This document shows, piece by piece, positions 1-39,886 of a stretch of DNA of 39,886 bases. The translations under genes and the position numbers were made by a program. Below the pieces are notes generated by a model. It searched no databases. It had not been told where the DNA came from and saw nothing but the letters and a program-made list of their open reading frames with translations. Source of the stretch: a virus. The DNA lies in the IMG/VR virus record IMGVR_UViG_3300005530_000055, positions 1 to 39,886 of that record, one strand, 5' to 3'. Within the stretch, counting starts at the first letter, position 1. Each line of letters opens with the position of its first letter.

Positions 1-1595
1 CGCTGCTGCGGGAGGTTTTTAGCGGTAAGTCCCGCTGACATCAGGTAAGCAGTTCCCCCGAGGAGACCCGCAGGCCATCCGGCGATACCCGCGAGCGCTT
101 CCCCAGCTCCGGATATCCCTAGCCCGAGACCTTCCAGCATTCCCCCTGAGGCTCCCATTCCCCCGAGGGCAATCCCGCCTTTGGAGATCAGTCCCCCGAG
201 TCCCCCGACGCCTTTAAGTCCGAGCATCCGCCCGATAAGCCCTTCCCCCCCGAGCAGCGCCGGTCCCCAGCGGGACGCAGCCTCATAGGAGAGCAGTGCT
301 CCGATAACAGGTCCGGGAGTGTCGCGGGTGATTCTCGCGAGCAGCCCGGTCCCGCCCTGGACGGTGGACAGCAGATCCTGCCCGACCCCGGGGAGGTTGG
401 GCGCAACATTCAGCAGGGTGTTCCCGATATTCGCCCCGATGTCCCCGAACTGGCGGAGGTATTCGGGACCTCCTCCGAGAGCATCGGAAAGCCTCTTCCC
501 TGTTCCGCCTTTAGTGAAGTTGATCGCCATCTGGGCAAATCCCCGGTCCAGCATGCTCAGGGTGTTCGTGCCCATGTCGATGAAACCCTGACCGCCTCCG
601 CTCTGGAGGATTCCCAGGAGACTCCCTGCGATATCATACCCGGCACCCTGCGCCCTGTCCTGAGCTGTCTGCAGTGCCGTCCCGCCCCCGAGGAATTTCC
701 CTGTGGTCATATTGAAGGCATCCCCGAGGGCTTCACTCGTGGTGAAAATCGCCTTGTATCTCGGGACCATTGCCTCAATCGACTGCACTCCGACAAGGGC
801 AGCCGCACCCGCTGCGGTCAATGCAGGGACAACAGTGGCTGCAACCTCGGCGGTCATCATCCCCCAGAAGCGGACAGCATTCCAGCCTCCCCCTCGCCAG
901 GGGACAAAACTCCCGCCGCCGCCCCCGGAAGGACTGCCGGTCCCGAAAATCGTGCGAGGATTAATGCCGCCGTCACCGCCGCCGCCTGCTGCCATGCGGG
1001 CAGCCATGATGGCTGCGGCACCTCCGCCACCGCCACCCCCGCCCCCGCCTGCTGCGCTGGCAATAGCGGCATCGATGATGCCCGCGCCATCCCTGTTCTT
1101 GCCTCGTGTCGCTGCAGCAAGATAATCAGAGGTTCCCTTATGGATAGCCGCAATACTGGTAGCAGCATCGTCAGCTTCTTTCCTGACCGCTTCCAGCTTT
1201 TTACGGTAATCATCAAGGGCTCTTGAGCCTGATGCTATCGAGGTAGTAGTATCGTCATGCGTCCGACCCAGCTCCCTGACCATGATCGCCTGATCGCGGG
1301 AGGCATTCTGAAGGTTGGCATACATGTGCACTGCGTCTTTGACAGCCTCAGTATGCTCTATGACTGAAGCGGAACCCTCCCTGTTAGCCATGACCATGGA
1401 ACTCATGTCGTTCCTGAGATCAATGTTGATCTTCATCATTTCTCTCTGGGAGGCAATCATGTCATCGATGGCGGTCCTGTTTTCCTTCGCCATCTTGATA
1501 GCCGCAATGACAACCTCGTCAGCGGCTCTCGTATATCCGCTGCTGTCAGCGTCAAAACGCTGAGTTACATCAGGTAGACCGCCAGCCTTAGGCAT
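1..1595 (-). CDS. Tape measure protein, N-terminal part (3' end cut by window edge)
   Basis: The frame is open from the ATG at 1595 to the left edge, giving 531 visible residues without a stop. The start follows a near-perfect ribosome site (AGGAGGTGAATC then ATG). The first 150 residues are helical and charged. A glycine-rich linker (about residues 155-215) follows, then long hydrophobic, glycine/alanine-rich helices with many Leu-Gly-Gly steps, typical of tape measure proteins of long-tailed phages. Position directly after the tail chaperones and a gp10-like gene agrees. The protein would set tail length and pass into the cell envelope during DNA ejection. Family assignment is from composition and gene order; no specific motif is diagnostic. 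Confidence 0.85.
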   Translation of the reverse strand, partial: MPKAGGLPDVTQRFDADSSGYTRAADEVVIAAIKMAKENRTAIDDMIASQREMMKINIDLRNDMSSMVMANREGSASVIEHTEAVKDAVHMYANLQNASRDQAIMVRELGRTHDDTTTSIASGSRALDDYRKKLEAVRKEADDAATSIAAIHKGTSDYLAAATRGKNRDGAGIIDAAIASAAGGGGGGGGGGAAAIMAARMAAGGGGDGGINPRTIFGTGSPSGGGGGSFVPWRGGGWNAVRFWGMMTAEVAATVVPALTAAGAAALVGVQSIEAMVPRYKAIFTTSEALGDAFNMTTGKFLGGGTALQTAQDRAQGAGYDIAGSLLGILQSGGGQGFIDMGTNTLSMLDRGFAQMAINFTKGGTGKRLSDALGGGPEYLRQFGDIGANIGNTLLNVAPNLPGVGQDLLSTVQGGTGLLARITRDTPGPVIGALLSYEAASRWGPALLGGEGLIGRMLGLKGVGGLGGLISKGGIALGGMGASGGMLEGLGLGISGAGEALAGIAGWPAGLLGGTAYLMSAGLTAKNLPQQ

Positions 1596-1609
1596 GATTC
1601 ACCTCCTTT

Positions 1610-2092
1610 TTACGGGTCGTACGGCTCGAATGCTTTGATACCGTGATCACGCAGTGATCCGTCGTCAACGGACTCATCTACGGTCGGTTCGAGGAATGGA
1701 TGCTCAGGGGATTCGAGGAACGTGTGATACCAGGCTCCCCCGGAGTCACGCCACTGGAGGAATTTCTTTCCCACCGGCTCGATGGTGCACCCGTATTCAA
1801 GAATCCGGGAGTAGTCAACCCGGTTTCCCACCCACGCGGATGCTTTCCCTCCGCTCCCGTACGAGGGCTTGTAGAACATCCCCCGGGCGAGCTTCCCGGT
1901 ACCACGCGCAGGAGGCTCCCCCGGGCGAGTACGGTGCCATGCGCCTGATCCGTGGCTTGATCTGGTCAGGGTGTCTTTCGCGGTACGTTCGGAGATGAAT
2001 TTCGCCATTGCGGTAGCGGCGGCAGCGGCACCCCCGTGCGTTCCGGCAGCAATCGCCTTCCAGACATCTATGTTTTCCTCGAAAGAAGCCAC
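1610..2092 (-). CDS. HK97 gp10-like minor tail / head-tail joining protein (tentative)
   Basis: 160 residues from a GTG at 2092, starting three bases after the stop of the upstream glycosyltransferase and ending 15 bases before the tape measure start. It opens with a helical, alanine-rich segment, then a basic stretch and a C-terminal part with EYGCTIEPVGKKFLQWRDS and a PEHPFLEPTVDE segment. A C-terminal H-P-x-L-x-P-(A/T) motif is typical of HK97-gp10-like neck and tail-completion proteins, and I base the call on that. Such proteins normally sit in the neck module; here the gene is next to the tape measure gene, so a minor tail role is also possible. The ribosome site is weak, suggesting coupling to the gene upstream. 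Confidence 0.55.
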   Translation of the reverse strand: MASFEENIDVWKAIAAGTHGGAAAAATAMAKFISERTAKDTLTRSSHGSGAWHRTRPGEPPARGTGKLARGMFYKPSYGSGGKASAWVGNRVDYSRILEYGCTIEPVGKKFLQWRDSGGAWYHTFLESPEHPFLEPTVDESVDDGSLRDHGIKAFEPYDP

Positions 2093-2094
2093 AC

Positions 2095-3228
2095 TTACCG
2101 ATTAGCCATCCTCTGAGCCAGCTCCGCGACAGCTGGTCCCATGTATTTCTCCGCGACATTATCAATACTATATGTTTCCGCGAATTCCCGCAGCTGCTTG
2201 CGGTCAATGTCACGGTTATCGTACGACTCGGTGAAGGCGTCAACCATTTGCTGAATATCAGGGCGGATCCACCAGCCTTTATGGACGCCATTCCAGAACG
2301 GGGTCCCGTCTATCTGGATCCCGTACGGGTTGAGTTCTTCCATGGAGGATGCCTTCGTGGTGATCACCGGGGTTCCGCAGGCTTGCGCCTCCATGATAGG
2401 GAGACCGAACCCTTCCGCGTACGTGCATGCCGCGAGCACGTCGATCGCGTGATACCAGTCTGCGAGTTCTTTCTGTGACACCATTCCCGCGTGATAGTGA
2501 TACTGGTCAGTAACCCGTATCCTGTCGGTGATCCCGAGGGATTCCGCGAGGAATTCCAGATCCTGACCTCCCTCGCTGTGAACCCCTGCGTGAACCGCGA
2601 GGATGGCATCCGGGTGATCAGTGAGGAACTTCGCGAAAGCCAGGAACATCTCCGGGGCTGCCTTACGTACCGCATCGTTGTTCGCGGCATTGACCCCTAT
2701 AACGAACTCATCCTGCCGCAGACCGAACTTCTCCCGGATGGCTACCTTATCACCTCCCGGGGCATAAAGGTCCGTGTCGATCCCGTGAGGGACATACAGG
2801 GGGTTAAGCCCGGCGTCGGTGAACCTGTCCTTCCCGAAAAGGCTCATCGCGATCACCTCATCCCCGGTGGCATCCACGATGCTCTTGTCCGCAGCGGACA
2901 TGGGACGGCAATCACACGGGAGCCAGTGAGCTACCGGGAGTTCCCGCAGGAGATTCGGGTCCATCACCCAGATATCCCCGAGAGTGATTATGATATCGGG
3001 GTTGAGGGCTTTCGCGTGCTCATAGAGACTGGCAGAGCAGTACGCGTGCCCGAATCCGGGGAGCACGGGGATTCCGTGCCATTCTGTCGGGCTACCGCTC
3101 AGTCCCCAGTAGGAGCTGATCGCGACCTCGTGACCCATTTCGATCAGTTTCCGTGTCCAGATTGCGGTCTGGTTCCCGTAACCCGAGGGAGCCCAGGGTG
3201 CGGTGGAATGCCAGAGAATAGAACTCAC
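2095..3228 (-). CDS. GT4-type glycosyltransferase (copy 1)
   Basis: 377 residues from a GTG at 3228 (AAGGAAG upstream). The GT-B fold pattern is clear: an N-terminal half beginning SSILWHSTAPWAPSGYG with a nucleotide-binding style start, and a C-terminal half containing the family signature YAEGFGLPIMEAQACGTPV, where the two Glu in the EGFGLPIMEA segment contact the sugar nucleotide in the GT4 family. It probably transfers a hexose from a nucleotide sugar in the cytoplasm. It is a paralogue of the product at 34887-36038 (ILWHS start, EGFGxPxxEAQACG core). The location, wedged between tail chaperones and tape measure gene, is unusual and suggests insertion as a moron whose target may be a tail protein (inference). 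Confidence 0.9.
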   Translation of the reverse strand: MSSILWHSTAPWAPSGYGNQTAIWTRKLIEMGHEVAISSYWGLSGSPTEWHGIPVLPGFGHAYCSASLYEHAKALNPDIIITLGDIWVMDPNLLRELPVAHWLPCDCRPMSAADKSIVDATGDEVIAMSLFGKDRFTDAGLNPLYVPHGIDTDLYAPGGDKVAIREKFGLRQDEFVIGVNAANNDAVRKAAPEMFLAFAKFLTDHPDAILAVHAGVHSEGGQDLEFLAESLGITDRIRVTDQYHYHAGMVSQKELADWYHAIDVLAACTYAEGFGLPIMEAQACGTPVITTKASSMEELNPYGIQIDGTPFWNGVHKGWWIRPDIQQMVDAFTESYDNRDIDRKQLREFAETYSIDNVAEKYMGPAVAELAQRMANR

Positions 3229-3248
3229 GTGCGGCTTCTTCCTTTTAG

Positions 3249-3838
3249 TTATTCGTCTTTCGGGGCAAGCTGAACTGCCGCCCTGCCTTTCGCTTCCATG
3301 GTGAGCGGAAGCCAGTGTGCCTGCTCCAGGGTCAGTTCATCGACCTGCTGAGGGGTCCAGCGGAAATTATCCGCGAACCAGTGATAAGTCCACATAACGT
3401 CAGGAAAACCTTCCGGGCTTTCCGGGGCGAACTTCTGATCATGCCCGTTCGCGGAGAATATGAAAATCTGCGTTAGTCGCTGGACGGCTTTTTTGGGTCT
3501 GCCGCACCTACGGCACCGCGACCGGCGATCTTATCCATGAGAGGCTGCACAGCTTCTTCCAGGGCTGCGTAATCGTCCAGGTCCATCTGATCCCCGATGA
3601 TCACGTCAGCAGCCGCGAAATGATTCTGGGCTGGCACCGGGACCGGATAGGACCAGCTGGTGATGATCCTCCCGAGCAGGGCGTTCCGCATGTCATTCTG
3701 CATCGCGAGGAAACTAGTCGAGTTTCCTTCCTCGCGGATGTCAACTTTCGCTACTTCCTGTACTGCGAACCGGTCGATAACTTTCAGCTGGTCCCTGTAT
3801 TCTACCCACGCTCCGCTAGGAAGCTCGATACGAGGCAT
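3249..3838 (-). CDS. Tail assembly chaperone, -1 frameshift fusion product
   Basis: A second open frame follows the shorter chaperone. Reading the zero frame to the Lys-Lys codons at 3493-3488 and slipping back one base gives 117 + 79 = 196 residues, ending at a TAA at 3249-3251. The extension has residues AVQRLTQIF at the joint, then a W-rich segment with MWTYHWFADNFRWTPQQVDE and EAKGRAAVQ, resembling the second tail chaperones of actinophages. It has no convincing start codon of its own and joins exactly in the -1 phase. By analogy with lambda gpG/gpGT, both products would load onto the tape measure protein during tail assembly. Gene order (major tail protein, chaperones, tape measure) supports this, with one glycosyltransferase gene inserted. 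Confidence 0.85.
3473..3838 (-). CDS. Tail assembly chaperone, zero-frame product
   Basis: 121 residues from an ATG at 3838 behind AAGGAGACGCG. The protein is acidic in its second half (IIGDQMDLDDYAALEEAVQ) and small, as expected for the G-type chaperone between major tail and tape measure genes. Its last four codons are read only by ribosomes that do not shift. An intrinsic terminator lies just upstream (3864-3907), so expression needs read-through from the tail gene or a promoter I did not find. Identification rests on synteny plus the slippery site, not on a sequence motif. Confidence 0.85.
   Translation of the reverse strand: MPRIELPSGAWVEYRDQLKVIDRFAVQEVAKVDIREEGNSTSFLAMQNDMRNALLGRIITSWSYPVPVPAQNHFAAADVIIGDQMDLDDYAALEEAVQPLMDKIAGRGAVGAADPKKPSSD
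3488..3497 (-). promoter_or_regulatory. Programmed -1 ribosomal frameshift site
   Basis: On the minus strand the zero-frame codons are CCA AAA AAG preceded by C. This places two overlapping slippery heptamers, C-CCA-AAA and A-AAA-AAG, seven codons from the end of the short chaperone frame, exactly where the downstream chaperone frame must be entered. A-AAA-AAG is the classic efficient bacterial -1 site. I did not identify a definite stimulatory pseudoknot downstream. Confidence 0.85.
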
Positions 3839-3863
3839 TCGCGTCTCCTTGATTGGTTGTTAC

Positions 3864-3907
3864 AAGAAAAAGGGCAGCAGCAAGAAAGAAATCCTGCTGC
3901 TGCCCTT
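3864..3907 (-). terminator. Intrinsic terminator after the major tail protein gene
   Basis: A perfect 13-bp stem (3870-3882 with 3895-3907; arm AAGGGCAGCAGCA), 12-base loop, followed on the minus strand by TTTCTT. It sits 15 bases after the major tail protein stop and ends the highly expressed part of the structural operon before the chaperones. Confidence 0.85.
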
Positions 3908-3921
3908 CTGTGAAAAAACTG

Positions 3922-5274
3922 CTAGTACGTGGGAGTGCTGTTAATCAGGGTGACCGTCCCCGGTCCGAGTCCTCCCGAGCCCCCGATGTCCGTCGAGTTG
4001 GCGACACCTTCGAAACTGTTTCCGTATCCGATGAGCAGCTTATTCCGCATGATCTTCGACTTAACGTTTGCCACCTGGTTCGCGTTGAACGTGAGGGTGA
4101 AAGGCGTTCCCGCGTTGGGGATGCCCGCGTTGGTCACCGAGATGCTCATCGGAGCCTGCGCGTTGAGCAGCATCAGGTCCAGCGGAGCCTCAGAGTTCGT
4201 GGGATCCCACTGGATACTCCCGTCCATTGTCAGCGGTCCGCGACCGATAATGAACGGCTGCTGCGTTCCCGCGACAATCCAGTACACCTGGGTTGCACGC
4301 TTGAAGCTGACATCAAACTCCCCGATACCTGAGTAAGCTCCCGTGCTGCTTACAGTGTTACCCGCGACGACAACCGTGGAGTTCCAGTTGGGGATAGGGC
4401 GGGAGTTTGTCGTGGTATTAGTTACCGCGTTAGTCGCGACAGTGGAAATCCACGAATCACCCATCATCTTGATGTTCAGCAGCTGCTCCGCGTTCCCGGA
4501 GAAGTCCAGCGACTTAAGTACCCCGGAGGGGTACTGCCGAGCCCCGAAAGTGTTCGTCGGGGCAGTCCCGTAAGTAGCGCTCGTGAATACGTTGACTATG
4601 TTGGTTACATCCGTGAATGTGTGAGTCGGAGGCTGTGCGCCGTACGCTCCCCCGTATCCCAGGGGAGTGTTCAGTGCCGCGAAACGGTGGGTGAATGTGG
4701 TACCGGCACAGAAACTGAACACGGTGTTTCCTGCCGCAAGACCCGAGTTGTGAGCGAAACGCAGCGGGGTGTTCGCGAACCCGATAGTGGATGCGGCAGT
4801 GTTGCTGATGATCACCACTTCGTTAAGATACGAAGCGGGTGTGTTAGTGGTGAGCGCAGTTCCCAGCTGGATAGCAGCACCCACGGTGAACTGCGAGGGA
4901 ACAGCGCTCACAGTGGCGACTGTCGCCCCTACCGCCAGCGAGCTGGAAACCGTCGTCGGGTTGGACACCGAGTTGCAGGTGGTGGAAAGGTCCCCGAAAA
5001 CGTTGTCAAAGAAATATCCGTGGGAATCCAGGAAGTTAGGTCCCCCGAAAGAGAACGTACCCTGGTTAACCCCGATAGTCTTGTAAAACAAGTCCGTCAT
5101 GCTTCCCCTGATGGCTTTATCATCAAGGAAATGCGGGGTGTCTTCTGGCTCGAATGAATTCTGATCCAGCGGGTGCGTGATAACCGGGTTTACCGGGGTG
5201 CCCGCTGTCAGTTCACGGGCAATCCCCAGCCAGGACAGGACGCCAGGGTACACGTTCGGTGTGCCAAGAGCCAC
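3922..5274 (-). CDS. Major tail tube protein
   Basis: 450 residues from a GTG at 5274 (AAGGAG TTGT GTG). The protein is rich in Thr, Asn, Ser and Gly with alternating hydrophobic strands, opens with ALGTPNVYPGVLSWLGIARE and carries an Ig-like insertion around residues 95-180 (strand-rich, VSSSLAVGATVATVSAVPS). Size and position between the tail terminator candidate and the chaperones fit the tail tube subunit that polymerises into the tail shaft. It has a dedicated terminator downstream, which fits high expression. The extra beta domain would project from the tube surface and is a plausible glycosylation target (inference). Confidence 0.8.
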   Translation of the reverse strand: MALGTPNVYPGVLSWLGIARELTAGTPVNPVITHPLDQNSFEPEDTPHFLDDKAIRGSMTDLFYKTIGVNQGTFSFGGPNFLDSHGYFFDNVFGDLSTTCNSVSNPTTVSSSLAVGATVATVSAVPSQFTVGAAIQLGTALTTNTPASYLNEVVIISNTAASTIGFANTPLRFAHNSGLAAGNTVFSFCAGTTFTHRFAALNTPLGYGGAYGAQPPTHTFTDVTNIVNVFTSATYGTAPTNTFGARQYPSGVLKSLDFSGNAEQLLNIKMMGDSWISTVATNAVTNTTTNSRPIPNWNSTVVVAGNTVSSTGAYSGIGEFDVSFKRATQVYWIVAGTQQPFIIGRGPLTMDGSIQWDPTNSEAPLDLMLLNAQAPMSISVTNAGIPNAGTPFTLTFNANQVANVKSKIMRNKLLIGYGNSFEGVANSTDIGGSGGLGPGTVTLINSTPTY

Positions 5275-5302
5275 ACAACTCCTTCTGCCCTGTTAGTGGG
5301 CT

Positions 5303-5818
5303 CTATGCGTTAAACAGTTCCCAGATAGAAACATTAACCAGAGCGTCATATCTTTTACGCCGCTGGTCAGCGAGAGATTCGATACCGGTCCGGTATGTCA
5401 TCTGCTCTCCGGTATTGTAGATCGTGGAAGTCAGGTTCGTGTTCGGGTCAGTGATGTACGCGGGATTCGGGAGGGAAAACCTCAGCGCGAACATTACCGC
5501 GTCCACCATTCCCGGGAAAATCGGGTCCTGCTGCGTACCCGAGCCCCCGGAGGTCCATGTCATGTAAATATCAGTGCGGTGCAGGATTCCCTTCGTGCCC
5601 GAGGAGGTTCCCACCCCTGTATTCCGGGGGATCGTCCCCCCCAGCTCACTTGAACGATTCTCGTCCCCGTCCGAAGGCCATATGTAAATGGCAGGGATTG
5701 ATGTCTGGATCCTCGGGTCAGGAGGGGTAATGAAAGCCTGCGCGTCAGGGATCCCGTACGGCATAGGGAGACCGTCAAGGAGGGACACAAGGAAAGACTG
5801 AACCGCGACAATTGACAT
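5303..5818 (-). CDS. Tail terminator / neck protein (tentative)
   Basis: 171 residues from an ATG at 5818 behind AGGTGAACC. Its features are a short amphipathic N-terminus (SIVAVQSFLVSLLDGLPM), several PxP turns, a central segment with IPAIYIWPSDGDE and an end with RRKRYDALVNVSIWELFNA. It lies immediately upstream of the major tail protein, the usual slot for the tail terminator that caps the tube at the neck. No residue-level motif confirms the family, so the call rests mainly on gene order and size. Confidence 0.6.
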   Translation of the reverse strand: MSIVAVQSFLVSLLDGLPMPYGIPDAQAFITPPDPRIQTSIPAIYIWPSDGDENRSSELGGTIPRNTGVGTSSGTKGILHRTDIYMTWTSGGSGTQQDPIFPGMVDAVMFALRFSLPNPAYITDPNTNLTSTIYNTGEQMTYRTGIESLADQRRKRYDALVNVSIWELFNA

Positions 5819-5858
5819 GGTTCACCTGTATCCCTTTATATTAGCACGAATAAGAAAA

Positions 5859-6029
5859 CTAGCTAGCGCGACGCGCTTTCTGCGCACGCTGCGGAGCCTG
5901 CGCCCTGCCATTCCCGTTCGCACCCTGGGTAGAGGAGAAATACACCTGCGAGACAACACCCTGCCTGCGTGCCCGGGTATGAGCGCGCCTGCGGCAGCGT
6001 ACCGCCTGTGATCTGCGTGTCTGCATCAT
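5859..6029 (-). CDS. Small Arg-rich head/neck protein, 56 aa
   Basis: An ATG at 6029 shares its A with the TAA of the connector gene (TAATG), so translation is coupled. The 56-residue product starts MMQTRRSQAVRCRRRAHTR and ends with AQKARRAS; about a quarter of the residues are Arg or Lys. The central YFSSTQGANGNGRAQ segment is flexible. The tight coupling and clean coding frame make it real. The strong positive charge suggests contact with DNA or with acidic virion surfaces at the head-tail joint, but the function is not recognised. Confidence 0.75.
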   Translation of the reverse strand: MMQTRRSQAVRCRRRAHTRARRQGVVSQVYFSSTQGANGNGRAQAPQRAQKARRAS

Positions 6030-7015
6030 TAGACAGTCCTCCGGTATGGTGAGCAGAGAAGCTCAGCCTCAGTATTCAATCCCACGATATCCCCGCCAGT
6101 TCCCTGTGAATGTCCCCCGATGTCATGAATCGTCGTTGAGGTGGCACCACGGGTAAGAGCTTCAGCTGTCGCGAACAGGATGCAGGCTTCCTCGATCGCG
6201 GCAGGGAGGGTGCTGACGATAATCCCCGCCTGATGCGGATATGCGAGCGGTTCGGCAAGAGTCAGGATGCCCGGACCTGTACTTGCGGAGGCGGCGGTTA
6301 CCCGGACGGCTTCCTGCTGTCCCGCGTCTTTGATGATCCCGGTAGCTCCGGTGTATGTCCCGAAATAGTTGGTGATCGCCCATCCGGTGCAGTCATCTAC
6401 GGGGAGCGTCGTGGAACCTGCGTCTATGAATTCATCGATCTCTGCGTGAGGCCACCCGTTAATATAGGTGGTTTTGACAGCCCATCCGTTACGCCCGTAC
6501 TGCCAGTTAATATAGCCAGGAGCTACCAGGATTGCCTGAGAACCCTGAGCGGTGCCCCCGGGTGATGTACTCCCGTACAGTCCGATGGGAGGCTGCTCAG
6601 GCTCGTAGAGTCCTGTGGGGAGGGAGGTCCACTGTCGAGGCCACAAGTTGTTGGGGCAGGTTTCGACGTTCAGCACTTCCAGTACAGGCCACCGGGAGAG
6701 GATGATGCGGGAGTTGAACCCGGAAAGCCCCCAGTAGGGACTTGCGGACTGTCCTCCAGCTCCGGGACCGGAGGTGATGCGGAAGTCAGGTCCGTGCAGC
6801 AGCTCGACATCCATGGTGGCACGGAGAACCTGGTTGCAGTAATTGTCCACTTTCGAGGTTGCCCTCGCGCACATATTCCAGATTTCAGCCTGCGTCTGGG
6901 CAGGGGTGGCGTCATCCCAGGGAGTTATCGAGGTCCAGTCAATCCCTGTGGGTGCCTGCTGGAGTGTCACAGCGGAAATATAAGGAGCAAGCCCCCTGGA
7001 GATGGGTGATGCCAT
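6029..7015 (-). CDS. Head-tail connector (adaptor) protein
   Basis: 328 residues from an ATG at 7015, chosen over the TTG one codon earlier because GGAGGG lies seven bases upstream of the ATG. The N-terminal third has helices with WDDATPAQTQAEIWNMCARA and VDNYCNQVLRATMDVE, resembling the helical adaptor fold of phage head-tail connectors (HK97 gp6 type), here extended by a large Gly/Pro/Trp-rich beta domain. The C-terminus returns to helices (EEACILFATAEALTRG). The protein would bind the portal and prepare the neck for tail attachment. Position downstream of the capsid genes and upstream of the tail genes agrees. At about 330 residues it is larger than classical adaptors. Confidence 0.7.
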   Translation of the reverse strand: MASPISRGLAPYISAVTLQQAPTGIDWTSITPWDDATPAQTQAEIWNMCARATSKVDNYCNQVLRATMDVELLHGPDFRITSGPGAGGQSASPYWGLSGFNSRIILSRWPVLEVLNVETCPNNLWPRQWTSLPTGLYEPEQPPIGLYGSTSPGGTAQGSQAILVAPGYINWQYGRNGWAVKTTYINGWPHAEIDEFIDAGSTTLPVDDCTGWAITNYFGTYTGATGIIKDAGQQEAVRVTAASASTGPGILTLAEPLAYPHQAGIIVSTLPAAIEEACILFATAEALTRGATSTTIHDIGGHSQGTGGDIVGLNTEAELLCSPYRRTV

Positions 7016-7058
7016 CAAAACACCCTCCCCTGATAGTCCTGTTGTTTAAGGATAGCGT

Positions 7059-7181
7059 TTAGCTGCTGTCTTCGGAAGTGTTCTCGTCTTCTTGTTCTTC
7101 TTTAAGCCACTTCTCGATCAGTCTCTCCCGGGTTTTCCCTGTGATCAGGTGACCCATCACGGAGTCCACTATCTGCGCCAT
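7059..7181 (-). CDS. Small acidic-tailed protein, 40 aa
   Basis: An ATG at 7181 follows AGAGGAGAACC, a strong ribosome site located inside the 3' part of the zinc protein gene. The product begins MAQIVDSVMGHLITGKTRE and ends in a run of Glu, Asp and Ser (EEQEDENTSEDSS). It has the look of a genuine mini-protein: an amphipathic helix followed by an acidic tail. It overlaps the upstream gene by 80 bases in another frame. Function is unknown; a small assembly factor or an interaction partner for the basic 56-mer downstream are guesses only. Confidence 0.65.
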   Translation of the reverse strand: MAQIVDSVMGHLITGKTRERLIEKWLKEEQEDENTSEDSS

Positions 7182-7392
7182 GGTTCTCCTCTGGCAGTTC
7201 GATCCGTACGTCGCTTTTCTTGCCTAGTCTCTCGCACTTGTAGCAGAGATAATAATCCCCCTGCCATCTCGCGTGCTTCAGGCAGATATCGCCGCGACAT
7301 GACTCGCATTGCGCGATAGGAGCAGCACTCCGGGCTGAGCGTCCGCGACGGGGACCGCCGCATTTGATGCACAACCCGGGTGCTCTGCTCAA
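7102..7392 (-). CDS. Zinc-finger protein, 96 aa
   Basis: Starts at a TTG at 7392 with AGGAG five bases upstream. Residues 8-52 hold three CxxC pairs and a histidine (CIKCGG, CESCRGDICLKHARW, CYKCERLGK), a compact treble-clef or LIM/B-box-like zinc site. The C-terminal 30 residues are hydrophilic and overlap the next gene. It probably binds nucleic acid or a protein partner in the cytoplasm. It is the third of three consecutive zinc-binding products between the capsid/sugar block and the connector. The family is not recognised beyond the cysteine pattern. Confidence 0.7.
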   Translation of the reverse strand: MSRAPGLCIKCGGPRRGRSARSAAPIAQCESCRGDICLKHARWQGDYYLCYKCERLGKKSDVRIELPEENHGADSGLRDGSPDHRENPGETDREVA

Positions 7393-7400
7393 TAGGACTC

Positions 7401-8063
7401 CTATGTAGTAAGCCTTGCGATAAGCTCGTCTTTCTTGCCTTTATCGGAAAGACCCGCCTCGCGGCATCTAGCTTTCAGGGTCGCGATATGCAACCTGTTC
7501 AGGGGAATATCATCCACGGTCGCGGTGATTTCCTTCTGCTCGTTCATGGAGATTCCGCATTCACCGCAGAACTTGACGCCAGCGGTATTGTCATGCCCAG
7601 CAGGGCAGATGACACTCCCGTGAATCACCGCATCGTTCAGTCCGGACTTCTGCAGGAAGAACAGGACATCGGGGCGGGTGGTAACGTCAATCCCTGCGGA
7701 TTTCAGTGCGATCAGGGATTCAAGGGCTTTCAGCTGCTGTTCTCCGCGTTCCTTGATGACGTGATTGACCTGGATTTCATCAGGAGTCAGCGGGACAGTA
7801 TCAGGGGTACTCGACCACATCGGGTCCGCGTCGGGGACGCGTTCCTGTCTTGAGGGAATACCGGCTTCCTTGTTCCCGGGGATTGTCCGCAAGACTTTCG
7901 GCTTGCGATCCCCTTTCAGGTGCCCCTCGCAAAGGGGGCAGGTAAGCTTGAATTCTTCACTGGGGGCTCCGTTACGCACGGGTCGGGAATGCGTTTCGCC
8001 GCACCCTCCGGACGTAACCGGAATAGAGACGGAACATACGTCTCTGCGGGCATAAAGAACCAC
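7401..8063 (-). CDS. Zinc-ribbon protein with C-terminal SAP-like domain
   Basis: 220 residues from a GTG at 8063 (AAAGGTGA upstream). Three regions are visible: an N-terminal cysteine site (C9, C21 and the CPLC pair near residue 42), a central charged helix (HVIKERGEQQLKALESL), a second ribbon (CPAGHDNTAGVKFCGECG), and a terminal LHIATLKARCREAGLSDKGK with DELIARL. The last matches the SAP helix-turn-helix pattern (LKxxCxxxGLxxxGxKxELIxRL) found in DNA-binding proteins. A DNA-associated role in the head, or in late regulation, is inferred. Such a gene between capsid and connector is not a standard structural component. Confidence 0.7.
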   Translation of the reverse strand: MVLYARRDVCSVSIPVTSGGCGETHSRPVRNGAPSEEFKLTCPLCEGHLKGDRKPKVLRTIPGNKEAGIPSRQERVPDADPMWSSTPDTVPLTPDEIQVNHVIKERGEQQLKALESLIALKSAGIDVTTRPDVLFFLQKSGLNDAVIHGSVICPAGHDNTAGVKFCGECGISMNEQKEITATVDDIPLNRLHIATLKARCREAGLSDKGKKDELIARLTT

Positions 8064-8079
8064 GTTAAATCACCTTTCA

Positions 8080-8406
8080 TCAAGGAACGTAATGTCCTTC
8101 TAGTTTATTTTTTTCCATTTCAGATTCGGGAACAGTATCCGCCCCGCATTTAGGGCAAGTCCTCGTCCAGGAATGATGGATCGTGTTACTGGGGCAGCTC
8201 GGGCACCACCTGCCCTGCGGACCGCCTTTGATGTACAGCTTCTCCGGACCGGCGTCCACGAGCCCGCCTTGTGCGTAATTGTTGTTCTTCAATGCCGCGA
8301 GGTGATGATCCGCCACATCTACGAAAGTTCCTGGTTTTGCCACGTACCTTGTCCCGTCCTGCGCCTTGAAACCCATGCAGCCAGGGGGAAGATTAACCCT
8401 CGTCAC
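8080..8406 (-). CDS. Small protein with C-terminal zinc ribbon
   Basis: 108 residues from a GTG at 8406. Residues 1-60 form a small beta module (FKAQDGTRYVAKPGTFVDVADHH, then LKNNNYAQGGLVDAG). A classic ribbon follows: CPSC, thirteen residues on CPKCGAD. The spacing fits a single zinc ion. It begins eight bases after the preceding gene ends and is followed directly by the SAP protein. Function unknown; the N-terminal part resembles small head-completion modules of actinophages, but this is a loose resemblance. Confidence 0.65.
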   Translation of the reverse strand: MTRVNLPPGCMGFKAQDGTRYVAKPGTFVDVADHHLAALKNNNYAQGGLVDAGPEKLYIKGGPQGRWCPSCPSNTIHHSWTRTCPKCGADTVPESEMEKNKLEGHYVP

Positions 8407-8413
8407 CGAGTTT

Positions 8414-8689
8414 TTACCCTTCAGTGGAAATGATGTAATTAACCGGGATCGTAGTAGAGGCAGTGTTCAGCCCGAATACGGTCGCACCCTGGGAACTCGG
8501 GAAAGTCTCGAACATTGTCGGGCTGGTCGCTACCCCGTATCCGTTACTTGCGGTAAGCCTTGAGCTTGTCCCGAGATACAGCTGTCCGGTGGCTGCCGTG
8601 GAATAAAATGTGACACTGCATGCGCCCGGAGGGATGGTGAAAAGAGGTGCCGTACCGGCAACAGCAGCCTGCCCCATGATTATCGCCAT
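8414..8689 (-). CDS. Small beta-rich virion protein, 91 aa
   Basis: The ATG at 8689 (AGGAG four bases upstream) is preferred to an upstream start at 8725 that would overlap the GT2 gene. The product is Thr/Ser/Ala/Gly-rich with a YLGTSS...FETFPSSQGATVFGL pattern, which echoes the probable decoration proteins at 16297-16617 and 15738-16259. It is likely a virion surface or cement protein. It sits just after the sugar cassette, so it might also be a glycan acceptor (inference only). Confidence 0.65.
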   Translation of the reverse strand: MAIIMGQAAVAGTAPLFTIPPGACSVTFYSTAATGQLYLGTSSRLTASNGYGVATSPTMFETFPSSQGATVFGLNTASTTIPVNYIISTEG

Positions 8690-8696
8690 ACAGCTC

Positions 8697-9407
8697 CTAA
8701 AACCTTTTAAGCACCCAGGACACATCTTTGTTGAATTTCCTTCTCAGCAGGGAAATCTGGTGCGGCATAACGGCAGCCCGCCACTGATGGAAAGCCTGCA
8801 AGTCAGATTTCCCGAACCAGTCCTCCGCGTAATGATACAATTCGTCGTATTCAGTTTCCGGGTCAACGGAATAATGATGATGCTCAATGACAACCTCGGG
8901 GACATACCGGAGCAATCCTGAGCGCTTGCCTGTCTCAGCCCAGGCGTTATCGATGTAGTAATGACTGAAGCTTGCTTCCGCGAACTGCCCCATCACCTTT
9001 ACGATATCGCTGGAAATCATGATGATCTCAGGGATGTCATTCCTGCGCTTATCGTCCGGGTAAAGCATCCCTGTTCCGCCCATGCTTTCCAGCTTGCGGA
9101 GCATGATCGTATCCCAGTGCGGGGTGCGGAATACATGGTCATTTCCTACGAACATCAGCGCGTCGTAATCATCCCAGAATGCCTGCGCAGTCCTGTTCAG
9201 CTTCTCGACGTTCGTCCCTCTCGGGGACAGGGTGCTGGTAAGAGCGCTTCCCCAGTCAATCCCGTTGTACGTATCCTCATCATCAGGGTCCATGATGAAC
9301 ACGACATCCGCAGCGTCCGTGTTCTCCCTGTAAGAATCCAGCAGGCGCTCAACCTGCTTCCGGCGACCCCGGGTGGTAACCATGACAAGCAAGGTCAGAT
9401 CTGACAC
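8697..9407 (-). CDS. GT2-like (GT-A) glycosyltransferase (copy 1)
   Basis: 236 residues from a GTG at 9407; GGAG lies six bases upstream, while the ATG at 9413 touches the ribosome site and is less likely. The N-terminus has the GT-A strand and loop LTLLVMVTTRGRRKQVERLL, followed by FIMDPDDEDTY and a DALMFVGNDHVF segment that supplies the acidic (DxD-type) metal site. The C-terminal SHYYIDNAWAETGKRSGLL block is shared with the paralogue at 31471-32163 (DHWYIDNVWADLG). It closes the sugar cassette. Donor and acceptor are unknown. The shared blocks make the family call secure at the fold level only. Confidence 0.8.
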   Translation of the reverse strand: MSDLTLLVMVTTRGRRKQVERLLDSYRENTDAADVVFIMDPDDEDTYNGIDWGSALTSTLSPRGTNVEKLNRTAQAFWDDYDALMFVGNDHVFRTPHWDTIMLRKLESMGGTGMLYPDDKRRNDIPEIIMISSDIVKVMGQFAEASFSHYYIDNAWAETGKRSGLLRYVPEVVIEHHHYSVDPETEYDELYHYAEDWFGKSDLQAFHQWRAAVMPHQISLLRRKFNKDVSWVLKRF

Positions 9408-9416
9408 GATCATCTC

Positions 9417-10094
9417 CTAATTCCACCACTCAAAGTAATCGCCAACCTCTAGCGATTTCCCTGCGTGGACAGTTTTCAGCCCTTTGGGGCGGTAAAGACT
9501 TTCCGGGATGCACCGGAAGTCAAAGCTGACCCGGGTCTGACCGGTAGTGTTCAGCTTGTTCCCGTGTTCCCACTGGACCGCATCGAACGTGACGATATCC
9601 CCGTAGTCTGCCCGGATAGGGATGAATTCCTGGCTCCCCCAGGAGGATTCGATGTACACCGAGTTGCTTTCGAAAGCCTGAGTGAACGGAACCCAGTAAT
9701 TGATCTCCCCGGGGGAGTGGTTGTAATCCTCGTCCGTGTGAAACTCCCCGACCGCGACATTCCCCGGGAGGTGAACCCGGAACGTGGGGACATTCTGGTA
9801 ACAGAAAGGCTCATCAATGCGCGGGGCGATGATATTCTCTATGAGCTTCAGGTAATCAGCCCTGATCTCACTGAAATGATCATAGAATTTACGGTGAAAC
9901 TCAGTGGACTGATCCGTCTTGCAGGACAGGACATCAATATCATCCCCGACCCCGAGGTTTTCCAGCTTGCCTACACTGAAAATCTCGCAGAGCAGCTCAC
10001 GAAACCTGTATTCCCGCGTATCGTAGGTGAAAATACTAGGAGGAAACGTCTCTTCTGGTAGTGACACTTTCACGTCCTCTTGTGGCATGAGCAT
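9417..10094 (-). CDS. StrG-like 2-oxoglutarate/Fe(II) dioxygenase
   Basis: Up to 225 residues. The key block is VGEFHTDEDYNHSPGEINYW: an HxD iron-binding pair followed by the GEINxWxP motif seen in the streptomycin StrG family. A distal histidine lies in QWEHGNKL, and the 2-oxoglutarate-binding arginine in TRVSFDFRC. The expected reaction is oxidation or hydroxylation of a sugar or aglycone in the cytoplasm. The start is uncertain: the ATG at 10094 is the longest, but GTG at 10073 would give the GTGA overlap common in this operon, and GTG at 10067 has the best spaced AGAGGA. It follows the epimerase and the 28-mer and precedes a glycosyltransferase, pointing to sugar tailoring. Confidence 0.75.
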   Translation of the reverse strand: MLMPQEDVKVSLPEETFPPSIFTYDTREYRFRELLCEIFSVGKLENLGVGDDIDVLSCKTDQSTEFHRKFYDHFSEIRADYLKLIENIIAPRIDEPFCYQNVPTFRVHLPGNVAVGEFHTDEDYNHSPGEINYWVPFTQAFESNSVYIESSWGSQEFIPIRADYGDIVTFDAVQWEHGNKLNTTGQTRVSFDFRCIPESLYRPKGLKTVHAGKSLEVGDYFEWWN

Positions 10095-10156
10095 TCACAG
10101 GTCTTCGACTTGCATTTAGGGGCATGCTCCCCCAGCTGGCAGCGAATCGAGATCAT
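10070..10156 (-). CDS. Cys-rich mini-protein, 28 aa
   Basis: The ATG at 10156 overlaps the epimerase stop as ATGA, and the frame runs 28 codons to a TGA at 10070, itself placed in a GTGA overlap with a possible start of the dioxygenase. The product, MISIRCQLGEHAPKC followed by KSKTCECSCHKRT, contains five Cys and two His in 25 residues, enough for a zinc or iron-sulfur site. Both ends fit the overlap rule of the cassette, which is strong evidence for translation. Function unknown: a metal-binding peptide or a coupling peptide for the next gene. Confidence 0.65.
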   Translation of the reverse strand: MISIRCQLGEHAPKCKSKTCECSCHKRT

Positions 10157-11061
10157 GAGTACCGCCAGGAGACGAGTTCTTTCAATCCTGTTTTCAGGTC
10201 AACCTGAGGCTCCCACCCGAGTTGCTTTCTCGCGAGGGAGATGTCTGCCTTTTTCCGGGGACATGGGTCGATCTTCCTGACCGGACCGTATTCTGGCTGC
10301 AAATCCGATCCCATGATCTCCAGCAGCATCCCTGCCAGGTCAGTGAGAGTTGTCTCTATCCCTGAGGCGATGTTGAACGCACCCACGACATCGCTTTGCG
10401 CTGCGAGGATGTTAGCTCTCGCCACATCCCCGACATACACGAAATCGCGAGTCGCAGTTCCGTCACCTTCGATATACGGGGGGAGTCCAGCGGAAATCCT
10501 GTCCATCCACCTGGGGAGAACCTCCGTGTAAATCCCGCTGACATCCACCCGGGGGCCGTAAACGCTGAAATACCGCAGCATCACGCAGTCCAGGTCAAGA
10601 CTGCGTGCTATCCCCTCGGTGAACGCTTTCCCTGCCCCGTATAGCGTCGTATCGTTGTACGAGTGATGTTTCTCGTTCGTGGGGAACTCGTCCGCAAGCC
10701 CGTAGATACTGGAGGAACTCGCGGCTACGACCCTGGCTTTCGCTCTTTTCGCAGCCTGGAAAACGTTGAGAGTCCCTGTCGCAATCACATCAATCCCCAG
10801 CTGGGGGTCTTCCGCGCACTGCTTGATTTTCACCGCAGCCTGATGGAAAACGTAATCAACTCCGTACATCAGGCTTTCAAGCAGTTTCTCATCGCGGATA
10901 TCACCCAGGTAGAACTGAGTTCCCGGAGGGACATTCTTCCTGTCTCCCCCGGAGAGGTTGTCCAGGACGAAAACTTCCGCCCCTGCCTCGATGAGCTGAT
11001 CAGCGATATGACTCCCGATCAGTCCTGCTCCTCCGGTGATCAGGCACCGTGAGCCTTTCAT
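10153..11061 (-). CDS. NAD-dependent sugar epimerase/dehydratase (extended SDR, GalE-like)
   Basis: 302 residues from an ATG at 11061 that overlaps the GT17 stop (ATGA). The Rossmann signature GGAGLIG is at residues 10-16, the NAD ribose-binding Asp at about 34, and the catalytic YxxxK as Y141-GAG-K145 with the preceding Ser cluster AASSSSIYG at 114-121. This is the arrangement of UDP-glucose 4-epimerases and related nucleotide-sugar enzymes. The likely substrate is a nucleotide-activated hexose. Length is slightly short but complete. In the cassette it could supply the sugar donor for the neighbouring transferases. Substrate specificity cannot be read from sequence. Confidence 0.9.
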   Translation of the reverse strand: MKGSRCLITGGAGLIGSHIADQLIEAGAEVFVLDNLSGGDRKNVPPGTQFYLGDIRDEKLLESLMYGVDYVFHQAAVKIKQCAEDPQLGIDVIATGTLNVFQAAKRAKARVVAASSSSIYGLADEFPTNEKHHSYNDTTLYGAGKAFTEGIARSLDLDCVMLRYFSVYGPRVDVSGIYTEVLPRWMDRISAGLPPYIEGDGTATRDFVYVGDVARANILAAQSDVVGAFNIASGIETTLTDLAGMLLEIMGSDLQPEYGPVRKIDPCPRKKADISLARKQLGWEPQVDLKTGLKELVSWRYS

Positions 11062-11834
11062 TTACGTTCCCCTTCAGGACGGAACCATTCTTGCGGGCAG
11101 TGACGTTCCTGAATCCACAAAGGGAGATCGCCAGTTCCCGTAGGACGCATCTGGGTGGTCAGCCCGAAAGGCTTCCCGTCCTCCCAGGAGCGTCCCTGCT
11201 CGTACAGCAGGCCCGCGTCAGCCCATTCCAGCATCTGGCTGGTAGTTTCAGTGTGAGAGGTTGCGAGAGCTTTCTCCTTGATGGCTTCCACTCCCCCGAG
11301 CCAGGAGAAATGCCATCCCGCCCCGGGAATGCGCGGGAAGAAATTCCTCATGTTGCGCATTCTCTCGAAATCAGTGATGTCTTTCATCTTCGCGGTCACC
11401 GGACCGCACCAGGGGAGCGGATGCAGCCAGTCAACGGCGAAATTATGGAATGACATTTCCAGCGCCCGGTTGGGAGGGAGGAATTCTGCGACGATCTCGT
11501 TGCGGGGAATCTCATCCACATCGGAAAGCATGATCAGGTCATCACGATCCGCATCCCCGAGCCCCTGCATGAGATGCCTGCGATGCGCGATAGCACGACG
11601 ATGATTATCCCCGGGGACATCCAGGTCTTTCGCAGGGAGCATGACGTGAATGATCTTGTCTTCCCATGCCGCGAAACGTTCCCTGTTCTCAGCGTAATAG
11701 AAAGGCTTCGGGGCACCCTGATGGGTAGCGGCAGCTTCCGCCAGGACATGCTTAAGGGGAATATCTTCCAGTTCCCTCAGTCTGCATTCCAGGAGGTCAA
11801 GCTCATTATGAAACAGGAAGCAGTCGTAAATCAA
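11058..11834 (-). CDS. GT17-family glycosyltransferase
   Basis: 258 residues. The family N-terminus IYDCFLFHNELDLLECRLREL begins exactly at a TTG at 11834 whose TTGA overlaps the stop of the isomerase, so I prefer it to the ATG at 11861. Conserved GT17 blocks follow: a VLAEAAATHQG segment, a DDLIMLSDVDEIP acidic motif, and GWHFSWLGG. Eukaryotic GT17 enzymes add a bisecting GlcNAc; bacterial and viral members act on unknown acceptors. Here it is one of two transferases in the sugar cassette. Family confidence is high; the donor is unknown. Confidence 0.85.
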   Translation of the reverse strand: MIYDCFLFHNELDLLECRLRELEDIPLKHVLAEAAATHQGAPKPFYYAENRERFAAWEDKIIHVMLPAKDLDVPGDNHRRAIAHRRHLMQGLGDADRDDLIMLSDVDEIPRNEIVAEFLPPNRALEMSFHNFAVDWLHPLPWCGPVTAKMKDITDFERMRNMRNFFPRIPGAGWHFSWLGGVEAIKEKALATSHTETTSQMLEWADAGLLYEQGRSWEDGKPFGLTTQMRPTGTGDLPLWIQERHCPQEWFRPEGERK

Positions 11835-12409
11835 CGTGCAGCCTCGCTGGAGGCAGACCATCTTGCCTTCACGTGAGCAGCGAAAGCGTGCAGGATTGCC
11901 TGATGCGCGGTTTCCACCACTCCGTAATCATGCACGTCCGCTTCCACGTGCACCGATACGTCAGCCCGTTCACGCGCCTTGCCCCCGGTGAACCCGGTAA
12001 GCGAGACCGACTTCAGCCCGTTGTCGCTCGCGTATTCCAGTGCCCGGATGATGTTCGGGGATTTCCCCGAGGAGGAGATGGTGAGCAGCATGTCGCCAGT
12101 TCGGGCAAGCATCTCCAGCTGGCTGGAGAACACGTTCTCGTATCCATCATCGTTTCCTGCGGCGGTAATCAGCTCCGGGCTCTGCCCCAGGGAGATGGCA
12201 TGCAGTCCCGCTTTCGCGAAATCGTTGGCTGCGTGATTCGCCAGCCCTGCGGACCCGCCATTCCCGCAAAGGAACACGAACCTGCCCATCCTCCGGGTGT
12301 TCAGCAGCATTCCTGCTGCTCTTTCCAGGTCTGCGGGGTCCATTGCCTTGCAGGCGATGTCAACCCCGGAAGTCAGGTCATTCAGTTGCTCGCTTAGCGT
12401 TTGATTCAT
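11831..12409 (-). CDS. gmhA: Sedoheptulose-7-phosphate isomerase-like SIS protein (GmhA family)
   Basis: 192 residues, the normal GmhA length, with the ATG at 12409 overlapping the phosphatase stop (ATGA). The SIS phosphosugar-binding signatures are intact: CGNGGSAGLANHAANDFAKA at about residues 48-67 and LTISSSGKSPNIIRAL. The C-terminal VETAHQAILHAF carries the catalytic-type His seen in GmhA. The family converts sedoheptulose 7-phosphate to D-glycero-heptose 7-phosphate, the first step to activated heptose. No HddA kinase, GmhB phosphatase or nucleotidyltransferase is in the window, so the product must be handed to host or other phage enzymes, or the substrate differs. Confidence 0.88.
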   Translation of the reverse strand: MNQTLSEQLNDLTSGVDIACKAMDPADLERAAGMLLNTRRMGRFVFLCGNGGSAGLANHAANDFAKAGLHAISLGQSPELITAAGNDDGYENVFSSQLEMLARTGDMLLTISSSGKSPNIIRALEYASDNGLKSVSLTGFTGGKARERADVSVHVEADVHDYGVVETAHQAILHAFAAHVKARWSASSEAAR

Positions 12410-12849
12410 TCCGCTAGCATAGCAGAAATCCTAGCGAGAACAGCGGGGGTTCCAGCCTCGATCATGTCAAGCGCATGAGCAAAATCAGCAGGTCCCCCGA
12501 AGAAAGGATCAGGGATTTCCTCATCGCAGAACAGGTGCACCCTGTCATCCCCGCCAAGCTCCCGGAGATCTGCAAGGTTCTTCTTGTCCATGGCGAAAAG
12601 CAGGTCCCGTTCGGTGAGCCACGAAGACTGGAACTGCCTAGCTATATGCCCTGACCCGTCGTAACCTCGATCAGCCAGTGCTTTCTGGGATTCGATGTGC
12701 ATCGGGAGACCAGCATGTCCCGTGTTAGTACCCGCGCTGTCCACGATGACATCCCTGATACCGGCACGAGCCAGCTCAGCACGCAATACGATTTCAGCCA
12801 GCGGGGAGCGGCAGATGTTACCCAGGCAGACGAAACAGACGCGGATCAT
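12406..12849 (-). CDS. Low-molecular-weight protein tyrosine phosphatase
   Basis: 147 residues from an ATG at 12849 that overlaps the methyltransferase stop (ATGA); an upstream TTG-type start at 12894 is rejected because it would lie deep inside that gene. The P-loop is perfect: VCLGNICRSPLAE with nucleophile Cys8 and Arg14 (C-x5-R-S). The general acid is Asp114 in the DPFFGG loop, and the VDSAGT strand follows as in the family. Bacterial members (Wzb, PtpA types) dephosphorylate tyrosine kinases controlling polysaccharide export. Here it is embedded between sugar-modifying enzymes of a phage. Possible roles are control of a host capsule kinase, or dephosphorylation of a sugar intermediate. 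Confidence 0.92.
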   Translation of the reverse strand: MIRVCFVCLGNICRSPLAEIVLRAELARAGIRDVIVDSAGTNTGHAGLPMHIESQKALADRGYDGSGHIARQFQSSWLTERDLLFAMDKKNLADLRELGGDDRVHLFCDEEIPDPFFGGPADFAHALDMIEAGTPAVLARISAMLAE

Positions 12850-13415
12850 ATCCTCACCCACCACAGCGCAGACTCGTCGTTGGCATCGAAACACCGGGCG
12901 ACACCCTCGGAAACCGGGGGATATTGATAGTCATCTCCGCAGAAAATAGCGCCCTCGACCGCGAACGGGAGAAATGCCCTGATATTATCCGCAACCTCAT
13001 CAGCGGTGTGCATCGCGTCAATATGAAGAAACCTGACAGGTCTCGTCCACTGTGCCGCGAACTCCCGCCATCCCATCTTCCAGATCTGAACGTTACCCTG
13101 GGTGCCTTCCCTGACGTTCTCCTGGAATATCCCGTGATTGTCCCTGGAGATGATTTCCTGTGTCAGCCCGATCGCGGAGAGACTCCCTGCGTGGTCATGA
13201 GGATCGTATCTCTCATCTCCGTTGAGCACCTGCTGCCAGTCCCAGTGATCAACTGCGTGCAAGACTTTCGGGTAAACAGCGTTCGCGATGGGGATCGCGG
13301 AGAGACCCTGATGCACCCCTATCTCAATAACCTCCCCAGGGAGGTCATTCGTGGATGCCGCCAGTTCCGCAGTCCTGCTGAGCTGACCTTCGCTGATCCA
13401 GTGCTCGTCAAACAA
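12846..13415 (-). CDS. SAM-dependent methyltransferase (TylF/methyltransferase-24-like)
   Basis: 189 residues from a TTG at 13415, which has AGGAG five bases upstream and overlaps the aminotransferase stop by 8 bases; a longer start at 13454 would sit inside that gene. Motif I is VIEIGVHQGLSAIPIA, and the acidic pair FLHIDAMHTADEV resembles the metal-binding DAxHxxxxVxxD motif of TylF-type sugar O-methyltransferases. It would methylate a hydroxyl on the glycan or a nucleotide sugar. Its position between the aminotransferase and the phosphatase agrees with sugar tailoring. The C-terminus is short and ends with SALWWVRI. Confidence 0.8.
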   Translation of the reverse strand: MFDEHWISEGQLSRTAELAASTNDLPGEVIEIGVHQGLSAIPIANAVYPKVLHAVDHWDWQQVLNGDERYDPHDHAGSLSAIGLTQEIISRDNHGIFQENVREGTQGNVQIWKMGWREFAAQWTRPVRFLHIDAMHTADEVADNIRAFLPFAVEGAIFCGDDYQYPPVSEGVARCFDANDESALWWVRI

Positions 13416-14445
13416 GGAAACTCCTGACCGCATCAATGACCTGCCCGAGATCATCGTCAGTCATATCGGGATACAGGGGGAACGTGACCAGGGTTTTCCA
13501 TACCCTGTCCGTGACGGGGAGTTTCTTGTGTTCCCCGAAAATCCTGTGCAGGTTGAGTGGCTTGTAGTGCACTCCTGCTGATACCCCGCGAGAATACATG
13601 TGAGTGATCAGGCTGTCCCTGTGCTGCGTTCTCGCCACGAACATGTGCCAGGAGGAGTTCTCATCCCACTCGGGGAGTCTCAGCCAGTCCAGGTCGCTGA
13701 ATTCTTTCATATAGGTCAGCACGATCTTCCTGCGCAGCTCGTTCATCTCGTCCAGCCGCTGGAGCTGAGCCAGGGCAATAGCTGCGGTGATATCGTTCAT
13801 GTCCGCTTTCCAGCCAGGGTCGGGAATGCTGTAATCCCAGCCTTTGCGGTCAATCCCGAACCTGCGGAGTCTCCGTAGTCTCGCGGCAAGTTCCCCGTCA
13901 GGAGTGGTGATCATCCCGCCATCCCCGGAGGCGAGGTTTTTCACTGCATTGAACGACCAGCAGGCGACATCCCCGATCTGCCCTGCAAGCATATTGCCAG
14001 CAGCATGAGCGCAATCTTCGATAATCCACCCGGAGGGGAAAGAACGAGGGGAGTTCACGGTCCCCCCGTACCATACCGGGATGATCGCGGCAGTCCGCTG
14101 GGTTTCCTTGCTTTTCACGTCATCCCAGTCGATGCACAAGGTATTCTCATCGATGTCCGCGAGAACGACCCTACCCCCGCTGTGCAGCACTGAGAGTCCC
14201 GTAGCGGCGAATGTCAGCGCGGGCATGATAACTTCCCCGTCGCGTACCCCGAGAGTCTCCAGAGCGAGCTGGAGGGCTGCAGTGCAGTTGCTCACGGCAA
14301 CTGCATGCCGGGAACCGGTGTATTTCGCGAACTGTTCTTCCAGTTCCTCAACAACAGGACCCATCGACCAGAATCCGCTGCGGAGAACCCTGGTGACATT
14401 CTGAATCTCAAGGTCAGAGCAGCTGGGCTTGAAAAGCGGGATCAC
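13408..14445 (-). CDS. DegT/DnrJ/EryC1/StrS-family sugar aminotransferase
   Basis: 345 residues from a GTG at 14445 (GTGA overlap with the acetyltransferase stop). All hallmarks of the PLP-dependent nucleotide-sugar aminotransferases are present: SNCTAALQLAL phosphate-binding turn at about 52-62, Asp144 in the IEDCAHAAGN motif that contacts the PLP pyridine nitrogen, and Lys169 within WSFNAVKNLASGDGGMITT forming the Schiff base. It converts a keto-sugar nucleotide to an amino sugar using glutamate. The next upstream gene encodes an acetyltransferase of the type that N-acylates such amino sugars, a classical pair in surface glycan loci. No 4,6-dehydratase is in the window to make the keto substrate. 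Confidence 0.93.
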   Translation of the reverse strand: MIPLFKPSCSDLEIQNVTRVLRSGFWSMGPVVEELEEQFAKYTGSRHAVAVSNCTAALQLALETLGVRDGEVIMPALTFAATGLSVLHSGGRVVLADIDENTLCIDWDDVKSKETQRTAAIIPVWYGGTVNSPRSFPSGWIIEDCAHAAGNMLAGQIGDVACWSFNAVKNLASGDGGMITTPDGELAARLRRLRRFGIDRKGWDYSIPDPGWKADMNDITAAIALAQLQRLDEMNELRRKIVLTYMKEFSDLDWLRLPEWDENSSWHMFVARTQHRDSLITHMYSRGVSAGVHYKPLNLHRIFGEHKKLPVTDRVWKTLVTFPLYPDMTDDDLGQVIDAVRSFLV

Positions 14446-15107
14446 CGGATCGCACCCGACTCGTATTCGTGCTCGACTTCGCGGATAACTTTCGCAGGAT
14501 TACCCGCGACCACCGTGTATTCGGGAACGTCTTTCGTGACCACCGAGCCAGCCCCGATAATCGACCATCTCCCCAGGGTGAGGTTCGGGAGGATCGTCGC
14601 GTTCGTCCCGACGTAAACTCCGTCCTCGATGTCCACGCATCCTGAGATGGAGACGGCATGCGCGATGAAACATGAGTCCCCGACCCAGCTCTCGTGAGAG
14701 ACGAGGGCAGCCATATGGATACTTGTATTGTCACCAATAGCTGCTGACTGCTGGATATGCACGCCTTCCTGGACATACAACCCGACCCCGAGCTGCACGC
14801 CTTCCAGGTCAACCCCCGGGTCGATCAGGTTCGCGAACCGGCAGCCTTTATCCGCGAGCACCCGCGATGTCTTGTAGCGACTCGCGCAGTTACCGCTGAC
14901 CAGGTTGACGAACGACACATCGAACAAATCGAGAACTGTGAGGACATCAATCCCCGTTACCGGATATCCCGCGAACATCGTTCCCCGTTTGGCAGGATCG
15001 TCATCGATGAACCCGAGGATCTCCAGGTTCGGGTCAGCTGCCGTAACCCTGCGGAGCAGCCGCTCCACGTGAGGGTTGGATGCGCCATAGAGAGCTATCC
15101 GCGTCAT
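14442..15107 (-). CDS. NeuD/PglD-like hexapeptide-repeat acetyltransferase
   Basis: 221 residues from an ATG at 15107 (ATGA overlap). The N-terminal 80 residues form a small Rossmann-like sugar-binding domain (RIALYGASNPHVERLL, then ILGFIDDDPAKRG), and residues 95-205 form a left-handed beta-helix with hexad repeats (VDIEDGVYVGTNATILPN, IIGAGSVVTKDVPEYTVVAG). The putative catalytic His is in HMAALVSHESWVG. This two-domain layout is that of PglD/NeuD enzymes which N-acetylate amino sugars on a nucleotide. Pairing with the aminotransferase directly downstream supports synthesis of an N-acetylated amino deoxysugar. Confidence 0.9.
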   Translation of the reverse strand: MTRIALYGASNPHVERLLRRVTAADPNLEILGFIDDDPAKRGTMFAGYPVTGIDVLTVLDLFDVSFVNLVSGNCASRYKTSRVLADKGCRFANLIDPGVDLEGVQLGVGLYVQEGVHIQQSAAIGDNTSIHMAALVSHESWVGDSCFIAHAVSISGCVDIEDGVYVGTNATILPNLTLGRWSIIGAGSVVTKDVPEYTVVAGNPAKVIREVEHEYESGAIR

Positions 15108-15679
15108 GGGGTTATCTTAGCAGGAACCTTATGGACGATCGCGAGTCCGTAGCGGAACAGGACTGAATCGCACTCCCCGTCCCGGGTTTTCAGCAGCTCC
15201 AGCAGGGATGTCATCGTGCTGATCATCTCTGGTTCGTACTGGGTGGGGACCAGTCCGTGGAACCCTACGTACCAGTCTTCGATAACGTAGTAACCACCGG
15301 GGGCAACCTGGGGCCACAGGATTTCGAAGGTTCTCTTCGAGAGTGTCCCGTTATGGCTGGCATCTTCAACGATCAGGTCGAAGGGACCGAGTTCAGCAAG
15401 TGAAAGGTCATCCTGGTTCTTGACAACTTTCACTGTTCCCTGTGGCCATATAGCCGCCTGGTTGCAATCCACCCCGGTGATTGTTCCCAGCGGGAAAAGC
15501 CCCTGCCACATCCGCAGGGATTCCCCCTCGTAAACCCCTACTTCACAGACGTTCCCGAAAGGACCGATATCTGCGGCAATCTTCAGGTACTCCCGGAAGT
15601 ATCCGTGCGGTTCGATCTTATCTGTCTCGATATAGCTGGGCACCTGTATTCCTGCGGAATACGGATACAAGTAAGCCAT
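15104..15679 (-). CDS. SAM-dependent methyltransferase, first gene of sugar cassette
   Basis: 191 residues from an ATG at 15679 with AAGG nine bases upstream. Motif I is NVCEVGVYEGESLRMW, motif II GTITGVDCN, and a later PFDLIVEDASHNG and APGGYYVIEDWYVGF complete a class I fold close to the macrocin/cephalosporin-hydroxylase-like methyltransferases. It leads the cassette after a stable hairpin at 15698-15728. Substrate unknown; by context a sugar. It shares only the general fold with the methyltransferase at 12846-13415. Confidence 0.8.
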   Translation of the reverse strand: MAYLYPYSAGIQVPSYIETDKIEPHGYFREYLKIAADIGPFGNVCEVGVYEGESLRMWQGLFPLGTITGVDCNQAAIWPQGTVKVVKNQDDLSLAELGPFDLIVEDASHNGTLSKRTFEILWPQVAPGGYYVIEDWYVGFHGLVPTQYEPEMISTMTSLLELLKTRDGECDSVLFRYGLAIVHKVPAKITP

Positions 15680-15697
15680 CTGCGATTACCTTCCTGA

Positions 15698-15728
15698 GTT
15701 CACCGGGGGCATTGCGCCCCCGGTGAAC
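15698..15728. terminator. Strong GC-rich hairpin between capsid and sugar blocks
   Basis: A perfect 13-bp inverted repeat (arm GTTCACCGGGGGC, 5-base loop) lies between the last decoration gene and the first sugar gene. There is no U-tract on either strand, so it may be a U-less terminator of the type proposed in actinobacteria, an attenuator, or an RNA processing or stability element. Confidence 0.6.
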
Positions 15729-15737
15729 TACAGGATA

Positions 15738-16259
15738 CTAGAGAACGCCGCCGCGAACGGAAATCTGCCCGAAAGTGGGGGCAACCGCGTAAATCAGGTC
15801 CGTTGTCCCGTGCGCATACAGTGCAGGGGTGGACGTGGAAACCGTGGTTGTCCCGACCGAGGTGGCAACATTGAGAACCTCCAGGTTGGAGGTCCACTGA
15901 GTGTTCGCGATAATGAACTGCGTCCCCGGGGGGAGTGCCGTGACCGCACCAGCAGAGAAAATCTGAGTGGTGCTGCCCGCAGTGGAGGCACTGCTCACCG
16001 TCCCGAGCAATGTACCCTGGCTGATCGCAGAAATCGCGTACAGCGGGGTGAGCACATTAGTCAGGAACACCGGCTTCGTCCTCGGGGGGATGGGGAGTCC
16101 GCTGGTGGTGGTGACGTTTGCCTGCCCCACGTAAACAGTGTTATTCCCGTTGTTGTGCAATTCAACCGTGTTCGGGGCACTCGTTGACGGGGTGAACAGC
16201 CACGTCGGGGTGTAAGACAGGTTTACCCAGTTCGGGGAGCCTGGAGGAAGGTTAGCCAT
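15738..16259 (-). CDS. Probable capsid decoration/fibre protein, 173 aa
   Basis: ATG at 16259 behind GGAGACATC. The product is almost entirely beta-type sequence rich in Thr, Ser, Asn and Pro, with no charged clusters (ELHNNGNNTVYVGQANVTTT, PIPPRTKPVFLT, LYAIS). The VYVGxxNVTTxxGxPIPP pattern matches the style of the 106-residue neighbour (FIALGTGVTS, FGLPTG). Placement directly after the major capsid protein is the usual slot for decoration proteins. Thr/Ser-rich surfaces could be glycan acceptors for the enzymes encoded just downstream (inference). Confidence 0.65.
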   Translation of the reverse strand: MANLPPGSPNWVNLSYTPTWLFTPSTSAPNTVELHNNGNNTVYVGQANVTTTSGLPIPPRTKPVFLTNVLTPLYAISAISQGTLLGTVSSASTAGSTTQIFSAGAVTALPPGTQFIIANTQWTSNLEVLNVATSVGTTTVSTSTPALYAHGTTDLIYAVAPTFGQISVRGGVL

Positions 16260-16296
16260 GATGTCTCCTTAAAGAGAAAGTTTCCTCTTATTTAAT

Positions 16297-16617
16297 TTAG
16301 ATAACGGAGACAACCGAGCCATACCCAATGGACACGTTCAGCCCGCCAGCAGGCGATGCGGCAGCAAACCCGTAAAGGATAGTGCTGTTCGGGACCTGGC
16401 ACTCGGTAAGTACTACAGAAGAGCCAGTCGGAAGCCCGAAGCTGGTGGTCGTAGCTGCACTGGTAACCCCGGTCCCGAGGGCGATGAAGCATGTGCTCGC
16501 ACCGCTATTGGTCACGACCAGATCACGCTGGTAGCCAGTTGTCGAAGTCGTGTAAAGCGCTGTTGACGTAGTAGCAGCAGCAGTAACGACTGTCTGGTAA
16601 GAGGTAGCGATAGCCAC
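16297..16617 (-). CDS. Probable capsid decoration protein, 106 aa
   Basis: GTG at 16617 with AGGAG four to five bases upstream. A compact beta-sandwich type sequence, Thr/Ser/Ala/Gly-rich, with VVTNSGASTCFIALGTG and FGLPTGSSVVLTE. It lies between the major capsid gene and another beta protein. Small size, lack of catalytic residues and location suggest a cement or decoration subunit on the capsid surface. Family not recognised by name. Confidence 0.65.
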   Translation of the reverse strand: MAIATSYQTVVTAAATTSTALYTTSTTGYQRDLVVTNSGASTCFIALGTGVTSAATTTSFGLPTGSSVVLTECQVPNSTILYGFAAASPAGGLNVSIGYGSVVSVI

Positions 16618-16644
16618 AAAACTCCTTTTTGTATCTGAAATGAT

Positions 16645-16728
16645 GCGGCTAAGCTGCCGCTTTGCGGGTTAAAGAACGTAACCCAGAACCCGGAGGGGAG
16701 GGGTCATTGTAGTCCCGCCCCCTCCGGG
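16645..16728. other. Two hairpins in the capsid-decoration intergenic spacer
   Basis: The 121-base spacer after the major capsid gene holds a 10-bp inverted repeat (16689-16698 with 16719-16728, arm CCCGGAGGGG, 20-base loop) and a 5-bp one (16645-16649 with 16656-16660, GCGGC, 6-base loop). Neither has a U-tract. They may protect the capsid mRNA 3' end or cause partial termination to set capsid/decoration ratios. No gene is visible here. Confidence 0.5.
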
Positions 16729-16738
16729 AACCTGGAGA

Positions 16739-18652
16739 TTAACTGAAAGGCGTAATATCGCTGACCTGGAGTCCCTGGAGGATTCCGCTGTACATAGGAG
16801 CATGCGCAACGAGAGTCCCGAGGAGGAAAATGGAGTAGCGGAAGGAAGCGTCAATGACAGGCCATGCGACACTAACGTAATCCTGCACGCAGGTCATTTC
16901 CCACGCATTGTCAACGTGGCTCCACGTCTGCGGGAGCTGGTAGCTCATAAGCAGCGCGGTGCCCTGGCTCATCCACGGGTGGACAGTCAGCTTGACAGTG
17001 CTCCTGGTGACCGGGTTGACGAACTCTGCAACCGCAGCGCCAGCACGAATGCCGCCGATCTGCGACTGGTCGATGTTCAGCAGGTAGTTAAGAGCGCTAC
17101 CCTGGTTGAGCATGTCATTTGCGAGCCTCATGAGGTCGCCACCATCAGCGACAATCTCAGAAGGATCAGCCTTGAACACGCCCGGGGTGACATTGTTCAT
17201 GCCATTGTTTTCCCACAGGGCATCCAGTGCGGTGAAAATGACGTTAGTGCTCAGGTGAGTTCCGACGCTCTGGTTGACATATCCGCCCTTCCAGACGTTC
17301 CCGCCTCCGAACCCGACGTTAGAGTAGGGACCGCTACCGGTTGCGGAAAGCCCGGTGAGAGTGGGGATAAGCCCCTCCATCCGGTTTCCGGAACCCGTTC
17401 CGGTGTCTGTGGTCGGGAAAGAACCGTTAGCGGACGTGGGGTCAGCACCCTGGATAGTGAACCGGATACCACCGACAGCGTTCGCGGTCTGCGCACCGCT
17501 GGTGGTGACTCCTGCCTGCACGGTGGTTCCTGCCATCAGGAATACGGTGGCAGAGTTACCTGCGTAGTAAAGGTTGTACTGCTGGGCTCCGGTAACTGGC
17601 GCAATGGTTACGTCAATAACCTGACCAGCGGAAGTGGTGACAGTCGCGGCAGTGCTAGCGGCAGTCTCCCCGAAGTAGTTCAGCGCGGAGACCCTGACAC
17701 GGGCAGTACCAGTGGTTCCGACAGCAGTCTCATTCGATCCTGCAGTACGGGCAACCAGAGTGGGGGCGCTGGGAGTAGCCAGAGGCTGGGAAGACCCAGC
17801 AATCATCTGGTACTCTTCACCCAACATCATCTCCTGGAGAAGCACCAGGTTTGCCAGGGCAGAAATATCTTCGAATCCCTGACCTTCGAACTGAGCGAGC
17901 CACGAGAGCGACTCAGTAAGCCCGAAGAAACGGTAAGGGACATTCAGCTTGAACTCAGTCTGCTTACCAGAACCCGGGAGGTTCATGGGCCACTGAGTGC
18001 TCGCCATCGTCCCGCCTGCCTGGACCAGCTCAGGAATGGAGATGTCAATAACGCCCTGACCCCCGGTCTGGGAGCCGCTGACCCCGAGCAGACCGTAGAC
18101 CTGGCGGGAAGCACCCTGACCGGCAGGACGGGGGAACTTGTTGCGGAAAAGGGTATATACCGGGTAGATGAGCCTCGACGGTGCGAGCAGGTCAAAGGGG
18201 ACCAGCCCATAGGGAGCACCGTTAAGCCCCAGGTTTCCCGCAGTGAAAGACTTCCCGAGAGCAGCGTCCTGAGACTTGCGGACTTCCGCGTCATTGTTCA
18301 GCTGCATTCCCAGACCCTTGTACTGCTGGGGTGCCTGCCGCCACAGCTCAGGGTTAATCCGGGATACGGTGTCAGCGGAATTCCACCGACCGTCAAAAGC
18401 AGCAGCCCTGGTATCGAGAATCGCCTGATGCGACTTGGACAGGATCTGGGTGCTGTGGGCTCCCTCACTGAGGGGACGCCCGTCATTGGTAATGTGCCCG
18501 ACACCCTTGACAAGGGACTTGGTAAGGGTAGTCATCGTACCCTCGTAGTCGGACCGGCGAGCTACGCGCTCACCGAAAGCGCTCGCACTGCCAGCAGAGG
18601 ACCCGCCCATTCCTGGGGCGGTAACCTCATCGGCTGTAAGAACGTCAGCCAT
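16739..18652 (-). CDS. Major capsid protein with inserted Ig/FN3-like domain
   Basis: 637 residues from an ATG at 18652, preferred to the TTG at 18682 because GGAGA sits six bases upstream of the ATG. The N-terminal ~100 residues are helical and could act as a delta/scaffold region. Residues 135-285 hold the HK97-type core (YGLVPFDLLAPSRLIYPVYTLFRNK, PYRFFGLTESLSWLAQ). Residues about 290-400 form an FN3/Ig-like insert (PSAPTLVAR, VSALNYFGETAAS, VTGAQQYNLYYAG). The core then resumes to residue 637 (FTALDALWENNG, VNPVTRSTVKLTVHPWMSQG). The order protease then capsid then decoration is canonical. The insert should be displayed on the shell surface. Confidence 0.85.
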   Translation of the reverse strand: MADVLTADEVTAPGMGGSSAGSASAFGERVARRSDYEGTMTTLTKSLVKGVGHITNDGRPLSEGAHSTQILSKSHQAILDTRAAAFDGRWNSADTVSRINPELWRQAPQQYKGLGMQLNNDAEVRKSQDAALGKSFTAGNLGLNGAPYGLVPFDLLAPSRLIYPVYTLFRNKFPRPAGQGASRQVYGLLGVSGSQTGGQGVIDISIPELVQAGGTMASTQWPMNLPGSGKQTEFKLNVPYRFFGLTESLSWLAQFEGQGFEDISALANLVLLQEMMLGEEYQMIAGSSQPLATPSAPTLVARTAGSNETAVGTTGTARVRVSALNYFGETAASTAATVTTSAGQVIDVTIAPVTGAQQYNLYYAGNSATVFLMAGTTVQAGVTTSGAQTANAVGGIRFTIQGADPTSANGSFPTTDTGTGSGNRMEGLIPTLTGLSATGSGPYSNVGFGGGNVWKGGYVNQSVGTHLSTNVIFTALDALWENNGMNNVTPGVFKADPSEIVADGGDLMRLANDMLNQGSALNYLLNIDQSQIGGIRAGAAVAEFVNPVTRSTVKLTVHPWMSQGTALLMSYQLPQTWSHVDNAWEMTCVQDYVSVAWPVIDASFRYSIFLLGTLVAHAPMYSGILQGLQVSDITPFS

Positions 18653-18685
18653 ACGAATTCTCCGATCTTGGAGCGAACTCAATAA

Positions 18686-21439
18686 TTACTCTGTAATCCC
18701 GCCGCGCTTGTCCAGCTCGTTACGGGCTGCTTCCCGCTCATGCGGGTTCTCACTCGTACGCCAGACGTGATGCAGCTGGCGGTTAATCATCTGCTGAGTG
18801 CGCTCCGCGATCTCAGCCTGCTTGGTAACAGCCACCGGCTGTACCGACTTCATGGCAAGACCTGCCCATGAAGTAGTCTTGGGGTCAGCAGCGTTAGCGG
18901 CAGCCTCCCAGCGGGCTTCCTGCTCGCTGATAGTTGCCTGCTGCTTGTTGATCTGCTCAACCAGCGGAGCAATAGCATCCGCGATGGCAGACTTGATAAT
19001 GTCCTCAGAGGAAACCTCGGGGGCGCTCTTGGTAATCTCGGGAGTCTCCGCAGCCTTCTCGACAGGAGCCACGACGGGAGCCTCAGTCTCGAACCCGAGC
19101 ATCTTAAGGGCTTCCTCGCGGGTGATGATCCCGCTCTCGAACTGCGTCTTGACAAGCTCAGCCTGCTGCAATTCGAGTGCCTTCTGGGTTACCCTGCGAC
19201 CCAGCTTGGTGCGAGCCTCATCGACAGTCATCTTGCCTGCGAGCACCTTCTTGCCCAGCTTCTTCTTCATCCCCTTCTCAGCGAGAGCAAGGAACTCAGC
19301 AGAAACCTCGGGGGTCTCGACAGTCTTGGAGAGAGCCGCGTCAGTCTCAGCGACCTCAACCTGCTTGCCCAGACCAGCCGCAGGCGGAATGGGGCGAGAC
19401 TCGGGCTGCGTCACATTCTGCGTCATCGGGCACAGCGGGGGGAACATCCGCGAAACGTTATCGTGGATCAGGGAGAGCGCCTGGCGTGCCTTCTCCTTTT
19501 CCACGTGCGCGTAATCGATCCGCGTGGGAACTCCCTGTGCGTCTGGGTACTCAGCTCCGCCCTTCATGTGAGAGGGGCTTGGAGACTGATGTCCCGACGC
19601 CAGCGGGGGACGGTCAAACGAATGCGCGTTGGGGGAGCCGCTGGCAACATCCGGGGAGGAGTTAGGTCCGTCATACCCCGGGGAGTTAGCGGCGTGCCCT
19701 GCGGTGATCACCGGGCGGTTATACCCGTTCGGGGTAACCGAACCAGGGGAAGGATAGCTGGTGGGACCAGGGTTAGCATCCCTGAACGCCTTGTGCAGTT
19801 CCAGCCGGTAGTCGTTCAGCTCAGCAGCATCAGCGGACTTAAGGGTCTGCGCCGCGCTCCATGCCTTCGTCAGCTCCAGTGCGGTCTCGATAGGACCGCA
19901 AGCCGCGTCAACAGCCTTGCGCTGCCACACGTCCAGGTCAATCACCGAGGACAGATCCGCGTACGGGTGATACTTGCTAACCTCGTCCGGGTGATATGCG
20001 GGGCAGGTCAGGTCGTGCAGCTTACCCAGGTCCGTGTCAACCCCGACAGACTTGAACCGCATGAGTGCTGCGGTCTCAGGGGAACCCCCGACAGTCTTAA
20101 GGTCAGCAGTACGGATACCACTCGGGGCGGGGGTTTCCAGCGCCGGTCCGGTGTTGGGGATCTCATTCATAGCCTGAGCATCACTGGCACCGCTGGCAGA
20201 CTGGGGAGTCCCGGAGCACTTCTCGGAGTGAACGTGATCCATCTTGCAGGAATCATCGTCATCCCCGGAGGGCTTCTTGTCATCGTCGCCATTCAGCCAC
20301 GGGGGCATCTTCTTGCCCTTGGGCTTCTTAGCCTTCTCCTCACCGACAGAATCGGTAACGGCGTCATCGTCCCCGTCTTTCAGCATGGCAGCGTCAAGAT
20401 CCTTGTCCGCACCCATGCCCATGCCCGTCATGTCATCCTTGAGGACTTCCGGAGCAGCAGTCTCTTCGACCACACTTGTGATTCCTTTCTCCGAGTCCTC
20501 GGAGTCATTAAGTGGATTGGGCACATGAAGCCTTTCTGCTTCGCTTGCGATAAGGCGACGTGCGCCCGCAACGTTACCGTGACCGGTTCTTGCCAGATGT
20601 GCGGCATTATGCAGGTCCCCGGCATTCTCAATGGGATACGAGCCATCCGGGAGAGCATGCCCCTCGGATGCAAGCCGCCTTCTGGTAGCGGTGTTGATGT
20701 CACGCTTATATACTGCCTCTTCGGCCTCGTACAGGGCTTTCAGGGCAAGCTCGTCGTAATGCTGGTCGATGATCTTCGACTTGAGGATTTTAGCGAGATC
20801 ATTCGGGGTGAACGTGAGGCTCATGTCGTCCGCGAAAGGAACCTGGGCACTTTCGTCTTTCGTTACCAGGTCTTCCCCGGAGAACTTGGCGATGATCTCG
20901 TCATCCGCGTGCATCTCCTGGACGTATTCGCAGGAGTCGCCAGCGGACTTAGCGATATCCAGGTACGAGGACTTATTGCTGGGACGGTCAACCACGGATA
21001 CTTCCGCGAAATCCCCGCCGCAGATGCGCCCGTTGCGGACCCGAGGGTCATGCTTGATAACCGGACGGGAAATCCCCACGGAGTAAGCCTGGAGGACGCC
21101 CTTCTTGATCAGCTTCTGCGCCAGCGGATCAACGATGACGGCGGTCAGCCAGTGCTTATCCGTGCCATCCTTGTTGATCTCGACTTTGAGACCTTTCCCG
21201 ATGGGGCGGTGAGCATCGTGGGACATCCGGACATTACCACCGGTTGCGAGCCAGTCCCCGAGGGCTTTTGCGGACCAAACCGGATCTACGATCTGGTCGT
21301 CCGAGTCTACGGTGCCATCGGTCGCGATCCCCTTGATAATCAGGTCCCCGTCATCATCCTGCTCCCACTTGAGAATGGGGATGGAGATGTGCACAAGATC
21401 CTGTGCAGTCTCCGCAGGGGCAGCTAGCGTAGTAGCCAT
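18686..21439 (-). CDS. Prohead protease fused to scaffold-like C-terminal region
   Basis: 917 residues from an ATG at 21439 (AAGGAG upstream). Residues 15-165 are a prohead serine protease (XkdF/HK97 gp4-like): catalytic-type His74 in MSHDAHRPIGK, the Ser-containing AYSVGISRP at 118-126, and FAEVSVVDRP at 144-153. Residues about 250-315 match a small module found in phage head proteins (RRLASEGHALPDGSYPIENA...GARRLIASEAERL, the DUF6582-type pattern). The remaining 600 residues are low-complexity, acidic and Pro/Gly/Ser-rich, ending in long helices (AFLALAEKGMKKKLGKKVL-like, IEQINKQQATISEQEARW-like), as in scaffolds. One protein would therefore template prohead assembly and then cleave it. Confidence 0.85.
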   Translation of the reverse strand: MATTLAAPAETAQDLVHISIPILKWEQDDDGDLIIKGIATDGTVDSDDQIVDPVWSAKALGDWLATGGNVRMSHDAHRPIGKGLKVEINKDGTDKHWLTAVIVDPLAQKLIKKGVLQAYSVGISRPVIKHDPRVRNGRICGGDFAEVSVVDRPSNKSSYLDIAKSAGDSCEYVQEMHADDEIIAKFSGEDLVTKDESAQVPFADDMSLTFTPNDLAKILKSKIIDQHYDELALKALYEAEEAVYKRDINTATRRRLASEGHALPDGSYPIENAGDLHNAAHLARTGHGNVAGARRLIASEAERLHVPNPLNDSEDSEKGITSVVEETAAPEVLKDDMTGMGMGADKDLDAAMLKDGDDDAVTDSVGEEKAKKPKGKKMPPWLNGDDDKKPSGDDDDSCKMDHVHSEKCSGTPQSASGASDAQAMNEIPNTGPALETPAPSGIRTADLKTVGGSPETAALMRFKSVGVDTDLGKLHDLTCPAYHPDEVSKYHPYADLSSVIDLDVWQRKAVDAACGPIETALELTKAWSAAQTLKSADAAELNDYRLELHKAFRDANPGPTSYPSPGSVTPNGYNRPVITAGHAANSPGYDGPNSSPDVASGSPNAHSFDRPPLASGHQSPSPSHMKGGAEYPDAQGVPTRIDYAHVEKEKARQALSLIHDNVSRMFPPLCPMTQNVTQPESRPIPPAAGLGKQVEVAETDAALSKTVETPEVSAEFLALAEKGMKKKLGKKVLAGKMTVDEARTKLGRRVTQKALELQQAELVKTQFESGIITREEALKMLGFETEAPVVAPVEKAAETPEITKSAPEVSSEDIIKSAIADAIAPLVEQINKQQATISEQEARWEAAANAADPKTTSWAGLAMKSVQPVAVTKQAEIAERTQQMINRQLHHVWRTSENPHEREAARNELDKRGGITE

Positions 21440-21459
21440 ACATCTCCTTGTTCAGGCAT

Positions 21460-21484
21460 AAAAAAAGCCCGTACAAGGACGGGC
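21460..21484 (-). terminator. Intrinsic terminator in the leader of the protease-capsid genes
   Basis: Stem GCCCGT/ACGGGC (21467-21472 with 21479-21484) with a 6-base loop, followed on the minus strand by seven T. It lies 56 bases after the 60-residue gene and 20 bases before the protease start. Confidence 0.8.
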
Positions 21485-21531
21485 AGAGGTTATGGTTCTC
21501 AGCTGGGATAACACAAAGGACCCCTGCTGGG

Positions 21532-21560
21532 ATTATATACTATTTAAAATGCCTTAGCAA
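21532..21560 (-). promoter_or_regulatory. Sigma-70-like promoter for the protease-capsid leader
   Basis: On the minus strand a -35 box TTGCTA (21560-21555), a 17-base spacer and a perfect -10 box TATAAT (21537-21532). It overlaps the 3' end of the 60-residue gene. The expected start near 21525 would be about 40 bases before the terminator at 21484-21460, so the transcript meets a stop signal before the first gene. Confidence 0.65.
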
Positions 21561-21722
21561 GCGCACTTGCCACCTGTCTTTCACCGGGAGGATAAACCCG
21601 ATAGAGGTGACGATAATCCCGTGATGGAATTTTGGGTCAAGTCCAGCGCGCTCGCAGGCTTGCATGGCGCAGGCAAGGTCATGCAGCAGCAGTGCCTGTT
21701 TTCTTTTCTTTCTCTTACTCAT
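21540..21722 (-). CDS. Small basic protein, 60 aa
   Basis: The ATG at 21722 overlaps the preceding stop by 8 bases. The product begins with a strongly basic segment (MSKRKKRKQALLLHDLACAM) followed by an amphipathic helix and two short hydrophobic strands (HGIIVTSIGFILPVKDRW). It could bind nucleic acid. It is the last gene of the small-gene cluster between portal and protease. Function unknown. Confidence 0.6.
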   Translation of the reverse strand: MSKRKKRKQALLLHDLACAMQACERAGLDPKFHHGIIVTSIGFILPVKDRWQVRLLRHFK

Positions 21723-22188
21723 GTGTTTCTTTCAGCTTCTCCCATTCAGCAAGGGCATTCCTGGAGGCTTCAATCACCTCGGGGTGTACGTTACCTTTTC
21801 CCGATGCCCATCTGCGGGTCGCATTGATAGCTGTTGCTATAGCCTGACCCTCTTCCATTCCGTTGCGGATCAGGGCATGAGCGATATTCTGTATGTACGC
21901 TGGAAGCTGCTGTCGTTCTGCAGTATGCCTGTCCGGGGTATTCCACAGCCCGTGAGTTCCCAGGGGATTATGGGTACTGGACAGGGCAGGAGTCTGCTCT
22001 GACTTTTCCGTTACCGCTTCCCAGCGATTACAGACATCGTTAGCAAAAATGTTACCTTCAACGAGATCGCATCCTCCGCTGTTCATCCGGTGAGATTTCG
22101 GGTGAAACATGACGCAGTTTCCGCAGTGTTTTGAAGAATCAGCAGAGCGGTAGTTGACGCTTTCCTTGCTGACTTTCTCCACACTCAC
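21715..22188 (-). CDS. Four-cysteine (HiPIP-like) small protein, 157 aa
   Basis: Starts at a GTG at 22188 (a GTG at 22182 is also possible). Residues 14-56 carry YRSADSSKHCGNCVMFHP, then a Cys in GGCDLVEG and one in NDVCNRWEA. The pattern YRxADxSKxCGxCxxF...CxxVxGxIxxxxxCxRW resembles high-potential iron-sulfur-like proteins found in phage head modules near the portal. The C-terminal half is helical with ALIRNGMEEGQAIATAINATRRWASG, a motif seen in phage structural proteins. A metal site is likely; redox activity is unproven. Confidence 0.7.
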   Translation of the reverse strand: MSVEKVSKESVNYRSADSSKHCGNCVMFHPKSHRMNSGGCDLVEGNIFANDVCNRWEAVTEKSEQTPALSSTHNPLGTHGLWNTPDRHTAERQQLPAYIQNIAHALIRNGMEEGQAIATAINATRRWASGKGNVHPEVIEASRNALAEWEKLKETHE

Positions 22189-22193
22189 CTATG

Positions 22194-22424
22194 CTAGCTT
22201 GTCGTGATAGTGACAACCGCAGTCCACGGGGAAGCAGTCGCGAACACCGGGTCAGACAGCGCCTGGGTTACCGCTGCCATGATTGCCTGCGGACTGGGGG
22301 CACCAGCAGGATTCTGGGTGATAGCAGCAGCGACGCTCAGAGTTTTGACAGCCACGGGAATCTCCTCGGGAGGGTCGGGAAGTGCTTCATAGTTGGGACG
22401 CCAAGCCAGGAAAGGCATTTTCAC
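22194..22424 (-). CDS. Hypothetical protein, 76 aa
   Basis: Begins at a GTG at 22424 (or ATG at 22418), just after the portal fusion stop, with only a weak ribosome site, which suggests coupling. The sequence starts MKMPFLAWRPNYEALPDPPEE and then is Ala/Thr/Val-rich and probably helical (SVAAAITQNPAGAPSPQAIM). No known motif. Its place between portal and the four-cysteine protein suggests a head-associated role. Confidence 0.6.
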   Translation of the reverse strand: MKMPFLAWRPNYEALPDPPEEIPVAVKTLSVAAAITQNPAGAPSPQAIMAAVTQALSDPVFATASPWTAVVTITTS

Positions 22425-22427
22425 AGT

Positions 22428-25400
22428 TTAGCGATTCCCGGGATCACTGCCCTGGTGTATCTGAGATGAATGCGTCTCAAGTGCCTGCTGCATCCATCGT
22501 TCGGGCACGGTGCCAACATACGCAAGTACCGGCTTGTTCAGCTTGAAATGCCGTGCCATTGCCCTGTGATGTCCGTCAATCACGATCGCACGACCGTCAG
22601 GATGATCGGCTCGCTGGACTAGAATGGACGGATCAGTGTGTGCCCCGCCTTTAGCGATCTCTTTCGCGAACCTGGCAACAGCCTCAGGCTGATGTGATGC
22701 CGCCCAGGAATCAATATCGTCATCATCCACTCTCTCCCAGGGGACGTTGACTGGACCGATCCAGGTGCTGTGCTTCACCCATTCGAGAGCTTTATCGGGG
22801 AAATTCCCTTCTAGCTGGGCGTATACATGACGCCACTCAACCGGGTTAGGATCGCCTATGTCAGCCGCCCCTTTTGGGAGGGTAAGCATTGTCCTGTTGT
22901 TGCGGCGAGCCTGCTTGAGGAGATTTTCCTGGATTTTCCTGGTCAGCTGCTCGATCTGCTTCGCGGACAGTTTCACGCCCGAAAGATCGTGAACAACATC
23001 GCTTTCCCTGTCAGGGTCCCACTGCTCAACAGTATCCGCAGGGTTGAACACCTCAGGAGGCTCTGAATGCGGAGACATGGGACGCGGGGTTCTCGCGGGA
23101 ACTGACCCTACTACAGGATGTACGCCTTTCCCGCTCGGGGGAACTCCTGTGTTCGCAGATATATTCTGAATCCCGGTGGAGTTAACTTCCTGCTCCTCTG
23201 GATCTTCCACCACCGGGAAACCGCCAGCAGGAGTCTTACGTCTCCTCGCGGGGGGCTTTTCCCGTTCCTCCGGGAACTCGTCCTCGTGACCACGCGGATA
23301 CACCCTGGTCTGCGGGGGAGCGTCCATCCTGTTCGCCTCGAAATGAGGAGGATTACCTCCCGGGGTTGCCCCTGGATAGCCGCCAGGACCCGCATCCCCG
23401 AACTCCTCACCGTTAGCGTGGTGAGGATATACCCAGCGCGAACCCATCCCGGCTCCGTGCCTGTCAGGGTCGTCTAGGACCATCCATTCGCCGTTTTCGT
23501 TGACGAGATTCTGCGGAGATTTCATGTCCCCTAGCTGGTCACGCAGGTGGATTTCTTTCACCCAGTCGTCGCGGAACTTCCCGACAAGATCAAGATCTTC
23601 GATCTCGCCCCTGCGGAACCACGCGGTGGAAAGAGTTTCCTCCGGGGTGCTCCCGTTCATCAGCGGCTTGAACATGTTCGTCTCGCACAAGTACAGGTAT
23701 GCAGTCTTTCCGTCCGGGTCCTGGTGGGTGAAATCACGGATCACAGTGAGCGCGGGGAGAGCCCCGATTTCCTCTTCCGTCTCCCGGTAAGCAGCACTCC
23801 ACCCGGGTTCGTCAATATGAGTGGTGCCCCCGGGCATTCCCCAGGAACCATCAGGACGCTGCTGGAGAAGATACCGCCATTTTCCCTTCTCATCCTTTGC
23901 CCGGATGAGCAGCCACGCGGTACGGGTACTGTCTTCTACGTTAGAGTCCGACTTTCCCAGGTGAGACTGAGGAGGGACGATATTCATCCCAGCGGGGAGC
24001 GGGACGCACCTGCACTGTACGTGACAGGGACCCCCTAGACCCCCGCTGGAAAACGGGGCGTCCAGGGGGATCGGTCCCTCGTTCGCTACCTTCCTGCAGA
24101 TCTTGCAGGCGTCATCAGGGGCAATCCCCAGGTGCTTGTGCGTTACCCCATTATCGCGGTAGCACTGGATAACCCCTGCGTTCAGGGCGCGGGCAATCTC
24201 GGTCCTCGCGATGACCTCACTGCGGGAGTTCGCGTTTTTCAGTCCTGTGCGGGCAACCTGGTCCAGCCAGTGAGCACCCTCGGTGTCGAGGAACGCCTGG
24301 AGATTATCAGTAGTCCCCAGGATTCCCGCGTCTTTCCCTAGAAGCTGATTCGCGGAGCTGTATCCGAGATTCCATGCTTTCTCCCAGAGCGGGGTCATCA
24401 CCTCAGTGAGAACCTCCCGGACTTTCTCCGAGATCAGGTCGTACATCACCCGGTTGGGGATCATTAGCTTCCCCACCGCGACCTGCTGGCGGATTTCTGA
24501 ACCCGCCTCTTCTGCTTTCGCGAAACCCTGGGCGATCTCCTGCTTGTATCTCCCGATGAGACCTAGGTCATGCTCCCATCCTGGAAAGGGGGCATCAGAC
24601 TTCTCCAGGTTCCATCCCACCGGGTACTTCCACCAGGTAGGGTCGAGAGCATTTACCGTGTTCTCGTCAACAGGAACAGGAGCGATAGGGATTTCGGGAG
24701 CAAACTTCTCGGTCATGTCGAGAGCGCGGTCTATCGCGGTGTCCAGCATGACGCCTTTCGCGATATCCTCCGCGATCATCCCGAGAATGCGGTTCGTGAT
24801 ATGCACTGGCTCCCAGGAAGTAATCTCCCTGCCCTTGCGGAGGTGTCGTTTCAGGGATTCCAGCTCGCTGGCAGCAGCTTTCTTGCGGCTCCCTGCCGTG
24901 CTTGTCCTGTTAGTGGTCCCGCCTGTCCTTGGAGTGGGAGACTGGACGGCACCCTGGGCAGCCTGGTGCTGCGGAGTGCCGACGCCTTCGCGATGAGGAG
25001 ACAACGGGGCTGGGTGGCTGCCATTCGGCTTGGTTCCCCCGCCTTTACGCGGCTTTGGCTTCTTCTTGACTGCTTTCTGACCGCCGTTAGTACCCTGACC
25101 GCCAGCAGCACCGCCCTGTGCTGCCATCATGATCAGTTCGGCTGCCATCTTGAAAGGCACGGGACCCTGCGCGGTAAAGACAACAGGCTCCCCGGTTTCG
25201 TCAAGTCCCCACGGGGGAAGATCGAGACGCTCGCGGACCTCATCAATGCTCGCGATGCCATTCTGGACCTGCTGTACGCCTAGTTCAGTGATAGCCTGCT
25301 TGTCTTCGTCGTTGACAAGCCCCTCGAACTGGAACTGCATGTCATGCTGCTGGCAGATGTCCTGAATAGCGTAATTGAAAATATTGCAGATGAACTTGAG

Positions 25401-26672
25401 GAGAGGCTTCGCGGATTTCCGGGACTGGATACTCCGTGATTCCTGTCCTGCCATCCTGATACCGGAAGCAGAAGGTCCCGTTGGGGTTGCCCCGACGTTC
25501 GGGATGATCCCCAGCTCCTCAGGCTGCACATCCGCTGCCATGCATACCTGGTTCATGACCAGGAAGTCAAAGCTGTCAGAAAGGTCAACGGGGCGCTGCG
25601 GCTCAACCTTGCTCCCTGGAGGGAGAACGACTACTTTCAGGTGATACGCGGGGTCTCCTGCGATAGCGTTCAGCGCGTTCTGAAGCTCCCCGATCTGCGT
25701 GGGAGTGATGTTCGTATCGCCAGGCGAAATGTAAACCGCTGGAACTGTGCCTTCAGTGAAGTAGTTAAGCTGGAATTCCTGCTTCTGCAACCCGGAGATA
25801 ATCGGGAGGAGCGCCCTCTCGATGAACGGGAATCCGTACGGAGTCTCCCTTCTGCTCACCAGGGGCGCGTACAGCATGATATCGGAGGAGAATTCGTTGA
25901 CTTCAGCCCCGGCAAGCCCCGCGTCATCGATATCCCTGCCAGTAGCCATCGTCATATAGTCACTACGGGGAACCCCGTAGAGATATTGCTGGTACGCGGG
26001 GGCTGGAGGGCGGGGTCTCCCGCCATGCAGGTCGAGAAGGGGTCGGATTGTCGGTCCGGAGACGAGATTCAGGGAGTCCAGGTCACTCCCGAGGAGCCCT
26101 CTCCCTCCCATTCCGATGGAAGCTCCGTATTTCGGGCGGTAAATGACCGCGAGCGCGTCATAAACGAAGATTTCCTCAAGCAGCGCGTCCAGGAACGAGG
26201 AAAATGACCAGTAATCAGGGTCCGGGCGCTTGAAAAACCTGGTAACCTCTGCTTTCCGCTCCCCGAAGTCCCGCATAGCCTTACGATCACCCTGGTAAGC
26301 CTTCGCGGCGTCCGTGGTCATCGTGATTTCCCAGTTCAGCCCCAGGATTTCGTCTTTCCGCAGCTCAATGCACTGCCGTGCGACAGAATAACGCTCAGAA
26401 AGGGTTTTCAGCTGCTCAAATGAGCATAGTTTCAGCCCTTCAGATCCCGGCTGGGTGGGAAGGTTCCACCCAACGGGGTACTGCCACCATCTGGGGTCCG
26501 CGAAAAGCCCGCCAGGGGGAGGAGTGTCCAGCGGAACAGGCTGGATCGGGGACATCGGGGCGAAAGCGCCATCGGTGAACACGCTGCTCGGGCGAGGCAG
26601 GAACGGACCATAGGAATCCTGGTACGGATTCGCGTACATGGCGTTCGCCTGGACAGGGGAAATGCGACCCAT
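22428..26672 (-). CDS. Portal-MuF-NUDIX-ParB-like fusion protein
   Basis: 1414 residues from an ATG at 26672. Residues about 75-520 are a portal protein (YSVARQCIELRKDEILGLNW, FIERALLPIISGLQKQEFQ, IDEVRERLDLPPWG). A basic linker follows, then a MuF-type head morphogenesis domain at about 700-890 (SEVIARTEIARALNAG, Cys pair CKIC, terminal CHVQCRC at 883-889). A NUDIX hydrolase comes next, with its box at 948-970 (GG, E955, REtEEEIG), matching the family consensus except for Thr at the first hydrophobic position. A long linker ends in a ParB/sulfiredoxin-like module with D1366-GHHR. Portal and MuF functions are structural (DNA gate, minor head protein). The enzymes are likely carried in the head and may be ejected (inference). 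No frameshift is seen. Confidence 0.88.
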   Translation of the reverse strand: MGRISPVQANAMYANPYQDSYGPFLPRPSSVFTDGAFAPMSPIQPVPLDTPPPGGLFADPRWWQYPVGWNLPTQPGSEGLKLCSFEQLKTLSERYSVARQCIELRKDEILGLNWEITMTTDAAKAYQGDRKAMRDFGERKAEVTRFFKRPDPDYWSFSSFLDALLEEIFVYDALAVIYRPKYGASIGMGGRGLLGSDLDSLNLVSGPTIRPLLDLHGGRPRPPAPAYQQYLYGVPRSDYMTMATGRDIDDAGLAGAEVNEFSSDIMLYAPLVSRRETPYGFPFIERALLPIISGLQKQEFQLNYFTEGTVPAVYISPGDTNITPTQIGELQNALNAIAGDPAYHLKVVVLPPGSKVEPQRPVDLSDSFDFLVMNQVCMAADVQPEELGIIPNVGATPTGPSASGIRMAGQESRSIQSRKSAKPLLKFICNIFNYAIQDICQQHDMQFQFEGLVNDEDKQAITELGVQQVQNGIASIDEVRERLDLPPWGLDETGEPVVFTAQGPVPFKMAAELIMMAAQGGAAGGQGTNGGQKAVKKKPKPRKGGGTKPNGSHPAPLSPHREGVGTPQHQAAQGAVQSPTPRTGGTTNRTSTAGSRKKAAASELESLKRHLRKGREITSWEPVHITNRILGMIAEDIAKGVMLDTAIDRALDMTEKFAPEIPIAPVPVDENTVNALDPTWWKYPVGWNLEKSDAPFPGWEHDLGLIGRYKQEIAQGFAKAEEAGSEIRQQVAVGKLMIPNRVMYDLISEKVREVLTEVMTPLWEKAWNLGYSSANQLLGKDAGILGTTDNLQAFLDTEGAHWLDQVARTGLKNANSRSEVIARTEIARALNAGVIQCYRDNGVTHKHLGIAPDDACKICRKVANEGPIPLDAPFSSGGLGGPCHVQCRCVPLPAGMNIVPPQSHLGKSDSNVEDSTRTAWLLIRAKDEKGKWRYLLQQRPDGSWGMPGGTTHIDEPGWSAAYRETEEEIGALPALTVIRDFTHQDPDGKTAYLYLCETNMFKPLMNGSTPEETLSTAWFRRGEIEDLDLVGKFRDDWVKEIHLRDQLGDMKSPQNLVNENGEWMVLDDPDRHGAGMGSRWVYPHHANGEEFGDAGPGGYPGATPGGNPPHFEANRMDAPPQTRVYPRGHEDEFPEEREKPPARRRKTPAGGFPVVEDPEEQEVNSTGIQNISANTGVPPSGKGVHPVVGSVPARTPRPMSPHSEPPEVFNPADTVEQWDPDRESDVVHDLSGVKLSAKQIEQLTRKIQENLLKQARRNNRTMLTLPKGAADIGDPNPVEWRHVYAQLEGNFPDKALEWVKHSTWIGPVNVPWERVDDDDIDSWAASHQPEAVARFAKEIAKGGAHTDPSILVQRADHPDGRAIVIDGHHRAMARHFKLNKPVLAYVGTVPERWMQQALETHSSQIHQGSDPGNR

Positions 26673-26767
26673 GCCGCTCGACTGAGGAGCATACGTGGGG
26701 CGCGCACCCCCGGGGATTGACTTGAGCGCATTAACGATAGCGCCGGTTCTTGCGATGGTAGCCTCGC

Positions 26768-27109
26768 TTACGAAATCTGGAGCTGTCCTGCTGTCTGCAC
26801 GGGGATCTCTGGATTGTCCGTGATCTTAAGGTAAATGATATACGTTCCGATTCCCAGCTGAATGGTTCCGCCAGGACCGACCAGGCAGGCAGCGGCATAC
26901 GGCTCGATGACATTACTGCTCCTGACCGCCCAGATTGCGGTATTCCAGTCGGAAGGTCCCGGAACTTGGTAAGCGGTCGGCATGAATGCCATCGCCACCG
27001 GATCGGAAGTCGGATTGAAAGGTTCCCCGTTCAGCAGCAGGGGTTTCACCGGCACGCCAACATACTGCAACGACAGGTGGGATATGGAAATCACGCTATT
27101 GTTAGCCAC
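26768..27109 (-). CDS. Hypothetical beta-rich protein, 113 aa
   Basis: GTG at 27109 with AAAGGCGGA upstream. The sequence is a compact beta fold (SVISISHLSLQYVGVPVKPLLL, GTIQLGIGTYIIYLKITDNPE) without charged catalytic residues. It resembles small appendage or fibre-linked modules of phages that display a strand-rich, immunoglobulin-like domain. It lies between the repeat protein and the portal. Function unknown; a virion accessory protein is likely. Confidence 0.6.
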   Translation of the reverse strand: MANNSVISISHLSLQYVGVPVKPLLLNGEPFNPTSDPVAMAFMPTAYQVPGPSDWNTAIWAVRSSNVIEPYAAACLVGPGGTIQLGIGTYIIYLKITDNPEIPVQTAGQLQIS

Positions 27110-27141
27110 ATTCCGCCTTTATATTGATTTGGATGCCCGCG

Positions 27142-30099
27142 TTATCCTTCTGTGATAAACACGTCTCCTGTTGACCAGTCGGTAAACGGAGCGCCAGTCT
27201 CCCAGAGAACAAAAACATCCCCGGTTGACCAGTTGACGAACGGATTCCCCGCCAGCCAGTTAGTGAATACGTCCCCCGTGGTGAACGTTCCCTGCCGTAC
27301 CGGGATATTCTCGACGGGACCGCCAGGATTCCCGTAGGTACGCCCGCGTGGCGCATTCTTCGGGATGATCCCCCGGATGGGATGAACCGCCTGGACGAAC
27401 CTCGGACCCCTGGTGGGGTTGTGAACCGGGGCACCCTTATTGAAGTACGTCCGTCCCCTGACCGGAAGGGAGGGGCGTATTCTCGCAGGCGCATTCCTGG
27501 GAATAAACCTTACAGGCGTCGGGGTGACGGCAACCGGGGTTCCCGGGTTACGGTAAACCCTTCCTCGTACGGGGAGCGGCTGGCGAGCCCGGATTGGCTC
27601 ATTTACCTGGCGGAACACTGGTCCGGAGGTGACCAGAGGTGCCCCGTTATCGGAGTAGACCCGACCCCGCATGGGCAGCGGGATTCTTGCCTGTACCGGG
27701 TGGTTCAGCGGGACGAAACGGGGACCCTGGCTTGGCGGGTTGTTTACCGGGGCACCAGGATTACCGTAGGTACGACCCTTGCTCCAGGTTTGCAGTATCT
27801 GCGACCGGATCGGATCCGTTGCCTGGCGGAACTGCGGACCCGTGGAAGGGTTCCTGACCGGGGCTCCGCTGTTACCTGCGACACGTCCGCGTGGAGGCTG
27901 CGTGATACGGATACGCGCAGGGTCGTGTCTCGGATAGAATACCGGACCGATGACAACCGGGGGCGGATTCTGGACGGGACCGCCCGGGTTGGAGTAAACC
28001 CGACCTTTACGCGGGAGCGGATCAGCAGACTGTACCGGGAATGTCTTCTGCCGGAATACCGGACCAGCACTCGGGTTGCGTACCGGAGCGCCCGCGTTCC
28101 CGTATGTTCTGCCTCGAATGGGAAGACTCGGGCGGATTCTCGCAGGGTAATTCTTCGGGTAGAAAACTGGTCCTACGACAACCGGAGGCGGGTTCTGAAC
28201 TGGACCACCGGGGTTGCTGTAAGTGCGTCCCCTGCGTGGCAGCGAATCAGTCGCCTGGACAGGGAAAGTCTTCTGGCGGAATACAGGACCCGTGCTCGGG
28301 TTCTGTACGGGAGCCCCGTCGTTAGAATATGTCCTGCCGCGAAGCAAAGGCTGCAATGGCAGCTTAGCGTGCAGCGCCTGGACTGCGGGATAGAATACCG
28401 GACCGGTAGTCTTGATAGTCCCCTGGCTGGAGTTTACCCTGCCTTTGGAGAATGTCTGCGGAATCGGGGCACGGACAGGACGGGGAAGCTGCCGGAACTG
28501 CGGACCTGTAGATGGATTGCGTACCGGCGCTCCGGGGTTGGAGCTGATTCTCCCCTTTGAGAACGTCTGGGGAATCTCACTGCGAACCGGGTCAGTTACC
28601 TGACGGAACTGGGGACCAGTCGAGGGATTCTGTACGGGAGCGCCAGAATTAGACCCTATGCGTCCTTTGGAGAAAGTCTGCGGGATTCTGCTACGAACTG
28701 GTCCTTCAAGGGGGTAAATCCGAGGACCAACCGCAGGAGGAGTGACGGTTACGGAAGTACCCGGATTGGACGCGACTCGTCCCTTGCGAGGGAGAGGATC
28801 AGCAGCCGCAATCGGGTATTTCTGCGGATAAAATACAGGACCGCGTGAAGGGTTCCTGACTGGAGCGCCAGGGTTCGACCCTATGCGACCAGCGCGGGGT
28901 GCCAGCTGGGGCAGCCTCCCGCGTACGGGACCTTCTAGTGGGTATACAGGAGGTCCGCGATGCGGGTTGATTACCGGGGCACCGAAGCTGCTCCCGATAC
29001 GACCAGCTCTAGGCTGCCAGTTCGGGATGATGAACCGTACCGGGGTTTTCCGCTGGATAAAGACAGGACCCGGAGTGGGATTGCGTACGGGAGCACCGCC
29101 GCATCCCATTCCCCCACCAGGGCGACCCCCTGATACGGGACCGGAAATGTTCCCTGTCCCTACCGGCAGCTCAGCGAAAACCCCCCCGGACTGTGACTGG
29201 AACAGGGTGATTTTTGCCCGGACAGCCCAGCGGAACGGGTAGAACGGGGGTCCGACTGTGGGGGTCGGAGGAGGGGCGACAGTGGCGCTGGGAATGAATG
29301 TCGCCATTCCCAGCCCGACACGGACCGGGACGGAGATGTTTCCGACCGGATGGGACCATGCGGAGTTCAGCGTCGGTCCGGACTGGGCAGCGGCAACGAC
29401 GACGATTGCACCCGCCCCGAAGGCAAGCGTGCCAGTACCGCTCCAGGTTGTTACGTCACTTGCAGTCGCACCACTGGTAACGTTTGCAAGGTAAGCGGTT
29501 CCAGTGTGAGCGACGCTGCTAGTCGCCCCATCATTTGCGCCATTCGTCCACGAAGCACTGTAAGTTACTGTCGTGGTACCAGCAGTACGTTCGCGGCAGG
29601 CAACTGATATGGCAAAATGACCAGCACTGCTGACATTAGCACTCGTGGTGGTCGTAGTGGTCGTGATTGTGGCAGTGCTGGCACCGCTAGATTGAGTACC
29701 TGAAACATCAAGCGGATTCAGTCCTCTTGCACCGGACAGCTCGTAAATAGTGCAAGTCATCGCGAACGTCGTAGTACCGCCCGCGTTCGTCATCGTGAAC
29801 GTCGTGTCGCCGTTAGACTCAGTACCGGTGGCTACCTTGTACCAGATGTCAACAAGGTTGGTGCAAGCCGTAGCGCTGCCGACTCCGATATTGGTAACGA
29901 AGTTGGTTGGGAGCAGTCGCGTCCACCCAGCCGAAACAGTGCTTGTCGGGCTTGCAGTAGCCGTACTTCCGACTCGGGAGACAACCGCGACCAGCAGGTT
30001 TCTGGCAGTCGGAGTCTGACCGTACGTGCTGGTAATGGTAGTGCCAGCAGTAACCCGGGTAGCGTTTCCTACGGCCCCGACGAGCGCAATAGCCACCAT
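27142..30099 (-). CDS. 985-residue repeat protein, putative head or tail fibre
   Basis: Starts at an ATG at 30099 (GTG one codon later also possible; AGGAG upstream). Residues 1-245 are a Thr/Ser-rich beta domain (TYGQTPTARNLLVAVVSR, with a run of Thr near residue 150) of the same style as the 239-residue neighbour. Residues about 330-935 are about 16 tandem copies of a 34-40 residue unit built from R-G-R-(T/V/I)-x-S-N-x-G-A-P-V, N-P-S-T-G-P-x-F-R-Q and P-(V/I)-(R/Q). The last 45 residues are a second repeat of about 9 residues (TGDVFxxW). There is no predicted enzyme. The proline-rich, basic repeats suggest an extended fibre; the acceptor or ligand is unknown. Confidence 0.8.
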   Translation of the reverse strand: MVAIALVGAVGNATRVTAGTTITSTYGQTPTARNLLVAVVSRVGSTATASPTSTVSAGWTRLLPTNFVTNIGVGSATACTNLVDIWYKVATGTESNGDTTFTMTNAGGTTTFAMTCTIYELSGARGLNPLDVSGTQSSGASTATITTTTTTTSANVSSAGHFAISVACRERTAGTTTVTYSASWTNGANDGATSSVAHTGTAYLANVTSGATASDVTTWSGTGTLAFGAGAIVVVAAAQSGPTLNSAWSHPVGNISVPVRVGLGMATFIPSATVAPPPTPTVGPPFYPFRWAVRAKITLFQSQSGGVFAELPVGTGNISGPVSGGRPGGGMGCGGAPVRNPTPGPVFIQRKTPVRFIIPNWQPRAGRIGSSFGAPVINPHRGPPVYPLEGPVRGRLPQLAPRAGRIGSNPGAPVRNPSRGPVFYPQKYPIAAADPLPRKGRVASNPGTSVTVTPPAVGPRIYPLEGPVRSRIPQTFSKGRIGSNSGAPVQNPSTGPQFRQVTDPVRSEIPQTFSKGRISSNPGAPVRNPSTGPQFRQLPRPVRAPIPQTFSKGRVNSSQGTIKTTGPVFYPAVQALHAKLPLQPLLRGRTYSNDGAPVQNPSTGPVFRQKTFPVQATDSLPRRGRTYSNPGGPVQNPPPVVVGPVFYPKNYPARIRPSLPIRGRTYGNAGAPVRNPSAGPVFRQKTFPVQSADPLPRKGRVYSNPGGPVQNPPPVVIGPVFYPRHDPARIRITQPPRGRVAGNSGAPVRNPSTGPQFRQATDPIRSQILQTWSKGRTYGNPGAPVNNPPSQGPRFVPLNHPVQARIPLPMRGRVYSDNGAPLVTSGPVFRQVNEPIRARQPLPVRGRVYRNPGTPVAVTPTPVRFIPRNAPARIRPSLPVRGRTYFNKGAPVHNPTRGPRFVQAVHPIRGIIPKNAPRGRTYGNPGGPVENIPVRQGTFTTGDVFTNWLAGNPFVNWSTGDVFVLWETGAPFTDWSTGDVFITEG
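27145..27290 (-). repeat. Terminal ~9-residue coding repeats (TGDVFxxW)
   Basis: At the C-terminus of the repeat protein about five short units alternate TTGDVFTNW, AGNPFVNW, STGDVFVLW, ETGAPFTDW and STGDVFITE. Each has Thr-Gly, Phe and Trp at fixed spacing, suggesting a short stacked beta structure or cap. Confidence 0.75.
27297..29112 (-). repeat. ~16 tandem coding repeats, 34-40 residues each
   Basis: Successive units share (A/K/R)-G-R-x-x-S/G-N-x-G-A-P-V then N-P-x-x-G-P-x-(F/Y). Two unit subtypes are visible, one with FRQ after GP and one with FYP after a PPPVV(V/I) insert; they alternate in the middle of the array, implying duplication of a two-unit block. Confidence 0.8.
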
Positions 30100-30127
30100 G
30101 CGCTCCTTTCAGTGGACCGCTAACCTT

Positions 30128-30847
30128 TTACCGGGAGTGTCCTGCGTTCCTCCAGCCTGCATTACTGACCAGGGTTACCACTCGCTGCGGCATGTCCAGC
30201 TGACCTAGCGGAGGACCGGCAGCCACCGGAGGGGTGGATATCAGGGACAGCAGTATCGCTGTCATCGGACCGGAAATATTCGCTGTCCCGGTGACGTTTC
30301 CTGTTGCCCCGCCCGCAGCATTCGTCTTGAACGCATCCCCGAGAACGTCAAGATCAGTCAGGTTGCCGAACCCACCGGGAACAGTCCACACGTTACCACC
30401 GGTAAAGTCGGTACCCGCCCAGTACAGCAGCGTGTTCGCGCTCGTTGAAGCAATCGAGACGTTCAGCGTTGCCACGCTGGTGTTGCTGCTGTTGGTGGAA
30501 GGTGCAGAGAGAGTATTCTCGTACGGGTTACCCGAGGTGGTGCACCCGGAAATCCGGTGAGCGGCGGCAGCATGGAACACGCTCCCCGTCCAGGAAAACG
30601 TGACCGTCCCGGTTTCCCCTCCGACTGCGCGGTACCAGAAAGTATGCTGCTCCTGGACCGCTGTCGTCTGCGGTGCAGTCGGGATTTCCGCGAACCCGGC
30701 AGGGGGAGTGACCGCGTTCGCGTTCTCCTTGTAAATGGAGACAATAACGATGTCATTCGCGGCAATGCTGGCAGGATAAGTGACCGCCACGCTAGCCGAG
30801 GTGGCACCAGCCGAGGTCGTGCTGGTTTGCAAAACCGGTGCTGCCAT
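30128..30847 (-). CDS. Beta-rich virion surface protein, 239 aa
   Basis: ATG at 30847 with AAGGAG nine bases upstream. Ala/Thr/Ser-rich beta domain with VAVTYPASIAANDIVIVSIY, FWYRAVGGETGTVTFSWTG and a C-terminal SGPMTAILLSLISTP. The strand order resembles residues 1-245 of the downstream 985-residue protein, so the two are probably paralogous head domains. The start codon lies in the loop of an 11-bp inverted repeat. Probably a virion appendage; the name of the family is not recognised. Confidence 0.7.
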   Translation of the reverse strand: MAAPVLQTSTTSAGATSASVAVTYPASIAANDIVIVSIYKENANAVTPPAGFAEIPTAPQTTAVQEQHTFWYRAVGGETGTVTFSWTGSVFHAAAAHRISGCTTSGNPYENTLSAPSTNSSNTSVATLNVSIASTSANTLLYWAGTDFTGGNVWTVPGGFGNLTDLDVLGDAFKTNAAGGATGNVTGTANISGPMTAILLSLISTPPVAAGPPLGQLDMPQRVVTLVSNAGWRNAGHSR

Positions 30848-30880
30848 AAGATAATCTCCTTAACTATGACAGCACCGGTT
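30833..30880 (-). promoter_or_regulatory. Inverted repeat enclosing ribosome site and start codon
   Basis: Arms AACCGGTGCTG and CAGCACCGGTT (11 bp, perfect) at 30870-30880 and 30833-30843 on the minus strand, with the AAGGAG and ATG of the 239-residue gene in the 26-base loop. In RNA this would form a hairpin that could modulate translation. Confidence 0.5.
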
Positions 30881-30887
30881 CCACTGT

Positions 30888-31409
30888 TTACTCGGAGATA
30901 ACCAGTTCCGCCATCAGGTTAACGGCAGATGTGGTACCCGCAGCACCCAGCTCGTAGGTGAGCGCCAGGGTCCCGTTCGTCTGGTTAAGCTCGAAACCAG
31001 GAGTGAACCACTCGCCCCAGTTAGCACCAGCGGTGCAGGGAATTGTCTGGCTCCAGACAACCGCACCCGGGGTTGCGAATGTCGCGGTCCCGGATCCGTT
31101 AGCCGTGGAGTAAATCCACACGGAGGATGCCGCAGTGGTAGACTGCGAAATGGGACGTGCAGTCGCGGTTCCTGCGAGAATCGCGGTGTTCGTGGACGAC
31201 ACCCTGCGCAGACGCCAGGTGATCGTACCGTTAGAAGGGTAAGACGCGCTCGACCCGGAGTAGGTGGAGACACGCACTGCGGAGACATTGAACTCCCCAG
31301 CACTCCCCCCGTACATCAGGACGTACTCAGTACCCGGGACGCCACCAGTTCCGATGGAGATTCCCGTGGTCTGCTCCGCATCTACGTTGTAGGTTCTGGC
31401 AACAGCCAC
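30888..31409 (-). CDS. Beta-rich virion protein, 173 aa
   Basis: GTG at 31409 behind AAAGAGG. A strand-rich, Thr/Ala/Gly-rich sequence (GTGGVPGTEYVLMYGGSAGEF, GTITWRLRRVSSTNTAILA, NLMAELVISE) without catalytic features. First of three consecutive surface-type genes between the GT2-like transferase and the portal. Likely a decoration or fibre-associated protein; function not established. Confidence 0.65.
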   Translation of the reverse strand: MAVARTYNVDAEQTTGISIGTGGVPGTEYVLMYGGSAGEFNVSAVRVSTYSGSSASYPSNGTITWRLRRVSSTNTAILAGTATARPISQSTTAASSVWIYSTANGSGTATFATPGAVVWSQTIPCTAGANWGEWFTPGFELNQTNGTLALTYELGAAGTTSAVNLMAELVISE

Positions 31410-31470
31410 ACAGCCTCTTTCTTATGCCGAGATAAGTTCCCCGGCACAGCCGGGATTGGTGGTTAAACAA

Positions 31471-32163
31471 TTATACGGAGACAGTACCCCGCACCGCAAG
31501 GACTGTTTTGATATCGTCAGCCATGCAGGTCTTGCGCCAGGAATAATACTTGTCGCGATCAGCGATCAGTTTCTCCCCGGAATCTTTTGATGTCTTATCT
31601 GCTTTCCATACATGTTTCACGGAAATGGCGCGTAGATGCCGGATGCACCCGGCACCCATTCCCAGGTCAGCCCATACGTTATCGATGTACCAGTGATCCA
31701 GGTCAGGGAGTGCCATCCACCCGAGGGCTTCTACGATATTGCTGGACACGCAGACAGCCTCAGGGATGTCTTCCCGCACTCCGTCCCAGGGGTAAGTGAA
31801 CCCGACCCCCCCCATGCGGATAATTCCCCGGATGAGGGCACGATCCCATCCCGGGGTTTCCGGAACCATGTCATCCCCGAGGGACGCGAGATACGGGTAA
31901 TCCTTGTACCGCAATCTCGCGATCTCATTTGTCCACGCGGTCAGTCCCATTCTCTGACCCACATCGAGGAAATCCCCGTCGCGTCCCGCTTTGCTCATGA
32001 TGAACTTGTAGCGCTCAAGCTCAGGATCGTCATCGTCCACGCATACATGGAGATGAGTTTTCATTTTCGCGGTATCATGCACCGCATCAAGCAGCCTCGC
32101 GATGTTCTGCGGACGATTACGGGAAGGGACGATTACGAGCAGGTCACCCATAGGGTCACTCAT
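31471..32163 (-). CDS. GT2-like (GT-A) glycosyltransferase (copy 2)
   Basis: 230 residues from an ATG at 32163 that overlaps the stop of the upstream mini-gene by 8 bases. The GT-A nucleotide-binding start LLVIVPSRNRPQNIARLL is followed by CVDDDDPELERYK (the acidic DxD-type metal site) and YLASLGDDMVPETPGWD. Later blocks MGGVGFTYP and DHWYIDNVWADLG are shared with the copy at 8697-9407. It probably transfers a sugar to a phage or host acceptor in the cytoplasm. Divergence between the copies suggests different acceptors or donors. Confidence 0.85.
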   Translation of the reverse strand: MSDPMGDLLVIVPSRNRPQNIARLLDAVHDTAKMKTHLHVCVDDDDPELERYKFIMSKAGRDGDFLDVGQRMGLTAWTNEIARLRYKDYPYLASLGDDMVPETPGWDRALIRGIIRMGGVGFTYPWDGVREDIPEAVCVSSNIVEALGWMALPDLDHWYIDNVWADLGMGAGCIRHLRAISVKHVWKADKTSKDSGEKLIADRDKYYSWRKTCMADDIKTVLAVRGTVSV

Positions 32164-32326
32164 CTGCGGGGTCTTCCTCTGCTTCTCTCGGGGCTTTAAC
32201 CCATTCTTTCAGGTACATCTCCCGATGATGCGGGTTATCCCAGTCGAGATCGTCGTCTTCCAGGAGCTGCCTCAACCTCGGGTTAGACGTGATATCTCCC
32301 AAATTGCGGGTTCCCTTTTTTGTCAC
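32156..32326 (-). CDS. Small acidic protein, 56 aa
   Basis: A GTG at 32326 with AAAGG about nine bases upstream opens a frame that starts MTKKGTRNLGDITSNPRL and continues into QLLEDDDLDWDNPHHREMY, ending EAEEDPADE. It overlaps the previous mini-gene by 44 bases and the transferase by 8 bases. The acidic helical composition and coupling to both neighbours support translation. Function unknown. Confidence 0.65.
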   Translation of the reverse strand: MTKKGTRNLGDITSNPRLRQLLEDDDLDWDNPHHREMYLKEWVKAPREAEEDPADE

Positions 32327-32456
32327 GTTTGACAACCTTTAGCACTGTCACCGGTCGGTTCTTCGGGATAAGATTCCCTTTTCTGTCATAGCAGGCACCC
32401 GTGTGCCCGTTCAGGGCGCGGCATCCACGGGTCTTACGGCATCTCGTGTTGATCAT
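32283..32456 (-). CDS. Small basic Cys-containing protein, 57 aa
   Basis: The ATG at 32456 overlaps the methyltransferase stop (ATGA). The product begins MINTRCRKTRGCRALNGHTG, then CYDRKGNLI and a lysine-rich tail (VLKVVKRDKKGNP). Three Cys and one His near the start could bind metal. Similar small phage proteins with a CRKxxGCxxxxGHxGxC pattern are plausible nucleic acid binders. No firm family. Confidence 0.65.
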   Translation of the reverse strand: MINTRCRKTRGCRALNGHTGACYDRKGNLIPKNRPVTVLKVVKRDKKGNPQFGRYHV

Positions 32457-33064
32457 GCCCGGATTATACCAAGCCCGTACCTCCCGGGGAGGTTCTCCCA
32501 GGTCTTCCCCGTAGCGGCGCAGTACACGTCGAGAGCCTCCTGAACCGGGGGGACGGTACCCTTCCAGTCGTACCCAGGCCACCCGATAAGGTTCGTGTCG
32601 TGGAACAACGCGACACCTTTGTTCGAGAGCCTAGGCATGTACGCGTATAGCTCAGCGAGAGTATGCTCATACTCGTGGGAGGTGTCTATGAACAGGACAT
32701 CCACCTGGGGGGGAAGCTGCGCCTGAACGAATTCATCCATGTCGTCACCCTGGATGAATGTCCATCTCGGGGTTTTCCGCCAGGGACGCATTCCCGCAGG
32801 GTCATCCGCGACAGGATCGATATCCACGGATACGACATGCCCGTCAGAATAGACAGCTGCCGCAAGGAAAGCGAGAGTAGAATTCCCTTTCCGTGACCCG
32901 AGTTCCAGCACTCGCACGTGCTCGTAAGATTTCGCGGTCTCATACAGGTACGGGAGATATTCCTGGATATCGCTCCATCTTCCCAGGCGGTCCATGTACC
33001 CGTCGTGGAGAGTGCTCGTGATCGCGTCCAGCGCGATGTCATACACCCTGCGGAGCGCCATCAC
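32453..33064 (-). CDS. Class I SAM methyltransferase (methyltransferase-24-like)
   Basis: 203 residues from a GTG at 33064 or ATG at 33061, both overlapping the preceding stop. Motif I is VRVLELGSRKGNSTLAFLAA, motif II HVVSVDIDP, and a DVLFIDTSHEYEHTLAEL block carries the acidic His-containing motif of sugar/small-molecule O-methyltransferases; GVALFHDTNLIG follows. It is coupled to another methyltransferase upstream and lies in the GT4-GT2 group, so a glycan or modified amino acid substrate is likely. Confidence 0.85.
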   Translation of the reverse strand: MMALRRVYDIALDAITSTLHDGYMDRLGRWSDIQEYLPYLYETAKSYEHVRVLELGSRKGNSTLAFLAAAVYSDGHVVSVDIDPVADDPAGMRPWRKTPRWTFIQGDDMDEFVQAQLPPQVDVLFIDTSHEYEHTLAELYAYMPRLSNKGVALFHDTNLIGWPGYDWKGTVPPVQEALDVYCAATGKTWENLPGRYGLGIIRA

Positions 33065-33810
33065 AGCCCTTTCAACTGAGCACCGTGACGATACCGGAAA
33101 TCCTCGTCAGCCTGACGCTGATATTCCTCGTCGGAAATCTTCTTCGCGTGAAAGATCGTCCTATTCCCTGCATGCAACTGCACGACGCTCAGCGCGGGAT
33201 TAAAGCCCGCAACGTTCAGCATCGCAGACAGGCAGGGAATATTCGGGGTCCACCATGAGGTGGGATCGTTATTCAGCTCTCCCCCGGGATGGAATGCCAT
33301 CCTCGGGGCGTCCAAGAGCTTTTCCGTGTCCACAACAGTTTCCACGACGGCGACACCCCCGGGACGGGTGCATTCCGCAAGCTTTTCCAATCCGAGGAGC
33401 GGATGGCGCAGGTGATATAGCACCCCAAGGAAAAGCACCAGGTCGAAACGCTCACCCTGAAGCTTCTCCGGGAGATCGTAAATGCTTGCCTCAACAGGAA
33501 CAACATTAGACCCGAGTGTCTCGTGAGCCAGGTCGAATGCATCCCTACCGGCAGACTCCCAGATATCTGCCGCTACAACTCGCTTTGCGCCGCGACGTTC
33601 GCATTCAAAAGAGAAGAACCCGTCCCAGCATCCCACGTCCAGTACGGACAGTCCTGTCATTTTCTCCGGGAGCAAGAGATGCGGGAGCGTATTTTGCTCT
33701 CCGGATCGCCCTGGAGTGATAATTCCCGGGCGCAGTTCGATGGAGTGAAACCAGAAATGCTTCTTGATAGTTTCACGGAGTTCATTATCTGTCATCGCTG
33801 ACTCAGACAA
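33061..33810 (-). CDS. SAM methyltransferase, CmoB/DUF1698-like
   Basis: 249 residues from a TTG at 33810, which has GGAG seven bases upstream; the internal ATG at 33795 lacks one. The N-terminus HFWFHSIELRPGIITPG is typical of the tRNA uridine-modifying CmoB-like family, followed by motif I LDVGCWDGFFSFECERRGA and LVLFLGVLYHLRHP. In bacteria and biosynthetic clusters this subfamily also methylates sugars and other small molecules. The W-F-H-S-I-E start and LYHLxxPL block make the family reliable. Context with glycosyltransferases favours a sugar target over tRNA, but this is inference. Confidence 0.8.
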   Translation of the reverse strand: MSESAMTDNELRETIKKHFWFHSIELRPGIITPGRSGEQNTLPHLLLPEKMTGLSVLDVGCWDGFFSFECERRGAKRVVAADIWESAGRDAFDLAHETLGSNVVPVEASIYDLPEKLQGERFDLVLFLGVLYHLRHPLLGLEKLAECTRPGGVAVVETVVDTEKLLDAPRMAFHPGGELNNDPTSWWTPNIPCLSAMLNVAGFNPALSVVQLHAGNRTIFHAKKISDEEYQRQADEDFRYRHGAQLKGL

Positions 33811-34720
33811 AGATTATCTCCGTCGAGTAGTCACCTAGTGCTGCACGAACCGCGTTAGCGAGGTTTTCGCGGATAAGCTCAGGCGAATCTCCGTAGTTGA
33901 TAGGAGATGTGATACGAACCGGCAGTCCATCGCCTGTAGCAGCCACAACACTGTTCGTGCTAGACAGAACTACGACCGATGCCGACACAAGCGATGTGGC
34001 AGGAACCGAAGAGTCGTAAGTAAATGGAACTTCTATCCCTGCTGCCGCAGCTCCAGCACCACCCGGGTACTGGAAACCGATGGTATAATTACTAAAGACT
34101 GCCGTCGAAGCAACACTGCCAGCTGAGTAATTCACTAGCTCGACATAAGGTGCTGACGAACCAAAGGCGGTGAATGCAGCCCCCGCCCCGGTCCACTGGT
34201 TTGCCCACGTAATCCCGTCAGCTGATGTCTGCGCCTGGAAGTTACTGTTGTTAAAGTTCGCGAAGATACGAATAAACTTGTGGTTTATGGGATCGTAAGT
34301 TCCACTGCCAACCGTAACGAACCCTGATCCTACGTTGTAACCAAACAACAGCGAACCTTGTTCAACCGCGAGCCTCAAAGTTATGTAGAAGTTATGCGTG
34401 GGGTCACCGTTAGTGAACGACGGGTTAGGAACGACAGAGCTTAGCTGAATACCAGCCCACATGTTATTGGAGCCACTAGATGCACCACCGGGGTCTAGCT
34501 GAGTTGCCGCAAAACCTATGGTCATCATCGCGGGTATAGAACCCTGAGTACAAAGCCCTGCCCATTCGTTCCCGCCGCCACTTCCGGGAACGGAAATCTG
34601 AAGCGTATTCTCAGCAGTGTTTACAGCTGTTCCCACGGTCGGCGGTAGCTGCTGCCAGTAAGAGTTGAGATCCTGCACATCGTGATCTACTTCGTAAGTA
34701 ACATAAGCGATGTTGCTCAC
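33803..34720 (-). CDS. Lectin/laminin-G-like beta protein, putative receptor-binding or adhesin
   Basis: 305 residues from a GTG at 34720 with a perfect AGGAGG seven bases upstream. Residues 1-215 read as a concanavalin/laminin-G-like jelly roll (DLNSYWQQLPP, FIRIFANFNNSNFQAQTSADG, VASTAVFSNYTIGFQ). The last 80 residues are a helix-containing tail (ELIRENLANAVRAALGDYSTE). Codon choice is visibly more A/T-rich than in neighbouring genes. A carbohydrate-binding virion protein is likely by fold. The gene sits among transferases, so its ligand could be the same glycan they make or modify (inference). Confidence 0.65.
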   Translation of the reverse strand: MSNIAYVTYEVDHDVQDLNSYWQQLPPTVGTAVNTAENTLQISVPGSGGGNEWAGLCTQGSIPAMMTIGFAATQLDPGGASSGSNNMWAGIQLSSVVPNPSFTNGDPTHNFYITLRLAVEQGSLLFGYNVGSGFVTVGSGTYDPINHKFIRIFANFNNSNFQAQTSADGITWANQWTGAGAAFTAFGSSAPYVELVNYSAGSVASTAVFSNYTIGFQYPGGAGAAAAGIEVPFTYDSSVPATSLVSASVVVLSSTNSVVAATGDGLPVRITSPINYGDSPELIRENLANAVRAALGDYSTEIIFV

Positions 34721-34890
34721 TTTGAATCCTCCTCATTGGCAGTGTAGCAGTTACACCCTGCGTAATGACGGAAAGAATCAGTCCCGGGGCATCCGCAGTT
34801 CTCCCGGTGCTCCCCTGGGCAGGTTGTTCCTATCCATCTCCAGACGCAGGGAATGCGATCATCGTCAGGGAGGGGCGTCCACGAGGTCAC
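34717..34890 (-). CDS. Cys-rich mini-protein, 57 aa
   Basis: The GTG at 34890 overlaps the GT4 stop (GTGA), and its own TGA overlaps the next start (GTGA), so the gene is fixed at both ends. The product begins MTSWTPLPDDDRIPCVWRW and contains CPGEHRENCGCPG and a later CNCYTANEE. Six Cys and two His suggest one or two zinc sites. Function unknown. Confidence 0.75.
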   Translation of the reverse strand: MTSWTPLPDDDRIPCVWRWIGTTCPGEHRENCGCPGTDSFRHYAGCNCYTANEEDSK

Positions 34891-36038
34891 GTCAGGGACT
34901 CCTCAATACGGTCAAGCGCGGGAACCCAGTAATCGGTGAACACTTTCTCCACGTCGAACTTCTGCGCGAAATCGTACGCGGGTTTCCGTGGCATCCTGTC
35001 CTGCTCCCATGCCTGATATGCAGCCTCGAAAGCATTCTCGATATCAGGAGCGTCAGGACGAGTCCACCATGCCCCGTGTCCGTCCTCCCAGTCAGGAGTC
35101 CCGGAGACAAGCCAGCCTGCACCGCACAGTTCTGATGTTGCTGAGCCATCAGTGGTGACCACGGGGATTCCGCAAGCCTGAGCCTCGATCAGGGGAACTC
35201 CGAAGCCTTCCCCGTAGGAACACAGGGAAAGAATGTTCAGCCCGTTGTACCAGATCGCCATCTGCTCATTCGTGACCTGCCCCGTATCGTACATGTACGC
35301 ATCGGGGAAACTTACGGCACCGCTGATACCCAGTCGTGCCGCGAGTCCCGGGAGATTCGTTCCTCCCGGGGATACCTGGGCACTGTGGATGGTCAGGTGC
35401 GTGTCAGGGTGTCGTGCGTGAAACCTGGAGAACGCGAGGAGCTGCTGATCGAAAGCCTTCCGTCTTCCCCGGTTCATCGCGACGATCCCGATGACAAACG
35501 TGTCCTGATCAATTGAAGGGACCGTCTTGCGATATTCTGTGGGATCCCCCGGGCGATAAACGGCGGTGTCCACGCCATGCGGGATATACAGGGGTTCCGC
35601 ACCCTCATTCTGGAGGACCATCTCCCCGAAGCGGGACATCGCTATCGGGGTGGTGCATCTCGCTTCCCGGAGGACTGTCACGTCTCCCTCGCCCAGGGGG
35701 TTGCAGTCCACGGGGAACCAGGGAAACCAGTTTATTGCTGACAGTGCGCTTGCGCACTTCAGCAATCCGAAAGGGTCGCACAGGGAGATGAGGATGTCAG
35801 CCTTGAAATACTCATAATGCTGCGGGAGGATGTCGCAGCCTGCTGCATCCCTGACTGCCGGGAGGATGGGAATCCCTTCCCATTCCAGCCAGGTGCCAGC
35901 CCCGGAATAGGGTGCGGATATCGCGACGATCTCGTGATCGGTCTGCTCGTTGATGCGCCTGGTGAATAGTGCCGTCTGATGTGCGTACGCAGAGGTCAGG
36001 AAAGGGCTATTCGAGTGCCAGAGAATCCTTAGCGACAC
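34887..36038 (-). CDS. GT4-type glycosyltransferase (copy 2)
   Basis: 383 residues from a GTG at 36038, chosen because GGAG lies six bases upstream and the resulting start SLRILWHSNSPF aligns with the other GT4 copy (SSILWHSTAPW); longer starts would run back into the promoter at 36077-36105. The C-terminal signature is YGEGFGVPLIEAQACGIPV, with the two Glu of the GT-B donor site. The likely role is sugar transfer from a nucleotide donor. It heads the second glycan-related gene group and has its own promoter. Confidence 0.9.
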   Translation of the reverse strand: MSLRILWHSNSPFLTSAYAHQTALFTRRINEQTDHEIVAISAPYSGAGTWLEWEGIPILPAVRDAAGCDILPQHYEYFKADILISLCDPFGLLKCASALSAINWFPWFPVDCNPLGEGDVTVLREARCTTPIAMSRFGEMVLQNEGAEPLYIPHGVDTAVYRPGDPTEYRKTVPSIDQDTFVIGIVAMNRGRRKAFDQQLLAFSRFHARHPDTHLTIHSAQVSPGGTNLPGLAARLGISGAVSFPDAYMYDTGQVTNEQMAIWYNGLNILSLCSYGEGFGVPLIEAQACGIPVVTTDGSATSELCGAGWLVSGTPDWEDGHGAWWTRPDAPDIENAFEAAYQAWEQDRMPRKPAYDFAQKFDVEKVFTDYWVPALDRIEESLT

Positions 36039-36076
36039 GATCATCTCCAGGTGGGCACAAAAGACCCATCGTCTTA

Positions 36077-36105
36077 TATATAGCACAGCTTAAAACTTTA
36101 ATCAA
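36077..36105 (-). promoter_or_regulatory. Sigma-70-like promoter for the GT4-led gene group
   Basis: Minus-strand -35 box TTGATT (36105-36100), 17-base spacer, -10 box TATATA (36082-36077) in an A/T-rich patch of the otherwise GC-rich 134-base spacer before the GT4 gene. This spacer holds no gene. Confidence 0.65.
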
Positions 36106-36172
36106 GCACCATGCCCGCGACGTGTGCCTGGCTGATAAAAAATTACCCCAGGTCGTGCTGACGATGGCAGTT

Positions 36173-36376
36173 TTATTCTACCGCATTCCCGCTGTCTCCG
36201 GGAGTGTTCTGCATATTCATCGTGGAAAACCCGATGAAAACGTCCGCGATAAACTTGGTTGCAGTGGACTCGGAAAGCCCTGACATGATCGCGGCAGTAT
36301 GCAGCTGAGCCAGGGATTTCATTATCTCGATCATGTCTTCGGGGGGTCCGAACGGGTCCGGGATATTGTCAATCAT
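36173..36376 (-). CDS. Small helical protein, 67 aa
   Basis: The ATG at 36376 shares a base with the HNH stop (TGATG), behind GAGGAG. The product starts MIDNIPDPFGPPEDMIEIM and has an Ala/Ser/Thr-rich helical middle (LHTAAIMSGLSESTATKFIA). It resembles small phage proteins of unknown function encoded next to terminase genes. No motif identified. Confidence 0.65.
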   Translation of the reverse strand: MIDNIPDPFGPPEDMIEIMKSLAQLHTAAIMSGLSESTATKFIADVFIGFSTMNMQNTPGDSGNAVE

Positions 36377-36924
36377 CAATCCTGCTCCTCATATCGCTCC
36401 CAGATCGTAAACTGACGTTCAGCCAGTCTGGTGATCCAGTCTGCAAACTCCGGGTAAGTCATGTCCTTCTTGGCATTATTGCACTTCCAGCAGCAGGTAA
36501 CTACGTTACCAGAGGTGTAACCTTCAAGGTTGTCAACTCGATCTATCCCGTTGTAAGTAAAATCTCCGTTGTTTTTTCCTACCCGGATAGTTCTACCTGG
36601 TGGTTCTCCGCAGTAGAAGCAGTCAGCGGAAGTCAGCTTGTCAAAATCACCCTCGGAAAGCTCCCAGGCGTGTCCTCTTCGCTTTGCGCCAGAGATGTAG
36701 CTTCGAAGAATCGCACACCGCGCAGCCTCTCCCAGTGCGCGACCCAAGTCTCGCTGACAACCACAGCTTTTTATTCTTCCCCAGTTTCCGCTAGTGACAA
36801 AAGTTTCATTGCCGCAATCACACATGCAACGCCATAGAGCCATATTGGAGCGTGTACCAGAACGCTCAATGGCGATAAGTTTCGCGAACCGCTGCCCAGC
36901 GAGGTCGCGACAGTGATTGCTCAT
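36376..36924 (-). CDS. HNH endonuclease, homing-type
   Basis: 182 residues from an ATG at 36924. A first Cys cluster (CMCDCGNE and SCGCQRD) resembles the N-terminal zinc module of homing HNH enzymes. The catalytic core contains CFYCGEPPG, then GIDRVDNLEGYTSGNVV and CCWKCNNAKKDM, including the D-R-x(D/N)-N turn and the metal/zinc Cys of the HNH fold. Codons are more A/T-rich than the neighbours, suggesting acquisition. HNH genes beside terminase sometimes assist packaging of cohesive-end phages; a selfish homing enzyme is the alternative. Confidence 0.9.
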   Translation of the reverse strand: MSNHCRDLAGQRFAKLIAIERSGTRSNMALWRCMCDCGNETFVTSGNWGRIKSCGCQRDLGRALGEAARCAILRSYISGAKRRGHAWELSEGDFDKLTSADCFYCGEPPGRTIRVGKNNGDFTYNGIDRVDNLEGYTSGNVVTCCWKCNNAKKDMTYPEFADWITRLAERQFTIWERYEEQD

Positions 36925-37161
36925 TCAGTCCTCGGGAGAGTCATCGTACACATCCTCTGGATAGATGGTGTTACTTTCGTCCCATTGCGCCCAGTATTCC
37001 ACCTCGGTGCGGTTACCGTTCCCGAGTTTCACCTCGCGCTTAATGCGAGGACATGCTCTCAGGTGATACCCTCCGCAATCCTCGCATAGGGATTCAGGGC
37101 GGGTGTCGAAAATCCCGGAAGAACGGAACGCTGTCCGTTCCTCAGGAGTCAGCTTGGTCAT
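36925..37161 (-). CDS. Small zinc-site protein, 78 aa
   Basis: ATG at 37161, stop directly abutting the HNH start. Residues 20-40 contain PESLCEDCGGYHLRACPRIKRE, a CxxC-H-C pattern fit for one zinc ion, and the C-terminus is acidic (YPEDVYDDSPED). It overlaps the preceding gene by 20 bases. The motif resembles short zinc-knuckle proteins often found in phages of Streptomyces and relatives. Function unknown. Confidence 0.7.
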   Translation of the reverse strand: MTKLTPEERTAFRSSGIFDTRPESLCEDCGGYHLRACPRIKREVKLGNGNRTEVEYWAQWDESNTIYPEDVYDDSPED

Positions 37162-37285
37162 ATTCCGTCCAGCTTACTGAAAACACCTCATCGTAGTGCT
37201 TGTTTCCCTCATGTTCTTCCAATGTACAGGAAATGTCCGTGATCCCCGGTTCGAGTGCCGCCCGGATCGTCTTGCCGCACAGCAT
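37142..37285 (-). CDS. Small protein, 47 aa
   Basis: The ATG at 37285 lies two bases after the terminase stop and has GGAAG seven bases upstream; a longer start at 37342 would lie inside the terminase gene. The product begins MLCGKTIRAALEPGITDIS and has CTLEEHEGNKHYD. The pattern C...C-(S/T)-L-x-x-x-H-x-G-x-H resembles a small Cys/His zinc motif of actinophage proteins. Function unknown. Confidence 0.65.
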   Translation of the reverse strand: MLCGKTIRAALEPGITDISCTLEEHEGNKHYDEVFSVSWTEYDQADS

Positions 37286-37286
37286 C

Positions 37287-38978
37287 TTACAGCTTCCTGC
37301 CCGCGAGCCAGTTCCTCGGAGTATACCCTGGACCTGTAGCATTTCCTGAGACTTTCATCACCTGTGCCATATACACATTCGGGTCAGGGGCGCACTCGGG
37401 GCAGGTTTTCAGTTTCATCGGGTACTCGTGTCCCTGCGGGCAGTTCCGATAATAAGCAGCTGACCAGCGGATCGCGGACTTTCTCCTCGTATTATCTGGC
37501 TCTTTCGCCTCCGCAACCACAGGGGTCCCGCAATGCTTGCATCTTTTGTCGATATAGACGTGAACGTCTTCCCCGCAGCCTTTACACGCGGAAAACCCGT
37601 AGATTTCCTTGTAGTTGACTGCCCCGAATCCGCAGAGTTCCCGCATCGCGTACACCCATGCGTCTGCCCTGTCATCATGGGCTTTCACCCGGTCGTCATA
37701 GGAGGTGAGGGCGCACAGCTGCCGCTCCAGTTCCTCGAACTGACCACGATCCCCCACCATGTGAATCCTCCCCTGTTCTGCAAGAGGAGACACTGGCTGC
37801 GCCCTGATCTTCTTTGAGTTCATCGCCTGGATCAGTTTCAGGGGGATATAAGGGTCTTTCTGGTACAGCATTCCCTTGAAATAGTCCCCGACCCCGTTTT
37901 TCTCCCCAACCACGAGGGAGGCATCCCACCGGTAATAAGCATCTACCAGCGCGTCCATGACCTTATCCGGGGTTCCCTGCATAGAGCAATCCTGGAGGGT
38001 GTACAGGTGATGATCTTCCCCTTCCGCGCAGACCGCGATCCCGGTTTCGTCGCTTTTGATATTGGAGGAGCTTGCCGGGTCTACCGCTACTACGACTCTC
38101 CTGAAATCAGGGACCTCGTGTTCTTCCACCCGGTACTCGTCAAACCATTCCATCTGGAATAGCGCCCCGGGGATTTCCGCGATAAACTCACCCTGCAGCT
38201 CCTGCCGTTCCAGGAACGTCCCCTCCCCGAATTTGGAGGTGACTTTCGCGATCATCTTCCCGACGCCTTCGGCTTTCCAGTTCTCGGAGCTGGTGGCGCG
38301 GGTGAAATGGAACCTGCTCGGGTCTCTTTCCGCTTCCTTGATGATTTCCCGGAGGAGTTTCGTGTTTCTCGGGGTGGTGGTGATCATCAGCTGACCTTTA
38401 GAGGTTCGCAGCGCAGGAAGGAGACCTGCCTCGTAGAACTCGGGGTAGCGGATAATCCCCAGCTCGTCAAACCAGCAGTAACCCAGGTTAGCGCCTCGGA
38501 TAGATTCAGCTTTCTCAGCGGAATACCCCTGGATTATGCTCCCGTTGCGCAAGGTGATACGGAGATCGTTTTTGTTGTGGTCGATGATCTCGCCTGGCTG
38601 CGCCGCGTTCTTGATCCCGGAGGGACCTTCGAAACAGGTGTTTTTCACGTCCGCGAACGTTGGAGCGCAGACCGCGACCCAGATGCCCGGCTCGGAGAGC
38701 CCCCTGGAGAGCGCCCAGTTGGCTCCTGTGAGGGTTTTCCCGAACCCCCGCCCCGTCATGAGCAGCCAGGTCTCCCAGTCGGGATAGGGACGCTCACAGC
38801 CGCACGACTTGCCTGTCCTTGGGTCGGGGAGGTGATGCCTCGGATGGTCCGGGGGGAGCTGCTTGTTGTACGCCTGGACTTCCCACGGGCGGGGCTCGAC
38901 CTCGGCTTTCTTCGCGAGGATCGCCTCCCGGATACGTGCCCGCGTTTCCGGGGATAGTTTCGAGAAATCTTTGCCCAC
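37287..38978 (-). CDS. Terminase large subunit with C-terminal zinc ribbons
   Basis: 563 residues from a GTG at 38978. The ATPase has Walker A GRGFGKT at 76-82 and Walker B CWFDE with D171-E172. The RNase H-like nuclease shows VVVAVDPAS (D300), VVGEKNGVGDY (E359) and AHDDRADAW (D435/D436/D439). It packages concatemeric DNA through the portal and cuts it. Beyond the usual end, about residues 460-563 carry two Cys clusters: CKGC...CKHC at 465-483 and C513-PQGH...CPEC at 526-529, plausible zinc ribbons. No separate small terminase subunit is seen in the window; it may be beyond the right edge. Confidence 0.93.
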   Translation of the reverse strand: MGKDFSKLSPETRARIREAILAKKAEVEPRPWEVQAYNKQLPPDHPRHHLPDPRTGKSCGCERPYPDWETWLLMTGRGFGKTLTGANWALSRGLSEPGIWVAVCAPTFADVKNTCFEGPSGIKNAAQPGEIIDHNKNDLRITLRNGSIIQGYSAEKAESIRGANLGYCWFDELGIIRYPEFYEAGLLPALRTSKGQLMITTTPRNTKLLREIIKEAERDPSRFHFTRATSSENWKAEGVGKMIAKVTSKFGEGTFLERQELQGEFIAEIPGALFQMEWFDEYRVEEHEVPDFRRVVVAVDPASSSNIKSDETGIAVCAEGEDHHLYTLQDCSMQGTPDKVMDALVDAYYRWDASLVVGEKNGVGDYFKGMLYQKDPYIPLKLIQAMNSKKIRAQPVSPLAEQGRIHMVGDRGQFEELERQLCALTSYDDRVKAHDDRADAWVYAMRELCGFGAVNYKEIYGFSACKGCGEDVHVYIDKRCKHCGTPVVAEAKEPDNTRRKSAIRWSAAYYRNCPQGHEYPMKLKTCPECAPDPNVYMAQVMKVSGNATGPGYTPRNWLAGRKL

Positions 38979-38992
38979 ACGCTCCCTGGGGA

Positions 38993-39022
38993 ATGCTAGT
39001 TCGAATCTTAGATTCTAGCATA
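38993..39022 (-). promoter_or_regulatory. Imperfect palindrome upstream of terminase
   Basis: Arms ATGCTAG and CTAGCAT with inner AATC/GATT around a short centre, located between the lysis-gene terminator and the terminase start. A/T-rich for the region. It could be an operator or part of a promoter; I do not see a clear -35/-10 pair. Confidence 0.35.
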
Positions 39023-39025
39023 ACA

Positions 39026-39060
39026 AAAACCCCTGGACGCCCATGGTCCAGGGGTTTTTG
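39026..39060. terminator. Strong bidirectional terminator after the lysis genes
   Basis: Perfect 14-bp stem including flanking A/T (arm AAAAACCCCTGGAC), 7-base loop, giving a U-tract on either strand. It separates the NlpC/P60 gene from the terminase transcription unit. Confidence 0.9.
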
Positions 39061-39120
39061 CCAGGAGCGGGGCAGTCATCCCGTTCCTTTGCCTTCGCGG
39101 GGGATCGCGAGGCGAGACTA

Positions 39121-39618
39121 TTACCCTACCACACGCCAGAAGGAGGATGGGGCGTATCCCCCGCCATAAGGATGCCACCACACCCGCGTCCCTGACTGCT
39201 GAGCCCCGAACGTCATATGATGCCACCTGGTGACGAACTCGACGTGATACGGGGCTGACACGGGACCCCAGAATGCGAGGTCACCCCGCTGGGGGTTGGT
39301 CACCTGCACCATCTTCCCTGAATGCACCATCGCGACGGTGTTGTGCGGGAGGTTCACTCCCACGTGCGCGAACGAGGACATAACCAGCCCTGAGCAGTCA
39401 TACCCGTACGGACCCGCCCCTCCCCAGGAGTACCAGTGCCCTATCGCGTGAGACTCAGCCCAGTTGAGGGCTGCGTTGGAGATGTGCACCGCACGGGTTT
39501 GGGATGCGTCAGCGGGGGCAGCCAGGGCAGTACCCACCCCCAGCATCGCAGTTACCGCGACAGCGAACACGGAGGCACGGGGAGCTATCTTCCGTGGCTT
39601 ACGATGCCGCCCCCTCAC
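39121..39618 (-). CDS. Secreted NlpC/P60-type cell-wall hydrolase
   Basis: 165 residues from a GTG at 39618 that overlaps the preceding stop (GTGA). The N-terminus is a signal peptide: basic RGRHRKPRK, hydrophobic VFAVAVTAMLGVGTALA, then a probable cleavage region AAPADA. The mature part has the NlpC/P60 catalytic Cys in GYDCSGLVMSSFAH and the His in YHVEFVTRW, with PQRGDLAFWG between them. The enzyme would cleave peptidoglycan stem peptides from outside the membrane. A longer start at 39663 would add a non-signal N-terminus and is less likely. Confidence 0.85.
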   Translation of the reverse strand: MRGRHRKPRKIAPRASVFAVAVTAMLGVGTALAAPADASQTRAVHISNAALNWAESHAIGHWYSWGGAGPYGYDCSGLVMSSFAHVGVNLPHNTVAMVHSGKMVQVTNPQRGDLAFWGPVSAPYHVEFVTRWHHMTFGAQQSGTRVWWHPYGGGYAPSSFWRVVG

Positions 39619-39827
39619 GGCTTGCACACCCACTGCGCGAACGTCTTCCCGGACGCTCTCCACTTGGATACCGCGTTGAGCGCGTTCACCATCGGGTCAA
39701 AGACATTCCCGGGGACTACTTCCCCGAGGATCTGCCAGTACCCGCTAGCGTCCGAGGTGGGGTTTTTCGCGTACTGCCTCCCCCCGGATTCGCATTCCGC
39801 GACCGTGGCAGGGCAGACGCCGCCCAT
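39615..39827 (-). CDS. Rpf/lysozyme-like muralytic core, 70 aa
   Basis: ATG at 39827 with a strong ribosome site (GGAGGTGACGC). The sequence AECESGGRQYAKNPTS followed by SGYWQI carries the C-E-S-G-G motif with the catalytic-type Glu of resuscitation-promoting-factor and lysozyme-like folds. At 70 residues it equals one core domain and has no signal peptide or linker. It is translationally coupled to the NlpC/P60 gene, so the two probably act as a split lysin on glycan and peptide bonds. Confidence 0.75.
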   Translation of the reverse strand: MGGVCPATVAECESGGRQYAKNPTSDASGYWQILGEVVPGNVFDPMVNALNAVSKWRASGKTFAQWVCKP

Positions 39828-39830
39828 GCG

Positions 39831-39886
39831 TCACCTCCAGCCGCGATCCACAGGCGCTCCAGTCCCGCGAAGGACAAGTTCCCTCC
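39831..39886 (-). CDS. Possible 3' end of a gene entering from the right edge
   Basis: An open frame on the minus strand ends at a TGA (39831-39833) placed in the ribosome site of the next gene, reading ELVLRGTGAPVDRGWR before the stop. Stop/ribosome-site overlap is common in this genome, but only 17 codons are visible, so identity and even reality are uncertain. Confidence 0.35.
   Translation of the reverse strand, partial: RELVLRGTGAPVDRGWR

Follow-up and report, generated by a model that had tools for sequence, protein, structure and literature searches.

Some Firmicutes siphophages encode small proteins with a C-terminal SAP-type module, described as SAP, HeH-LEM or Rho_N proteins (PHROG 2724, 2250, 3281 and 390), of which Javan316_0032, phiMR11 orf45 and vB_Sags-UPM1 gene 12 are named examples. 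Three phages, Javan316 of Streptococcus, CJLB-5 of Campylobacter and phiMR11 of Staphylococcus, have a gene of the SAP/Rho_N type immediately behind the capsid gene, and in Clostridioides phage CD1801 a similar stretch, in which no gene is annotated, lies between the capsid and head connector genes; this slot position was found in four of the four phages examined, which were drawn from 65 records with a match. In the S. agalactiae phage vB_Sags-UPM1, gene 12, with HeH/LEM, Rho and SAP likeness, is likewise placed between capsid and connector (PMC10221047). These analogues have 82-108 amino acids, and the two sequences from Javan316 and CJLB-5 are devoid of cysteine. A second comparison is provided by Thermoanaerobacterium phage THSA-485A and Alicyclobacillus phage MMB025, in which capsid and adaptor proteins are related to those described below and two small genes stand between them, none of the four small proteins having a CxxC pair. 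How the packaging motor departs and the neck closes without leakage of DNA is, to our knowledge, an open question in phage assembly.

The DNA analyzed here is a virus record of 39,886 bases (hereafter, the window), whose neck genes and terminase are 100% identical in a 135,079-base IMG/VR record. An earlier note made from the letters of this DNA had drawn attention to three consecutive CxxC-rich ORFs of 108, 220 and 96 residues (positions 7102-8406), and all three are indeed present at that place on the minus strand; they are called Z108, Z220 and Z96 (Table 1). In the direction of transcription, the order is probable capsid gene, two small genes, a block of sugar-type genes, a 103-residue gene, Z108, Z220, Z96, a 40-codon ORF and the adaptor. 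The capsid-side anchor is a window protein similar to one annotated in MMB025 as "major head protein" (E 1e-8), and the capsid gene is also found upstream in those relatives whose flank extends to it. The trio thus lies in the neck region as the note had proposed, between capsid-side genes and the adaptor. The note had, however, taken the three genes to stand in place of adaptors and stoppers, and this part did not hold: the gene following them matches the head-tail adaptor family phrog_442 (E 3.8e-4) and, by BLASTP, the annotated adaptor of MMB025, gp68 (E 7e-13), and THSA-485A Tsac_2856 (E 3e-21), with the 40-codon ORF alone in between. Z108, Z220 and Z96 themselves gave no connector PHROG match at E<=1, and the adaptor is a separate gene.

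Table 1. Positions of the head-neck cassette, its flanking genes and the terminase in the window
Feature	Position	Strand	Basis or remark
Head-tail adaptor (connector)	6029..7018	-	phrog_442 and BLASTP; behind the trio
40-codon ORF	7059..7181	-	Overlaps the non-conserved Z96 tail; GAGGAG before ATG
Z96 ORF	7102..7392	-	Conserved domain in about the first 60 codons (7213-7392)
Z96 putative eight-ligand double-zinc module, cross-brace type	7234..7371	-	Invariant columns; Rim2 likeness
Z220	7401..8063	-	From the N-terminus: putative zinc module, linker, putative zinc ribbon and SAP domain
Z220 SAP domain	7407..7487	-	PF02037
Z220 putative middle zinc ribbon (C153 H157 C166 C169)	7557..7607	-	Alignment and Zn_Ribbon_1
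Z220 putative N-terminal zinc module (C21 H25 C42 C45)	7929..8003	-	Most conserved part of the family
Z108	8080..8406	-	N-terminal region (1-58) and C-terminal C4 zinc ribbon
Z108 putative zinc ribbon (C68 C71 C84 C87)	8146..8205	-	Alignment conservation
Small conserved 103-residue gene, no function assigned	8414..8725	-	Precedes the trio
Probable major capsid protein	16739..18682	-	Upstream anchor of the gene order
Terminase large subunit, its C-terminal tail bearing putative zinc ribbons	37287..38978	-	Terminase_6N, Terminase_6C, phrog_2
Two putative zinc ribbons of the terminase tail (C465 C468 C480 C483; C513 H517 C526 C529)	37392..37586	-	Sequence

At least two CxxC pairs were found in 5 of the 40 window ORFs taken as genes, namely, the three adjacent ones, an HNH-like ORF (match below cut-off) and the terminase. 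When all residues of the window were shuffled, none of 2000 trials gave three adjacent ORFs with at least two CxxC each; when, more stringently, each protein was shuffled by itself, the observed count was reached in 72 (Z96), 459 (Z220) and 201 (Z108) of 20,000 trials. Conservation of the ligands across relatives, from which we infer metal binding, is the stronger test, and the ligand columns described below are conserved. In addition, the trio genes are under purifying selection, with dN/dS of 0.05-0.16 in eight comparisons involving three near relatives.

The end of Z220 (residues 193-219) matches the SAP family PF02037 with 29.1 bits against a curated cut-off of 23.9 (E 7.5e-7), and the match was over the cut-off in a search of its own record as well, which bears out the SAP-type module claimed for the middle protein, the remainder of which is unlike SAP-containing chains. 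The best PDB profile matches of this domain were thyroid autoantigen (1jjr, which we take to be Ku70), Hcc-1, MKL1 and E1B-55kDa-associated protein 5. In an alignment of 40 Z220 sequences, from which the fragment L037 was excluded, H25, C42 and C45 are invariant, and C21, C153, H157, C166 and C169 are kept in at least 90%; C10 is not regarded as a ligand, because methionine stands there in three relatives. At E<=0.1, the SAP domain was detected in 31 of 40 members and Zn_Ribbon_1 in 31 of 40, and the middle ribbon is missing in at least two relatives (L036 and L084). Single members gave weak matches to Zn_Ribbon_TF, Zn_ribbon_RPB9 and PLATZ, and Rho_N was matched in three. The net charge of Z220 averages -3.0 (range -16 to +3; 41 sequences), and that of its last 40 residues stays between -2 and +5 (45 loci, with duplicates).

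A profile comparison of the Javan316 post-capsid protein with the SAP tail of Z220 gave an hhalign probability of 90.5% (E 1.4e-6, a single comparison) over about 36 end columns, and the Javan316 protein matches PHROGs 2724, 2250 and 3281, as do a few of the divergent Z220 sequences (2 to 6 of 40), the window Z220 having no PHROG match at E<=0.01. In view of its position, this tail match and the PHROGs common to a few divergent members, we regard Z220 as a larger protein with putative zinc modules that fills the slot; with similarity confined to the end of the protein, it is not counted as a full member of the SAP/HeH/Rho_N family. Z220 shares with the Firmicutes analogues both the slot and the C-terminal SAP-type module, and differs from them in its length of 220 amino acids, its two extra putative zinc modules and its two zinc-type neighbor genes. 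Moreover, the CxxC pairs of the trio set it apart from the small proteins of THSA-485A and MMB025.

Z108 and Z96 were modeled with AlphaFold from family alignments, with middling confidence. In Z108, the ribbon ligands C68, C71 and C84 are invariant, and C87 is kept in at least 90% of 40 sequences. The model has a mean pLDDT of 63; block means reach 77-87 in the ribbon region (61-100) and only 43-57 in the N-terminal part, where strands at residues 2-5, 12-14, 20-22 and 28-31 and a helix at 33-41 are predicted. In structural comparison, the putative ribbon weakly resembles those of the ribosomal eL40 type (Z 3.0 at best, rmsd 3.7, 41 residues aligned). A Foldseek search of viral models gave no match for Z108 at E<=0.001, and comparison with one small post-capsid protein each of THSA-485A, MMB025 and Javan316 gave no support for a relationship of its N-terminal region, those of THSA-485A and MMB025 showing no measurable similarity.

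For Z96, the ORF of 96 residues exists as the earlier note described, and its conserved part is shorter, with a length of about 60: in two relatives the protein stops after 66-67 amino acids, and the tail is unconserved and overlaps the 40-codon ORF. The sole invariant columns in 35 sequences are C8, C11, C29, C32, C37, H40, C50 and C53, and the net charge of the core averages +6.7 (range +3 to +10; 35 sequences). The model (mean pLDDT 68; blocks within 21-50 at 80-90) consists of strands followed by a helix, and its structural matches were Rim2 (Z 5.1, rmsd 2.9, 48 aligned), melanophilin (Slac2-a; Z 4.4, 3.7, 55), piggyBac (Z 3.9, 2.4, 43) and FYVE (Z 3.9, 4.6, 58); these scores may reflect a common arrangement alone. 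Like cross-brace fingers of the FYVE, RING and AN1 types, Z96 has eight putative ligands in the order CxxC-CxxC-CxxH-CxxC with the spacing C-x2-C-x4-C-x2-H, although the scores are weak (Z 5.1 and below), and the window Z96 stays below every Pfam cut-off. The basic signature of FYVE domains is R(R/K)HHCR, and it is absent around C29-C37 in all 35 Z96 members. The best Foldseek match had an E value of 0.16, and family searches gave five PHROGs, each for one member (E 0.005-0.009), and no NCBIfam match. The weaker matches include zf-dskA_traR for one member and, by structure, the sigma-G inhibitor CsfB (Z 2.4). Where Z96 shares DNA with the 40-codon ORF, substitutions are concentrated at the third codon position of the latter, corresponding to the first codon position of Z96 (6 of 12 mismatches in one comparison and 9 of 14 in another), and the selection is thus seen in the 40-codon frame. 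This ORF has a good ribosome-binding site and a counterpart in L004 and L011 and is probably a real small gene.

Relatives were collected by IMG/VR searches with Z220, Z108 and Z96, and 122 loci were counted among the matches listed, which reduce to 78 distinct ones by the end of the Z108 gene; 45 loci from another search were excluded. Absence of the genes from relatives, which had been named as a refutation, is thereby excluded: in the DNA fetched for the 78 distinct loci listed, Z108 occurs in 77, Z220 in 69, Z96 in 63 and all three in 62, the gene used as query being present of necessity, and the one locus that lacks Z108 starts inside Z220. All 62 complete loci have the order Z108, Z220, Z96, and the adaptor stands behind them in 61. 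In a fairer set of 37 distinct loci obtained via Z108 alone, Z220 was found in the fetched stretch in 28, and 3 stop less than 2 kb from Z108. Five of the other six Z108-only records have Z220 and Z96 farther on, behind inserted sugar-type genes, and the sixth, a 29.5-kb piece, gave no Z220 match. Six loci have Z220, with no Z96 found in the DNA fetched (L046, L048, L050, L053, L061 and L084), and a search of their whole records yielded none in five and a weak one in the sixth (E 0.0019). Three of them (L048, L053 and L084) have the SAP domain; in the other three (L046, L050 and L061), SAP is missing too and the C-terminus of Z220 is rich in proline, alanine and basic residues instead, hinting that SAP and Z96 were lost together there. 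Because SAP, Z96 and the middle ribbon are each missing in some relatives, Z108 and the N-terminal module of Z220 form the near-universal core.

The clade is known here from environmental contigs alone and was seen only in IMG/VR. A tblastn search of 50,697 phage records with E values up to 10 gave no match for the window Z220 and no credible match for any of the trio. Z108 matched three records with E values of 5-8, two from phiSASD1, in which the match is antisense to gp30, and one from Lactococcus; Z96 matched two cyanophage records at E 8. With divergent queries against the phage records, no match was obtained for Z220 of L054 or Z108 of L060, and Z220 of L053 gave two SAP-only matches and one weak one. 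Scans of 84,980 genomes rely on conserved peptide patterns, so that distant prophages could escape them; the Z108 pattern returned 16 stretches with no relative among them, and the pattern of the N-terminal Z220 module returned 30, of which a single 22-residue match in a Chitinophagaceae MAG was taken as chance. A possible actinophage family with a similar motif was not confirmed in any search.

The terminase of the window also ends in putative zinc ribbons. In a survey of 26 clade records picked among the larger ones, the window terminase as query matched 16, and a divergent member used as query on the other 10 matched 8, over the last approximately 70 residues only. The pattern C-x2-C...C-x2-C closes all 24 tails (one of them from the window's phage), and an AYG-like motif precedes it in most. 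PHROG matches identify the second set as terminases, and BLASTP of one pair of the two types gave a significant alignment only at the C-terminal approximately 70 residues. Both types match phrog_2 over most of their length and are therefore distantly related; their tails may just have come from a common ancestor. By inheritance or exchange, the tail is, to judge from these alignments, better kept than the remainder of the protein. The window tail had no match in the phage collection; six of seven outside terminases have no CxxC in the tail, and the seventh, from SilentRX, has C-x-H...C-x2-C, which could be a ribbon of another form.

Our preferred reading, to which we give a probability of roughly 50%, is that the trio is a conserved cassette of the head-neck operon whose zinc-stabilized proteins act at the portal vertex in packaging and head completion. 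The portal mouth is the place common to the terminase and the neck, and the motor is exchanged there for the adaptor. Z220 would replace the small post-capsid SAP/HeH/Rho_N protein, enlarged by two zinc modules; Z108 would be a small post-capsid protein carrying a zinc ribbon; and Z96 would be a basic, probably cross-brace zinc finger made beside the adaptor. At the portal mouth, and on the DNA in transit there, the terminase tail and the zinc/SAP proteins would then come together, and, when the motor leaves, the zinc proteins would hold the DNA end, dock the adaptor, or both. Putative zinc modules on both sides, together with a SAP partner and a strongly basic one, would suit these proteins to holding DNA ends or docking the adaptor. 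A location of the trio in the virion and contact with DNA are part of this proposal. Handling of DNA at the neck, which the earlier note had put forward, seems plausible, and it gains an argument from the putative zinc tails of the terminases, to which the cassette would be functionally linked.

A more specific version is that the terminase tail and Z108, Z220 and Z96 form a co-evolving module, whose zinc ribbons, on motor and neck, would contend for the portal and the DNA end or hand them over; we regard this as tentative and rather unlikely. If true, such a hand-off would couple packaging with closure of the head in a manner of which no example was found in those portions of the literature that were consulted. 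Likewise, the titles and abstract openings of papers on zinc neck proteins, zinc terminases and phage SAP, Rho or HeH proteins mention no such cassette. The domain types are already known, and what appears to be new is their combination, the fixed place and the terminase tail. The post-capsid SAP/HeH proteins of common phages appeared in this analysis under domain-based labels only, and the small, clearly delimited zinc-type proteins in the slot of this clade, together with the terminase tail, provide tractable parts with which to ask whether the slot acts on DNA, the portal or the motor.

The main rival to a portal-vertex function is a purely structural one, in which zinc stabilizes very small folds and the proteins are passive virion parts, decorating capsid or neck as minor components and unconnected with the handling of DNA ends or with the terminase. 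The placement of the trio among small capsid-side genes is consistent with this, and two observations that count against a DNA role, the acidic average of Z220 and the absence of SAP and Z96 from some relatives, favor it as well; however, the retention of SAP in most Z220 members, the basic character of Z96 and the occurrence of the ribbon tail on both terminase types are not what passive parts would lead one to expect, and we consider this rival possible, if doubtful.

Less probable still is that the three are regulators of late transcription or termination that are encoded by chance in a structural operon, late transcription having been the earlier note's other suggestion. Post-capsid SAP relatives are labeled "transcriptional terminator", "Arc-like repressor" or "rho terminator factor", but these labels are based on domain likeness. 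The weak transcription-type ribbon matches of Z220 members and the zf-dskA_traR and CsfB matches of Z96 point in the same direction, as does a TFIIE-like zinc ribbon reported in some jumbo phages (PMC7824862); on the other hand, no helix-turn-helix or sigma-like domain was among the matches listed for the trio, and the slot between the capsid-side genes and the adaptor was kept despite strong divergence, as expected of assembly genes. That the proteins are packaged in the head or neck and injected with the DNA, protecting its ends or acting in the host, would agree with the neck-side gene position and with the occurrence of SAP in DNA-end and chromatin proteins (1jjr being among the best profile matches), and it has a model in 80alpha gp44, for which such a fate is described (PMC11661146); for the trio it seems very unlikely.

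Several further observations concern the surroundings of the cassette. The sugar-type block (8697-15679; glycosyltransferase, methyltransferase and sugar-modifying genes, judged by eye) lies inside the head-neck operon, and the two of its ORFs that were searched had no Pfam match at E<=0.01. Its position varies: in the window, sugar-type genes precede the 103-residue gene, in six relatives (L079, L083, L085, L106, L108 and L116) they separate Z108 from Z220, and three others (L039, L042 and L044) have no such block at the head-neck position. Transferase genes are annotated near the adaptor of Gordonia phage GMA2 too. The terminase of L170 has an apparent intein-like (Hint) insert that ends in HNC before the nuclease end. 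A small protein near the portal gene (21715-22188) weakly resembles high-potential iron-sulfur proteins (E 0.002, a match below cut-off), and in a 1414-residue ORF (22428-26672) a NUDIX domain occurs along with portal and Mu-F-like matches that lie just below or below their cut-offs.
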